Part shown: positions 1 through 51,182 of the stretch, one piece after another
Layout of the letters: each line of letters begins with the position of its first letter
How positions within the stretch are numbered: position 1 is the first letter of the stretch
Source of the DNA: an uncultured Erysipelotrichaceae bacterium
Lineage (GTDB): Bacteria; Bacillota_I; Bacilli_A; Erysipelotrichales; Erysipelotrichaceae
Assembly (NCBI GenBank): GCA_902793635.1
Contig: CADBEA010000014.1
Span: 1-51,182 of the forward strand
DNA: 51,182 nt
Direction: 5' to 3'
Made by a program: the position numbers and the translations under genes
The notes under the pieces: generated by a model
Databases searched by the model: none
What the model saw: only the letters and a program-made list of their open reading frames with translations
What the model was told of the DNA's origin: nothing

Positions 1-92
1 GGACACCCTTGAGTTTGGCTAAGCCTTAGGGGTTACCACCCTTGGTTGGAGGTACGTTTCAACCTCCGAGATATGTGCCATGCCCGGCACAC
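1..92 (-). mobile_element. Group IIC intron, 5' end (partial)
   Basis: Read on the minus strand from 92 downwards, the sequence begins GTGTGCCGGGCATGGCAC and later contains TTAGCCAAACTCAAGGGTG. This matches from memory the start of domain I of group IIC self-splicing introns such as that of Oceanobacillus iheyensis (GUGYG 5' boundary, then the conserved GCCxxACxCAAGGGUGUCC block). The intron runs out of the window on the left, so its reverse transcriptase/maturase is not visible. It lies immediately downstream of an intrinsic terminator hairpin and its T-run, which is the insertion preference known for class C introns. The exact boundary is set by the GUGYG consensus. Confidence 0.85.
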
Positions 93-93
93 C

Positions 94-124
94 AAAAAAG
101 ACAGACCGGTATGATTCCGGTCTG
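94..124 (-). terminator. Intrinsic terminator, also the group IIC intron target
   Basis: On the minus strand an 8-bp stem (CAGACCGG / CCGGTCTG, 102-109 with 117-124) is followed by TCTTTTTT. It ends the helical-repeat gene at 174-671. The intron 5' end at 92 begins one base after the T-run. Confidence 0.85.
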
Positions 125-173
125 CCTTCTTTACAGCAATTCAATAATTGAGATATGCCGTATTGAGAAAGAT

Positions 174-671
174 TTATTCGCCGCTTTCTTCGCTCTCAGC
201 TTCCGGTTCCGTGCATTCACATGCCGGTTCTTCAGCTGTTGTCTCCTGCGGAGCTTCTTCTTTCTTGAATGTATCTTCAATGCCTTCCTTGACGGAATTG
301 AACAGTTCAGCCGCTTTTTCCTTGTTTTCTTCGGTCACGACACTGTTGTACAGCTTCTCACCTTCTTCTTTTACAGCATTGTAGTAAGCGCTGACCTTTT
401 CCCTGTCCTCTTCACTGACATTTTCAGTGTAGATCTTCTCACCTTCCTCTTTGACGGAATTGAAGATCTTTCCTGTCTCTTCCTTGACTGTGTTGAAGAA
501 GTTTCCGACTTTCTCCTTGTTTTCTTCCGTCGCAACCTTTTTGTAGAGTTTTTCGCTCTCTTCCTTGACGGAATTGAAGAAGTTTTCGACTTTTTCCTTA
601 TTCTCTTCGGTTGCTACTTTTTTGTAGAGCTTTTCGCCCTCTTCCTTGATCTTGTCAAAAAATTCGCTCAT
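174..671 (-). CDS. Acidic helical-repeat protein of unknown function
   Basis: This encodes a 165-residue protein made of about four copies of a 27-residue repeat with the core VKEExEKLYxxVxTEENKEK, followed by an acidic, Cys-containing tail rich in Glu, Pro and Thr. The repeats are strongly charged and should form long amphipathic helices or coiled coils. There is no signal peptide or membrane segment, so it is probably cytoplasmic. The repeats are visible in the DNA as 81-bp direct repeats. A strong AGGAGG ribosome site lies just upstream of the ATG at 671. I do not recognise a family; the style resembles YtxH or apolipoprotein-like stress proteins, but no function can be assigned. A terminator and then a group IIC intron follow it. 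Confidence 0.8.
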   Translation of the reverse strand: MSEFFDKIKEEGEKLYKKVATEENKEKVENFFNSVKEESEKLYKKVATEENKEKVGNFFNTVKEETGKIFNSVKEEGEKIYTENVSEEDREKVSAYYNAVKEEGEKLYNSVVTEENKEKAAELFNSVKEGIEDTFKKEEAPQETTAEEPACECTEPEAESEESGE

Positions 672-717
672 TATGATATCCTCCTGTAATGATATAATTC
701 CGGTTTCTTTTTGGAAA

Positions 718-745
718 AGAGATCATGCGCGATGGCATGATCTCT
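718..745 (-). terminator. Intrinsic terminator
   Basis: An 11-bp stem (AGAGATCATGC / GCATGATCTCT) with a six-base loop is followed on the minus strand by TTTT. It lies just downstream of the zinc-ribbon gene at 756-1388. Confidence 0.75.
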
Positions 746-755
746 TATTGCTTTG

Positions 756-1388
756 TTACTGTTCGAGATGATGTCCGCATTTCGGGCAGAAGACTTCGTC
801 ACCTTTCAGCGGAGCACCGCATACCGGGCAGCTCTTCTCTTTGTTTGCTTCTTCCAGATTGGTACCGCAGCTTGTGCAGAAGACAGCACCGTGTCTTACT
901 CTGGCACCGCATACCGGACAGACTTCCTCATCCGCCGGCTCTTCTTCATGATATCTTTCCGGCTGCGGAACAACCCCGTCCGGATACAGATAGTTCTCGA
1001 TGAAGCTGAAGATTTCCTGCGGCAGCATGATCTGACGGATCGCGCCGATACCGGTCGTCAGCAGCAGCGGTTGCAGGAAGATAGCGCCTACCGCGGCAAT
1101 GCCGAGTTTCTCCATCCACTTTTCAAAGCTGATGCTGACAGTCAGAATGTTGTCCGCCTGACTCAGGCGTACGGATACAGCCGCGTCCATGCCCAGATAC
1201 TTGGTCCATTCAGCGGAAGCGTCGCCTTTGCACTGAATCAGGTAACCGTTGCGGTTTCTGACCGTCTGGGTGATCATGTTCTTTTCCAGATCCAGATACT
1301 CAGCCAGAGCATAGGCTACTGCCTGGGTGGAAACGTCTTTATCCAGAGGATATGTACGTACTGTTTCGTTATCAAATTCAAAAGCCAT
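756..1388 (-). CDS. Double zinc-ribbon protein with a hydrophobic segment
   Basis: The protein has 210 residues. An N-terminal domain of about 90 residues of unknown family is followed by a hydrophobic stretch (around 95-120, GIAAVGAIFLQPLLL) that may be membrane-associated. Two C-terminal zinc ribbons follow: CPVCGA...CTSCG and CPVCGA...CPKCG. Proteins of this shape are common in Firmicutes and usually uncharacterised; the ribbons probably bind zinc structurally. The start is fixed by a GGAGGTA ribosome site (1395-1401) and a good promoter about 30 bases upstream. A second zinc-ribbon gene of similar size lies at 42164-42655. The function is unknown. Confidence 0.85.
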   Translation of the reverse strand: MAFEFDNETVRTYPLDKDVSTQAVAYALAEYLDLEKNMITQTVRNRNGYLIQCKGDASAEWTKYLGMDAAVSVRLSQADNILTVSISFEKWMEKLGIAAVGAIFLQPLLLTTGIGAIRQIMLPQEIFSFIENYLYPDGVVPQPERYHEEEPADEEVCPVCGARVRHGAVFCTSCGTNLEEANKEKSCPVCGAPLKGDEVFCPKCGHHLEQ

Positions 1389-1414
1389 AGTATTCTACCT
1401 CCGTGGTCAAATCC

Positions 1415-1442
1415 ATTCTATCACTTTTTGACCAGCGGTCAA
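1415..1442 (-). promoter_or_regulatory. Sigma-A-like promoter overlapped by an inverted repeat
   Basis: On the minus strand a -35 TTGACC (1437-1442) and a -10 TAGAAT (1415-1420) are separated by 16 bases and point into the zinc-ribbon gene at 756-1388. The -35 lies in the inverted repeat TTGACC-GCT-GGTCAA, which could be an operator. A further TTGACC occurs downstream near 1404-1409. Confidence 0.55.
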
Positions 1443-1457
1443 TACCTGTCTGCAGAT

Positions 1458-1718
1458 TCAGAATTTCTGCCAGAACGGTCCGTAGACAACAAAGCGCATG
1501 CCGCAGACCTTGCATTTATAAGCACGTAATGTTTTATCCGGTACCAGTGCTTCGATTGCGTAACCGTCGAGATTGACCGTTCCTTCGTCAATGAGCTCCA
1601 GTTCCTCTTCCCCGGCGCCGCAGCGGATGCATAACAGTCGGCCGGCCGGCAATTCACCATCCGGGAATCCGCCTGCTATTCCAGCCAGTTCTTTCGCTTC
1701 CAGTTCTTTCTTTTCCAT
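1458..1718 (-). CDS. Small zinc-ribbon protein with a double-glycine leader
   Basis: This 86-residue protein begins MEKKELEAKELAGIAGG, which fits the double-glycine leader pattern of bacteriocins and related exported peptides (ELxxIxGG, cleavage predicted after residue 17). The remainder carries CIRC and CKVC pairs that together form a likely Cys4 zinc ribbon. The ribosome site AAAGAGG precedes the ATG at 1718 at good spacing. No ABC exporter with a C39 peptidase is seen nearby. Three more small genes in this window have the same kind of leader (9731-10030, 15671-15952, 38468-38680). The leader could also be a fortuitous match and the protein a cytoplasmic zinc protein; the function is unknown. 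Confidence 0.7.
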   Translation of the reverse strand: MEKKELEAKELAGIAGGFPDGELPAGRLLCIRCGAGEEELELIDEGTVNLDGYAIEALVPDKTLRAYKCKVCGMRFVVYGPFWQKF

Positions 1719-1780
1719 GCTGTTTACCTCTTTGAGAGCATTACATCATAGCACTTCTTCGTGAGGACACTAGTGTATTT

Positions 1781-3274
<1,494 letters not shown>

Positions 3275-3435
3275 TTAATCGTAAAACTTGCAAGCTTCCA
3301 AGAGAAAGACTGCACAGTTGGAAAATGAAAGCAGTTTTCAGAAAGTAATGCAAAAAAGACCACTTTTCTTTCATGAAGCTGGCGTTTTGTACGCTTTTTC
3401 GGGAGTATTTCATATTATTTGGAAATGCAATCGTT

Positions 3436-3441
3436 TATAAT
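3436..3441 (+). promoter_or_regulatory. Possible -10 element upstream of the phnD-like gene
   Basis: A perfect TATAAT lies 29 bases before the start of the substrate-binding-protein gene. No convincing -35 is seen at the right distance, so this is tentative. Confidence 0.35.
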
Positions 3442-3469
3442 TTGCATGTTCATAAACAGGAGGAAAGAA

Positions 3470-4537
3470 ATGAACGTAAAGAAAATCAGTACAGGTATCC
3501 TGGCCGCCGCACTTCTGGCAGGCTGCGCCGGCTCTTCAGGAGCACAGACAACTGAAGTATCCAAGGAATTTGACACACTGCGTTTCCAGTTTGTTCCGTC
3601 CAGAGACCCGGGCGAAATCATCGCCGGCACATCTGAACTCGGACAGCTCGTTATTGATGAAATGGCAAGCCGCGGCTACACGATCGGTAAAGTAGACATT
3701 ACTGTTTCCGATTCCTATGAAGCTGCCGGTGAATCTCTGGCTGCCGGTTCCATCGATGTCGCATGGCTGCCGGGCGGCACATACGCTCTGTATTCCGATG
3801 AAACCGATGTCATTCTGACAGCAACACGTAACGGTCTCTCCAACGACTCCGAAAATCCGGCTGACTGGAACGGCCAGGCTAACGCCACTCAGAAGAATGG
3901 TCCGCAGGTAACATATTACCGTTCTCTGATCTATGCTACACCTACTCCGTATGGCAAGGAACTCGCTGCCAAGGTCAATGCCGGTGAAGAACTGACATGG
4001 GATGACCTCAACAAGGCCAAGTGGGCTGTCATGAACGTTTCCAGCTCTGCCGGTTACATCTATCCGACAATGTGGCTGAACGAAAAGTACGGCAAGAAGA
4101 TCACAGATCTGGCCAACGTCACAACACTCGACGGTTACATGGCTGCTTTCCAGCAGGCTGCTGCTGAACAGATCGACGTTATCGTATGCTATGCTGACGG
4201 ACGTAACGACTACGAAGGTTCCTGGAATCTGCCGGCTGACCAGCAGGATTCCACAGGCCATCAGGGTCTCGGCCGTGTCAACGGCGGTTCCATCTGGGAT
4301 GAACTGAATGTTATCGGCGTCACAGAAGGTATCTACAACGACACAGTCGCTGTTACAAAAGCCAACCCGAACATCTACAATGATGAATTCATCACTGCAC
4401 TGCAGGATTCTCTGATTGCCATTGCCAACACAGACAAGGGTAAGGAAATCTTCGCCATCTACTCCCACACCGGCTATGCCAAGGCTACCGATGCGGACTA
4501 TGACGGCGCACGTGCGGCTCTTGATGCAGTCAAGTAA
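3470..4537 (+). CDS. phnD: PhnD-type substrate-binding lipoprotein of an ABC importer
   Basis: This 355-residue protein has a lipoprotein signal peptide ending in LLAGC (lipid-modified Cys19) and a PhnD-like periplasmic-binding fold, recognisable from the segment on the Ser-rich ligand site (NVSSSAGYIYPT) and the order of its neighbours. It should capture a phosphonate or other phosphorus oxyanion or ester outside the cell and hand it to the PhnE permeases downstream. The ATG at 3470 follows AGGAGGAAAGAA; an upstream in-frame start would lack the lipobox context. A terminator hairpin separates it from phnC, which probably makes the binding protein more abundant than the rest. The exact ligand cannot be read from the sequence. 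Confidence 0.88.
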   Translation: MNVKKISTGILAAALLAGCAGSSGAQTTEVSKEFDTLRFQFVPSRDPGEIIAGTSELGQLVIDEMASRGYTIGKVDITVSDSYEAAGESLAAGSIDVAWLPGGTYALYSDETDVILTATRNGLSNDSENPADWNGQANATQKNGPQVTYYRSLIYATPTPYGKELAAKVNAGEELTWDDLNKAKWAVMNVSSSAGYIYPTMWLNEKYGKKITDLANVTTLDGYMAAFQQAAAEQIDVIVCYADGRNDYEGSWNLPADQQDSTGHQGLGRVNGGSIWDELNVIGVTEGIYNDTVAVTKANPNIYNDEFITALQDSLIAIANTDKGKEIFAIYSHTGYAKATDADYDGARAALDAVK

Positions 4538-4560
4538 TCTCTCAAACGAGTGATGCACAC

Positions 4561-4599
4561 ACAGAGCAGCTTCTCAAAACGAAAGCTGCTCTGTTTTTT
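4561..4599 (+). terminator. Intrinsic terminator between the phnD and phnC genes
   Basis: A 12-bp stem (ACAGAGCAGCTT / AAGCTGCTCTGT) is followed by TTTTTT. It lies inside the transporter locus, so partial read-through or a second promoter is needed for the downstream genes. Confidence 0.85.
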
Positions 4600-4658
4600 C
4601 TTGAAAATATCACCTGCTTTTCCGTTACAATAAAACAAGATAAAGGGGAACCAAGAAT

Positions 4659-5441
4659 ATGATTGAATTCAAAGATGTATCAAAGACGTATCCCAATGGT
4701 ACAAAAGGTCTGCAGCATGTCAATCTGCAGATCGAACAGGGTGAATTCGTGGCCATCATCGGTCTTTCCGGTGCCGGCAAATCCACTCTGATCCGTACGA
4801 TCAACCGCATGATCGACATTACCGGCGGTCAGCTGACGGTCGACGGCACGGATGTTATGACCCTGAAAGGAAATTCGCTGCGGAAATTCCGCCGCAAGAT
4901 CGGTATGATCTTCCAGAGTTTCAATCTGGTTTCCAGATCAACTGTCATTAAAAACGTTCTTTCCAGCAACGTCCCGGATATGCCGTGGTACAAGGTGTTC
5001 CTCGGTATCTATTCCAAAGAACAGAAGATCAAGGCTCTGGAAGCACTCGACAAGGTCAACATTCTCGACAAGGCATACCACCGCTGCGACGAGCTTTCCG
5101 GCGGTCAGATGCAGCGTGTCGCCCTGGCCCGTACCCTGGCCCAGAACCCGTCCATTATCCTCGCCGACGAACCGGTCGCTTCCCTGGACCCGATCATGGC
5201 TGACGTCGTCATGAGTGACTTCGCCAAGATCAACAAGGAAATGAACATCACCATCCTGCTGAATATCCACCACGTCGACCTGGCACTGAAATACGCCAGC
5301 CGCGTCATCGGTGTCAGAGCCGGTCAGATCGTTTACGACGGTCCGGCTGATCAGGTTACCCAGGATGTTCTCGACCAGGTATACAACGGCAAGGCTGTTC
5401 CGAAGTCCACAGATATCATGACCGAGGCAGAGGTGGCTTAA
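4659..5441 (+). CDS. phnC: Phosphonate-type ABC transporter ATPase
   Basis: The 260-residue ATPase carries Walker A GLSGAGKST (35-43), the Q-loop Gln86 in IFQSFNL, the signature LSGGQMQRVALART (146-159) and Walker B IILADEP (166-172). The sequence around the start (MIEFKDVSKTYPNGTKGL) is typical of PhnC. It powers import through the two PhnE permeases encoded directly after it. An AAAGGGG ribosome site precedes the ATG. The stop codon abuts the ATG of the first permease, showing translational coupling. Confidence 0.93.
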   Translation: MIEFKDVSKTYPNGTKGLQHVNLQIEQGEFVAIIGLSGAGKSTLIRTINRMIDITGGQLTVDGTDVMTLKGNSLRKFRRKIGMIFQSFNLVSRSTVIKNVLSSNVPDMPWYKVFLGIYSKEQKIKALEALDKVNILDKAYHRCDELSGGQMQRVALARTLAQNPSIILADEPVASLDPIMADVVMSDFAKINKEMNITILLNIHHVDLALKYASRVIGVRAGQIVYDGPADQVTQDVLDQVYNGKAVPKSTDIMTEAEVA

Positions 5442-6287
5442 ATGAGCACGGCCAAAATCAAGAAACCCCCGCTTTTCGACCGGCTGTTCAAACCGGAACA
5501 CATCGTCCTCGAAAACGGGCACAGCGTGGACAGACCGCGCAGCCGGATGCCGCTGATCCTCGGATCGCTGCTGGTCGTCATTATCATCTCGCTGCGGATG
5601 ACCGGATTTGATTTCTCCGTCATCATCAACCGCGCGCGTGAACTGACGGTCATTCTCGGACAGATCTTTCAGCCGAATTTCAGTTATTTCCCGAATATTG
5701 TCAGACCTCTGATCGAAACCATCAAGATGTCGATCCTCGGTACTGTCATCGGCTGTCTGATTGGTCTGCCGCTGGCCATTCTGGCATCCAGCAATATCAA
5801 TCACAACAAGCCTTCCCTGCTTGCCATCCGCTTCATCCTTTCCATCATGCGTTCGGTCCCGACCCTGATCTATGCCTCCGTGCTGGCTCTCGTGTTCGGT
5901 CTTGGCACTTTCGCGGGCACCCTGGCGATCACCATCTTCACGGTCGGTATCGTCGCCAAGATGCTGTATGAAAGCATTGAGACGATCGACATGAAACCGT
6001 ATGAAGCGATGATTTCCTTCGGCGCCACGACCCTGCAGGCCTTCTGGACAGCGTGCATGCCGCAGATCCTGCCGACCTATGTCGACGACTGCCTGTACTG
6101 CTTCGAACTGAATGTCCGTGCATCATCCATTCTTGGTTACGTCGGTGCCGGCGGTCTCGGTGTGCTGATCAGAGAGCGCACCGGTCTGCGTGCCTACAAC
6201 GACCTCGGCATGGTTCTTCTGATCCTGTTCCTGGTCGTCCTCGTCATTGACTTTGTGAACGACTATATCCGTTCCAAGATTTCGTAA
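5442..6287 (+). CDS. phnE: PhnE-type ABC transporter permease, first copy
   Basis: The 281-residue permease has about six membrane segments and the cytoplasmic coupling motif EAMISFGATTLQAFW, followed by the GAGGLG segment typical of this transporter class. It starts one base after the stop of the ATPase gene. The N-terminal 45 residues are charged and cytoplasmic before the first membrane span. It is likely to form a heterodimeric channel with the second permease encoded next. Confidence 0.92.
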   Translation: MSTAKIKKPPLFDRLFKPEHIVLENGHSVDRPRSRMPLILGSLLVVIIISLRMTGFDFSVIINRARELTVILGQIFQPNFSYFPNIVRPLIETIKMSILGTVIGCLIGLPLAILASSNINHNKPSLLAIRFILSIMRSVPTLIYASVLALVFGLGTFAGTLAITIFTVGIVAKMLYESIETIDMKPYEAMISFGATTLQAFWTACMPQILPTYVDDCLYCFELNVRASSILGYVGAGGLGVLIRERTGLRAYNDLGMVLLILFLVVLVIDFVNDYIRSKIS

Positions 6288-6297
6288 GGAGGAAGCC

Positions 6298-7107
6298 ATG
6301 ACTGTATTAGAACAACTTCAGGCGGAACCGAAGAATCTCTGGAAACGGATCGTTCTCTTCATCGTTCTGCTGGCCGTCGTTGCCTGGGGCAGCGACTCTG
6401 TATCATATCAGGGTATCGGCGAACAGGGCTCCATCGTCGCTTCCGGTATCCTGCACGGTATCTTCCACCCCAATGCCGAACTGCTGTTCAATCTCACTGA
6501 CGCCGGTGTTCCCTATCTGGTTCTGCAGACAATCGCGATTGCGATCCTCGGTACCATCTTCGGCGCCATTCTGGCGATTCCCGTCAGTTTCCTGGCGTCA
6601 ACGAACATCGTTCCGAAGTGGCTTGCCTATATTTTCCGGGCCCTGATCCTGTTGATCAGAACCATTCCTTCCATGGTATGGGCACTGGTATGGATCCGTG
6701 TCACCGGCCCGGGCGCCTTCTGCGGTGTCGTCACCCAGTCGGTCTGCTCGATCGGTATGATCTCAAAGATGTACATCACCGCGATCGAAGATCTTGACAC
6801 CGGCATTCTTGAATCACTTGACGCCGCCGGCTGCAATACCTTCCAGAAGATCCGTGTCGGTATCATGCCGCAGCTGAGCGCCAGTTTCGTCTCGACAGCG
6901 ATCTATCGTTTCGATATCAACCTGAAGGATGCGACGACCCTCGGTATCGTCGGTGCCGGCGGTATCGGTTCACCGCTCGTTCAGTCCATCACTTACAGCC
7001 GCTGGTCCAATGTCGGTGCCTTCCTCTGGGCGCTGATCCTGCTGGTGCTGATCATCGAATACGTATCCACCCGGATCCGCAGCACTCTGGCAAGAGGCCG
7101 TCAGTAA
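6298..7107 (+). CDS. phnE: PhnE-type ABC transporter permease, second copy
   Basis: This 269-residue permease is homologous to its upstream neighbour, with the coupling motif ESLDAAGCNTFQKIR and the GAGGIGSP segment. Two adjacent phnE genes are common in Firmicutes. The ribosome site AAGGAGG lies just before the ATG at 6298. Its stop codon overlaps the start of the phosphoesterase gene in the sequence TAATG, so these are translated together. Confidence 0.92.
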   Translation: MTVLEQLQAEPKNLWKRIVLFIVLLAVVAWGSDSVSYQGIGEQGSIVASGILHGIFHPNAELLFNLTDAGVPYLVLQTIAIAILGTIFGAILAIPVSFLASTNIVPKWLAYIFRALILLIRTIPSMVWALVWIRVTGPGAFCGVVTQSVCSIGMISKMYITAIEDLDTGILESLDAAGCNTFQKIRVGIMPQLSASFVSTAIYRFDINLKDATTLGIVGAGGIGSPLVQSITYSRWSNVGAFLWALILLVLIIEYVSTRIRSTLARGRQ

Positions 7108-8618
7108 TGGAACGTATCCGTCTCATTGCCACCTCGGACATCCACGGCGTGGTATTCCCATGGAGCTACGCCGACGGACGGAAACGCAATTCCGGCCTGG
7201 CCCGGATCAGAAATCTTGTCCGGGTCATGAAAGACGAAAACACCGTCGTTATAGACAACGGCGATACCCTGCAGGGATCGCCGCTGTCTTTCTACCACTA
7301 CGCAAAACACCCCAATGATATCTCACCCGTCACGAAAGCCATGCATCTGATTGGTTATGACTATGTCAATCTCGGCAATCATGACTTCGACTACGGCGCG
7401 GATGCCCTCTTCTGCCATCTCGATAACTGCAGCGGCACCTGCCTGAGCGCCAATGTCCTCTATGAAGGAAAGGCAATCGGGAAACGCTATGACATACGTC
7501 AGTTCAATGATGTGCGAATCGCCTTTTTCGCAGTTACCACGCACTTCACGCCAAACTGGGAAAGTCCCGAGAACGTCCGCGGCTTCACCTTCCTGGACGC
7601 CTTTGAAACAGCCCGGGATATCGTCGCTGAAATCAAAGAGAAAGAAAACCCGGATTATATCGTCTGCATCTATCACGGTTCCTTCGAATGCGATCTTGCC
7701 AGCGGTCAGCCGCTGATGGAGGATACCGGTGAGAATCAGGGATACCGGATGCTGAAGGAAATCGACGGCATCGACATCATGATCAGCGGTCACCAGCATC
7801 TTTCCCTCAACACGCAGGCATTCGGTGCGACCGTCATCCAGGTCCTCGACAGCGCCCGTCAGGTAGCTGTCATCGACATCGATGAAGGCGGCATTGAAGC
7901 GTGGATCGAACCGGTGCTGGAAGCGCCGGATGACGAACTGATGGAAATGCTGTATGACGAGGAAAACCTCTGTCAGGAATGGCTCGATCAGCCGCTCGGC
8001 ACCTGTGACAACGACATGACGGTAACCGACGAGTTCGAAGGCCGTCTGCACAAGTCACAGGTCATCACCTTCCTCAACAAGGTGCAGTGTGATGTCACCG
8101 GGGCGGATCTCGCCGCCAACGCTCTGTTTCTCGGAGCGGTCGGTTTCGGTCATACCATCACGATGCGTGATCTGGTCAGCACCTATGTCTTCCCGAATAC
8201 ATTATGCGTCAAAAAGATCAACGGCCGCGTCCTCAGGGAATTCCTTGAGAAGTGCGCTGAATTCTGGGATGTCGAAGACGGCAAAATCACTGTTTCGCCA
8301 GCCTACGAAATTCCCGCCCCGCTGTATTTCAACTATGACATGGTGGACGGCGTCGAGTATACGATCAAGGCGTCCAACCCGATCGGTGAGCGCATCGTAT
8401 CACTGACAAGGAACGGTGTTCCTGTCAAAGATGACGACACTTTCACCTTCTGCGTCAACAACTACCGTGCAGCCGGAGGCGGCGGCTTCAATATGATCAA
8501 GGACATCCCCGATATCTATCAGGGACAGACCAATATGGTTGAAATTCTCGCTTCCTACATCATCGAACGTCAGGACGTCACTTTTGAGGAGCAGAACAAC
8601 ATACAGGTAATCATCTAG
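7107..8618 (+). CDS. 5'-nucleotidase / cyclic phosphodiesterase family metallophosphoesterase, cytoplasmic
   Basis: This 503-residue protein has the two-metal phosphoesterase motifs SDIHG (Asp11, His13), GDT (52-54), GNHD (90-93) and SGHQH, followed by a C-terminal 5'-nucleotidase substrate domain with NNYRAAGGGGFNM. The family (UshA/CpdB/YfkN) removes phosphate from nucleotides or related esters and is normally exported. Here there is no signal peptide, so the enzyme should act in the cytoplasm on whatever the PhnDCEE importer brings in. It overlaps the second permease gene by one base. This pairing points to uptake of a phosphate ester or nucleotide-like compound rather than a C-P-bonded phosphonate; that is an inference from context. 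Confidence 0.88.
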   Translation: MERIRLIATSDIHGVVFPWSYADGRKRNSGLARIRNLVRVMKDENTVVIDNGDTLQGSPLSFYHYAKHPNDISPVTKAMHLIGYDYVNLGNHDFDYGADALFCHLDNCSGTCLSANVLYEGKAIGKRYDIRQFNDVRIAFFAVTTHFTPNWESPENVRGFTFLDAFETARDIVAEIKEKENPDYIVCIYHGSFECDLASGQPLMEDTGENQGYRMLKEIDGIDIMISGHQHLSLNTQAFGATVIQVLDSARQVAVIDIDEGGIEAWIEPVLEAPDDELMEMLYDEENLCQEWLDQPLGTCDNDMTVTDEFEGRLHKSQVITFLNKVQCDVTGADLAANALFLGAVGFGHTITMRDLVSTYVFPNTLCVKKINGRVLREFLEKCAEFWDVEDGKITVSPAYEIPAPLYFNYDMVDGVEYTIKASNPIGERIVSLTRNGVPVKDDDTFTFCVNNYRAAGGGGFNMIKDIPDIYQGQTNMVEILASYIIERQDVTFEEQNNIQVII

Positions 8619-8633
8619 GAAAGAAGGATAAAC

Positions 8634-9608
8634 ATGGATCAAGTATTCAATACCATTTTGCTGGTAGCCCTCCCTGCTTCCGGCAAATCAGAAGTCAGAA
8701 ACTTCATGGCCAACATCGAGCCGGAACGTCTGCAGAAGGAATTCCATATCGGCGCCAATCTGCAGCTGGATGACTTCCCATATGTACATATGATGAGACG
8801 TATCGACGAAGAACTGGAAGCACTCAACGAAGAGCGTGTCTACTATCCCGACAACGACCATCCGTTCTTTGACGGCCGTGACTGGGGCACTCTGTGCAAC
8901 CTGCTTAACGAAGACTACAAGGATATGAAAAACCGCACGGTAGTCAAACCGGAAAGTGCCGCCGAGTTCCTGATGGAACGCATTGACAGGGCTTCCCTGG
9001 CAGCCGGTCTGCCGCCCCGCTGCAGTCTGCTGCGCAATGGTGCCCGCGAGATCATCTGCCAGAAGCTGGAAGAAGAAGCACGCGCCATGCTGGACGCCAA
9101 GCACGCTCAGTATCCTGATACATTCGAAAACAAGACGATCATCATCGAATGCGCCAGAGGCGGTCCGGACGGCAGCACCATGCCGCTGACCGGTGCCTTC
9201 GGCTATCAGTATTCCTTCCCGCAGTTCTGCCCCGAGATCCTCGAGAACGCCGTGATCCTCTATATCTGGGTCACACCGGAAGAAAGCAGAAGAAAGAACT
9301 TCGCAAGAGCCAATCCGGACGATCCGGGTTCCAACCTCTTCCACGGTGTGCCGCTGCCGGTCATGCTGGGTGACTACGGCTGCGATGACATGGAATATCT
9401 CATGGAACACACCACCGTCGAAGACACCATCACCGTCAAGGCATACGGCAGAACCTATCACCTGCCGATCGGCGTCTTTGACAACCGGGAAGACAAGACA
9501 ACCTTCCTGCGGGCCAACAAAGCTCTCTGGGACAAGGAAAGAGTCGACGATGTGACCAAAGCCATCCGCACCGCCACCGATACGATGTGGAGAAACTATA
9601 AAAGATAA
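8634..9608 (+). CDS. P-loop NTPase or kinase-like protein of unknown function
   Basis: This 324-residue protein has an N-terminal Walker A-like loop ALPASGKS (12-19), preceded by a hydrophobic strand (NTILLV), as in small-molecule kinases; the usual first Gly of GxxxxGKS is Ala. A second strand ending in IIIECARGG could be a Walker B-like or substrate-binding segment, and VTPEESRRKNFARANP resembles a kinase lid with paired Arg. It is the last gene of the transporter operon, 15 bases after the phosphoesterase with an AAAGAAGG ribosome site, and a terminator follows. It may phosphorylate the product of the upstream enzymes, but I do not recognise the family. Confidence 0.8.
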   Translation: MDQVFNTILLVALPASGKSEVRNFMANIEPERLQKEFHIGANLQLDDFPYVHMMRRIDEELEALNEERVYYPDNDHPFFDGRDWGTLCNLLNEDYKDMKNRTVVKPESAAEFLMERIDRASLAAGLPPRCSLLRNGAREIICQKLEEEARAMLDAKHAQYPDTFENKTIIIECARGGPDGSTMPLTGAFGYQYSFPQFCPEILENAVILYIWVTPEESRRKNFARANPDDPGSNLFHGVPLPVMLGDYGCDDMEYLMEHTTVEDTITVKAYGRTYHLPIGVFDNREDKTTFLRANKALWDKERVDDVTKAIRTATDTMWRNYKR

Positions 9609-9616
9609 CATACAGG

Positions 9617-9648
9617 AAAGGCCGCAGTGTGAACACTGCAGCCTTTTT
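9617..9648 (+). terminator. Intrinsic terminator of the PhnDCEE operon
   Basis: A long stem (AAAGGCCGCAGTGT / ACACTGCAGCCTTT, one mismatch) is followed by a T-run. Confidence 0.8.
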
Positions 9649-9663
9649 CTGTCCGGATGTCTA

Positions 9664-9691
9664 TTGATTACCAGACACCCGGTTGTATAGT
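9664..9691 (+). promoter_or_regulatory. Sigma-A-like promoter
   Basis: A -35 TTGATT (9664-9669) and a -10 TATAGT (9686-9691) are 16 bases apart. Transcription would begin near 9698, which leaves the ATG at 9707 almost no leader and supports the ATG at 9731 as the start of the next gene. Confidence 0.5.
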
Positions 9692-9730
9692 ATTTTGCTG
9701 AAGAAAATGCAGCAGAAAAAAAGAAATCAA

Positions 9731-10030
9731 ATGCCTGGAAAACTCGAACTCACAGAAGAACAGATCGCTGAAATCAGCGGCGGAACGACTCATGAATCAG
9801 TCGAGCTGATGCTTGCCCTCGCCAGCCGCGGATACGGAACCTTCCTCAAGATCAACGATGACAGAGATGACATCCTCGATATCGAAGGAATGAAGGAATG
9901 CCTCGCTGCCAAAGGATACAAGTTCATTCCCGCTTTCGGCGAACAGGAACTGAATATGTTCATCGGACCGGACGGTCTGCCGTACGGCAACGATTATATC
10001 GTTCACCTTCTGAAAACCGGCCAGCTCTGA
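9731..10030 (+). CDS. Small protein with a double-glycine leader
   Basis: The 99-residue protein begins MPGKLELTEEQIAEISGG, a textbook match to the double-glycine leader (ELxxEQLxxIxGG, cleavage after residue 18). The core of about 80 residues has no Cys and contains GYGTFLKIND and GYKFIPAFGEQ, with no family I recognise. The start was placed at 9731 because the promoter at 9664-9691 leaves little room for the upstream ATG at 9707. Flanking terminators on both sides make it a single-gene unit. Its leader resembles those of three other small genes in this window. A Nif11-like or bacteriocin-like secreted role is possible but unproven. Confidence 0.72.
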   Translation: MPGKLELTEEQIAEISGGTTHESVELMLALASRGYGTFLKINDDRDDILDIEGMKECLAAKGYKFIPAFGEQELNMFIGPDGLPYGNDYIVHLLKTGQL

Positions 10031-10055
10031 GATCATTTCAGAAAAGCAGAAGAAA

Positions 10056-10093
10056 GCAGTGTCATCTGTACAGATGACACTGCCTTTTCTTTT
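10056..10093. terminator. Bidirectional intrinsic terminator
   Basis: A perfect 13-bp stem (GCAGTGTCATCTG / CAGATGACACTGC, 10056-10083) has T-rich flanks on both strands. It lies between two convergent genes and can serve both. Confidence 0.85.
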
Positions 10094-10674
10094 CAGAACA
10101 GAGAAAGCTGTTCACTGTCAATCTGATAGGAAAGTTCCTTGCCGGCTGAAGCCAGATAAGAGCTGACAAGGCCGTCTTCCCTGATCCACGGTTCGATGTC
10201 TTCCCTTTCAAGGATCAGCGGCATACGGTCATGGACGGGCGCCATAGAGGCATTGGCAGCCCTCGTCAGAATGACAAAGTGATCGCCGTCCGCTTCCGTC
10301 CTGTAGAAGCCGGCCAGCCAGATCAGTTTTCCTTCCGGCCTGGTGAAGACTGCCTTCTGTTTCCGCAGATCCCATTCATAGAACGAGGCGGCCGGCATCA
10401 CACAGCGCCGTTTCTTCACGGAATCCTTGAACGTGATCTTATCCAGCACCGTCTCACTGCGGGCATTGATCAGCATCTTCCCCTTTTCAAAACCGGTAAA
10501 GCCGAAGATCATATTGCGGCCGGAAAGATGATCTCCTTCCGCCCTGATCACCGGGGCCAAAGCGGAAGGATAGATGTCACGCGGCAGGAAACGGTAAAGC
10601 AGCGGGTCGAAGTCTCTGACGATCCGCTCATATTCCGCGAACATTTCTTCCGTGATCACATATCTTCCGCACAT
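10093..10674 (-). CDS. SRAP family (YedK/HMCES-like) abasic-site DNA-protein crosslinking protein
   Basis: The 193-residue protein starts MCGRYVITEE. Once the Met is removed, Cys2 can crosslink to abasic sites in single-stranded DNA, as known for YedK and HMCES. The other conserved parts are present: INARSET (Asn70), SFYEW (Glu100) and the HDRMP motif (His148). The ATG at 10674 was chosen over a TTG six codons upstream because Cys must be residue 2. A GAGGG ribosome site lies within the end of the preceding hydrolase gene. It is the last gene of a four-gene minus-strand run. Confidence 0.92.
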   Translation of the reverse strand: MCGRYVITEEMFAEYERIVRDFDPLLYRFLPRDIYPSALAPVIRAEGDHLSGRNMIFGFTGFEKGKMLINARSETVLDKITFKDSVKKRRCVMPAASFYEWDLRKQKAVFTRPEGKLIWLAGFYRTEADGDHFVILTRAANASMAPVHDRMPLILEREDIEPWIREDGLVSSYLASAGKELSYQIDSEQLSLF

Positions 10675-10681
10675 GTTTTTC

Positions 10682-11530
10682 TTATCCCTCAAACAGATGC
10701 AGCGAGCCGCGGTTCATGACGCTCTTCTGCAAAAAATCCTCGATCAGCCGGTTGACTGTTTCCGGCTGGTCGGTATTGGAGTTATGACCGGCCCTTTCAA
10801 TGAATACCAGAGGCAGACCGGTGCGTTTATGCCATGCTTTGTTGTGCCGCAATGCGGAACCGGCTTTATCATTGCGGCCGCACAGCAGCAGTACCGGACA
10901 CTTGAAGACACAGGCGGGATCGCTGTCGATGACATCACCCAGCATCTTCATGCCATGGCCGGAGAGTTTCGCGTAATACTCCTGCTGGCCGTCATAGACC
11001 ATCATCATGTCTTTCATCAGCTGACGTCCGTATTCGCTGTCCGCCACGCCTTCCGTGCCGGCCTGCAGTAGAAAACTCCACGGTGAGATCCGATAGACCC
11101 ATTCCATCCGTTTCAGCAGATATGTCTCGATACTTGTCGTGTAAACCTTCTGGAGCGGTGCAGAGTCAATGATGACTGCACCCTTGATGTGATCGGGATA
11201 CTTTTCCGTATACATCTGGGTCACATAGCCGCCCATCGACTGACCGATCAGCACCGGATATCTGATATCCTCTTTGACCAGGATCTCATGAAGCCATTCC
11301 GCCTTGTCGCCAAGATCGAACGTCAGTTCAAACGGTCTCGATGCGGCATGGCCCGGCGCGTCCCAGACAATGATGTTGTAGCGGTCCTGAAAGAATTCGA
11401 TCTGTTTGTCAAACAGACGGTGATCGGCTGTCAGGCCGGGAAGGAAAACAAGCGTCAGCCGGTTCTCCGTCAGTTCATTTGTCCAGTAATGGATGGGGCC
11501 GCATGGGCATTCATAAATCTTTTCGATCAT
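10682..11530 (-). CDS. Alpha/beta hydrolase
   Basis: This 282-residue protein has the alpha/beta hydrolase fold signature: an oxyanion segment LVFLPGLTAD, the nucleophile elbow GQSMGG (Ser98) and a C-terminal His in ERAGHNSNTDQPE. The substrate cannot be read from the sequence; relatives are esterases, lipases or proline iminopeptidase-like enzymes. It lies three bases after a two-helix membrane protein gene and shares an operon with a second alpha/beta hydrolase (11836-12657) and the SRAP gene. The ribosome site AGAAAGG precedes the ATG. Confidence 0.85.
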   Translation of the reverse strand: MIEKIYECPCGPIHYWTNELTENRLTLVFLPGLTADHRLFDKQIEFFQDRYNIIVWDAPGHAASRPFELTFDLGDKAEWLHEILVKEDIRYPVLIGQSMGGYVTQMYTEKYPDHIKGAVIIDSAPLQKVYTTSIETYLLKRMEWVYRISPWSFLLQAGTEGVADSEYGRQLMKDMMMVYDGQQEYYAKLSGHGMKMLGDVIDSDPACVFKCPVLLLCGRNDKAGSALRHNKAWHKRTGLPLVFIERAGHNSNTDQPETVNRLIEDFLQKSVMNRGSLHLFEG

Positions 11531-11533
11531 ATA

Positions 11534-11839
11534 TCAGCCTTTCTGATGGAATTTACCGATCAGGAAACGGATCAGCGTGACGATCAGGATAATGCCGGCC
11601 AGCGTCACAACGAAGCTGAAGGGATCAAAGCCCATACGGATCGTGTCATGGCCGTTCGGTTCCATCGAATAAATATGGGTATACTGCAGACCGAAGCCGA
11701 TCTCCTGAATGATCTCACCGCCGTAGACGGTATAGGCCAGCGGCATCGGTTTATGCATGATATAGGCTGTGAAGTTGACGATCATGCCGGCGGCCATAAT
11801 CAGCAGGGAAATGATCAGCGTTTTCGCTTTGTCATTCAT
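11534..11839 (-). CDS. Small membrane protein with two predicted spans
   Basis: The protein has 101 residues. An N-terminal span (about residues 7-27) and a C-terminal span (about 76-94) frame an external or internal loop of about 45 residues. No family is recognised. It overlaps the upstream alpha/beta hydrolase gene by four bases (ATGA), so the two are co-translated, and the second hydrolase follows at once. A membrane anchor or partner role for the hydrolases is possible. Confidence 0.75.
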   Translation of the reverse strand: MNDKAKTLIISLLIMAAGMIVNFTAYIMHKPMPLAYTVYGGEIIQEIGFGLQYTHIYSMEPNGHDTIRMGFDPFSFVVTLAGIILIVTLIRFLIGKFHQKG

Positions 11840-12657
11840 TCCTCTTCACCCTCTTTCAGGAAAGCCATGATCCTTGGCAGGAAATCCTTCGCTTCTTCAT
11901 ATACACCATGTGAATAGCCGGGATAGACATAGAGTTGGCTGTCGGCGATGCCTTCATGAAGCAGATAACTGCCGCGCACACCGACCACGTCGTCTTCCGC
12001 CGCACCGATGATCAGGGTTCCGGCCGTGATCTTCGAAAGAAGATCCCTTGTGTCATGACTCAGGCAGGCATTGGCCTGGACTCTGAAATTGTCCATTGAG
12101 GCAGGAGCCGTAAAGCGGGCCATGACTTCATTGACCAGTCTGCTCTTCTTCAGGTATTCCGGTGTATAGGAGCGCTTTGCTGTATCCAGGAAGATCTTCT
12201 GATAGCCGTCTTCATCATCCGCCCAGGCAAGCCAGCTGCCGATTGCCTCACGGCTAACGGCATCGGCAAAGGGAATCGTTACGGCAAGGATCAATTTGTC
12301 GACACATTCCGGATGATCGATTGCGAGATGCTGGGCGATCATACCTCCTTCCGACACACCGAACACATCAGCCACCTCCAGCCCGAGCGATTTCATGCAG
12401 GCATAGAGATCTGCCGCCATGTCTTTTGTCGTGAAGCCTTCCGGCAGAACCCGCCGGCGGCTGAAATAATAGACCGTGTAGTCTTTCGCCAGCTGCCGGT
12501 ACATCAACGCAAAAGGAAGCGCCATTCCCTTCGCGGTCTTAAACGCGTCACCAAGTCCCGGTATCATGACCAGAACTTTTTCACCATAGCCGAATTTCAG
12601 CCAGTCAATGACTGTATCACGGATCGGCAGAGTTCCGTTTTTGGCATTCAGGATCAT
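11836..12657 (-). CDS. Alpha/beta hydrolase
   Basis: The 273-residue hydrolase has the oxyanion region MIPGLGDAFK, the nucleophile elbow GVSEGG (Ser102), and a catalytic His in YPGYSHGVYEE. The lid region is Trp-rich. A TGGAGGAAAT ribosome site precedes the ATG at 12657. It heads the minus-strand run hydrolase - membrane protein - hydrolase - SRAP. It is only distantly similar to the other hydrolase by eye, so they are unlikely to be a recent duplication. Confidence 0.85.
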   Translation of the reverse strand: MILNAKNGTLPIRDTVIDWLKFGYGEKVLVMIPGLGDAFKTAKGMALPFALMYRQLAKDYTVYYFSRRRVLPEGFTTKDMAADLYACMKSLGLEVADVFGVSEGGMIAQHLAIDHPECVDKLILAVTIPFADAVSREAIGSWLAWADDEDGYQKIFLDTAKRSYTPEYLKKSRLVNEVMARFTAPASMDNFRVQANACLSHDTRDLLSKITAGTLIIGAAEDDVVGVRGSYLLHEGIADSQLYVYPGYSHGVYEEAKDFLPRIMAFLKEGEEE

Positions 12658-12668
12658 ATTTCCTCCAG

Positions 12669-12696
12669 AAAAAAACCCGTTATGAAAACAACGGGT
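12669..12696 (-). terminator. Intrinsic terminator of the ROK kinase gene
   Basis: On the minus strand the stem ACCCGTT / AACGGGT (12675-12681 with 12690-12696) is followed by TTTTTTT. Confidence 0.8.
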
Positions 12697-12706
12697 CGTT
12701 TTAGTA

Positions 12707-13615
12707 TTACGCTTTCAGTTCGTACAGATAATGATAGAGGGCACCGATCATATTCGCGTCATTGCCGAATTCACAGGCGACAACAGACGGACGGGAAGCC
12801 GGTGTTCTGCCCTTCAGTTCTTCAAACAGTTCGTCCAGCTTGCGGTTGATCGTTTCCAGCAGGACCGGCTGCTTGGAAATGCCGCCGCCGATCGAGTATC
12901 TCTGCAGATCGAGGATCAGCTGCAGGGACATGATGCCGCAGACGACAGTGTCGCAATAGTCTTCCAGAACTTCAATGGCTGTTTCATCGCCGTTATTGAC
13001 CGCGTCAAAGAAGATACGGCCGTTGACCTCGGATACCTCACGGCCGGTAACTGTGGCATAGCGTTCCATCAGACCGTTGGTGGAGCTGACGCCTGCCCAG
13101 GAATTGCCTTTCGCATACGGATGGCCCCAGTCAGCGGAAATACCGGAGAATTCGCCGGCCGCGAACGTGTTGCCGCGGATCAGCTTGCCGCCGATAATGA
13201 CCGAGCCGCCGATGCCGGTACCGAGTGTGATGACTGAGCCGCTGTCGAAGCCCTTCATCGAGCCCTTCCACAGTTCGGCCAGTGCTGCCGCCTTGGCGTC
13301 GTTTTCAACGGAGAACGGAATCGTGATGCGGTCTTTCATGCTTTCCGGCAGATTGACACCGCTGACATAGCCGAGAGCGCCGCTCGTATAGAAGTAACCG
13401 GTTGTTGAATCAATGCGGCCCGGCGCGCTCATGCATACGGCCTGCAGGTCTTTGTCGCTGTACTTCTGATAGATTTCATAAATGACATCCTGAAAATGTT
13501 CCAGGCTGTCCCGCGGAGTGGGAACTTCACCTTTTTCAACTGTTATGATTTCATCGGTCATCAGGGCGTACTTGATATTCGTTCCGCCGACGTCAATCGT
13601 CAGATAGTTGCTCAT
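12707..13615 (-). CDS. ROK-family sugar kinase
   Basis: The 302-residue kinase has the phosphate-binding loop DVGGTNIKYA (from Asp8) and the GTGIGGSVIIGGKLIRG motif of the ROK family. The zinc motif CxCGxxGCxE found in most ROK glucokinases is absent; the matching region reads SADWGHPYAKGN. Some ROK beta-glucoside and related kinases also lack it, so the substrate may not be free glucose. The ATG at 13615 follows CAGGAGG; an upstream start would extend the protein through the ribosome site. It ends in its own terminator. It could supply 6-phosphorylated sugars for the GH1 phospho-glucosidase at 1781-3238. Confidence 0.85.
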   Translation of the reverse strand: MSNYLTIDVGGTNIKYALMTDEIITVEKGEVPTPRDSLEHFQDVIYEIYQKYSDKDLQAVCMSAPGRIDSTTGYFYTSGALGYVSGVNLPESMKDRITIPFSVENDAKAAALAELWKGSMKGFDSGSVITLGTGIGGSVIIGGKLIRGNTFAAGEFSGISADWGHPYAKGNSWAGVSSTNGLMERYATVTGREVSEVNGRIFFDAVNNGDETAIEVLEDYCDTVVCGIMSLQLILDLQRYSIGGGISKQPVLLETINRKLDELFEELKGRTPASRPSVVACEFGNDANMIGALYHYLYELKA

Positions 13616-13726
13616 AATTATCGATCCTCCTGAAATATACTGCTGTCTATATTGTACAGGATTTTCCCGTTTCCCGTACATGCATATACAAAAAAGAAAA
13701 CAGCAGGAATCTTCCCGCCGTTCTGC

Positions 13727-14059
13727 TTATTCGCGGATGAACTGCCGGTCGCTTTCCGGCATGCCCTCGTCGTCGGAAACATAACGCTCCACACTCATGT
13801 GCAGATCATATTTGTTCCGCAGTTCGAACAGTGTCTTCATCATCGGGCTGGCATGATGGACGTCGATGGCTTCCTGATTCTCCCAGGAATCGATCAGCAG
13901 CACCGTTTCCGGATCGTCCAGGGAAAGATAATACTCATAGCGCAGGTTGCCCGCTTCGGCGCGGATCAGATCGACGGTTCCGCTGTCCTTCATTTCCTTG
14001 ACGAATTCAAGAGCACTTCCGTTCGTGCCTGTGTAACGTAAATTGACTGTCAGTGCCAT
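13727..14059 (-). CDS. Antibiotic biosynthesis monooxygenase (ABM/YgiN-like) domain protein
   Basis: This 110-residue single-domain protein has the ABM pattern: AEAGNLRYEYYLSLDDP followed by LIDSWENQEAID and HHASPMM. The family forms dimeric ferredoxin-like folds that oxidise quinols or similar aromatics, or degrade haem; the small members are often of unknown substrate. It stands alone, with an AGAGAGG ribosome site and a weak terminator-like hairpin downstream (13692-13729). Confidence 0.85.
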   Translation of the reverse strand: MALTVNLRYTGTNGSALEFVKEMKDSGTVDLIRAEAGNLRYEYYLSLDDPETVLLIDSWENQEAIDVHHASPMMKTLFELRNKYDLHMSVERYVSDDEGMPESDRQFIRE

Positions 14060-14201
14060 AGTTTTGTTTTCCTCTCTATCTGTATGGTTAATTATCCTGT
14101 CCCGTTTGTCATTGAAAACGTTCGTTGTTTAATTCAATTATAACTGAAATATTTCCTTCACTGAAGAGCATCCTCTTCCTTGACTTTGCGCGGTTTTTTT
14201 T

Positions 14202-15557
14202 CTACAGCAGACCCTGGATGAAAATGAAGATGATCAGCAGCGGCAGAACAAACTGGAAGTAAGGCTTCAGGATGCCGCCGAAGCGGATCCCCTCGCCTTT
14301 GTTGCATTCGGCCAGATAGTTGTCAAAGCCCCAGCCGTACCGGGTCGTGCAGAACAGAGCGTACATCAGCGTGCCGGTCGGCAGCAGCAGATTGGAGACG
14401 ATGAAGTCCTCGCTGTCGAGAATATCACGGCCGCCGATCAGGTGAACGTCTGAGAGTAGATTATAGCCCAGCAGACACGGCATGCTGGCGACAAGCATGA
14501 ACAGGCAGTTGATCATGACGGCTTTCTTTCTGTCCCAGCCGAAGTTCTCGATCGACGTGGCAATCAGATTCTCGAAGACGGTAATGACCGTCGAGAAACT
14601 CGCGAAGGTCATAAACAGGAAGAAGAACGATCCCCACAGCCTTCCGGAAGCCATCGAGGAGAAGACTTTCGGCAGCGTCAGAAAGATCAGAGCCGGACCC
14701 TTGCCCGGATCGACATGAAAACTGAAGCAGGCCGGGAAAATGATCAGGCCGGAAACGATCGCCACAAAGGTATCCAGAGCGCAGATACGCACGGATTCCG
14801 AAGGCAGCGTGAAGTCGTCGGACATATAGCTGCCGAAGATCTCCATTGACGCGACACCGAGACTCAGGGTGAAAAAAGCCTGATTCATGGCGGCGCTGAC
14901 GACACTGCCAAGCCCCGCTTCTCTGACTCTTGCGACACTGGGCAGCAGATAGAACTTCAGACCTTCCGCCGCACCCGGCAGCAGCATCGAATGCACCGCC
15001 AGAACGACGATCAGCACCAGCAGAGCCGTCATCATGACGGTCGTGATCTTCTCGATTCCCCGGCGGATGCCCAGCGAGCATACCGCAAAGCCGGCCGTGA
15101 CCGTGACGGCCATGGCAATGGTCATTTCCAGTGGATTCGCCATCATGGCACCAAAGACACCGTCTACGGCATCGCCGGACAGACCTTCGAACGTGCCGGA
15201 CGCGAATTTGACGAAGTACGACAGCATCCAGCCGCTGACTGTCGTATAGTACATCATCAGCAGATAGCAGCCGGCAATGCAGAACCAGCCGTGCACATGC
15301 CATTTCGAACCTGCCGGTTCGAGATACCGGTAGCCTTCCACGGCACTCCGGCGGCTGCCGCGGCCGACTGCCAGTTCCATGGTCAGCACCGGAATACCCA
15401 GGACGACCAGGAAGAACAGATACATCAGGACAAAGAAGCCGCCTCCGTTCTGACCGGCCAGATATGGAAACTTCCAGACATTTCCGATCCCGATCGCGCA
15501 TCCGGCGCTGACCAGAATAAAGCCTATTCTTGAGGCGAAACTGTTGTTTGATTTCAT
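14202..15557 (-). CDS. Sodium-dependent transporter of the NSS (SNF) family
   Basis: The 451-residue protein has about twelve membrane helices. Its first helix contains GCAIGIGNVWKFPYLAG, the sodium and substrate-binding segment of the neurotransmitter:sodium symporter family (LeuT-like). Members take up amino acids or related compounds with sodium. The ribosome site AAGGGG precedes the ATG at 15557. It is a single-gene unit. The substrate cannot be assigned. Confidence 0.92.
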   Translation of the reverse strand: MKSNNSFASRIGFILVSAGCAIGIGNVWKFPYLAGQNGGGFFVLMYLFFLVVLGIPVLTMELAVGRGSRRSAVEGYRYLEPAGSKWHVHGWFCIAGCYLLMMYYTTVSGWMLSYFVKFASGTFEGLSGDAVDGVFGAMMANPLEMTIAMAVTVTAGFAVCSLGIRRGIEKITTVMMTALLVLIVVLAVHSMLLPGAAEGLKFYLLPSVARVREAGLGSVVSAAMNQAFFTLSLGVASMEIFGSYMSDDFTLPSESVRICALDTFVAIVSGLIIFPACFSFHVDPGKGPALIFLTLPKVFSSMASGRLWGSFFFLFMTFASFSTVITVFENLIATSIENFGWDRKKAVMINCLFMLVASMPCLLGYNLLSDVHLIGGRDILDSEDFIVSNLLLPTGTLMYALFCTTRYGWGFDNYLAECNKGEGIRFGGILKPYFQFVLPLLIIFIFIQGLL

Positions 15558-15602
15558 AGGATCCCCTTAACGCTAAAAACTATTATACAGCCTGACGGCA
15601 TG

Positions 15603-15642
15603 AAAAAACCTCCGCTTTCCGGCATTCACCGCTCAGCGGAGG
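15603..15642 (-). terminator. Intrinsic terminator
   Basis: On the minus strand CCTCCGCT / AGCGGAGG (15609-15616 with 15635-15642) is followed by TTTTTT. It ends the interrupted double-glycine gene at 15671-15952. Confidence 0.8.
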
Positions 15643-15670
15643 CATTCTGCATTGTCTTTCAAAAGAATGA

Positions 15671-15952
15671 TCAGCCCAGTACTTTCTGCAGATAAGCCAT
15701 AAATTCGGCATGCGTCATCCGCTCGTCGGTACAGTCCATCGTATACATGTTCGTCCTGTCGTCACCCGATTCCGTGAAGGAACGGAAACCCGGCACCTTC
15801 GCCAGCAGACAGTCGTAAACATCACCGAGTTCAATTTTGTCCGAATTCCGGAAGCACTCCGGAAATCAGGCATAAAGATATTTTCCCAGTTCAACCGTTT
15901 CAGCTTCGCTGCCGCCGACAATCATGTTCAGTTCTTCGTCGTTCAGTTTCAT
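15671..15952 (-). pseudogene. Double-glycine-leader small protein interrupted by an in-frame TGA
   Basis: A GGAG ribosome site (15960-15963) lies seven bases before an ATG at 15952. The product begins MKLNDEELNMIVGG, a double-glycine leader, then 14 residues ending in KYLYA, and meets TGA at 15866-15868. The same frame then stays open for another 64 codons with protein-like content (FPECFRNSDKIELGD, then MDCTDERMTHAEF) to a TGA at 15671-15673, directly before a terminator. The simplest reading is a nonsense mutation of a Trp codon (TGG to TGA). Alternatives are UGA read-through or selenocysteine, or a true 28-residue precursor giving a 14-residue peptide. The interrupted full length would be 93 residues, close to its relatives here. 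Confidence 0.65.
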
Positions 15953-16093
15953 TTTTGTTCTCCATCCGCAATTGTTGTTTTTTCTTTACATAAGGATTGT
16001 AATACATAATCATGGGTAAATCTTCCGGTTATTTCTCTTTCCGGAGCATAACAATATAACATCGGCTGTAACGGGTGTAAAGAATGTCTTTCC

Positions 16094-16645
16094 TTATTGT
16101 TCTTCCGGAAAGACCAGGTATTCAACAGGTACGGATGCGGTCAGCCATACACCGTTGGCGGAGAGATAAAAGACATGGCCCTGTTCCTGCATTTCCTTTG
16201 CCTTTACGACCAGAATTGCAGGCCGCCCGTGCCGTACACCTACTTTGTATGCCGTATCCGTATCCGGGGAAAGATGCACATACAGCCTTCCTTTCGGCAG
16301 CAGCCCCTGTTTCCGGATGCTTTCCAGATACTTTTCACCGGTGCCGTGGAACAGATATTCCGGCGGCACGCATTCCTTCAGTCCGACGTCGACCAGTATG
16401 GAATGGCCCTGGGAAGCGCGGATCTTCGTATGATCCCCATTGAAGGCATAACGCTGTTTTTCATCCTCCCGGACGATCTTTTCCAGCATCTCCATATCAA
16501 ACGGATACTTCTTCGCGATGCCTTCGACCAGTTCCATGACGTCCGCCCAGCCGTGTTCATCCAGCGCGATGCCGATTTTCTCGGGATGATGGCGCAGGAT
16601 CAGAGACATGAATTTGCTGATACGGATCTCTTTCTCGTTCTTCAT
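16094..16645 (-). CDS. kptA: RNA 2'-phosphotransferase Tpt1/KptA
   Basis: The 183-residue protein has the KptA motifs in order: LILRHHPEKIG near the N-terminus, RASQGHS in the middle, then HGT and HLSPD. The family transfers an internal RNA 2'-phosphate to NAD+, giving ADP-ribose 1'',2''-cyclic phosphate. In yeast this finishes tRNA splicing; in bacteria, which lack that pathway, the natural substrate is unclear and RNA repair or nucleic-acid ADP-ribosylation has been suggested. The ribosome site TGAGGA precedes the ATG at 16645. It stands alone. Confidence 0.95.
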   Translation of the reverse strand: MKNEKEIRISKFMSLILRHHPEKIGIALDEHGWADVMELVEGIAKKYPFDMEMLEKIVREDEKQRYAFNGDHTKIRASQGHSILVDVGLKECVPPEYLFHGTGEKYLESIRKQGLLPKGRLYVHLSPDTDTAYKVGVRHGRPAILVVKAKEMQEQGHVFYLSANGVWLTASVPVEYLVFPEEQ

Positions 16646-16690
16646 GCGTTCCTCACTTCGCGGATGCCGCGTGTTTCCTACACTGTCAGT

Positions 16691-17578
16691 TTACATCTTT
16701 TTCACAGCCAGGCAGTAGTTGACTCCTTTCGGAGCATGCATTTCATGAGATGGCTCCGCCTGATTGTAGGCATGAAAGAAGGCCTGATCCGCACCTTCCG
16801 CATTCAGATGCTCATAGATCAGAAAACCGGCATCGGCAAGCATCTTTTCCATTTCTTCATAAGTGTATCTTGCCTTCATGGATTCGTTAGCTGCTTCGGC
16901 AAGTTCCCGGTTCTTCTGACTTTCTTCCCCTTCCTCAATCAGCGGATAATCAAAGCAGATGGCGGATCCTTCCGGACAGATGGATGCCGCTGTGTGAAGC
17001 AGATGCCGGAATTCCTCTTTGGACAGATAGTACACCAGTCCCAGCATGGTCCCGAAGGACTGTTCCTGTTCATCAAACCCTGACCGGTCCAGTTTTTCTC
17101 TCCAGTCAGGATCCCTGAGATCGCAGCCGATATATTCCGTGCGGCAGACCGGCTTCAGATCGTTTTCTTTTAGACGCTTCCGTTTATCGGCAATCATTTC
17201 CGGACGGTCGAGTTCAAATACCTTCAGCTGACTGTTCTCTGTACGCAGTGCGAAAGTGTCAAAGCCGCAGGCATACAGAATGATCTGCCGGCAGCCACTC
17301 AGCACGGCACTGCGCAGGGCCCGCTCACAGAAAGCACTTCTTGCCAGTACGGACGGTGCGATCTGATGTTCCACGATCCACTGCAGTGCCTCCTCCTCTG
17401 TTCCCTGAAAACCGGGACAGAAATAAGCGATACCCTGCGTCATGTGATGGAATACCGTTTCATACTCCTCTTCACTCAGGATCTTTTCGGCATACGGATC
17501 AGCAAATACATGGATGGTATTGTTCCGGTAATGATAAGCTCTTGCGAAGGTACTGATGAGGGCTGTCAGATTTGTCAT
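16691..17578 (-). CDS. SAM-dependent methyltransferase of the PPM/leucine carboxyl methyltransferase-like family
   Basis: This 295-residue class I methyltransferase has the SAM-binding motif IILYACGFDTFALR, then ELDRPEMIADKRKRL and the acidic motif CFDYPLIEEG. The pattern matches the bacterial family related to leucine carboxyl methyltransferases, whose bacterial substrates are mostly unknown. The ATG at 17578 was chosen because GGGAGG lies eight bases upstream. It is followed by the KptA gene but has a separate ribosome site, and 45 bases lie between them. Confidence 0.85.
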   Translation of the reverse strand: MTNLTALISTFARAYHYRNNTIHVFADPYAEKILSEEEYETVFHHMTQGIAYFCPGFQGTEEEALQWIVEHQIAPSVLARSAFCERALRSAVLSGCRQIILYACGFDTFALRTENSQLKVFELDRPEMIADKRKRLKENDLKPVCRTEYIGCDLRDPDWREKLDRSGFDEQEQSFGTMLGLVYYLSKEEFRHLLHTAASICPEGSAICFDYPLIEEGEESQKNRELAEAANESMKARYTYEEMEKMLADAGFLIYEHLNAEGADQAFFHAYNQAEPSHEMHAPKGVNYCLAVKKM

Positions 17579-17678
17579 TTTCATATCCTCCCTGTAATCG
17601 ACGAATACTTCATACATGCATCCACAGGGAATTGCCAGTCTGGAAAAATGACCCGTTATGTGGTAATATAAGAGCATT

Positions 17679-17707
17679 AAAGGAGAGAGATTTCTCCTTT
17701 TTTTATC
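17679..17707 (+). terminator. Hairpin with a T-run, plus strand
   Basis: AAAGGAGA / TCTCCTTT is followed by TTTTT on the plus strand. No plus-strand gene is seen upstream, so its role is unclear. Confidence 0.4.
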
Positions 17708-17762
17708 CGTCGGGCCATTCCTCAGCCATTCACCGCTTTTCTCATACTGACCGGTATGTTAT

Positions 17763-17791
17763 AAAAAGCCTTCGTTTCTTCCGAAGGCTTT
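17763..17791 (-). terminator. Intrinsic terminator of the first DUF4062-NTPase gene
   Basis: On the minus strand AAAGCCTTCG / CGAAGGCTTT is followed by TT within the stem end and a short T-run. It lies about 25 bases after the stop codon. Confidence 0.8.
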
Positions 17792-17814
17792 CACATTCAG
17801 GCAGCGGATCCTGA

Positions 17815-20800
17815 TCACATCATCTGCCAGTGTCTTAAATTATTGACATCATTACGGACCGCATGCACATAGACATCCTGTTCGAACTGCTCGATTTCCG
17901 GAATGATGTCCGGGGCAGTCTCTTTCATCGTACGGATGAATCCGTTCAGCATGTCAAACGTTTCTTCAATTTCAACAGTAAATTGTTTTTTGAATTCATC
18001 CATGAACGATCTGTAATGATCTGCATCCTTTGTCTTTTCATATGATGCGACGGACTGTTCCCAGAGCGAACGGATGGCTCTTCTCTTCTTTTCAAGACTG
18101 TCATCTGCCCTGTTTTCTCTGGATTTTTTAATGGCTGATTCAGCACTGCGGACATATCCGCGTTTTTCCGCTTCTTCCATGATCTTCCGCATTTCATTTC
18201 TCTTGATCTGTACTTCGCCTTCCGGATCCTCGTGGTGGAGATATCTGAATACGGATTCATAAGTCTTACAGCAATGTTCCCAGTATTCGAGCATCTCTGA
18301 TTGCAAACTCTCCAGATGCAGCTTCAGCAATGGAGAATCCAGAGTTTCTCTCAGCCAGTCTTCTGCTTCCGCAAGCACGGAGACAGATGCTTCATAATCT
18401 TCCCGGGCTGCCAGAACGTCGGCTTTCAGCAGCAGAAGCCATATCCGGCGGAACGACTTTTCATCATTGGAAAGCAGACTGTCTGCCGTTTTCATATATT
18501 TTTCCGCCTGGGCAATATCACCTGTTTCAAGGCATGCTCTTCCGAAGTAACCTTCATATTCTCCCATAGCCAGGTCCATGTCTTCCGGATTTAAATCAGG
18601 AATGGATTCTATCAGTTTCAGCAGGTCACTTCTGTATGAAAAGACTTCCTGCGGTCTCCCTGACCTGAGCAGTATTTTAATGCAGCACATAATGATATTC
18701 ACACCCTGTTTGACATTGACTCTGTCTTCTCTGTACTGCAATGCCTTCGCCGAATACGAGCAGGCCTCTTTCATATACCGGCAGGCATTCTCTTTGTCAC
18801 CTTTCCCGATGGAAACCCTTCCCATGCAATAATAAATGTCGCGCAGGTCTTCCATGAGGACATATTCTGGGTATCCGCCGTCATCAAAACTGTCTGACTG
18901 ATACAGTTCGAGAAGCTCGGAACAGATATCCCAGTTAGTGTCCCAATATCGTGCATCAAAATACAGTTCCATCCGGCTGCGGCAGTACTTTAAAAGTTTG
19001 TATCCGTACATCGCATCACTGAGCCCCCGGTACCCGGAATGCTTGAGATCTCTGAGCAGCCGTATCGCTTCTTCCCACAATTCCTGGGATTCTTTGTCTG
19101 TTGAATCAAGGCTGTAGATTGATTCGGCCAGGCTGATCAGAGCATTAATATAATCCATTTTAGAAAAAGATGTCCGCTGTCTTTCATCCAACCTGAGCCA
19201 GACGAGTCTGTTTTCATGCAAAAGCTTTATTCTTTCCGGATAATGATTTGGATAATTGCTGGCAAAACTTTCCAGAATGCATCCCCAGTTTGCCAGGTTA
19301 TTATCAGTCGGATACTGGTATACGATCTGCCGGCCGCTTTCAATAACACTTTCTGCCATTTCGATCAGCTTTTCACTGTCATTCCTGTACCGGCTGCTGA
19401 TCAGCTGCAGTTCTGTGAATCTGAGATACATAAGCGAATCATAATAGTTTTCTTCCGTGATATCAGCACGATACTGATCCAGTTCCTTCTCGATTTCTTT
19501 CAGGCTCTGATATAAATGCTCAAAAGCGGAAATGTCCTTTTTTCTGTGCGCTATACGCCAGCAGCGGAAATTCACCAACCTGATCAATGCTCTTTGCCAG
19601 TATCTGTCATGCCGGTCACCAAACAGAGACAGTGCTTCTTCATACAGCTGGCAGCATTTTTCGATCGCATCCGGAACAAGATTTTCTTTTCCATACTGCT
19701 GAGAGTACATCCGTGCCTCTGTATCTCGCGCGGAAGCATTTTCATATGCTCTTTCAGTATCCAGAAGCCGCGGCAGGATCTGATCGATCCGTTTAATCAT
19801 TTCCACAACTTCAGCATAATCTTTTTCTTCCAGTGAAATATCTGCCAGAATACCGCAAATTTCCGCTTTCTGAAAATCGCCTGTTTCCGGATCATTCAGA
19901 AGGATATGAAGAATACTCCTGTAGCAACGATCCACAGGTTCCGAATAACTGTAACGGCCGAAATCCTGTATCCAGAATCTGACCATTTCCTCACTGCTGC
20001 CCTTTTCTGTCAGTTGAGAGAAATAATCCGCATATGACGCATCTTCCTTCATCATGCCGGCCATACATTCACACAGCAGATCACTGTCATCTGTACCGGC
20101 AAGTTCCTTCAGCACCTTGCCACCTTCCGGCAGTTTCTGTTTGAAAATGTAATAATAACCTTCCTTTTTTCGGAAAGACGGATCACTCAGGGCATAGGCG
20201 GCAAGCAGCTCGTCGACAGTACCGTCGGAAATATCCGCCAGGACGGATTCTTTGTATAACCGGTGACTGAAGTTCCATTTGCCATCCTCCTGCACACTGA
20301 ACGCGTCAAACAGGTAGGAAACGATACGCTGAAAGCGGATCTGGGAAAAGTCTTTCTGATCCGTTCTGAGAATATTCTCCAGTTCTGTTTCGGTAAGTCC
20401 TTTCAGTGAGGAAGCAATCAGCTTCAGCAATATGGTGAATTCTTTTTCATCGAACTTCCGCTGTATGGCATTTAGCAGGAAACGCACCATTTCCCGTTTG
20501 TCATCCGGCATCTTTGAAAGCAGCTGTTCCATATACCGGTGAATGCCTTCCATCCCCTGTCCCATGGTCTCCGCTTCGGCAAATTCCGCGCTGTCCATCA
20601 TGAAGAATCTCTGCAGCATGATCGAAAGATACAGCGGATTACGTGATTCTGCCTTGTTAAGAATTCCGTTAACGATCTCGTCGTCGAGCCGTTTGCCTCT
20701 TTTTCCGGCAGTTCTCGCAATGATTTCCCTGGTCTGATGACCGCTGAGCGGTGAAAGACGGATCTGTCTCAGGCCGAGCTGGGTTTTACTGACAATACTC

Positions 20801-21984
20801 TCAAGCGGGAACTCCGGAACGGAAGAAACGACATAGATCAGTCTGGGACAGAGTGTGAACAGGTCGAAATACAGTTCTCTGTTCCTGTCAAATAACTGAT
20901 CAAGACCGTCAATGATGCAATAGATCTTCTGACGGTCGATCTTATCGCTGAGGTACTTCAGTTTTTCATTCAGCGATGCCGGCAGTTCTTCTCTGACCTT
21001 CAGGACTTCCTGCAGTTTTGCAACGGTCATTTTCTTCAGCGTATCGATATTCCCGCATCCCGGTGCTCCGCAGTAATACAGAATGACAGGTCTTTGCGCG
21101 TCGGTGAGGTCTTTTGCGACGGCACTCATCAGGGCCGATTTTCCCGAGCCGGCATCACCGGTAAGATGGATAATCATCTTCTGCCTGTCCCGGAAGCCAA
21201 AGCGCAGCCCTTCGGTGATCAGCCGCATCAGAATTTCAAATTCCTCTTTCGCTCTTGGAATATATGAGGAAAGATAGTATTCACACATCGAATCCGTGAC
21301 TGCCTGTATCTTTTCCGTCTCTGTCGCAGGTTTACGGTCACCGTATTCCTTCCGGATCATCTCCAGCAGGATGTTCTGCACATTCTGAGCAAACGCTTCA
21401 AGGCCGGCCAGCGTGCCGCTTTCACTGTCCCATGTGACGGAATAATCAAGAATGACAGCATTTTCCAGCTGTCGGATTTCCTTTTTCAGACGATTCAGTT
21501 TCGTTCGGTGCACTTCACTTTCCACTTCATACAGTCGACGCATATCTTCCGGCAGGTTTTCGATAAAGGAACTGTCGCGGAAGCAGAATACACACCGGTC
21601 CAGATTATGCGCGTCCCGCAAAGCCGCGTAATCGATTTCGAGATTCGTGATGCTGGAGCCTTCCCGATAAAGATCCGTGATCCGTGTGTCGTTTGTCTCA
21701 TTCACAATATGATAATCGGGAATCCATCCGTACCGTTCCCCCAGAAGCACCACGGTAAAAGGACGGCAGCGGTCAATGGCGTCGATACATACTTTCAGAA
21801 CCTCTTTCCCGCTTTCTTCCTCGCTCATGTTGAGCGTGTTCACGCCCCAGCGCAGATCCAGCTCCTGAATCGTTTCGCCGGTGCTCATCAGTTCCCTGTT
21901 CAGCGAAGGAAAAACAATTTCATGAAGACAGTCGCGCTCGGCCTGCATATCTTTGAACGTTGACGAAATAAATACGGATTTCAT
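17815..21984 (-). CDS. DUF4062 - STAND-type NTPase - helical-repeat protein (first copy)
   Basis: The protein has 1389 residues. Residues 1 to about 125 form a DUF4062 domain (VFISSTFKDMQAERD, DLRWGVNT, LGERYGWIPD). A signalling-NTPase module follows, with Walker A GDAGSGKS (276-283) and Walker B IYCIIDGLDQL (354-364). The C-terminal 800 residues are helical with TPR-like spacing. This order is shared with eukaryotic TEP1, NWD1 and NPHP3 and with bacterial STAND sensors, where the repeats bind a trigger and the N-terminal domain acts. The start at 21984 follows GAGGG. A terminator closes it, and no partner gene is co-transcribed. A paralogue lies at 26238-29912. A defence role is inferred, not shown. 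Confidence 0.85.
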   Translation of the reverse strand: MKSVFISSTFKDMQAERDCLHEIVFPSLNRELMSTGETIQELDLRWGVNTLNMSEEESGKEVLKVCIDAIDRCRPFTVVLLGERYGWIPDYHIVNETNDTRITDLYREGSSITNLEIDYAALRDAHNLDRCVFCFRDSSFIENLPEDMRRLYEVESEVHRTKLNRLKKEIRQLENAVILDYSVTWDSESGTLAGLEAFAQNVQNILLEMIRKEYGDRKPATETEKIQAVTDSMCEYYLSSYIPRAKEEFEILMRLITEGLRFGFRDRQKMIIHLTGDAGSGKSALMSAVAKDLTDAQRPVILYYCGAPGCGNIDTLKKMTVAKLQEVLKVREELPASLNEKLKYLSDKIDRQKIYCIIDGLDQLFDRNRELYFDLFTLCPRLIYVVSSVPEFPLESIVSKTQLGLRQIRLSPLSGHQTREIIARTAGKRGKRLDDEIVNGILNKAESRNPLYLSIMLQRFFMMDSAEFAEAETMGQGMEGIHRYMEQLLSKMPDDKREMVRFLLNAIQRKFDEKEFTILLKLIASSLKGLTETELENILRTDQKDFSQIRFQRIVSYLFDAFSVQEDGKWNFSHRLYKESVLADISDGTVDELLAAYALSDPSFRKKEGYYYIFKQKLPEGGKVLKELAGTDDSDLLCECMAGMMKEDASYADYFSQLTEKGSSEEMVRFWIQDFGRYSYSEPVDRCYRSILHILLNDPETGDFQKAEICGILADISLEEKDYAEVVEMIKRIDQILPRLLDTERAYENASARDTEARMYSQQYGKENLVPDAIEKCCQLYEEALSLFGDRHDRYWQRALIRLVNFRCWRIAHRKKDISAFEHLYQSLKEIEKELDQYRADITEENYYDSLMYLRFTELQLISSRYRNDSEKLIEMAESVIESGRQIVYQYPTDNNLANWGCILESFASNYPNHYPERIKLLHENRLVWLRLDERQRTSFSKMDYINALISLAESIYSLDSTDKESQELWEEAIRLLRDLKHSGYRGLSDAMYGYKLLKYCRSRMELYFDARYWDTNWDICSELLELYQSDSFDDGGYPEYVLMEDLRDIYYCMGRVSIGKGDKENACRYMKEACSYSAKALQYREDRVNVKQGVNIIMCCIKILLRSGRPQEVFSYRSDLLKLIESIPDLNPEDMDLAMGEYEGYFGRACLETGDIAQAEKYMKTADSLLSNDEKSFRRIWLLLLKADVLAAREDYEASVSVLAEAEDWLRETLDSPLLKLHLESLQSEMLEYWEHCCKTYESVFRYLHHEDPEGEVQIKRNEMRKIMEEAEKRGYVRSAESAIKKSRENRADDSLEKKRRAIRSLWEQSVASYEKTKDADHYRSFMDEFKKQFTVEIEETFDMLNGFIRTMKETAPDIIPEIEQFEQDVYVHAVRNDVNNLRHWQMM

Positions 21985-22011
21985 AAGCACCCTCTTATTG
22001 ATTTCTATTAT

Positions 22012-22036
22012 AAAAGAACCAGCGGTCTGCTGGTTC
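22012..22036 (-). terminator. Intrinsic terminator of the phosphoesterase gene
   Basis: On the minus strand GAACCAGC / GCTGGTTC is followed by TTTTAT. The same T-run contains TATAAT (22007-22012), which could serve as the -10 of the following DUF4062-NTPase gene. Confidence 0.75.
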
Positions 22037-22043
22037 AGGAACG

Positions 22044-22844
22044 TTATTCAGCTGTTTTTTCTTCGTGTTCGCGGATGTCATAGACATGCAGCACCTGCTT
22101 GTAGATGCAGATCTGCTTATCGGTGATACTGCGGTTGAGATGATGATGGCCGAAGAACCAAAGATTGTATTTAACCGTATCCTGGATCTTCTGCAGGTAA
22201 TCCGTCATGCGGTCACGGTCGTCGACGCCGATCAGTTTGCAGGTATCGTTGCTGCAGCAATGCGTTATGATCAGATCCACTTCGTTATTGATCGCCGCGA
22301 GGTTCTGCAGGCCGCGCTGATAGACGGCCAGATCCTGTTCGATCTCCTCTTTCCACCAGGAGACCTGATTGATGCGGAAGTAACGCTTTCCCTCCTTCAC
22401 CCACGCCTTGGCGGTTTCCTTCCAGTTGGCATCCTGACCGTCAAGGTTGACGATGCCGTCCAGTGTGTCGTGTGAGGAAGCACCGCCGAACGAGAAGGTT
22501 TTGATGCCGTGGATGTCATAGACATAGCCGCGCTTCAGATGCAGGACACTGTCTCTTGCCACGCCGACCGGAGCGCCGCACCACATCTTCGTGGGCAAAG
22601 CTTCCAGGCGCGGAAAGCATTCGTGATTGCCGTCGATAAAGACCGTCGTAAAAGGTTTCTCATTCAGCCAGTCCAGCCAGAACTTCTCTTCCTTGTTCTC
22701 TCCTTTATAATCCCAGATCAGGCCGAAATCACCGCAGACGATGACGACATCGTCTTTGGTCATTTCACTCTGCTCGGGAAAATGGACGGAATTCAGCCGG
22801 CTGACATCGCCATGGGTATCACCTGTGATCCAGATCGAGGGCAT
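22044..22844 (-). CDS. Calcineurin-like metallophosphoesterase
   Basis: The 266-residue protein has the complete two-metal set: GDTHGD (Asp9, His11), VCGDFG, GNHE, ITHCC and GHHH. Substrates of the family range from phosphoproteins to nucleotides. The ATG at 22844 follows AAGGAGGAAACGT; an upstream extension would run into the preceding gene. It lies 13 bases after the Gate-domain gene and is followed by a terminator, so the two form a likely operon. Confidence 0.88.
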   Translation of the reverse strand: MPSIWITGDTHGDVSRLNSVHFPEQSEMTKDDVVIVCGDFGLIWDYKGENKEEKFWLDWLNEKPFTTVFIDGNHECFPRLEALPTKMWCGAPVGVARDSVLHLKRGYVYDIHGIKTFSFGGASSHDTLDGIVNLDGQDANWKETAKAWVKEGKRYFRINQVSWWKEEIEQDLAVYQRGLQNLAAINNEVDLIITHCCSNDTCKLIGVDDRDRMTDYLQKIQDTVKYNLWFFGHHHLNRSITDKQICIYKQVLHVYDIREHEEKTAE

Positions 22845-22857
22845 ACGTTTCCTCCTT

Positions 22858-24039
22858 CTAAAACATCGTGAACAGTATATAAAGCCAATGGGCTGCCATG
22901 CCGGCGCAGATGCCGCCAATGGTATGGCTTAAGATCGCTTTGCCGATGAGTTCCTTGCAGTGCAGGGAATCCATCATCGAGGCATGAGTGGAAAGATAGC
23001 CGCTCCAGCACATGCACATGGCCGTGAATACGGCGATATCACTGGCATTGATCAGACCCTTGGCTGCCAGATTCGCGGTAATACTCAAAGAAGCACCTGC
23101 CGCGCCTAACGCGGTGACCGGTACACCGATCGCTTCCGGTGAGGAAAAACCGAACAGCGGCCTTAACAGAAAGCCGGCTCTTGCTGCCAGTTCCGGCAGC
23201 AACCGGATGCCTTCATATGCCGCGCCGGTATATGTGCCGTTTTCCGATGGTCCGTTGATCAGCATCAGCACGATCGTACAGATGACGAGAACCCCGGGAA
23301 TGATACTGATGCCCATCTTCACACCGTTGTGGCCGCCGTCCAGGATAGCAGCCATCATACGGCTGCCGATACCGCCGTCACGGATCGGTCGCATGCCGGG
23401 CGGCGTGGTCTCGTGATGGACATCTTCGACTTCCATATCCTCTTCTTCACCGAAGAATTTCTTTGTGAACACCAGCATGACGCGGGTGCTGATGATACTG
23501 CCGATCACAGCGCCCAGCAGACCGAACAGCACCGGCATGGCCATCGACTCATGCATGACGGGTGACAGTGAATACATATAGGTGCAGACGATCAGACCCA
23601 TGCCGAACGAAGTGCCAAGATTGGTCAGAGCCGGGAACTGATACTTCTTGAAATACTTACGGAAACGTCTGTCTTCCGACAAAGCCAGGATAGCCGGGTT
23701 GTCGGAAAGAAAGGTCGTGACGACGCCGAGCGAGGCAACGCCCGGCAGTCCGTAGACCGGTTTCATCAGCGGCTGCAGAATGTGATGAGCCAGCGAGACA
23801 AAGCCGAATTCGGAAAGCAGTCCGGAAACCGCGCCCATGATGACGCAGATGGCGGTGATGTACAGCACCGTATCGATCAGAAGCCGGTAGGCGGTGTTCA
23901 TGATCGTATTCAGGGTGTTTGCCAGTCCCATCTGAAATGCGAATAAAGCGAAAAAGCCAATGAAGATAACGGGAAAGATAAAGGTCTCCAGTCCCAGTTC
24001 TTTTGTATAAGACGGCTGTTTATGATTCGGCTGTGTCAC
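22858..24039 (-). CDS. Nucleoside-recognition (Gate) domain membrane protein, YjiH-like
   Basis: This 393-residue protein has about eight to ten membrane helices. The segment MGAVSGLLSEFGF and the repeated SLGVVTTFLSDNPA suit the Gate/nucleoside-recognition domain found in YjiH and spore-maturation proteins. A cytoplasmic loop around residue 200 is acidic. The start is a GTG at 24039, chosen because CGGAGG lies six bases upstream. The substrate, if it is a transporter, is unknown. It is probably co-transcribed with the phosphoesterase downstream. Confidence 0.78.
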   Translation of the reverse strand: MTQPNHKQPSYTKELGLETFIFPVIFIGFFALFAFQMGLANTLNTIMNTAYRLLIDTVLYITAICVIMGAVSGLLSEFGFVSLAHHILQPLMKPVYGLPGVASLGVVTTFLSDNPAILALSEDRRFRKYFKKYQFPALTNLGTSFGMGLIVCTYMYSLSPVMHESMAMPVLFGLLGAVIGSIISTRVMLVFTKKFFGEEEDMEVEDVHHETTPPGMRPIRDGGIGSRMMAAILDGGHNGVKMGISIIPGVLVICTIVLMLINGPSENGTYTGAAYEGIRLLPELAARAGFLLRPLFGFSSPEAIGVPVTALGAAGASLSITANLAAKGLINASDIAVFTAMCMCWSGYLSTHASMMDSLHCKELIGKAILSHTIGGICAGMAAHWLYILFTMF

Positions 24040-24172
24040 AGTGATCCTCCGGGCATGATGCATATAAAAAATGCCAGTTAACAATACCCATTATACACCT
24101 GCCCCGCTGTTTCAATCTCTTCCTTTTTGTACGGGGTGATTATAATAAAAAGGACAAAAGGAGTTACACAAC

Positions 24173-24808
24173 ATGAAACATTCGAATATGAAACATATGA
24201 TGCTCAGCACTGTCCTGATCGCGTCTTTCACTCTGGCAGCCTGCTCAGCCGATAAAGGCGGCAATTCCGCACCGGTGGAACAGCAGAAACCGGCCAGTTC
24301 GGAAACGACGACGGAAACTACAACAACAGCGAATCCGACCGGCACGGACATGATCAGCGAACAGGATGCCAAGGCCATTGCCCTCAAGGACGCCGGCCTT
24401 AAGGAAGAGGAAGTCGTCTTCATCAAGTTCCATCTTGACCGGGAACATGGCCGCACCGAATATGAAATCGAATTCGTCAAGGACAACAAGGAATATGACT
24501 ATGACATCGATGCCCTGACCGGGGAAATCACTTCCCGTGACTATGAGATCGATGACAGAGCCGCCCTGGAATCCGTCATGCAGCAGAATAACGGAACAGC
24601 CATCAGCCAGCAGGAAGCTCTTGCCCTCGCTCTCAAGGATGCCGGACTGAGCGAAGCGGAAGTTCAGTATCCACACGTCGAACTTGATTATGATGACGGC
24701 CGGCAGGTCTATGAAGTCAAGTTCTATCAGGGACAGATGGAATATAGCTATGACATCGACGCCGCCAACGGCCAGATCCTTTCCTTCGAAAAGGAAATCG
24801 ACGACTGA
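24173..24808 (+). CDS. Lipoprotein with two PepSY domains
   Basis: The 211-residue protein has a lipoprotein signal peptide with lipobox LAAC (Cys24), a Thr/Ser-rich linker and two PepSY repeats, each about 70 residues. The repeats begin with ISEQDAKAIALKDAGL and ISQQEALALALKDAGL and end in YDIDALTGEI and YDIDAANGQI. PepSY domains are found in peptidase propeptides and in envelope sensors. It should sit on the outer face of the membrane. A ribosome site AAGGAG and the terminator downstream mark it as a single unit. Confidence 0.9.
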   Translation: MKHSNMKHMMLSTVLIASFTLAACSADKGGNSAPVEQQKPASSETTTETTTTANPTGTDMISEQDAKAIALKDAGLKEEEVVFIKFHLDREHGRTEYEIEFVKDNKEYDYDIDALTGEITSRDYEIDDRAALESVMQQNNGTAISQQEALALALKDAGLSEAEVQYPHVELDYDDGRQVYEVKFYQGQMEYSYDIDAANGQILSFEKEIDD

Positions 24809-24822
24809 TCCTGTCTATTGAA

Positions 24823-24858
24823 AACAAGCCTCACACAATTCTGTGAAGCTTGTTTTTT
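24823..24858 (+). terminator. Intrinsic terminator
   Basis: The stem AACAAGCCTCACA / TGTGAAGCTTGTT (one bulge) is followed by TTTTTT. It ends the PepSY lipoprotein gene. Confidence 0.8.
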
Positions 24859-24886
24859 CATTTACTTTCATGCCTACGCGTCAGAC

Positions 24887-25381
24887 TTACTGGAACAGTG
24901 TGCAGACCGCAGCCAGGATCAGCGATACCGGAACGGAAAGAATGAAATGTGTCAGATGTTCCTTCCGGTTGTAACCGAACAGATGCGGACCGAGCACTTC
25001 CTTCACTTCCGGATAGAAGTGCGGAAAGAAACCGGAATTGCAGAGCAGGATCCAGTCAAAGACGATGATGTCAAACGCCTTCAGTCCCCACAGCATGATC
25101 AAAAGGCGGACAAAGATCTGCATAAAGCTGTAACCGTTCCGGAGTCCGTCGTAACAGGCGTATACAGGCGCTCCCACAAGCATGCCAACCGACACCGCGG
25201 TAAGTACCCATCCCAGCGCGTGAGCACCCTTGAAACGCTCGCTGTGATTCGTGACGGCGTTCTGCACTTCGAGAGGCGCGGAAGTGAAAAAGCGTTTGTC
25301 CTGGATCAGGCCGACGCCGCTGTACAGCATGAGAAACAGACCGGCCATCATGATCACACTCAGCAGGAATGTCATTGCCAT
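24887..25381 (-). CDS. Four-span membrane protein of unknown function
   Basis: The 164-residue protein has hydrophobic segments near residues 5-22, 57-75, 85-110 and 145-162. A short loop contains HLFGYNRKEH. No family is recognised. It begins four bases after the ATC-hydrolase-family gene, so the two are one transcription unit. Confidence 0.72.
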   Translation of the reverse strand: MAMTFLLSVIMMAGLFLMLYSGVGLIQDKRFFTSAPLEVQNAVTNHSERFKGAHALGWVLTAVSVGMLVGAPVYACYDGLRNGYSFMQIFVRLLIMLWGLKAFDIIVFDWILLCNSGFFPHFYPEVKEVLGPHLFGYNRKEHLTHFILSVPVSLILAAVCTLFQ

Positions 25382-25385
25382 GCCT

Positions 25386-26000
25386 TCACTCCTTCCTGAT
25401 CAGAAAGTCACACTTCTCGCCGTTTTTACCGAGCGTCTGCGTCCGCTGGAATTTCAGACCGGGCAGATGGCCGTAGGTTCTTTCGTCATTGTCACAGTAG
25501 ATCTTGGTCAGTTCAAAACAGCCCAGCTCGCCAAACCACTTACAGTACGGACAGGCGAGAATATCCATCCGCATCTCCCCTTTTTTCTTCGGATAGAAAA
25601 CGTTGCGGAAGCCGCGGGAAGGTCCGAACATGTTTCTGGAAACCGGACCCCAGGCCCAAAGAAAGAGACTGCGGAAGCCGGGAAAGTGAATCATTCCGGC
25701 CAGCTTCTTTCCGACATCCTCGGTCATCTGTCTGATCGTGCTTTCAACGATGTCATATGCTTCTTCTTCACCAATTTCCTCTTTCAGTGTCAGATAGACA
25801 GCAGCGGTCGGAAAGATATAGTGATCCGGATGCAGGCGTTCCTGTTCGGGAATATCGGCGTATGTTTCCAGGATCTGACGCAGTCTATCTTCCGCCTTCT
25901 GCCACAGTCTGTCACTCTGTTCCTTCGGCAGTCTTTGGTCCATCGTCTTTTTGATAAACTTCTTTGTATTCAGCATTTTATCAGCATCAGGTATTTTCAT
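25386..26000 (-). CDS. L-2-amino-thiazoline-4-carboxylic acid hydrolase family protein
   Basis: The 204-residue protein shows the C-terminal pattern of this family: ACPYCKWFGELGC, then IYCDNDERTYG, LKFQRTQTLGKNGEKCDF. The named member converts D,L-ATC to cysteine precursors, but most family members are untested, so the exact reaction is uncertain. The ATG at 26000 follows GAGGTGAAGGAG. A small membrane protein gene follows after four bases. Confidence 0.8.
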   Translation of the reverse strand: MKIPDADKMLNTKKFIKKTMDQRLPKEQSDRLWQKAEDRLRQILETYADIPEQERLHPDHYIFPTAAVYLTLKEEIGEEEAYDIVESTIRQMTEDVGKKLAGMIHFPGFRSLFLWAWGPVSRNMFGPSRGFRNVFYPKKKGEMRMDILACPYCKWFGELGCFELTKIYCDNDERTYGHLPGLKFQRTQTLGKNGEKCDFLIRKE

Positions 26001-26071
26001 ACTCCTTCACCTCAGGAATCTTTCTGTTAGTTGTTCCTAACTATTACATATCATAGCACTGTTTTCCTGAG

Positions 26072-26103
26072 ATACAAAATGTTCCCTGCCGTTGGCAGAG
26101 AAC
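26072..26103 (-). terminator. Probable intrinsic terminator of the second DUF4062-NTPase gene
   Basis: On the minus strand GTTCTCTGCC / GGCAGGGAAC (26094-26103 with 26081-26090) is followed by ATTTTGTAT. It lies about 135 bases after the stop codon. Confidence 0.6.
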
Positions 26104-26237
26104 CTTCTCATCCTGTCTTTTGTTATACTGCCCCATTCCGATTCTCTCCAGCTGCTCAGCGACGAAGGCGTCCCATTTCTTCTGCCAGGCAGCCAGCATT
26201 TTTTCAATTTCCGGATCGGAAAGTCCGCTGTATCTGA

Positions 26238-29200
26238 TCAGTCTTTGTGTTTTTCCTGATAGCCGGCCACGATGCCCCTGATAATACCGTCGGGATCGTC
26301 GTAGTCGATGGGTATCTGTTTGCCGTTTTTCATCCGGAAGATCAGCTGCTTTTTCACCAGCTGCACTTCCTGGATGTTTTTATATTCCAGGTGTCCGGCA
26401 TAATCATATGTCGTATCAAATGCCTTAGGCAGGATAAAGACGCTGCCATATACTGTTTTGAACAATGATTTCTTCGTAGTATCAAGCCAGGCAATGACAT
26501 CTTTTACAGAAAGGCCCATTCCGGCATTCTTTATCGCCTGTTTCACTGTTTCCGGATCGTCTTTGGCAAAGACCAGTCTGTTTTTATTTGGCAGTGCTTC
26601 CGCCACGTCCGCGACCGACTGATCGGACGCCTTCAGGGTTTTCAGCAGCTGACTGTAGAAAGCAGCATCACTGCCGCCTTTCCCGGCATTCTCATGAAGC
26701 CTGTCATATACGTTCTTCTTCAGGCTGGCCGCTTCAAACAGTTCCCGGTAAGAATTCCACACCGGATCTTTCAGTTCACTGTAATGATACTGCCGCCATG
26801 CCGGCTCGATTTCATCCAGCACTTGATTGATCAGTGTCTCCGCCTTTTCATTCTGTTTGATGATCAGAAAAGACATGGCCATCAGTTCAGCCGTTTCATA
26901 TCTCAGCCGGTAATTGACAGCTGTCTGTTTCTGCTTCAGGGCAACAACATCTTCATTCGTCCATTCACTGACTTTTTCATTGAAAAGTTTCCGGCATTCT
27001 TCGTCATCGCGGAATCTTTCCGGCAGATTATTCCGGTATACAAAATCCTTGATATGGAAGAACTCCGTCAGGAAGGAAGAAAGTCCGTATTTCCTGTATC
27101 CCATCCGGCATACCGAAAAGGAATCAAGCAGACGTCTGGTGACATCGAGTCTGTCCTCATGCGTCAGAGATTCCGTCGTCAGCATCTTCATCTGGGCGTA
27201 ATCGTTATATGCACGCACTTTCCAATTCAGATACTCGCTGTCACCCCCGACAGACATCATGTCAAAGGTTTCCGCTGCCTTGGCGATATACTCGAAGGCT
27301 TTCCGGTTATCGCCGGCCGATCTGCCTTTATGCAGGTTGTACATATTCATATAACTGCCGGCAAGCAGAAGCCGGTTGGCAGGAACAGGATTCTTTTCAT
27401 ACATTTTTACCCGAAGAGCCAGATCACGTCTGTACATTTCTTTCCACTTCTTATCATCGTCCATACGCATATACACTTCACCCATACTGCCGTAGTAGTT
27501 GGAATACAGTGTATTGTTCTGTTCGATCAGATAATCGCAGAATTCTTCATCGGCCAACAGTTCATCACATTCATCCGCCAGCTTCAAAACTTCGGAAAGA
27601 ACTTTTATGTCAGAGTCATTCTTCAATGCCCAGATTGCCTGATAATAGGTATCGAACAGGATCTCCCGGTCTTTGAAATCCGCCCGATCCATTTTCTCGC
27701 GGCAGTAATCCAGCTGGATCTTTGTATATTTCCGCTTTAAAGGAATACTGTGGGGTGTAAATCTGACAGCTACCTTGCACAGCTTCATGATATATGCCCG
27801 CTGATGGGTTTCCGGCAGGCTGTCGAATTTCGCCTGCAGAAGTTCATATGTTTTATCCAGGATTTCACAGACAAGTTCCGACTGCTCTTTGTTTTCTTCA
27901 AAATGGTTCGGAAGCTCATACAGCACGAAATTGAGAAGACCATATTTGTACTGGTCGTTCTCCTGAACATAACTGATCAGTCCGATGGTGGCTTCCGTCC
28001 CCTCACGGATAATCTGATAATGGAAGTTTTCGGCAACAGAACGTGCCAGTTCAGAATCCTTGCTTTGGCTGCATTCTTTTACAAAGACAGCCAGGTCTTC
28101 GTATTTGCGGGCTTTGAGCAGATGCCAGACATATTCACAGCGCTTCAGGGGATCTTCTTTGCTCAATGTTCCAAGATAGGCACAGATCTCATCGTTGTAT
28201 TTTGCGAAGTCAGTATTCTGCAGTATGCCCTCCCGCAATGATTTATGCATGAAGTCATAACGGCCGTCACTTCTGACAATAAAGTCCGTATTCAGATAAT
28301 TGATGTAATGGGCAAAATCCAGAGTGCTCCAGTTCCTTTTGCATAAAGCAATCAGATCAGATACCCTGAGTCCGAATCTGCTTACGGCAAGATACTTTCT
28401 CACCTTCTCACAGAACAGCCGGTTGATACGCCGGCCAACTTCTTCAAAGACATATTCCGACAAGGAAGGAAGATCAGCAGGCATTTCATTGATCAGCGTG
28501 ATCTGCCTTTCGGCAATCGCCGCATTCGGTTCCAGGGTAGAACTGTTGATCACATCAAAGTCCGTGACGTTCATGATGCATAAGCGCTGCACCATCAGTG
28601 AAATGGACAGCGGCAGACCGGCGGAAGGATTGTGCATGATACCTTGTTTGACAGAGCCGTGCAGTTCTTTCCTGATATGGTCCAGATAGCCGTCAATGAC
28701 TCTTAACTGATCCTGTTCGCTCATGTCTTCCAGTACCAGAGAAGACAGATAATCCGTCTTGATATCTTTCGTACAGGTAATAAAGAACTTCACATTGGCG
28801 GGAATCTTCTTCGGAATAAAGATCATCTTCGATCTGTTCTCATCCGGAAACAGCTGATCGACCGCATCGATCAGCACATAGACATTCTCCTGCGCCGGCA
28901 CTTTCCTGAGAACGCTGAGGTATTTCTGCAGCAGTTCAGAGACAGGCACATTTCCGGTTTTCCCTGACTTCTCATTGGAAAACAGACAGAAGTCATTGAT
29001 GATCATTTCCGTAATATGGTAGGCATCGGTCGCTTCCGGTGTCAGACCGCAGGCGATCGGCAGAACATGATGCCCTTCCTTTTTCAATGCCATGGCCAGA
29101 TATGACAGCAAAGTGCTCTTGCCGCTGCCGGAATCACCGGCGCAGATCACGACCTGCTTGTCCGTATTCTTCAGAATGGCAAGACACTCCTCAGCATCCT

Positions 29201-29912
29201 TCTGACGGGCACTGAAAAGACTTTCCTTTTCCTGCACATAGTCCCAATGGGTACGCAGCAGACGTTCAAAAGGACTCATCCGGTCATAAGTCTGCCAGTC
29301 CTTTTCCATGACTGCCTTCAGATGTTCCGTGACCTCCAGCGCAAAGGAACGGATATCATCAGCACCCGGCACACCATTCACCATATGCACGGTATATTCA
29401 TGCACAGTGGTATTGCCCAATGCCAGAATACGGTTCTTCAGTTCCTGCAGTTTGTTCTGATGATAACTATCTTCATAATCATAGATACCGGGAATATGAT
29501 CATCCGCTATGTTCCGTATATACACCAGTGTCGGCTGTTTCAGATGGCAGACACCGTATTCGATCTCCAGTGCGGTAACACTTTTCTCCAGATCTTCCAG
29601 ATACAGCCGGTGTGCCTTCGCGGCATTGGCGACGATCTCTTTGTCAGGGATCCAGCCATAACGGTAACCGGTCAGAATAATAAAAGGCGGCTGACATCTG
29701 TCAATCTGGTTGAAACAGACGTCAAGCACCTTTAAAGAACTGGCTTCTTCACTCATATCGGACGTATTGATTCCCCACCGCAGGTCGCAGAAGTCAATTT
29801 CATCACCGTGTTTGCGGGCTTCCTCATTGATCTTCGGGGCGCAGATATCCCGTAAGGCATCTCTTTCCGCCTGCATGTCCTTGAATGTACTGGAAACAAA
29901 TATTGTTCGCAT
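26238..29912 (-). CDS. DUF4062 - STAND-type NTPase - helical-repeat protein (second copy)
   Basis: The protein has 1224 residues. The DUF4062 domain (FVSSTFKDMQAERD, DLRWGINT, YRYGWIPD) is closely like that of the first copy. Walker A is GDSGSGKST (259-267) and Walker B YVLIDAVDQL (345-354). Long helical repeats follow. The last 70 residues form a distinct module (YGSVFILPKAF, YAGHLEYKNI, FRMKNGKQIPIDYDD) resembling a bacterial PH-like fold; the first copy lacks it. The start at 29912 follows AGAAGGG. It is a single-gene unit. After the stop, a -1 frame stays open for about 65 codons (see findings). A sensor or defence role is inferred from architecture. Confidence 0.85.
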   Translation of the reverse strand: MRTIFVSSTFKDMQAERDALRDICAPKINEEARKHGDEIDFCDLRWGINTSDMSEEASSLKVLDVCFNQIDRCQPPFIILTGYRYGWIPDKEIVANAAKAHRLYLEDLEKSVTALEIEYGVCHLKQPTLVYIRNIADDHIPGIYDYEDSYHQNKLQELKNRILALGNTTVHEYTVHMVNGVPGADDIRSFALEVTEHLKAVMEKDWQTYDRMSPFERLLRTHWDYVQEKESLFSARQKDAEECLAILKNTDKQVVICAGDSGSGKSTLLSYLAMALKKEGHHVLPIACGLTPEATDAYHITEMIINDFCLFSNEKSGKTGNVPVSELLQKYLSVLRKVPAQENVYVLIDAVDQLFPDENRSKMIFIPKKIPANVKFFITCTKDIKTDYLSSLVLEDMSEQDQLRVIDGYLDHIRKELHGSVKQGIMHNPSAGLPLSISLMVQRLCIMNVTDFDVINSSTLEPNAAIAERQITLINEMPADLPSLSEYVFEEVGRRINRLFCEKVRKYLAVSRFGLRVSDLIALCKRNWSTLDFAHYINYLNTDFIVRSDGRYDFMHKSLREGILQNTDFAKYNDEICAYLGTLSKEDPLKRCEYVWHLLKARKYEDLAVFVKECSQSKDSELARSVAENFHYQIIREGTEATIGLISYVQENDQYKYGLLNFVLYELPNHFEENKEQSELVCEILDKTYELLQAKFDSLPETHQRAYIMKLCKVAVRFTPHSIPLKRKYTKIQLDYCREKMDRADFKDREILFDTYYQAIWALKNDSDIKVLSEVLKLADECDELLADEEFCDYLIEQNNTLYSNYYGSMGEVYMRMDDDKKWKEMYRRDLALRVKMYEKNPVPANRLLLAGSYMNMYNLHKGRSAGDNRKAFEYIAKAAETFDMMSVGGDSEYLNWKVRAYNDYAQMKMLTTESLTHEDRLDVTRRLLDSFSVCRMGYRKYGLSSFLTEFFHIKDFVYRNNLPERFRDDEECRKLFNEKVSEWTNEDVVALKQKQTAVNYRLRYETAELMAMSFLIIKQNEKAETLINQVLDEIEPAWRQYHYSELKDPVWNSYRELFEAASLKKNVYDRLHENAGKGGSDAAFYSQLLKTLKASDQSVADVAEALPNKNRLVFAKDDPETVKQAIKNAGMGLSVKDVIAWLDTTKKSLFKTVYGSVFILPKAFDTTYDYAGHLEYKNIQEVQLVKKQLIFRMKNGKQIPIDYDDPDGIIRGIVAGYQEKHKD

Positions 29913-29996
29913 AGGAGTGTCCCTTCTGTATTGTCAGTGAATTGAGTGATTACGGAAGTTGTTGATGCAAAAAGTTATGGCATACTGTTACGGATT

Positions 29997-30743
29997 TCAA
30001 TCCTCAGTTTTCAATAAGCTTCTGACCAATTTTATCTCTTCCTGCATGAGAAAGAGTGAGTTCTGTTTTTCTTCCAGTACAGTTTTAGAATTCTCTATCT
30101 GCTCTTTCAGATCAGTAATCTTTTTCTGTTCTTCCTCTGTCAGCAAAAGCGGTAGATTCTCACCTTTGTAAGATTCATAAGCCGCACAGGCTTTTTTCTG
30201 CGTATCATTCAGCTGGCCGGATGCACAAGCGGATTCCCAGAACCCTGTATCGGTAAAATCATAAATCTGATCAGATCCAATTGTGTTATTTCCCACAAGT
30301 TTTGAAACAGTCCCAACAACGCGCCTGAATAACAATGGAAATGTTTTACTCTGATCCAAAGTCAATTGCGCATATAATGCGTTTAATTCATCCTCTTTTG
30401 CCTGAATCTGAACTGTCAGATTATTGATTTCCACCTGCTCGGCATCTATCTTCGCCTGATATTCATCGATTTTCATCGCATACGCAGCCAGATTATTACG
30501 GATTTCATCTTGCTGATTTTTCAGTTCTTTCAATTGTTGATTCAATGTGCCGAGGGAGCTTTTCAGATATTCTGAATATGCTTCACAAGCTTCCTGTTCT
30601 TCTTCGTTGAGATTATGTGATGTACAGAGATTATTCCAATAATCTGTATCTGAATAATCCGGTTCATCAGCATATACAGTCTGAAAGGAAACAGTAATAA
30701 CTGTAACTGTAGCAATCAGTATGTTTGTAATAGTTCTTTTCAT
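29997..30743 (-). CDS. Secreted CwlO/PcsB-like coiled-coil protein without a hydrolase domain
   Basis: The 248-residue protein has a signal peptide ending in VYA (around residue 25). Two copies of a motif with paired Cys follow: LCTSHNLNEEEQEACEAY and ACASGQLNDTQKKACAAY. Each is followed by a long coiled coil. This resembles the N-terminal half of peptidoglycan hydrolases such as CwlO and PcsB, but no NlpC/P60 or CHAP domain is present. It may be an adaptor or a regulator of cell-wall cleavage, or a truncated hydrolase. The region up to the amidohydrolase gene (about 100 bases) shows nothing clear. Confidence 0.75.
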   Translation of the reverse strand: MKRTITNILIATVTVITVSFQTVYADEPDYSDTDYWNNLCTSHNLNEEEQEACEAYSEYLKSSLGTLNQQLKELKNQQDEIRNNLAAYAMKIDEYQAKIDAEQVEINNLTVQIQAKEDELNALYAQLTLDQSKTFPLLFRRVVGTVSKLVGNNTIGSDQIYDFTDTGFWESACASGQLNDTQKKACAAYESYKGENLPLLLTEEEQKKITDLKEQIENSKTVLEEKQNSLFLMQEEIKLVRSLLKTED

Positions 30744-30841
30744 GTTGATTTGTGTCTTTCTGTAGTTATGTGTTTTTCGAATCTGCTACAGTTCTTTTCT
30801 TATCAGATCAATAATCATGATAACAGCAGACAGCAACGTAT

Positions 30842-32062
30842 TCAGCGGATCATTGTTCCCTTCAGGAAAACGTGTTCCGGCTTTCTGTACATGACAGTAA
30901 TGTCATTTACGGGATCGCCGTCAATGACGATCAGGTCAGCATCCTTTCCTTCCGCCACCAGACCGGTACGGTCGTCGATGCCCATCAGCACAGCACTGTT
31001 GACAGTTGCCTGTTTCAGGATATCGGCATTGTTCCAGCCCAGGAAATCATGGCGGTGACGGAATTCCGATCCCGGTTCTCTGGTATATGCCGCAAGCGAC
31101 TGGTCGGTTCCCCAGCCGATGAGAATATCTCCTCTCTGATAGGCGCTGTTCAGACAGATCCTGATCTTTTCGAGAAGCGCACTGACCTTGGGAATGACAT
31201 GTTTGCCATATTCCGAATCCGGATCGGTATGTTCGATCAGTTCCATGGTCACGGACAGAGTCGGTATAATACCGGCATCTTTTCTTCCGGCCAGAAGATC
31301 AAGTCCCTCTTTGTCAATGAAGCTGGCATGTTCGATCGTCCGCACGCCGCAATTGAGTGCCTGGACAATGGCTTTCGCGCCATGACAGTGGATGGCACAG
31401 TATGTTTCGTTTTCTTCCGCGATCTTCACTGCTTCGAGGATCTCATAATCTTCCATGATGCCGATGCCAGGCACACTGCCCTTTCCCATCATGGATCCGG
31501 TACCGTACAGTTTGATAAAATCTGCGCCTCTGGCGAAGTTGATACGCACAGCCTTGCGCATCTCCTCTTTGCTGTCGACATTGTACGGTACCATATAACC
31601 GAACTCACTGTCCGGTGTGCCGCCGGCGTTGGTCGGTGTCATGGTGATACCGGAAGTATAGATGTGCGGTCCCTGAACAGTGCCTTCGTTAACGGCATTT
31701 CTCAATGCTGTAACCGAGAAGTACCTATCTTCGCCGCAGTCTCTGACGGTTGTCACACCGATATCGAGAAGATGCTTCGCGTATTTCAGATCCCGCAGCG
31801 TCCTGGCACAGGGATCCACATAGTTGGCTTCGGCCGGATTGGTTTCCGTCATGGAAAGATGGATGTGGGCATCGATAATTCCCGGCATCAATGTCTTTCC
31901 TGCCAGATCGAAGACTTCCATTCCTTCATATGTCTTCTTGCCGCTCTCACGGATTCCGGCAATGATACCGTCTCTGATTACGATATCGGCAAGTTCAGGT
32001 GCACCTTCTTCGCTCAGCTGAGGGATCAGCCGGCAGTGTTGCAGCACATATGTATGATTCAT
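30842..32062 (-). CDS. Amidohydrolase, imidazolonepropionase/prolidase-like
   Basis: This 406-residue metal-dependent hydrolase has the first metal motif DAHIHLS, a likely carboxylated Lys in DFIKLYGTG, IHCHG and IEHASF further along, and the final Asp in GWGTDQS. The C-terminal segment LVAEGKDADLIVIDGDP is typical of the family. It may cleave Xaa-Pro or cyclic amide substrates. The ribosome site GGGAGG precedes the ATG at 32062. It starts 16 bases after the UvrA-like gene and could be co-transcribed. Confidence 0.9.
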   Translation of the reverse strand: MNHTYVLQHCRLIPQLSEEGAPELADIVIRDGIIAGIRESGKKTYEGMEVFDLAGKTLMPGIIDAHIHLSMTETNPAEANYVDPCARTLRDLKYAKHLLDIGVTTVRDCGEDRYFSVTALRNAVNEGTVQGPHIYTSGITMTPTNAGGTPDSEFGYMVPYNVDSKEEMRKAVRINFARGADFIKLYGTGSMMGKGSVPGIGIMEDYEILEAVKIAEENETYCAIHCHGAKAIVQALNCGVRTIEHASFIDKEGLDLLAGRKDAGIIPTLSVTMELIEHTDPDSEYGKHVIPKVSALLEKIRICLNSAYQRGDILIGWGTDQSLAAYTREPGSEFRHRHDFLGWNNADILKQATVNSAVLMGIDDRTGLVAEGKDADLIVIDGDPVNDITVMYRKPEHVFLKGTMIR

Positions 32063-32078
32063 TTCACACCTCCCTTAT

Positions 32079-34565
32079 TCAGATGAATTTTCCAGTGATA
32101 CTCTGTTGACTGTTTCTGATATCTTCAGCAGTTCCGCAGGCTACGATCCGGCCGCCTTCTTCGCCGCCTTCCGGTCCCATGTCGACAATATAGTCGGCAT
32201 TTCTTATCACGTCCAGATCGTGTTCGATGACGATGACCGTGGCGCCATGAGAGATCAGTGTCTGAAATACCGCCATCAGCGTTTCCACATCTTTCGGATG
32301 CAGACCGATCGTCGGCTCGTCAAAGACAAAGACGGAATCATCCTGCATGCGGCCCATTTCACTGGCCAGTTTCAGACGCTGCGCTTCGCCGCCGGAAAGA
32401 CCGGGTGTTTCTTCTCCCAGTGTCAGATAGCCAAGCCCGAGGTCTTTCAGGATCGCCAGTTTCGGCTTGACTGTCTTCATATCCCGGCAGAATTCCAATG
32501 CTGTATTGACGTCCATTTCCATAACTTCCGGCAGGGACTTTTTCTCACCTGCCTTATTTGTCACACGGATCTTCTTGGCCTGTTTGCCATAGCGGCTGCC
32601 GCGGCATTGCGGACAGGGAATATCCACATCCGGCAGAAACTGCACGTCCAGGGAAATCTGGCCGGTGCCGTCACATACCGGACATCTTAACGAACCGGTA
32701 TTATAGGAGAAATCACCGGCTTTGTATCCCTTTTCCTTCGCCTCTTTTGTCCGGCCGTAGATCTTGCGCAGCTCATCATGAACATTGGCATAGGTGGCCA
32801 CGGTGGAGCGGACATTGATGCCGATCGGCACGGCGTCGATCAGTTTGACATGGCGGATGCCTTCCGCCTGCAGGACTTTCACGTGATCCGGCATTTTCCC
32901 ACCGTTGCATACGGCGTCCAGTGCCGGCACAAGACTTTCCAGGATCATCGTTGTCTTGCCGGATCCCGACATGCCGGTAACGACGGTCAGTCTGTTTTTC
33001 GGTATGTCCACGGACAATGGCTTGACGGTATGGATCTGTCCGGTTTCCATATGAATTCTGCCATGGGAGAACAGTTCTTCTTTATCCATGGCTCTGTATT
33101 CGTTTTTCCTGTCTTGCAGATACGGTCCGATCACCGATTTGCTGTTGTGCCGGATATCCTCCAGGGTTCCTTCCGCGATGACTCTTCCGCCATCCGCTCC
33201 GGCCTTGGGTCCCAGTTCGATCAGCCATCCGGATTCCTTCAGGATCTGGATGTCATGATCGACCAGCAGAACCGAGTTGCCGTCTTTCACAAGATCATGC
33301 ATGACGCCGTTCAGACCGACGATATTGGCCGGGTGCAGACCGATGGAAGGCTCGTCCAGAACATAAAGAACACCGGTTGTCCGGTTGCGCACCGCCCTTG
33401 CCATCTGCATTCTCTGCCTTTCACCGGTAGACAGTGTGGAACCGGCTCTGTCCAGGGTCAGATAGCCCAGGCCAAGATCCATCAGCCGTTTCGCTGTTTC
33501 GAGATACGACTCGCAGATATTCTCCGCCATGGCTTTCATATCCTCAGGCATGGAAGACGGCACCTGTTTTACCCATTCCACGGATTCCTTCAGCGTCATC
33601 ATACAGGCCTGATCCAGGGAGATGCCCATCAGTTTCGGTGCTCTTGCGGCTTCTGACAGCCGGGTGCCATGGCACTCAGGACATTCCTCTTCCTTCAGGA
33701 ACTTCTCCACTCTCTTCATGCTCTTTTCATCCTTTACCTTGTTCAGGGCATTCAGAACCGTGGCACTCGCGCTGTAATAGGTAAAGTCCATTTCTGCAAA
33801 CGTCGCGCTGTCCTTGTTTTTCGGACGGTAGAGAATATGTCTTTTCTCCATCGGTCCGTCATATACGATATGCTTTTCTTCCTCACTCAGATCCCTGAAC
33901 GGAACATCCGTGCGCACGCCCATTTCCCGGCATACGTCCGTCATTAAAGACCACATCAGGGAATTCCATGGGGCGACCGCGCCTTCATCGATCGTCAGGT
34001 TCTCATCCGGCACCAGGCTGGCACGGTCGACCGTCCGCACCGTTCCCGTTCCCCCGCAGCATGGGCAGGCACCCTGGGAATTGAAGGCCAGTTCCTCGGC
34101 ACCCGGACCATAGAAGTGTTCACCGCATTCCGGACAGACAATTTCCTGCATGGCGGCGACAGCCGTGCTTGGCGGCACATAATGACCGTTGGGACAGCGG
34201 TGGCTGGCCAGTCTTGAAAACATCAGACGCAGACTGTTCAGCAACTCCGTGCCCGTTCCAAAAGTGGAACGAATACCCGGCACGGCAGGTCTCTGGTGCA
34301 GTGCCAGAGAAGCAGGCACATACAGCACCTCGTCCACGTCCGCCCTTGCGGCCTGGGTCATGCGTCTTCTTGTATAGGTCGAAAGAGATTCCAGATACCT
34401 TCTAGAACCTTCCGCATACAGCACACCCAGAGCAAGAGAAGACTTGCCGGAGCCGGAAACACCGGCAATTCCGACGATCTCATTCAGTGGTATGTCAACA
34501 TCGATATTCTTCAGATTATGTACCCTTGCGCCCCGCACAAGTATCTTCTTCGGCTTCTCATCCAT
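32079..34565 (-). CDS. UvrA-like ABC ATPase, short form
   Basis: The 828-residue protein has two ABC ATPase halves, with Walker A GVSGSGKSS (35-43) and GMSGSGKTT, and the signature motifs LSTGERQRMQMA and LSGGEAQRLKLA. Cys clusters of the UvrA type are present (CPECGEHF, CPVCDGTGQ, CPQCRG). True UvrA proteins are about 940 residues; the shorter length fits UvrA2-type paralogues that lack the UvrB-binding insert and are linked to DNA-damage or drug tolerance. The ATG at 34565 follows AAGAGGA. Its role in excision repair is uncertain. Confidence 0.88.
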   Translation of the reverse strand: MDEKPKKILVRGARVHNLKNIDVDIPLNEIVGIAGVSGSGKSSLALGVLYAEGSRRYLESLSTYTRRRMTQAARADVDEVLYVPASLALHQRPAVPGIRSTFGTGTELLNSLRLMFSRLASHRCPNGHYVPPSTAVAAMQEIVCPECGEHFYGPGAEELAFNSQGACPCCGGTGTVRTVDRASLVPDENLTIDEGAVAPWNSLMWSLMTDVCREMGVRTDVPFRDLSEEEKHIVYDGPMEKRHILYRPKNKDSATFAEMDFTYYSASATVLNALNKVKDEKSMKRVEKFLKEEECPECHGTRLSEAARAPKLMGISLDQACMMTLKESVEWVKQVPSSMPEDMKAMAENICESYLETAKRLMDLGLGYLTLDRAGSTLSTGERQRMQMARAVRNRTTGVLYVLDEPSIGLHPANIVGLNGVMHDLVKDGNSVLLVDHDIQILKESGWLIELGPKAGADGGRVIAEGTLEDIRHNSKSVIGPYLQDRKNEYRAMDKEELFSHGRIHMETGQIHTVKPLSVDIPKNRLTVVTGMSGSGKTTMILESLVPALDAVCNGGKMPDHVKVLQAEGIRHVKLIDAVPIGINVRSTVATYANVHDELRKIYGRTKEAKEKGYKAGDFSYNTGSLRCPVCDGTGQISLDVQFLPDVDIPCPQCRGSRYGKQAKKIRVTNKAGEKKSLPEVMEMDVNTALEFCRDMKTVKPKLAILKDLGLGYLTLGEETPGLSGGEAQRLKLASEMGRMQDDSVFVFDEPTIGLHPKDVETLMAVFQTLISHGATVIVIEHDLDVIRNADYIVDMGPEGGEEGGRIVACGTAEDIRNSQQSITGKFI

Positions 34566-34585
34566 ATATGATTCCTCTTGTAATG

Positions 34586-34614
34586 ATAAGACTGCATGAA
34601 TCATGCAGTCTTAT
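34586..34614. repeat. Inverted repeat between the Nudix and UvrA-like genes
   Basis: A perfect 14-bp inverted repeat (ATAAGACTGCATGA / TCATGCAGTCTTAT) has a one-base centre. No T-run follows on the minus strand, so it is a weak terminator candidate at best, or a protein-binding palindrome. Confidence 0.55.
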
Positions 34615-34630
34615 TGACGTCATACATATT

Positions 34631-35017
34631 TTACAGTGCCTGTTTCACCAGTTCAATGATCGTCACATCAGCAGGCAGCCAGGCCACGGAATCCAGTTCC
34701 TCCCTGCTCAGCCATCTGGCGGCCTCATGTTCCAGAAGAACAGGTTTTCCTTCTATGATCCTTGCCCAGTAGCATTTCATGGAAAGATGGAACTTCGGAT
34801 AGTTATGTTCGATCGTCGTCAGATAGTCTCCGACCTCGATCTCCGTTTCCAGTTCCTCTTCAATTTCCCGTTTCAGTGCTTCCTGGGGCGTTTCCCCTTC
34901 TTCTACTTTGCCGCCGGGAAATTCCCAGCCGTCTTTAAACTCACCATATCCTCGCTGGGTAGCAAATATCTTATTGCCATCACGGATAATAGCGGCTACT
35001 ACGTTAACTGTTTTCAT
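34631..35017 (-). CDS. Nudix hydrolase, MutT-like
   Basis: The 128-residue protein has the Nudix box GGKVEEGETPQEALKREIEEE, with Glu residues placed to bind metal; the usual Gly near the end of the box is not conserved. The family removes pyrophosphate from oxidised nucleotides or other nucleoside diphosphate derivatives. The ATG at 35017 was chosen because residues upstream (from a TTG) lack a clear ribosome site. It begins 14 bases after the GHMP kinase gene ends. A decayed copy lies at 35949-36090. Confidence 0.88.
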   Translation of the reverse strand: MKTVNVVAAIIRDGNKIFATQRGYGEFKDGWEFPGGKVEEGETPQEALKREIEEELETEIEVGDYLTTIEHNYPKFHLSMKCYWARIIEGKPVLLEHEAARWLSREELDSVAWLPADVTIIELVKQAL

Positions 35018-35031
35018 AAAATGTCTCGTTT

Positions 35032-35916
35032 CTAGATCCAAAGCACATCATAGTCTTTCAAAAGCTCAGATGCTTTTGTTTTTTCATCACTGAAGCCCAG
35101 CATATAACCTCCGCCGCCTGCACCCAATATTTTCACGGCGAAACGGAAGTCATGATCCCTTGCAAATAATGGAATAAAGGAATCCGGTATCATCGGCCGG
35201 AAGAAACGCAGCTGAGCCTTGCTCAACTGTTTTACTGAAACAAAGAACGCATCCATGTTTCCTTCCGTCAGTGTATCCATGCATGAAACAACATACGGGA
35301 GATAGTCTGACTGGAATGCCTGCAAAAAGGAAGTATCTTCCCTCTGCCGCTTAAAGTATTCCACCAGTGGCTTCGTATTTTTGGCGATCTTTGTATCGAT
35401 CAGACAGATATGGATGTCTTTAGATATAAAATCATCCGGAAGTATCACGATTTTATCCGCACTGATACGAAATGGTTTGCCAGTATAGCAGGCAATCGGA
35501 TCAATACCGGAACTTGAGCCATGGTAAAAACTCTCCATCCTGGCAAACAATCCTTTCAGTTCCAGATAATCATCCGACTTTTCTTTCGCATAACGGTCAT
35601 AGACAGCTGCCACAACTGTACCGGAACTGCCCAGTCCATAACCCATCGGTACATTGGAAGCCAGTGCCAGACCGTTGGTAATGTCTTTGGCAAAAAGTTC
35701 TATATCAATTGCTTTCTTCAATGACTCTTCCTGATCCAGATACTGGCAGAACCGGGATAATTCTCTGTTGGAATACAAGAGCTTCTCATCCTGTCCTGTA
35801 TTATCGAATACCCACTCAGCAGAAAACATCTGCAATGGGATTAACAATGCAGATGAATCAAAAATCATGGAATACTCACCAAAGAGTAGTACTTTACTGC
35901 AATAGTTGGGTGTCAT
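35032..35916 (-). CDS. GHMP kinase, mevalonate-kinase-like
   Basis: This 294-residue kinase has the N-terminal SKVLLFGEYSMIF motif, the phosphate-binding loop MGYGLGSSGTVVAA, HGSSSGIDP and the C-terminal KILGAGGGGYMLGF. The pattern suits mevalonate kinase, which phosphorylates mevalonate for isoprenoid synthesis. No other mevalonate-pathway gene is in the window, so another GHMP substrate is possible. An AAGAGGA ribosome site precedes the ATG. A Nudix gene follows closely. Confidence 0.8.
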   Translation of the reverse strand: MTPNYCSKVLLFGEYSMIFDSSALLIPLQMFSAEWVFDNTGQDEKLLYSNRELSRFCQYLDQEESLKKAIDIELFAKDITNGLALASNVPMGYGLGSSGTVVAAVYDRYAKEKSDDYLELKGLFARMESFYHGSSSGIDPIACYTGKPFRISADKIVILPDDFISKDIHICLIDTKIAKNTKPLVEYFKRQREDTSFLQAFQSDYLPYVVSCMDTLTEGNMDAFFVSVKQLSKAQLRFFRPMIPDSFIPLFARDHDFRFAVKILGAGGGGYMLGFSDEKTKASELLKDYDVLWI

Positions 35917-35948
35917 TCTATTTGTGATCCTCTTTTATGATAACGTTC

Positions 35949-36090
35949 TTACAGTTCAATGATCGTCACACCAGCAGGCAGCCAGGCAACGAAATTCCCA
36001 GCCATCTTTCTGGTCACCATACCCTCTTTGGGTCGCCAGTACTCTGTTACCTTCACGGATAATAACGATCACAACCTTTATCGTTCTTCA
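35949..36090 (-). pseudogene. Decayed Nudix (MutT-like) gene fragment
   Basis: Two blocks match the intact Nudix gene at 34631-35017. Positions 35949-35991 match its 3' end at nearly every base but lack 15 bases near the stop. Positions 35991-36090 match its 5' third more weakly. The middle half of the gene, including the Nudix box, is deleted at about 35991. The start ATG is changed. It cannot encode a working enzyme. It lies between the GHMP kinase gene and the AT-rich helicase gene. Confidence 0.75.
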
Positions 36091-36103
36091 CCGACTATGA
36101 ATC

Positions 36104-38230
36104 TTATATTTCTTCGAATCCAATGCTTTTTAAATAGTTATATGTACCATCATAGTACGAAGGAAGGCGTGTACTATCTTCCCAATAACCATTAGAACGT
36201 TTATGCTTGTTCCCTTCTGGAACACAAATAATCATTCCCGCTCTTGCACGCGTTAATAATACTCTATATGCATTCAACATATATTGAACTTTTTCCTGCT
36301 TATCTTCGGTTTTTGCTACTACTTCTTTCCATTGCGTTTTGTTATTAAACGTATAAAAATGCCACTTTCCGTTTTCATAGCGCATATCTGCGTCCCATAA
36401 CAGACATGTATAATCCAGTTCTAATCCTTGTACTTGAATTTCTGTTGCTGCGTCTTCAAGATAATTTGATGATCTAACATCTTTTTTATCTTCAAGGAAC
36501 CAGTGAATTGCATCATTATCTCCAGATTGTAAAACATGTATTCCAAGTGGTTTATATCGTGCAGATTCTTTAGTAATCAGTACACCTGTTCTTTCAGAAC
36601 CTCTACTCTTTTCTTGTAACCATCTTTTAGCTTTTTCCATATCTCTGGTCAGTTTAATAGGATAATTCTGACTTATTTCCGCAAAAATCGAGGCGGCTGT
36701 TGGCTCTATTGCTAATAGCGCATGAACCATTGCAGACAGTTTTTCTGCTCTGTATGAACGTAATGTAACTCCCAAATGCAAACTCTCAGAATAAGTGACA
36801 TTTTTATTATTTTCTAATAATTCGTTAACTCTTCCTTCTGCATATTCAGGTTCAGAAAGCTGTGGTGAAATATACACTTTCCAATGAGTAAATCTTTCAT
36901 TTAATGCTTTAATCCACTCAGATATCCCAGCCTCACCTGTGTGTATTTCTTGTCCACCGCCAACAAGACATATTATTGTTGCCCAGTCTTCCCTTTGATC
37001 AAGAGACCAAATCAAAAAAGCAGCTTCAGACATAGGGAAATTTGGGACTTTTAATTTATTCCCATAAGTTCCCCCTCTTTTCAAATAATATGCCAATCTT
37101 TTATGTGTCCAAGACCGTTGTGCTTCGTCAAAAATAGCTACATGTTCCACTTCACCATATCCAGCATCCTGCATTTTGATTGCTTTTTCAGGATCTATTT
37201 CAAGTTTTTCATTTTCAACAGGAATCTTTATCTTAGCAAGCATATTGTCTCTATAACGATGAATCATCTGAATAAATTTTCCGACTTCACGTTTAGAATC
37301 TGACTTATTCTTGTTTCTATGTTTCTTATGATTATCCCTTGCTAAAGCTTCAGATAATACAGCAACTAAAGGCCCATTTCCTGATAAATATACAGCTCCT
37401 TCATCCGCTACAGGCTCATCAAATCCCTGATATGTTTGCTTCACTGCAACTTCAAGACCTACTAGTGTTTTTCCTGCACCAGGAACACCAGTAATAAAGC
37501 AAATGCTCTTTTCACCTAGATTTTTACTTTTCTGAATTACATCCAGAATGTATGAAATAGTTCTGTCAGTTGTAACCTTATCTGCTTCATGTCTTGTAAT
37601 ATCCTCAACAGAATGACTTTCATACAGTGTTCTTGCAGCTTCTATAATTGTGGGTGTTGGTGAATATGGACTAATAATCCAATTAGAATTAATCGGAGTT
37701 TCAGTAGGAAATTCACTCAGCAAGCTCCTTATTAATTCTGCAATGCCATTTTCTCCGGTCACTAATGGATTTACAACTCTATCATGATAAACCGATGGTT
37801 GAATAATAGTTGAAGATTTTTTATACTTTGTTGCGATAAGAATTGGAGCAATTAATGCTTCTTGACTATATTTATGGAAGTATTTTAAGTCCAAAGCATA
37901 ATCTAAAACTTGGTCTATATCGTTTTCATATATGACAGCTTCTCCAACTTTAAACTCAAGACAAAAAACAATTCCGTTCAATAAAAGCACAACATCTATT
38001 CTTTTTCCTAAACGAGGAATATCGTATTCAAAAATAATCTGTCCGCTTTCACTATTCAAGGAAACTAATGTCTTTTGTAAGATTTCTATTTCCTTCATCC
38101 ATGCTTCTCTTGTTGTTGTTAATGCATCACCATGATAGTTTTCACATAACAAGCCGAATATTGTTTCCTTATCTTTTTTTAGAAAAGCATCAATTTCACT
38201 ATTATACAAACATCTGGGGGTTTTATTCAT
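36104..38230 (-). CDS. Nuclease-helicase fusion with a DUF2075 AAA domain
   Basis: The protein has 708 residues. Residues 1-200 contain a likely PD-(D/E)xK nuclease core, KRIDVVLLLNGIVFCLEFK (Asp then Glu-x-Lys). A DUF2075 helicase-like ATPase follows, with Walker A ITGVPGAGKTLVG, the Walker B region VAIFDEAQRSWT and a C-terminal helicase motif YRVLLTRARAGMI. DUF2075 proteins with nuclease domains are typical of defence and mobile loci. The ATG at 38230 follows AAGGAG. The gene is clearly more AT-rich than its neighbours and uses A/T-ending codons, which points to recent acquisition. No restriction or methylase partner is present. Confidence 0.85.
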   Translation of the reverse strand: MNKTPRCLYNSEIDAFLKKDKETIFGLLCENYHGDALTTTREAWMKEIEILQKTLVSLNSESGQIIFEYDIPRLGKRIDVVLLLNGIVFCLEFKVGEAVIYENDIDQVLDYALDLKYFHKYSQEALIAPILIATKYKKSSTIIQPSVYHDRVVNPLVTGENGIAELIRSLLSEFPTETPINSNWIISPYSPTPTIIEAARTLYESHSVEDITRHEADKVTTDRTISYILDVIQKSKNLGEKSICFITGVPGAGKTLVGLEVAVKQTYQGFDEPVADEGAVYLSGNGPLVAVLSEALARDNHKKHRNKNKSDSKREVGKFIQMIHRYRDNMLAKIKIPVENEKLEIDPEKAIKMQDAGYGEVEHVAIFDEAQRSWTHKRLAYYLKRGGTYGNKLKVPNFPMSEAAFLIWSLDQREDWATIICLVGGGQEIHTGEAGISEWIKALNERFTHWKVYISPQLSEPEYAEGRVNELLENNKNVTYSESLHLGVTLRSYRAEKLSAMVHALLAIEPTAASIFAEISQNYPIKLTRDMEKAKRWLQEKSRGSERTGVLITKESARYKPLGIHVLQSGDNDAIHWFLEDKKDVRSSNYLEDAATEIQVQGLELDYTCLLWDADMRYENGKWHFYTFNNKTQWKEVVAKTEDKQEKVQYMLNAYRVLLTRARAGMIICVPEGNKHKRSNGYWEDSTRLPSYYDGTYNYLKSIGFEEI

Positions 38231-38420
38231 AATCACAGCTCCTTAAATTCTTTTGTTTGAAGATTTGAATCCAAAAGCTATTTTGTTTACAAATTAATAT
38301 TTGATTCTCATTATATCCCATATCTCCTATTATTCCGTACTCATTTCGTTAGTTTTACACCTGTTGATTCCACCATGTAAGCATTATGAATATGCAATGG
38401 AAAAATATAAATAAAACGCC

Positions 38421-38426
38421 TATAAT
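38421..38426 (+). promoter_or_regulatory. Possible -10 element
   Basis: TATAAT lies 42 bases before the double-glycine zinc-ribbon gene. No good -35 is seen. The surrounding 38231-38467 is AT-rich and otherwise shows nothing clear. Confidence 0.35.
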
Positions 38427-38467
38427 AAAATGCTCTAAAATGAGGAAGAGAAGGAGGACTGAACAAC

Positions 38468-38680
38468 ATGGAAGAAAAAGTGATTATTGCCGACGAACAG
38501 ACTGAAGATGCAGCCGGCGGCGCCGGAGCAACCGGATCTGTACCATGTCCCAGTTGTCATTCTACAAGAACATATGCATCAGGCGTCAAAATGGTTGGCG
38601 GCAGAAGTGTATTAGTATACCGTTGCAACAACTGCCGTAAAATGTTTGACGAAAACCAGATTTTAACCTCGTCCCGTTAA
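38468..38680 (+). CDS. Small zinc-ribbon protein with a double-glycine leader-like N-terminus
   Basis: The 70-residue protein begins MEEKVIIADEQTEDAAGG, a weaker double-glycine leader, and continues with CPSCHST and YRCNNCRKMF, a Cys4 zinc ribbon. The architecture matches that of the gene at 1458-1718. The ribosome site AAGGAGG precedes the ATG. A terminator follows at 38710. A CPBP-family membrane protease is encoded convergently at 38817-39536; such proteases sometimes act in bacteriocin maturation or immunity. No function is known. Confidence 0.72.
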   Translation: MEEKVIIADEQTEDAAGGAGATGSVPCPSCHSTRTYASGVKMVGGRSVLVYRCNNCRKMFDENQILTSSR

Positions 38681-38709
38681 TCTTCCGATTATTTCAGACA
38701 AACAGCAGT

Positions 38710-38740
38710 CCTGCGTGATCAGATCTTCATGCAGGTTTTT
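38710..38740 (+). terminator. Intrinsic terminator
   Basis: CCTGCGTGA / TCATGCAGG (one G-T pair) is followed by TTTTTT. It ends the double-glycine zinc-ribbon gene. Confidence 0.8.
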
Positions 38741-38759
38741 TATTGTTCTTTCCGGCATG

Positions 38760-38784
38760 AAAAAACCGCCACCCGGGTGACGGT
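38760..38784 (-). terminator. Intrinsic terminator of the CPBP protease gene
   Basis: On the minus strand ACCGTC-ACCCGGGT-GGCGGT is followed by TTTTTT. Confidence 0.8.
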
Positions 38785-38816
38785 CATAGGATTCTTTCTG
38801 TGGGTCTGTCTGCCGA

Positions 38817-39536
38817 TTACTGTTTATCGGCACTCCACTTTTTTGTCCAGACATCCATAATATGCTTCTGCACGTCTCCTCTGCACAGCATGACGATGGA
38901 ATAAACACCCAGCATCGCGGCCAGCGCGAAGTCCAGCCAGGAATCCCAGGTTACTGTTCTGAGCATGAGACCGTTCTCTGCCACGGTGTCAAAAGAGAAT
39001 GCGATGATATCGTGAAGTGTGTGAATCGCGAAATTCACCCAGATGTTGCCGGTGGTCATATAGATCAGCGCGTCGGCAAGGCCGCTCGAGAATGCGTTGG
39101 CACTCTGCAATACGGTCTTCAGTACATCGGCACCGGAGAAAACATTTGCCATATGGATAATACCGAAGACAGCAGCTGAAATTAAGGCTGCCGGTAAAAT
39201 TTTTTTCGGACTGTCCATCTTCCGCAAAAGAGTCGTAAGCATACCGCCGCGGAATATCGTTTCTTCGATGAAGCCGGCCGCAATGGCGGTAAACAGAAGC
39301 TGCAGTGAAATCAGTCTGAAGTTGACATCCGGCACGAAGAAGAAAGACAGGACAAATGAGATGGCCAGGTAAATCAGATACGGTATTGCGGACCGGAAGC
39401 CAATTGCCATGTCGCCACCCTTCAGATGACCTTCAAACGCCGACCGGAACCAGAACTGATAGAACAGCAAGGCGGCCAGGGTGCCGATGATGGTGCCTGC
39501 CGGCCCGGTTTCCAGCGGATAGTCCTTTATCACCAT
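38817..39536 (-). CDS. CPBP-family intramembrane glutamic protease
   Basis: The 239-residue membrane protein has the active motif FIEETIFRGG (EExxxR) near residue 90, FGIIH and a C-terminal AIHTLHDIIAF. CPBP/Abi enzymes cleave membrane-bound substrates and include bacteriocin-immunity and prenyl-protein proteases. About six membrane spans are seen. The ATG at 39536 has no good ribosome site. Open frame continues upstream for about 19 codons with protein-like content but without a start codon, so the N-terminus is uncertain. It faces the double-glycine zinc-ribbon gene tail to tail. Confidence 0.85.
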   Translation of the reverse strand: MVIKDYPLETGPAGTIIGTLAALLFYQFWFRSAFEGHLKGGDMAIGFRSAIPYLIYLAISFVLSFFFVPDVNFRLISLQLLFTAIAAGFIEETIFRGGMLTTLLRKMDSPKKILPAALISAAVFGIIHMANVFSGADVLKTVLQSANAFSSGLADALIYMTTGNIWVNFAIHTLHDIIAFSFDTVAENGLMLRTVTWDSWLDFALAAMLGVYSIVMLCRGDVQKHIMDVWTKKWSADKQ

Positions 39537-39762
39537 GCGGAGCAGGGCTTTGCTGAATGTGGTTATTGCTCCGGCATATAACCGGCTGATTTGTCAGAAT
39601 CGTATCAGACTTCTGACTGTTTTATCATCAGCCTGATAAAACATTATTTTTATGCCTGCTTTTGTCATGTGTCAATGCTCTTTTTATTTTTGCCGGACGG
39701 AAAAGCGGATACAATGGAACTGTAGTTATCTATTTTCTTTTGATAACGGAGGTACCTTTAAT

Positions 39763-41286
39763 ATGAAAATCCTCAAATACATATTCAATCGTATTACCTT
39801 CATGGCCGTGATGGTCATCCTTCAGTTGCTCATCCTGTTTGCGATTTCTCATTGGTTCATCGGCGCCGCCGGATGGATCCAGGAAGTGCTTCAGGTAATC
39901 AGTGTACTGATCGTTCTGTATATCATCAAAAACAGTAAGCATCTTTCCTCTGACATGCTGTGGATCGTGCTGATCATGATCGCGCCGATCCCCGGTGCTG
40001 CCCTGTATCTGTTCGTGGCAGCCGAGATCCTCATCAGCAAAACGTTCCGCTCGCTGGTTGCAGAAACCAAAGCGGCGCGCAAATACTACGAGCAGGATCC
40101 CGCCGTGCTGCAGGAACTGGAAGAATCAGCTCCGGCCATCAAAGGTCAGTTCCGTTATATTTCCCAGAGTGCCGGCTTCCCATTCTACCGCAATACCGGT
40201 TTCAGCTATTATCCGTTAGGTGATGACGGCTACCCGGTCTTCCTGGAAGAAATGCGCAAAGCCGAGAAATTCATTTTCCTGGAATACTTCATCATTGAAG
40301 AAGGAACGATGTGGAACGGCATGCTTGATATCCTTGAGCAGAAAGTAAAGGAAGGCGTCGAAGTGCGTGTCATGTATGACGATCTGGGTTCGTTCATGAC
40401 GCTGAGCGGCACCTATGCAAGACAGCTGGAGAAAAAAGGCATCAAGTGCATTTCCTTCAACCGTATCAATCCGATCATCGGCATCATCATGAACCACCGC
40501 GACCACCGCAAGCTGATGGTCATCGATGGCAAGACCGCCTTCTCGGGCGGCGTCAATCTGGCCGACGAATATATCAACGTCAAGAAGATCCACGGTCACT
40601 GGAAGGATAATATCATCCGCATTACCGGTGAAGCCGTCTGGTCCTATACTGTCATGTTCCTGACGCACTGGAACGCCCTGCGTCAGGAAGACGAGGACTT
40701 CCTGAAGTACAAGTCAGACGAAGTCATTCCAGGCCCGCTGGACGGCTATATCGCGCCGTACGGCGAAACCCCCTTCAGCCGGGATATCACAGCCCAGAAC
40801 ATCTATATGGGCATCCTCAACCAGGCTTCCGAATACGTGTACATCATGACACCGTATCTGATTATTGACACCGAATTCATCAACGCTCTGATCCTCGCCG
40901 CCAAGCACGGCGTCGACGTGCGCCTGATGACACCGGGTGTGCCGGACAAGCGTATTGTCTGGGACGTCACCCGCTCCTATTATCAGCAGCTGATCGAAGG
41001 CGGCGTGAAGATCTATGAATACACACCGGGCTTCGTCCATGCCAAGGTATTCGTCAGTGACGATCGGATCGCCACAGTCGGAACCGTCAACCTCGACTAC
41101 CGCAGTCTCTATCTGCACTTCGAAAACGGCACATATCTCTTCGACAGCAAGGTCGTCACTGAGATCCGCGACGACTTCCTGAAAGCCCAGGAACAGTCGC
41201 ATCTGATGGATGTCAAAGAAGTGAAGAACGGACCGCTCAAGGAAATCTTCCTTGCCCTGCTGCGCGTCATCGCACCGCAGATGTAA
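39763..41286 (+). CDS. cls: Cardiolipin synthase
   Basis: The 507-residue phospholipase D-family protein has two N-terminal membrane spans and two HxK motifs: HRKLMVID (His248) and HAKVFVSD (His426). Each is followed by the expected Asn and Gly-rich tail (SGGVNLADEY; VGTVNLDYRS). It joins two phosphatidylglycerol molecules into cardiolipin at the membrane. The ATG at 39763 follows CGGAGG; the longer open frame upstream is not needed. A HAD phosphatase gene follows after 19 bases. Confidence 0.93.
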   Translation: MKILKYIFNRITFMAVMVILQLLILFAISHWFIGAAGWIQEVLQVISVLIVLYIIKNSKHLSSDMLWIVLIMIAPIPGAALYLFVAAEILISKTFRSLVAETKAARKYYEQDPAVLQELEESAPAIKGQFRYISQSAGFPFYRNTGFSYYPLGDDGYPVFLEEMRKAEKFIFLEYFIIEEGTMWNGMLDILEQKVKEGVEVRVMYDDLGSFMTLSGTYARQLEKKGIKCISFNRINPIIGIIMNHRDHRKLMVIDGKTAFSGGVNLADEYINVKKIHGHWKDNIIRITGEAVWSYTVMFLTHWNALRQEDEDFLKYKSDEVIPGPLDGYIAPYGETPFSRDITAQNIYMGILNQASEYVYIMTPYLIIDTEFINALILAAKHGVDVRLMTPGVPDKRIVWDVTRSYYQQLIEGGVKIYEYTPGFVHAKVFVSDDRIATVGTVNLDYRSLYLHFENGTYLFDSKVVTEIRDDFLKAQEQSHLMDVKEVKNGPLKEIFLALLRVIAPQM

Positions 41287-41305
41287 TACCCAAACAGGAA
41301 AGCCT

Positions 41306-42097
41306 ATGATCAAAGCAATCTTTTTCGACATTGACGGAACGCTGATTTCCATGAAAACAAAGAAGATAAGCCCGGTGCTTGTCGATGCCCTTTATCAGCT
41401 GAAAGAAAAAGGCATCCTGCTGTTTATCGCCACCGGCCGGCCGCCTGTGCAGCTGCCCCATCTTGGTGAAACGTTCAACGCCTTTCCCTGGGACGGCTAT
41501 GTCATGATGAACGGCCAGTACTGCATCGATGAAAACCGGCAGTGCTTCTACAAGCTGCCGCTGGCCCGTCATACACTGGAAGCGCTGATTCCCTACCTGC
41601 AGCAGGCGGATTTTCCCTGCACGGTCATGGAAGAGGACTTCCAGTATGAGATCCGTTTCAATCCGAAACGCTATGAATATCTGAAATCACTCAACCGGGA
41701 AAATGAATATCCCGAGCCCATCGATCCGCGCCGGGCTTTCGAACATGAGACCTTTCAGTATTCCCCCTACATTCCGGAAGAAATGGACGAAGAATTTGTC
41801 AGCCACGCCCCCGGCATCAAAAGTGCCCGCTGGTCAGTCGATTTCGCCGACATGATTCCCGTTGAAGGCGGCAAGCCGGAAGGCATGAAGAAAATGCTGG
41901 AACGCCATCATCTGACCCTTGAAGAATGCATGGCATGCGGCGACGGTGGCAATGACATCACGATGATCCGGGCGGCTGCCATTGGCGTAGCCATGGGCAA
42001 CGGCCGTGACGAAGTCAAAGCGGCGGCCGACTATGTCACCCTCGACTGCGAAGAAGACGGTCTGGTCCACGCCTTTGAACATTTCGGTCTTCTTTAA
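41306..42097 (+). CDS. HAD-superfamily hydrolase, Cof-type
   Basis: The 263-residue protein has motif I FFDIDGTL (Asp8, Asp10), motif II ATGRPP and motif III/IV ACGDGGNDITMIRAA. The long C2 cap is typical of Cof-type sugar-phosphate or cofactor phosphatases. The ATG at 41306 follows CAGGAAAG. It is probably co-transcribed with cls. The substrate is not known. Confidence 0.92.
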   Translation: MIKAIFFDIDGTLISMKTKKISPVLVDALYQLKEKGILLFIATGRPPVQLPHLGETFNAFPWDGYVMMNGQYCIDENRQCFYKLPLARHTLEALIPYLQQADFPCTVMEEDFQYEIRFNPKRYEYLKSLNRENEYPEPIDPRRAFEHETFQYSPYIPEEMDEEFVSHAPGIKSARWSVDFADMIPVEGGKPEGMKKMLERHHLTLEECMACGDGGNDITMIRAAAIGVAMGNGRDEVKAAADYVTLDCEEDGLVHAFEHFGLL

Positions 42098-42163
42098 TAA
42101 AATACAAATGACACAGATCAGAAATATCGCGGCATTCTGCTGAAAGAAAAAAGAGAAATCAAC

Positions 42164-42655
42164 ATGGTATCATCTGATGACAAAAAAGACTTATTTGAAG
42201 AAACAATGGACGGTCTGCTCGACACGGTCGTCCGCACCGCCGAAGAGATCGGCAAGCCGTTCTTCGACGAAACGGAGAAGATCCTGAATGAAGCGGACGC
42301 CCGCATCTCGGCTTCCTTCGACGCCTTAAGCAAAGGCGAGGAAATTCCCGAAGACGTGGAAGTTCCAAAGCACGACGGCCTGCCCGATTTTGAAGCCCAT
42401 GCGAAGAAATGGGACGATCAGTTCCAGCAGATCGTCCGAAACGAACTGGGAAAGTACAAGGTCTGTCCAAACTGCCAGAAAGTCCTGCCGTCTTCCTTCA
42501 ATTTCTGTGACGGCTGCGGCACGAAACTGCCAGAAAACTCAGCCGCCTTCCGGAACTGTTCGAAATGCGGCGCCCAGAACGACGTGTTGAATAACTACTG
42601 CACGCAGTGCGGCGAACCGATGCCGCTGATTCCCAGAACAGAAGACGGTCAGTAA
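42164..42655 (+). CDS. Double zinc-ribbon protein
   Basis: This 163-residue cytoplasmic protein has a helical, acidic N-terminal half and two C-terminal zinc ribbons: CPNCQKV...CDGCG and CSKCGAQ...CTQCG. It resembles the C-terminal part of the gene at 756-1388, but the N-terminal domains differ. A GAGAAATC upstream sequence gives a weak ribosome site. A bidirectional terminator follows. Confidence 0.85.
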   Translation: MVSSDDKKDLFEETMDGLLDTVVRTAEEIGKPFFDETEKILNEADARISASFDALSKGEEIPEDVEVPKHDGLPDFEAHAKKWDDQFQQIVRNELGKYKVCPNCQKVLPSSFNFCDGCGTKLPENSAAFRNCSKCGAQNDVLNNYCTQCGEPMPLIPRTEDGQ

Positions 42656-42665
42656 GAATTCACGT

Positions 42666-42700
42666 AAAAGACTCCGTACACAGTGTACGGAGTCTTTTTT
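42666..42700. terminator. Bidirectional intrinsic terminator
   Basis: A near-perfect palindrome (AAAAGACTCCGTACAC / GTGTACGGAGTCTTTT) has T-runs on both strands. It serves the converging zinc-ribbon and surface-protein genes. Confidence 0.85.
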
Positions 42701-42719
42701 CTTCTGAGTGAGCGATCTC

Positions 42720-45700
42720 TCAGCGGTTTCTTCTGTACAGGACAAAGCCGGCTACTGCCAGAGCCGCGACGGTCAGACCAATCCAAAGCGGCGTATTGTT
42801 CCGATCGGATGTGTCAGGAACCTTCGGGGCTGCCTTGATAGTGAATTCCGTTTCGGCGGTGCCGTCGGTGAACTGCACGCTCAAGGTATGCTTGCCCTCC
42901 TTGAGAGTTGCCAGGAAGGAAGCTTTCAGTGAGCCTTTCAGGCTGCCGCTTGCCGCTGTGTAGTCCGTTGGACTGAGCGGTTTTCCGTCGACTTCAATAC
43001 CGGTGAAGAGTGCGTAGGTCTTGGCGTCATTGATGTTTCTCTTCACGGTGAAGTCAATCGTTTTCCCGCTGCCTTTCGTCCAGCTACTGCTGCCGCCGCT
43101 TTCAAATGTATAGACGATTTCCTTTTCGGTATATCGGCAGTACAGGGAGGCTTTGGTTCCGCCCGGACTGTGCGACAGTTCGATGATTTCGATATCCGCT
43201 TCGGCGGCTTCCAGGCTGCTTCCCGTTACGATGTCATAGGCGAACCAGACGTCCGAGAGTCCTTTTTCCTCGATGCCGCCGGCTTCCATATCGATCCAGA
43301 ACCAGTATGTGGTTCCCTTCACGGGTTTCTCTTTAAGTGTCTTAGTATGGGATGCGTCCTCATACAGCGGCGAAACGGTCAGGGTGACCGGTTCGCTCAG
43401 GCTTTCGAAGAGCGGATCGAGTTTCATGACATTGAGGGTATAGTCGCCATCCGGATTCACGGCTGTCCCCTCGGCATACATCTCAATGGACGTCATATTG
43501 GCCGCCCAGTGATAGTACAGCGTCATGGCTTCACTGACGGGTGATGTGAAATCGAATTCCTCGCTGAAGGCAGGATCTTTATACCACTTATCAAATGACG
43601 AGTATCCTTCCTTGAGCGGCGGTGCCGGTTTCGTCACGGGACTGTCCGGTGTGACAAAGACGGGATCGATCCCGGATCCGCCGTTTGTCTCGAAGGTGAC
43701 CTTGACCGGTTTCTTGCCAAGCACGATGGCGATACTGCCGTCCGCGTTGAGCACGGTATCCAGCACGTCATAGCCACAGCCTTCCGGAAGTCTGACACTG
43801 TCCTTTGTCAGGTCCATGAAACTCATCGCGTCATCCGGGAAGAAGCCGGCTGTCCAGGTGCCGTCGTCATTCTTCATCATGTCTTCTTCACTGATCGCCA
43901 CCGTATCGCCCTGGGCGATCTTCGTATATTCGATGGATGTCTTGTCGAAGATATCTTCCGGCAGTTCGCTGATCACGATCTCAATGGCTTTGAGGATCTG
44001 TTCGGCGGATACGTAATCGGTGTATTTGGCATTGATGAAACCGAGCTGCCCGTCATAGTCCACGACCAGCCATGTTTCATCGCCGACGGTGACTTCACCG
44101 GTCACAAGAACGACCTTCGAACCGGTATAGCCGCCGATCCTGGTGCTGGACTTGTCCGGCTGTTCACGGACGTTGACGGCACCGGCGGTAACCGTGGCGT
44201 TGATCGGTTTGATCGCGGTCTCTTTCGTGTAGGTAAGAGCCAGGTAATCGCCGTTGACCCATGCGTCCTTTCCTTCAAATTCAATGAGGACCCATTTGCC
44301 GGATCTGCCTTTCGCCTGCACGACGTCACCGTATTTCAGGCCGCCGACACGCAGACTGTCGGCGGAGGCGCCGCTTCTGACATTCAGAGCGCTGGCGGTG
44401 ACGACATAGAGGTCGGTGCTTGCGGTGACAAATTCCATCGGCACCGTCACATAGATCGATCCGTCGGCGTACTTGGAAGCGGTCGCCGCCACACCGTTGA
44501 CATATACCGTCGTCGTATCGGCGAAGAACGCCTCGTAAGCCGCATCCTGATTAAGCGTTACCTGGATGGCGTATTTCTTGCCGGCTGCGAACGGTGCCGT
44601 ACCGTTGGCTTTCCAGTCGCTGCCGTCTTCCACCGCCCAGTAGGTATTGAACTTGTCGATGGACGCTTCCGGTAAATCCACGCTGATGCCTTCGATCGTC
44701 GGTACCGCTCCGTCGGTCGGCGGTGTGACACCGCTCACGCTGACTCTGTGCATCGGCACATGGAATTCACGGGAATAGACCATGCTGTAACTGTAGCCGT
44801 CCAGGTTGAACGGCCGGCCGTTTCTGTACCATGCGTTGCCGTTGTTTTCAAAAGCCAGGTCATTTGTGAAGTAATACAGAGCACTGTCGGCCCCGTCGAT
44901 GCGCAGCTGGGTTTCCAGGACATAGGTGCCGGAGCCGAACGGTTCCGATCCGCTGACGTAATTCCAGGAATCATTCTTCTTTCTCTTCCACTGCGTCATG
45001 GTGCTCTGGACGTATGCCGGAGTTCCCCATGTCACGTTGAAGTACGGAATGGGCATGGCATCGCCATAGTGCGGCGAGTATCCGGGTTTGTCAAAATCAT
45101 CTGTTTCAGAGACGACTTTATAGATCGGTGTCCGCGGATCGTCCACCGTGACAGGCGGTGAACGGAACAGCGCGGTGCATAAAGAAGCGTCATTCAGCAG
45201 ATACGAACAGGTCCATGGAACGCCGTTGACGGTTACTTCCATATCCGAGGCGAACCAGTTGGTGAAGGAATCTGGCGCGTTGATATCGAACTGCGCCTCA
45301 TACAGATAATCACCGCCCTGGAATTCCGTTTCACCCGCGTATACCCAGTCAGTACCGTCATAGACCATCCAGTGGCCCTGATTGAACGTCACGCCGTATT
45401 CCGCCCCGGACGTGACATTGATACTCAGTGCCGGTATGGCTGCGCCGTAGCTCATGATATCGCTCAGATCACCGGTTCCCAGGGATGTCGTTCCTGCCAC
45501 GGTATCGACATATGTATAGCTTCCGTCCGTCGTTTCGTCTACGTTCAGAAGGATATCCCTGTAATCACCGTTGTTGTCCGTCACCCGGATCTCCAGCAGA
45601 CTGTTGAGACCGGCGGATACGGGTGTGCCGGAAACGGTGCCGTCCGCCGATACGCTGATCCAGTCCGGTCCGGATACTTTCGAGAACGTATACGGCGCGC

Positions 45701-46259
45701 TGCCGCCGGATACACCGGAGGCGACACTGAAGGATTCGATTGGCTGTCCTACCTCGCTTTGGATATAATCCCACTCCAGAGGCGCCGTGAAAGAAAGCAC
45801 GCCGTCGTTTTTGACGGTGAATACCGGTGACGTGAACCAGATATACCAGTACGGTTCGCCTTCGCCGGTTTCTTCCGCCACTTCCGTTTCATGGCTGTAG
45901 CTTTTGCCGTCGGAAGTGAATGTCACGTCACTTGCGAAACGGTAATCCGAAGATGAGAGAACCGTCGCCATAAACGTGTATTTCCATTCACCGGGAGTAA
46001 ACGATCCGGAGCTGACCTGTTTGAACTCGCCGCCGATCCGCTTTTCCCAGTAGCCGACGTCGAGAACGATATCGTTGGATTCGTTTTTCGTATAGGAAAC
46101 GAACTGGAGAGCGTTTCCGTTTTTCATGATATCGGCAAGGTCGGAGGAAGCCGTGATGGTCTTCACCTCACTCAGCGCGAAGACATTCAGCACCGCCAGC
46201 GGCAGGAAAGCCACGATCATTGTCAAAGACAGTAAAAACAATCTGATCCTGCGGAACAT
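42720..46259 (-). CDS. Large cell-surface protein with beta-modules, SH3b pair and a C-terminal membrane anchor
   Basis: The 1179-residue protein has an N-terminal signal peptide (LLSLTMIVAFLPLAVLNVFA). Several related modules of about 100 residues follow, each with a Trp and a (F/Y)xxGxYxY pattern. An Ig-like unit lies near 170-250 (WISVSADGTVSGTPVSAG). Two SH3b domains lie near 618-755 (ASALNVRSGASADS; AGAVNVREQPDKSS). An InlB-type repeat near 856-920 ends in FDKWYKDPAF. The C-terminus is VPDTSDRNNTPLWIG, a hydrophobic span and RRNR, close to a sortase signal. It probably binds wall or host material. The ATG at 46259 follows AAAGGAG. Confidence 0.85.
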   Translation of the reverse strand: MFRRIRLFLLSLTMIVAFLPLAVLNVFALSEVKTITASSDLADIMKNGNALQFVSYTKNESNDIVLDVGYWEKRIGGEFKQVSSGSFTPGEWKYTFMATVLSSSDYRFASDVTFTSDGKSYSHETEVAEETGEGEPYWYIWFTSPVFTVKNDGVLSFTAPLEWDYIQSEVGQPIESFSVASGVSGGSAPYTFSKVSGPDWISVSADGTVSGTPVSAGLNSLLEIRVTDNNGDYRDILLNVDETTDGSYTYVDTVAGTTSLGTGDLSDIMSYGAAIPALSINVTSGAEYGVTFNQGHWMVYDGTDWVYAGETEFQGGDYLYEAQFDINAPDSFTNWFASDMEVTVNGVPWTCSYLLNDASLCTALFRSPPVTVDDPRTPIYKVVSETDDFDKPGYSPHYGDAMPIPYFNVTWGTPAYVQSTMTQWKRKKNDSWNYVSGSEPFGSGTYVLETQLRIDGADSALYYFTNDLAFENNGNAWYRNGRPFNLDGYSYSMVYSREFHVPMHRVSVSGVTPPTDGAVPTIEGISVDLPEASIDKFNTYWAVEDGSDWKANGTAPFAAGKKYAIQVTLNQDAAYEAFFADTTTVYVNGVAATASKYADGSIYVTVPMEFVTASTDLYVVTASALNVRSGASADSLRVGGLKYGDVVQAKGRSGKWVLIEFEGKDAWVNGDYLALTYTKETAIKPINATVTAGAVNVREQPDKSSTRIGGYTGSKVVLVTGEVTVGDETWLVVDYDGQLGFINAKYTDYVSAEQILKAIEIVISELPEDIFDKTSIEYTKIAQGDTVAISEEDMMKNDDGTWTAGFFPDDAMSFMDLTKDSVRLPEGCGYDVLDTVLNADGSIAIVLGKKPVKVTFETNGGSGIDPVFVTPDSPVTKPAPPLKEGYSSFDKWYKDPAFSEEFDFTSPVSEAMTLYYHWAANMTSIEMYAEGTAVNPDGDYTLNVMKLDPLFESLSEPVTLTVSPLYEDASHTKTLKEKPVKGTTYWFWIDMEAGGIEEKGLSDVWFAYDIVTGSSLEAAEADIEIIELSHSPGGTKASLYCRYTEKEIVYTFESGGSSSWTKGSGKTIDFTVKRNINDAKTYALFTGIEVDGKPLSPTDYTAASGSLKGSLKASFLATLKEGKHTLSVQFTDGTAETEFTIKAAPKVPDTSDRNNTPLWIGLTVAALAVAGFVLYRRNR

Positions 46260-46400
46260 ATCATTCTCCTTTCCCTTCCGGACACGCCGGATGAATGATG
46301 GTAAGAAGATTATAACAAAGAAGACTGTCTGATATGGCGGACGGACACGTGACAGTTTCCGCGGTACTGTAACATTTACGCAATATTTTCCGGAAAACAT

Positions 46401-46428
46401 AAAAATACCGGATCCGAAGATCCGGTAT
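46401..46428 (-). terminator. Intrinsic terminator of the rsmE-mtaB-murE-deoC operon
   Basis: On the minus strand AATACCGGATC / GGATCCGGTATT is followed by TTTAT. Confidence 0.75.
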
Positions 46429-46447
46429 TCTCACAGCAGTTTCGTGT

Positions 46448-47083
46448 TCAGATCAGGTTTTTGCCGGAGCTGGTGCCGATCCGGGTGGCACCTGCCTTGA
46501 TCATGGCTTCGAACGTCTCTTTGTCACGGATACCGCCGGCCGCCTTGACACCCATGTCAGGTCCGACCGTCTTCCGCATCAGGGCAACGTCTTCAACGGT
46601 GGCGCCGCCGGTCGAGAAACCGGTGCTGGTCTTGACGAAGTCGGCGTTCGCTTCTTTGGCGAGGCGGCAGGCTCTTTCCTTTTCCTCATCACTCAGCAGG
46701 CAGGCTTCGATGATGACCTTGAGCAGCCGTCCGTCACACGCTTCCTTGATGGCGGCGATTTCGTCACGGACATACGCGTCTTCGTGGTCCTTCAGTTTGC
46801 CGACGTTGATGACCATGTCGATTTCCTCGGCGCCGGCCTTGATCGCGTCGGCTGTTTCGAAGCATTTCGCGGCGGTACTCATGGCGCCGAGCGGGAAGCC
46901 GATGACGGTGCATACTTTGACGTCCGTACCGGCCAGCAGTTCCTTGGCAAGCGGGATCCAGCAGGGATTGATGCATACGGAAGCGAAATCATAGAGTCTC
47001 GCCTCTTCACACAGAGCAACGATCTTTTCTTTTGTCGCGTCGGGTTTTAACTGGGTGTGGTCGATGTACTTAGAGGACTTCAT
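46448..47083 (-). CDS. deoC: Deoxyribose-phosphate aldolase
   Basis: The 211-residue enzyme has the Schiff-base Lys151 in [12 protein letters not shown] and the paired [10 protein letters not shown] motif. It cleaves 2-deoxyribose 5-phosphate to glyceraldehyde 3-phosphate and acetaldehyde. The ATG at 47083 follows GAAGGAG and overlaps the end of murE by 14 bases, so a longer start is excluded. It is the last gene of the operon, and a terminator follows. Its pairing with murE is unusual in content. Confidence 0.95.
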
Positions 47084-48536
47084 AATCTTCTCCTTCACTG
47101 AAATAGTATTTCTGCAGGACATCATGAACAACCGTGTCATCGCCTTCGTACGGTTCACGGCCAAATTCCCGGTAGATGAATTTCTCGTCACCTTTGCCGA
47201 GGATCACGATCGTGTCGTTGGGATCCGCCAGTTCGATGGCCTGGCGGATGGCGTCATAGCGGTCGGTAATGATGATATAGTTCGTTTTCTTGATGCCGGC
47301 AGCGATTTCCTCGGCGATCTGTCTCGGGTCTTCGTCACGCGGATCGTCTTCCGTCAGGATGATCATGTCGGAATACTTGTCGAGGATCTTGCCGAAGACC
47401 GGCCGTTTGGCGGTATCGCGCTTGCCGGCTGAACCGGTGATCGAGATGATCCGCTTGCCCTTCGGTGTGATGGCGGAAGCGTACTGGCATACCTTCTCGA
47501 TGCCGTCCGGTGTGTGGGCGAAGTCGACGAGAATGTTGAACGGCTGGCCGTCGGAGATTCTCTGCATGCGGCCTTCGATCTGCGAGAGATCGGAGATCAG
47601 CGGCTTCATATCGGCGATCGATATGCCCTGCACGTGCAATGCCGCGATAGCCGCCACCAGGTTGGAAATATTGAAGCGGGCCACCAGATTGGTTTCCAGG
47701 TCATATTCCATGTTGGCGACTTTCAGAGTGAATCTTGTCCGATCCTTCATCAGCTGATAGCGGATGACCTGGTAATCAGCCGGATGGTCAATGCCGTAGG
47801 TCAGCACCTTGCAGGGACAGTCCTCGACGACTTTCATGCCGTACGGGTCGTCGGCGTTGGTAATGGCGACGGCGCTTGGCTTCAGGGAATCGAAGAGCTG
47901 CTTCTTGGCCAGGAAGTAGTTGGTCATGGTGCCGTGGTAATCGAGATGGTCGTGCGTCAGATTGGTGAACACGGCGATGTCGAAGTCGATCGACTGGACA
48001 CGGCCCTGTTCGATACCGATCGAGGACGCTTCCAGTGCGCAGGCTTCCATGCCCGCTTCCCGCATGTCCCTGAGGACGCCGTGCAGATCGTCGATGTTCG
48101 GCGTGGTCAGCAGCGGCGGCAGCTTGACACTGCCGTATTCGATGGCGATCGTGCCGATATAGCCGGTCGGCTTGAAGGCCGAAAGAATGTCCCGGATGAT
48201 GCAGGATATCGAGGATTTGCCGTTCGTGCCGGTGATGCCGAACATCGTCATGTGGTGGCTCGGGAAGCCGTAGAAGGCATCCGCTACCTTGTTGAAGGTC
48301 GAGATGACATCCTTGACCCTGATATAGGTCACGTCGTCCCGCATCTCATCCAGCGGCTCGCTGTAAACGATGACCTTGGCGCCGTTTTCGACTGCCTGAT
48401 CGATAAACTTATGACCGTCAAACATCATGCCCTTGACACAGAAGAAGATCGAATCGGGACGCTTCTTGCGGCTGTCCGCCATCAGTGACCGTATTTCTAT
48501 ATCCGGGGCGTTTTCAAACAATTCCGTCAGTTTCAT
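47070..48536 (-). CDS. murE: UDP-N-acetylmuramyl-tripeptide synthetase
   Basis: The 488-residue Mur ligase has the ATP loop GTNGKSS (103-109), the central [12 protein letters not shown] and the C-terminal DDPRDEDP (397-404). It adds the third residue of the peptidoglycan stem peptide. The family's selectivity motif is DNPR for meso-diaminopimelate; here it is DDPR, so the added residue (mDAP, Lys or other) is not certain. The gene overlaps mtaB by four bases upstream and deoC by 14 bases downstream. Confidence 0.93.
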
Positions 48537-49819
48537 AAGACTTCACTTTCTTTCGCATACATCTGATGCTCATGATATTCACTGAGAACCGCGTGGACCA
48601 TGGTGCCGTGCGGTTTATCGCTTCTGATCAGTACGGGAATATAGTCGGAGGTATAGCCGCTGACATATTCACCTTCGTTCTGTTCGAGGATCACATCCGC
48701 TTCACAGCCTAGATGCTCAAGGGCATAGACATCCCGGCATTTGGCTGAGAGCGCGCTGACGATCCTGACTCTTTCCTTTTTGACAGCCGGTGCCACCTGG
48801 TTCTTCATCTTTTCCGCTCTTGTGCCGGAACGCACTGAGAACGGGAAGACGTGCAGGAAAGCGAATTCGCACTTCTCGCAGAAGGCAAGTGTCTGCTGGA
48901 ATTCTTCTTCGCTTTCACCGGCGAAACCGACGATCAGATCGCAGGAAATGGCAATGTCGCCTAACTGTTCACGGATCCACTTTATTTTATCATAATACGC
49001 ATCAGTGCCGTATGGCCGGCCCATGCGCTTCAATGTCTCATCACAGCCGGACTGCAGCGGAATGTGGAGGTGTCTGGCAATTCTCGGTTCTTCCTTCATC
49101 AGGCTGATCAGCTCTTCGCTGACTTCCGTCACTTCGATCGAGGAAATGCGCAGCCGTTTCAGATCCGGCACTTCCTTCAGCAGCCGGCGGATCAGCTCGG
49201 TAAGGGTTACGCCGTATTCCTTTCCGTAGCGGCCGGTATGAATACCGGTCAGAACGATCTCCTGATGAGTCTGCGTAATCTTTTTCGCCTCTTCGATCAC
49301 GCGATCAGGCTCCATCGATCTTTCCCGGCCGCGGGCATAGGGAATCACGCAGTAGGCGCAGAACTGATTGCAGCCGTCCTGGATCTTCAGATAGGCTCTT
49401 GCCCGGTTTTCAAAACGGTCCGCTGTCAGCGGTTCAAACGGGATCTCGTTGACCTCTTCGAGATCACGGATCTTTTCATGATCATTCATATACTGTTCGA
49501 GATAATCCGGCACCCGCATTTTATGAGCGGTGCCGACGACAATCTCGGCATCTTCCAGCTGGCCGTCGTTGATCTGCGCGTAGCAGCCGACCATAACACA
49601 GACAACATCCGGATTGTCCCTTTTCACCCGGTGCATCATCTTGCGGCTTTTCGCCGCGGCGGTATTGGTAACGGCACAGGTGAAGATCAGTGCCGCGTCT
49701 GTCTTTTCTTCGAACGGAAGCCGCTGCCAGCCTCTTTTCTCCAGCATGCAGGCAATGCTTTCCGCTTCGTACATGTTGACCTTGCAGCCGAGATTGCAGA
49801 TGGAAAATGTTTTTGTCAT
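48533..49819 (-). CDS. mtaB: tRNA N6-threonylcarbamoyladenosine methylthiotransferase
   Basis: This 428-residue radical-SAM enzyme has an N-terminal methylthiotransferase cluster site beginning CNLGCKVNMYE, the radical-SAM motif CNQFCAYCVIPYARGRE and a C-terminal TRAM-like region. It adds a methylthio group to t6A37 of tRNAs. The ATG at 49819 follows GGGGAGGG and overlaps the end of the rsmE gene by four bases. Confidence 0.95.
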   Translation of the reverse strand: MTKTFSICNLGCKVNMYEAESIACMLEKRGWQRLPFEEKTDAALIFTCAVTNTAAAKSRKMMHRVKRDNPDVVCVMVGCYAQINDGQLEDAEIVVGTAHKMRVPDYLEQYMNDHEKIRDLEEVNEIPFEPLTADRFENRARAYLKIQDGCNQFCAYCVIPYARGRERSMEPDRVIEEAKKITQTHQEIVLTGIHTGRYGKEYGVTLTELIRRLLKEVPDLKRLRISSIEVTEVSEELISLMKEEPRIARHLHIPLQSGCDETLKRMGRPYGTDAYYDKIKWIREQLGDIAISCDLIVGFAGESEEEFQQTLAFCEKCEFAFLHVFPFSVRSGTRAEKMKNQVAPAVKKERVRIVSALSAKCRDVYALEHLGCEADVILEQNEGEYVSGYTSDYIPVLIRSDKPHGTMVHAVLSEYHEHQMYAKESEVL

Positions 49820-50535
49820 AAGCCCTCCCCGGCGGCACTGATCACCGCACATGCATAAATGGCCGCTGTCTCAGCCCTGAGAATACGCGGACCAAACGTG
49901 ACGGATGTATAGCCCATGGCCGCGAATTCCTGCATTTCCTCATCGCTGAAGCCGCCTTCCGGGCCAATGACGACGATCGCTGATTTTGCCGTTTTCAGGG
50001 CTTTTACGAGCGGTTCCGCTTCACCCCAGGCATTCTCATAGGCAGCCAGTTTCGTCTCCGCAGAAAGGCTCTGCAGGCCTCTGAAAGCAATTGTATCCGT
50101 TACTTCCGGGATACGGCTGCGTTTGCACTGACGGGCCGCTTCCATGCAGATGTCCTGCCAGCGCTTCAGCTGCTTTTCCGCCTTCTCCTCGCGGGCTTTC
50201 ACCACACAGCGGGAGGAGATCATCGGCACGATGCGGCTGACGCCCAGTTCGGTCGCCTTCTGCAGCACCAGTTCAAATTTCTCGCGGCGGATCAGGGCCA
50301 TGACAAGCGTCAGATCAACGGCGGATTCATTGGTCCGCGGATCTTCCGCTTCCACCATGGCGGCAAATTCCTTGCCCTTCTGATAAGCACGCGCAAAAAA
50401 GCCCCTGCCGTCATAGACAAGGCGGATCCTTTCTTCCCTCAGACGGACGACATCACGGGCGTGATGCGCCTGTTCTTTCGTGAAGATGTATTCTTCACCG
50501 ACCTTCAGCGGTGTATCACTGAAATACTGCTGCAT
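49816..50535 (-). CDS. rsmE: 16S rRNA (uracil1498-N3)-methyltransferase
   Basis: The 239-residue SPOUT methyltransferase has the N-terminal PUA-like part (HHARDVVRLREE) and the knot motifs IVVIGPEGGFSDEE and FGPRILRAETAA. It methylates U1498 of 16S rRNA. The ATG at 50535 has no nearby ribosome site; AAAGGAG lies about 32 bases upstream, separated by a 20-base hairpin. No other in-frame start lies between the two. It is the first gene of the operon. Confidence 0.93.
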   Translation of the reverse strand: MQQYFSDTPLKVGEEYIFTKEQAHHARDVVRLREERIRLVYDGRGFFARAYQKGKEFAAMVEAEDPRTNESAVDLTLVMALIRREKFELVLQKATELGVSRIVPMISSRCVVKAREEKAEKQLKRWQDICMEAARQCKRSRIPEVTDTIAFRGLQSLSAETKLAAYENAWGEAEPLVKALKTAKSAIVVIGPEGGFSDEEMQEFAAMGYTSVTFGPRILRAETAAIYACAVISAAGEGL

Positions 50536-50545
50536 AAAACTGAAA

Positions 50546-50565
50546 GGAAGACTTTTGTGTCTTCC
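50546..50565 (-). promoter_or_regulatory. Leader hairpin between the ribosome site and the start of rsmE
   Basis: On the minus strand GGAAGAC-ACAAAA-GTCTTCC lies between AAAGGAG and the ATG at 50535. It is followed by TTTCAGTTTT. It may bring the ribosome site to the start, act as an attenuator, or both. Confidence 0.55.
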
Positions 50566-50591
50566 GTCTCCTTTACTTGCGTCCGCAGGCA

Positions 50592-50620
50592 ATTATAACC
50601 TACTTTGGCGTATCCGCCAA
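50592..50620 (-). promoter_or_regulatory. Sigma-A promoter of the rsmE operon
   Basis: On the minus strand a -35 TTGGCG (50615-50620) and a perfect -10 TATAAT (50592-50597) are 17 bases apart. It overlaps the end of the upstream C_GCAxxG_C_C gene and gives a leader of about 50 bases. Confidence 0.7.
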
Positions 50621-51013
50621 TACGACTTCTTCGACCAGCCGGCAGCCGATGCGCACGCAGTCATTGCAGTCGCAGAGCACCTTGCTGGTTTTGATGCCTT
50701 TCAGGTCACAGCAGAGAATGGCTCCCGCCTCTTCCTGAAAACGCTTGGTAATGACTCTTGTCAGCTGATATGTCTGGCCTTTGGAATCCGGACGGTCCAG
50801 ATTGGCCGTGCTTTTCTTCAGACCGGCACAGGCAATCGCCGCGCTCAATGCGCCGCAGGTGCCGAGCGTGCAGCCAAAACCGCCGCCGAAGCCTTCCAGA
50901 AAACGGAACATCGTCTTTTCATCCACACCAAGTTCTTCACAGTAATTGCAGCCGACTGCCTGTGAACATGTATATCCGTGAGCACGAAGCTCCACGCCTC
51001 TTTCTTCTTTCAT
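50600..51013 (-). CDS. C_GCAxxG_C_C family putative redox protein
   Basis: The 137-residue protein shows the family's spaced Cys pattern: YTCSQAV, CTLGTCGALSAAIA, then LCCDLKG and LCDCNDCVRIGC. Members are thought to have redox or metal-binding roles, but the function is unproven. The ATG at 51013 follows GAAGGAG. The gene end overlaps the promoter of the rsmE operon. Confidence 0.88.
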   Translation of the reverse strand: MKEERGVELRAHGYTCSQAVGCNYCEELGVDEKTMFRFLEGFGGGFGCTLGTCGALSAAIACAGLKKSTANLDRPDSKGQTYQLTRVITKRFQEEAGAILCCDLKGIKTSKVLCDCNDCVRIGCRLVEEVVLADTPK

Positions 51014-51063
51014 CACACTGCTCCTTCTGAACACTATTATAACTGAAAAAAACGAAGACAAAT

Positions 51064-51096
51064 GAAAAGCAGCCGGATTGAACAATTCAGCTGCCT
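51064..51096 (-). terminator. Probable intrinsic terminator
   Basis: On the minus strand GCAGC...GCTGC with an inner TTGAA/TTCAA stem is followed by TTTTC. It lies just after the partial gene at the window end. Confidence 0.6.
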
Positions 51097-51114
51097 CACA
51101 GTACTTAAAATGTC

Positions 51115-51182
51115 TCAGGATTTCATCTTCTTCAGATATTCCTGCATCTCTTCTTCACTTATACCGCTGGTTCTTACTGCTG
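51115..51182 (-). CDS. C-terminal end of an unidentified gene (partial)
   Basis: The last 22 codons of a minus-strand gene enter from the right edge and end in TGA at 51115-51117. The residues SGISEEEMQEYLKKMKS are helical and charged. The rest lies outside the window, so the product cannot be named. Confidence 0.55.
   Translation of the reverse strand, partial: AVRTSGISEEEMQEYLKKMKS

What the first reader, a model, noticed from the sequence alone, without database searches (positions are those of the whole stretch)
17815..29912. Two giant DUF4062-STAND NTPase paralogues in one 12-kb stretch
The proteins at 17815-21984 and 26238-29912 share an N-terminal DUF4062 domain (SSTFKDMQAERD, DLRWG, YGWIPD), a P-loop NTPase with Walker A and B motifs, and long helical repeats. 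They differ in the repeat part, and only the second has a PH-like tail. The order DUF4062-NTPase-repeats is that of eukaryotic TEP1/NWD1/NPHP3 and suits STAND immune sensors. Two divergent sensors with the same effector head suggest recognition of different triggers with a common output. Neither has a known effector enzyme fused, so DUF4062 (possibly TIR-like in fold) could itself be the effector.
Basis: partly seen in the sequence, partly recalled or inferred. Interest (0 to 1): 0.72.

Follow-up and report, generated by a model that had tools for sequence, protein, structure and literature searches.

The report
Two bacterial TEP1-like NLR NADase sensors
A gut bacterium carries two large proteins built like our own TEP1/NPHP3 proteins and plant disease-resistance receptors: an NAD-destroying head, a molecular switch and a rapidly changing sensor; some relatives sit beside a membrane protein predicted to read the head's product, which suggests an unreported signalling pathway.

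Summary
Both minus-strand genes (17815-21984 and 26238-29912) encode DUF4062, a NACHT/STAND switch and TPR-type repeats. Both window proteins match the solved TEP1 TIR domain by sequence (E 6.5e-21 and 6.9e-11). They keep its catalytic Glu (E116 in both), as do all 87 proteins compared. The model of P0001 1-640 (pLDDT 91) resembles plant TIR-NLR RPP1, Apaf-1 and a STAND-TPR protein. The two genes are old, separate lineages, not a tandem duplicate. Heads are conserved while sensors diverge, with two- to three-fold higher dN/dS. Best reading: two stand-alone, ligand-triggered NAD(P)ases, probably antiphage. Immune function is inferred, and a neighbour test found no defence enrichment, although the window has a defence-gene exchange slot about 6 kb away. 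New lead outside the window: in 8 of 77 relatives a membrane protein with an ADP-ribose-type RyR domain lies near the gene (10-34 bp in four), hinting at a second-messenger version. The window genome has no RyR domain.

The parts
17815..21984 (-). P0001: DUF4062 (TIR-like) - NACHT/STAND NTPase - winged helix - helical/TPR repeats, 1389 aa from the ATG (ORF opens at GTG 21990)
21340..21984 (-). P0001 TIR-like DUF4062 head, residues 1-215; catalytic Glu116 codon at 21637-21639, Arg84 at 21733-21735
   Evidence: phmmer to TEP1 TIR 11gz_A E 6.5e-21 over residues 6-216; residue mapping; model
20185..21339 (-). P0001 NACHT/STAND NTPase and winged helix, about residues 216-600; Walker A 21136-21159, Walker B 20890-20916
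   Evidence: Pfam nSTAND1/NPHP3_N; VIA-align Z 19.4 to STAND-TPR 6mfv, 19.1 to Apaf-1
17818..20184 (-). P0001 C-terminal helical/TPR sensor (residues 601-1389), fast-evolving
   Evidence: weak TPR matches; dN/dS 0.355 against 0.10-0.16 in the head and switch; lineage-specific
26238..29912 (-). P0002: DUF4062 (TIR-like) - NACHT/STAND NTPase - TPR superhelix - low-confidence PH-like tail, 1224 aa
29268..29912 (-). P0002 TIR-like DUF4062 head, residues 1-215; catalytic Glu116 codon at 29565-29567
   Evidence: phmmer to 11gz_A E 6.9e-11
28113..29267 (-). P0002 NACHT/STAND NTPase and winged helix, about residues 216-600; Walker A 29115-29138, Walker B 28848-28874
   Evidence: Pfam NACHT E 2.8e-8
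26241..28112 (-). P0002 TPR superhelix sensor (from about residue 601) with a low-confidence beta-rich, PH-like C-terminus (last ~110 aa)
   Evidence: AlphaFold model, TPR part pLDDT about 72-96, tail about 37-74; LGN TPR Z 17.9; dN/dS 0.216 against 0.07
22016..22036 (-). intrinsic-terminator-like hairpin (8 pairs, T-run) separating the upstream phosphoesterase gene from P0001
   Evidence: sequence
26081..26103 (-). intrinsic-terminator-like hairpin (10 pairs) just after P0002
36104..38236 (-). AT-rich Schlafen group 3 helicase gene (PADLOC candidate PDC-S41) in a slot that holds a type IV restriction enzyme in the sister species; context only
   Evidence: E 1.3e-244; sister-species gene (E 1.4e-117)

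Best explanation
P0001 and P0002 are two independent single-gene STAND (NLR-like) receptors whose effector is the N-terminal DUF4062 TIR-like domain. At rest the NACHT switch holds the protein monomeric and the TIR-like active site idle. When the C-terminal TPR sensor binds its own cue, most likely a phage protein and a different one for each gene, nucleotide exchange lets the NACHT domains oligomerise. This brings the heads together so that they hydrolyse NAD(P)+ to ADP-ribose and nicotinamide, stopping growth or killing the infected cell. Shown here by computation: homology to TEP1 TIR, retention of the catalytic Glu and of intact Walker motifs, the STAND fold, a TPR sensor in P0002, patchy distribution, and sensor diversification with a conserved head. 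Shown by others for DUF4062: NADase activity and antiphage defence, in a protein with a different sensor. Inferred: the phage trigger, oligomerisation, the NADase activity of these two proteins, and abortive infection.
For: Sequence match to the crystallised TEP1 TIR domain, E 6.5e-21 (residues 6-216) and 6.9e-11. Column of TEP1 E1008 = Glu in 87/87 proteins including both window proteins; R976 = Arg 87/87; R1030 = Arg 87/87 (the R942/DLRWG column is biased by the search pattern, the others are not). DUF4062 proven to be a TIR-like, phage-portal-activated NADase and active in TEP1 (PMC13174449). Model pLDDT 91; best Foldseek hit is plant TIR-NLR RPP1; Z 19.4 to STAND-TPR 6mfv and 19.1 to Apaf-1. 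P0002 sensor = TPR superhelix. N part similar in 2849 of 2850 pairs of relatives, C part in only 320. dN/dS head and switch 0.07-0.16 against sensor 0.22-0.36 between sister species. Present in a small minority of the genus (7 of the 100 relatives scanned, all in the same genus) and in none of 40 genomes of the sister family. Avs5, a STAND with a TPR-type sensor and another NADase head (SIR2), works this way (PMC12931631).
Against: No experiment on these proteins. Human NWD1, NWD2 and NPHP3, of the same architecture, showed no NADase activity in vitro. TEP1 R908 is Lys in both window proteins, and R954 is Glu in P0001 and Lys in P0002; alanine at R908 or R976 lowered TEP1 activity. PADLOC hits among genes flanking relatives were no commoner than in random regions of the same genomes. 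No relative in IMG/VR contigs or phage genomes and only two distant ones on plasmids, so mobility rests on patchiness and phylogeny.
Confidence: 0.72

Rival explanations
1. The heads make a signal rather than merely destroying NAD+: an activated DUF4062-STAND produces ADP-ribose or a cyclic isomer that a separate membrane effector reads, as in Thoeris. In relatives the reader would be the RyR-domain membrane protein encoded next door; in the window genome the reader would have to be something else.
For: A family of proteins with N-terminal membrane helices, a Rossmann part and a C-terminal RyR domain (PF02026) lies near DUF4062-STAND genes in 8 of 77 loci: 10, 31 and 34 bp upstream on the same strand in L055, L045 and L108, 28 bp in L089, 2.7 kb in L057, 4.3 kb in L047, and more divergent copies 552 bp (L112) and 125 bp (L066) away. 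Six strong cases against 0.23 expected, Poisson 1.7e-7. One copy (L182) neighbours a canonical TIR-AAA-TPR protein. The residues that bind ADPR-type ligands in RyDEP are kept in 17/17, 17/17, 17/17 and 16/17 copies (PMC13232231).
Against: The window genome has no detectable RyR domain and no adjacent membrane partner for either gene. KpSwz and TEP1 gave only ADP-ribose and nicotinamide. Most relatives lack the partner.
Confidence: 0.12
2. Pseudo-enzymes: the TIR-like head is an oligomerisation or adaptor module, as may be the case for NWD1/NWD2/NPHP3, and the output is recruitment of an unknown partner.
For: Three of four human relatives inactive in vitro; K for R908 and no Arg at R954 in both window proteins.
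Against: The catalytic Glu and two active-site-region Arg are invariant in 87 of 87 relatives from several phyla, which pure scaffolds rarely show. No conserved partner gene neighbours the window genes; both look monocistronic.
Confidence: 0.1
3. Regulatory STAND proteins of normal physiology (as MalT is for maltose) without a role in defence.
For: No PADLOC enrichment among neighbours; a maltose-system regulator structure is also in the fold hit list (8bob).
Against: Rare and patchy distribution, fast-evolving sensor, no DNA-binding output domain found, an NADase-type head, multiple copies in some genomes.
Confidence: 0.06

Closest known systems
Human TEP1 (and NPHP3, NWD1, NWD2)
   Same: DUF4062/TIR-like head directly before a NACHT ATPase, winged helix and repeats; sequence match to the TEP1 TIR crystal (11gz) at E 6.5e-21; same catalytic Glu
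   Different: Bacterial; sensor is TPR-type (as in NPHP3) instead of TEP1's WD40; no TROVE/vWA; no vault
Swarozyc (KpSwz), bacterial DUF4062 antiphage NADase (PMC13174449)
   Same: DUF4062 TIR-like head with catalytic Glu in a single-gene system
   Different: Swarozyc has a short HTH/winged AUX domain that binds phage portal and no NTPase; here a STAND switch and a long TPR-type sensor, 1224-1391 aa
Avs5 (SIR2-STAND-repeats; PMC12931631)
   Same: NADase head + STAND ATPase + C-terminal repeat sensor in one protein; sensing domains vary between homologues
   Different: Head is a SIR2 fold, not TIR-like; no Avs profile matches the window proteins
Plant TIR-NLRs (RPP1, ROQ1)
   Same: TIR NADase head + NB-ARC/STAND switch + repeat sensor; RPP1 is the top Foldseek hit of the model
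   Different: Plant heads are canonical TIR and the sensor is LRR; plant TIRs signal through EDS1
STAND-TPR protein 6mfv and bacterial NACHT defence proteins
   Same: STAND NTPase with a TPR sensor; Z 19.4 over 319 residues
   Different: No TIR-like head in the matched part

Membership tests
DUF4062 / TIR-like NADase domain family | Pfam PF13271 match over the curated cut-off | tested here: met
   53.5 and 53.3 bits against 24.7
DUF4062 / TIR-like NADase domain family | Catalytic Glu at the position of TEP1 E1008 / KpSwz E97 | tested here: met
   E116 in both proteins, Glu in 87/87 relatives; mapping anchored on R908, R954, R976 and E1008 agreeing on one offset to chain 11gz_A
DUF4062 / TIR-like NADase domain family | NAD(P)+ hydrolysis | not testable with these tools
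   needs purified protein
Swarozyc antiphage system | DUF4062 head followed by the HTH/winged portal-binding AUX domain | tested here: not met
   after DUF4062 both proteins carry a STAND NTPase and repeats
Swarozyc antiphage system | Activation by phage portal | not testable with these tools
   trigger unknown
STAND / NLR-type NTPases | P-loop NTPase with intact Walker A and B, winged helix, C-terminal repeats | tested here: met
   Pfam nSTAND1/NPHP3_N/NACHT over cut-off; motifs; fold; TPR superhelix in P0002
STAND / NLR-type NTPases | Ligand-induced oligomerisation | not testable with these tools
   needs biochemistry or cryo-EM
TEP1/NPHP3-type DUF4062-NACHT-repeat proteins | Order DUF4062 - NACHT - winged helix - repeats | tested here: met
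   weak HTH_NWD1 and HTH_TANC1 matches below cut-off
TEP1/NPHP3-type DUF4062-NACHT-repeat proteins | Shared ancestry of head and NACHT with the eukaryotic proteins | tested here: inconclusive
   head homologous to TEP1 TIR; no eukaryotic sequence in the tree
Avs (AVAST) proteins | Match to an Avs STAND/sensor profile | tested here: not met
   no Avs model in PADLOC matches either protein at E 0.01; only weak chance-level hits to other models
Antiphage defence gene (by context) | Enrichment of defence genes next to homologues | tested here: inconclusive
   no excess in 138 neighbours against 120 control proteins, but a defence exchange slot near the window genes

The most novel reading that the evidence does not exclude
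A subset of bacterial DUF4062-STAND receptors, and at least one canonical TIR-STAND-TPR protein, are two-gene signalling systems: on triggering, the TIR-like head makes an ADP-ribose-type second messenger that opens or activates an adjacent membrane protein through its RyR domain. This would be a bacterial NLR-to-RyR-channel pathway, with the same domain (RyR Repeat12) that phages use to destroy such signals and that sits in animal calcium-release channels. The stand-alone window copies would be the one-gene, NAD-depleting branch of the same family.
Probability: 0.35. Interest if true: 0.85.

Novelty: new variant of a known kind. Interest (0 to 1): 0.6.

Why it matters
DUF4062 was recognised as an NADase only in 2026, in a protein with no switch and in the vault protein TEP1. 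The bacterial DUF4062-STAND-TPR proteins share the domain order of human TEP1, NPHP3, NWD1 and NWD2, whose activation is not understood and of which three look inactive in vitro. A bacterial receptor with a tractable trigger would let the activation mechanism of this whole architecture be solved. Paired or multiple copies with one head and many sensors show how bacteria diversify recognition while keeping the output. The RyR-domain membrane neighbour, if confirmed, would connect TIR-type NAD+ chemistry to a bacterial ryanodine-receptor-like effector.

Tried and rejected
(1) Tandem duplication: rejected; the two genes fall in separate, strongly supported clades and are 31% identical. (2) P0001 in an operon with the upstream metallophosphoesterase (PADLOC PDC-S10-like): rejected as a system because a terminator-like hairpin separates them, and no phosphoesterase turned up among recurrent neighbours of relatives. 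(3) Defence-island enrichment of neighbours: tested with a control from the same genomes; no excess. The output lists families and not members, so counts are approximate, and PADLOC flags housekeeping-like proteins in both sets. (4) Empty-site comparison in the genus: gene order is too scrambled; only G045 and G011 keep synteny. (5) Phage or plasmid carriage: none in 50,697 phage records or viral contigs, two distant plasmid hits. (6) PH-like tail of P0002: seen as a beta-rich, low-confidence region only; not assigned. (7) RyR partner for the window genes: searched in the whole genome, absent.
Full report
What is there. Two minus-strand genes encode P0001 (17815-21984, 1389 aa from the ATG) and P0002 (26238-29912, 1224 aa). 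Both begin with DUF4062 (E about 3e-14) followed by a STAND/NACHT-type P-loop NTPase. They are the only DUF4062 genes of the genome. Walker A and B motifs are intact. Between them lie a calcineurin-type phosphoesterase, a CD0519-family membrane protein and PepSY genes. Terminator-like hairpins lie before P0001 and after P0002, so each is probably its own transcription unit.

The head is a TIR-like NADase domain. A May 2026 preprint (PMC13174449; [quoted passage not shown] In Klebsiella (Swarozyc) it is switched on by the phage portal and causes abortive infection; in human TEP1 it is active, while NWD1, NWD2 and NPHP3 were inactive in vitro. The sequence of the TEP1 TIR crystal (11gz_A) is the only PDB sequence that matches the window proteins: E 6.5e-21 over residues 6-216 of P0001 and 6.9e-11 for P0002. 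Residues named in the preprint (R908, R954, R976, E1008) all fit one numbering offset of that chain. In an alignment of 87 bacterial proteins the E1008 column is Glu in all 87, R976 and R1030 are Arg in all 87, and R908 is Arg or Lys in 75 (Lys in both window proteins); R954 is not kept. Glu116 of both window proteins is the predicted catalytic residue.

The body is a STAND switch with a TPR-type sensor. The model of P0001 residues 1-640 (70-sequence alignment) has mean pLDDT 91.3. Foldseek's best PDB match is the plant TIR-NLR RPP1 over 604 columns (the large rmsd shows that the domains sit differently). VIA-align gives Z 19.4 to a STAND protein with a TPR sensor (6mfv) and 19.1 to Apaf-1. 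The C-terminal half of P0002 models as a TPR superhelix (LGN, Z 17.9) followed by a low-confidence beta-rich tail. The sensor of P0001 was not modelled; its TPR assignment rests on weak Pfam matches.

Head conserved, sensor changing. A scan of 84,980 species genomes gave 77 loci (from the best 80 of 169 confirmed relatives), mostly gut Lachnospiraceae and other Bacillota, with others in Planctomycetota, Bacteroidota, Myxococcota, Acidobacteriota, Armatimonadota and Gastranaerophilales. Among 76 long proteins the first 580 residues are recognisably alike in 2849 of 2850 pairs, the part beyond residue 640 in only 320; pairs whose heads are 40-50% identical have sensors at about 26% or undetectable. 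Between the window and its sister species dN/dS is 0.10 (head), 0.16 (switch) and 0.36 (sensor) for P0001, and 0.07, 0.07 and 0.22 for P0002. This is the pattern expected of receptors in an arms race, but values below 1 are no proof of positive selection; relaxed constraint would also fit.

Not a duplication. P0001 falls in an 18-row clade rich in Lachnospiraceae (support 100), P0002 in a separate clade. P0002's synonymous divergence (0.75) exceeds that of the UvrA-like and CD0519 genes nearby (0.24-0.30) while P0001's (0.21) does not, so P0002 may have been exchanged between lineages after the species split. Other genomes carry one to five DUF4062 genes, sometimes in tandem (L061, 14 bp apart; L066; L110; G116 contig 10), so clustering of such receptors recurs.

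Distribution and context. Of 100 genomes scanned 7 have a relative, all of the same genus, and none of 40 in the sister family. PADLOC models matched 138 immediate neighbours of relatives no more often than 120 proteins from random regions of the same genomes. I therefore do not claim a defence-island association from my data; the preprint reports that about 20% of bacterial DUF4062 homologues lie in predicted defence islands and over half neighbour at least one known defence gene homologue. In the window itself one slot between a GHMP kinase and an Rce1-type protease, about 6 kb from P0002, holds an AT-rich Schlafen group 3 helicase (PDC-S41, E 1.3e-244), whereas the sister species has a type IV restriction enzyme in the same slot (E 1.4e-117).

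How it most likely works. Sensor repeats bind an invader protein, the NACHT switch exchanges nucleotide and oligomerises, TIR-like heads pair up and hydrolyse NAD(P)+, and the cell stops. The head, the switch and P0002's TPR sensor are supported by the data above; the trigger, oligomerisation, activity and protection are inferred from Swarozyc, TEP1 and Avs5, a SIR2-STAND-repeat NADase (PMC12931631).

A lead outside the window. In 8 of 77 loci a membrane protein with a Rossmann part and a C-terminal RyR domain lies near the DUF4062-STAND gene: 10, 31 and 34 bp upstream on the same strand in L055, L045 and L108, 28 bp in L089, 2.7 kb in L057, 4.3 kb in L047, and divergent forms 552 bp away in L112 (Planctomycetota) and 125 bp away between two DUF4062 genes in L066 (Gastranaerophilales). 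The family occurs in only 6 of 290 other genomes of the class; even at its density in DUF4062-bearing genomes the six strong cases compare with 0.23 expected (the density is estimated from 11 genomes and is rough). One copy sits next to a canonical TIR-AAA-TPR gene (L182); several others sit among unrelated genes. The RyR Repeat12 domain was shown in May 2026 to bind and cleave 2'- and 3'-cADPR (PMC13232231); the four ligand-contact residues named there are kept in 17, 17, 17 and 16 of 17 copies (this placement is by motif spacing and alignment, not by structure). This suggests that some members signal to a membrane effector. Library searches found no description of this pairing, but the library lacks most subscription papers. 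The window genome has no RyR domain, so its two genes should act alone.

Verdict. A real, well-formed pair of bacterial TIR-like-STAND-TPR receptors: a new variant of a recently known kind.

Noticed in passing
L045:4823-6262, L055:4709-6208, L108:8534-9967, L089:13508-14848, L057:4445-5884, L047:15558-16979, L112:13918-15723, L066:8098-9876: Membrane + Rossmann + RyR-domain proteins lie next to or near DUF4062-STAND genes, with the ADPR-ligand residues of the RyR domain conserved in the strong cases; a possible second-messenger partner.
   Followed up: partly
L182:5216-9229: The same RyR-domain membrane protein family lies about 200 bp from a canonical TIR-AAA-TPR protein in divergent orientation.
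   Followed up: partly
window 36104-38236; sister species L029:8109-10883: Variable slot between GHMP kinase and Rce1 protease: Schlafen group 3 helicase (GC about 0.36) in the window, type IV methyl-directed restriction enzyme in the sister species; looks like a defence-gene exchange site.
   Followed up: partly
window 26238-29912: P0002 has synonymous divergence of about 0.75 from its sister-species orthologue, two to three times that of the UvrA-like and CD0519 genes nearby, suggesting allele exchange at this position.
   Followed up: partly
L061:10001-21878: Two DUF4062-STAND genes 14 bp apart in Roseburia, heads 88% and sensors 72% identical: a recent tandem duplication with faster sensor divergence; that genome has five DUF4062 genes.
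   Followed up: no
window 16094-16645: KptA/Tpt1 RNA 2'-phosphotransferase (an NAD+-using enzyme) lies close to P0001; probably unrelated.
   Followed up: no
window 29997-30743: Secreted-looking coiled-coil protein and an amidohydrolase (30842-32062) lie between P0002 and the UvrA-like gene in the window but are absent from the sister species.
   Followed up: no
genome G038, contig 36 (locus L031 covers its DUF4062 gene): A short RyR-only protein (frame of 105 aa, E 1.8e-34) lies about 17 kb from a DUF4062-STAND gene on the same contig; similar short RyR proteins occur in G105 and G112.
   Followed up: no
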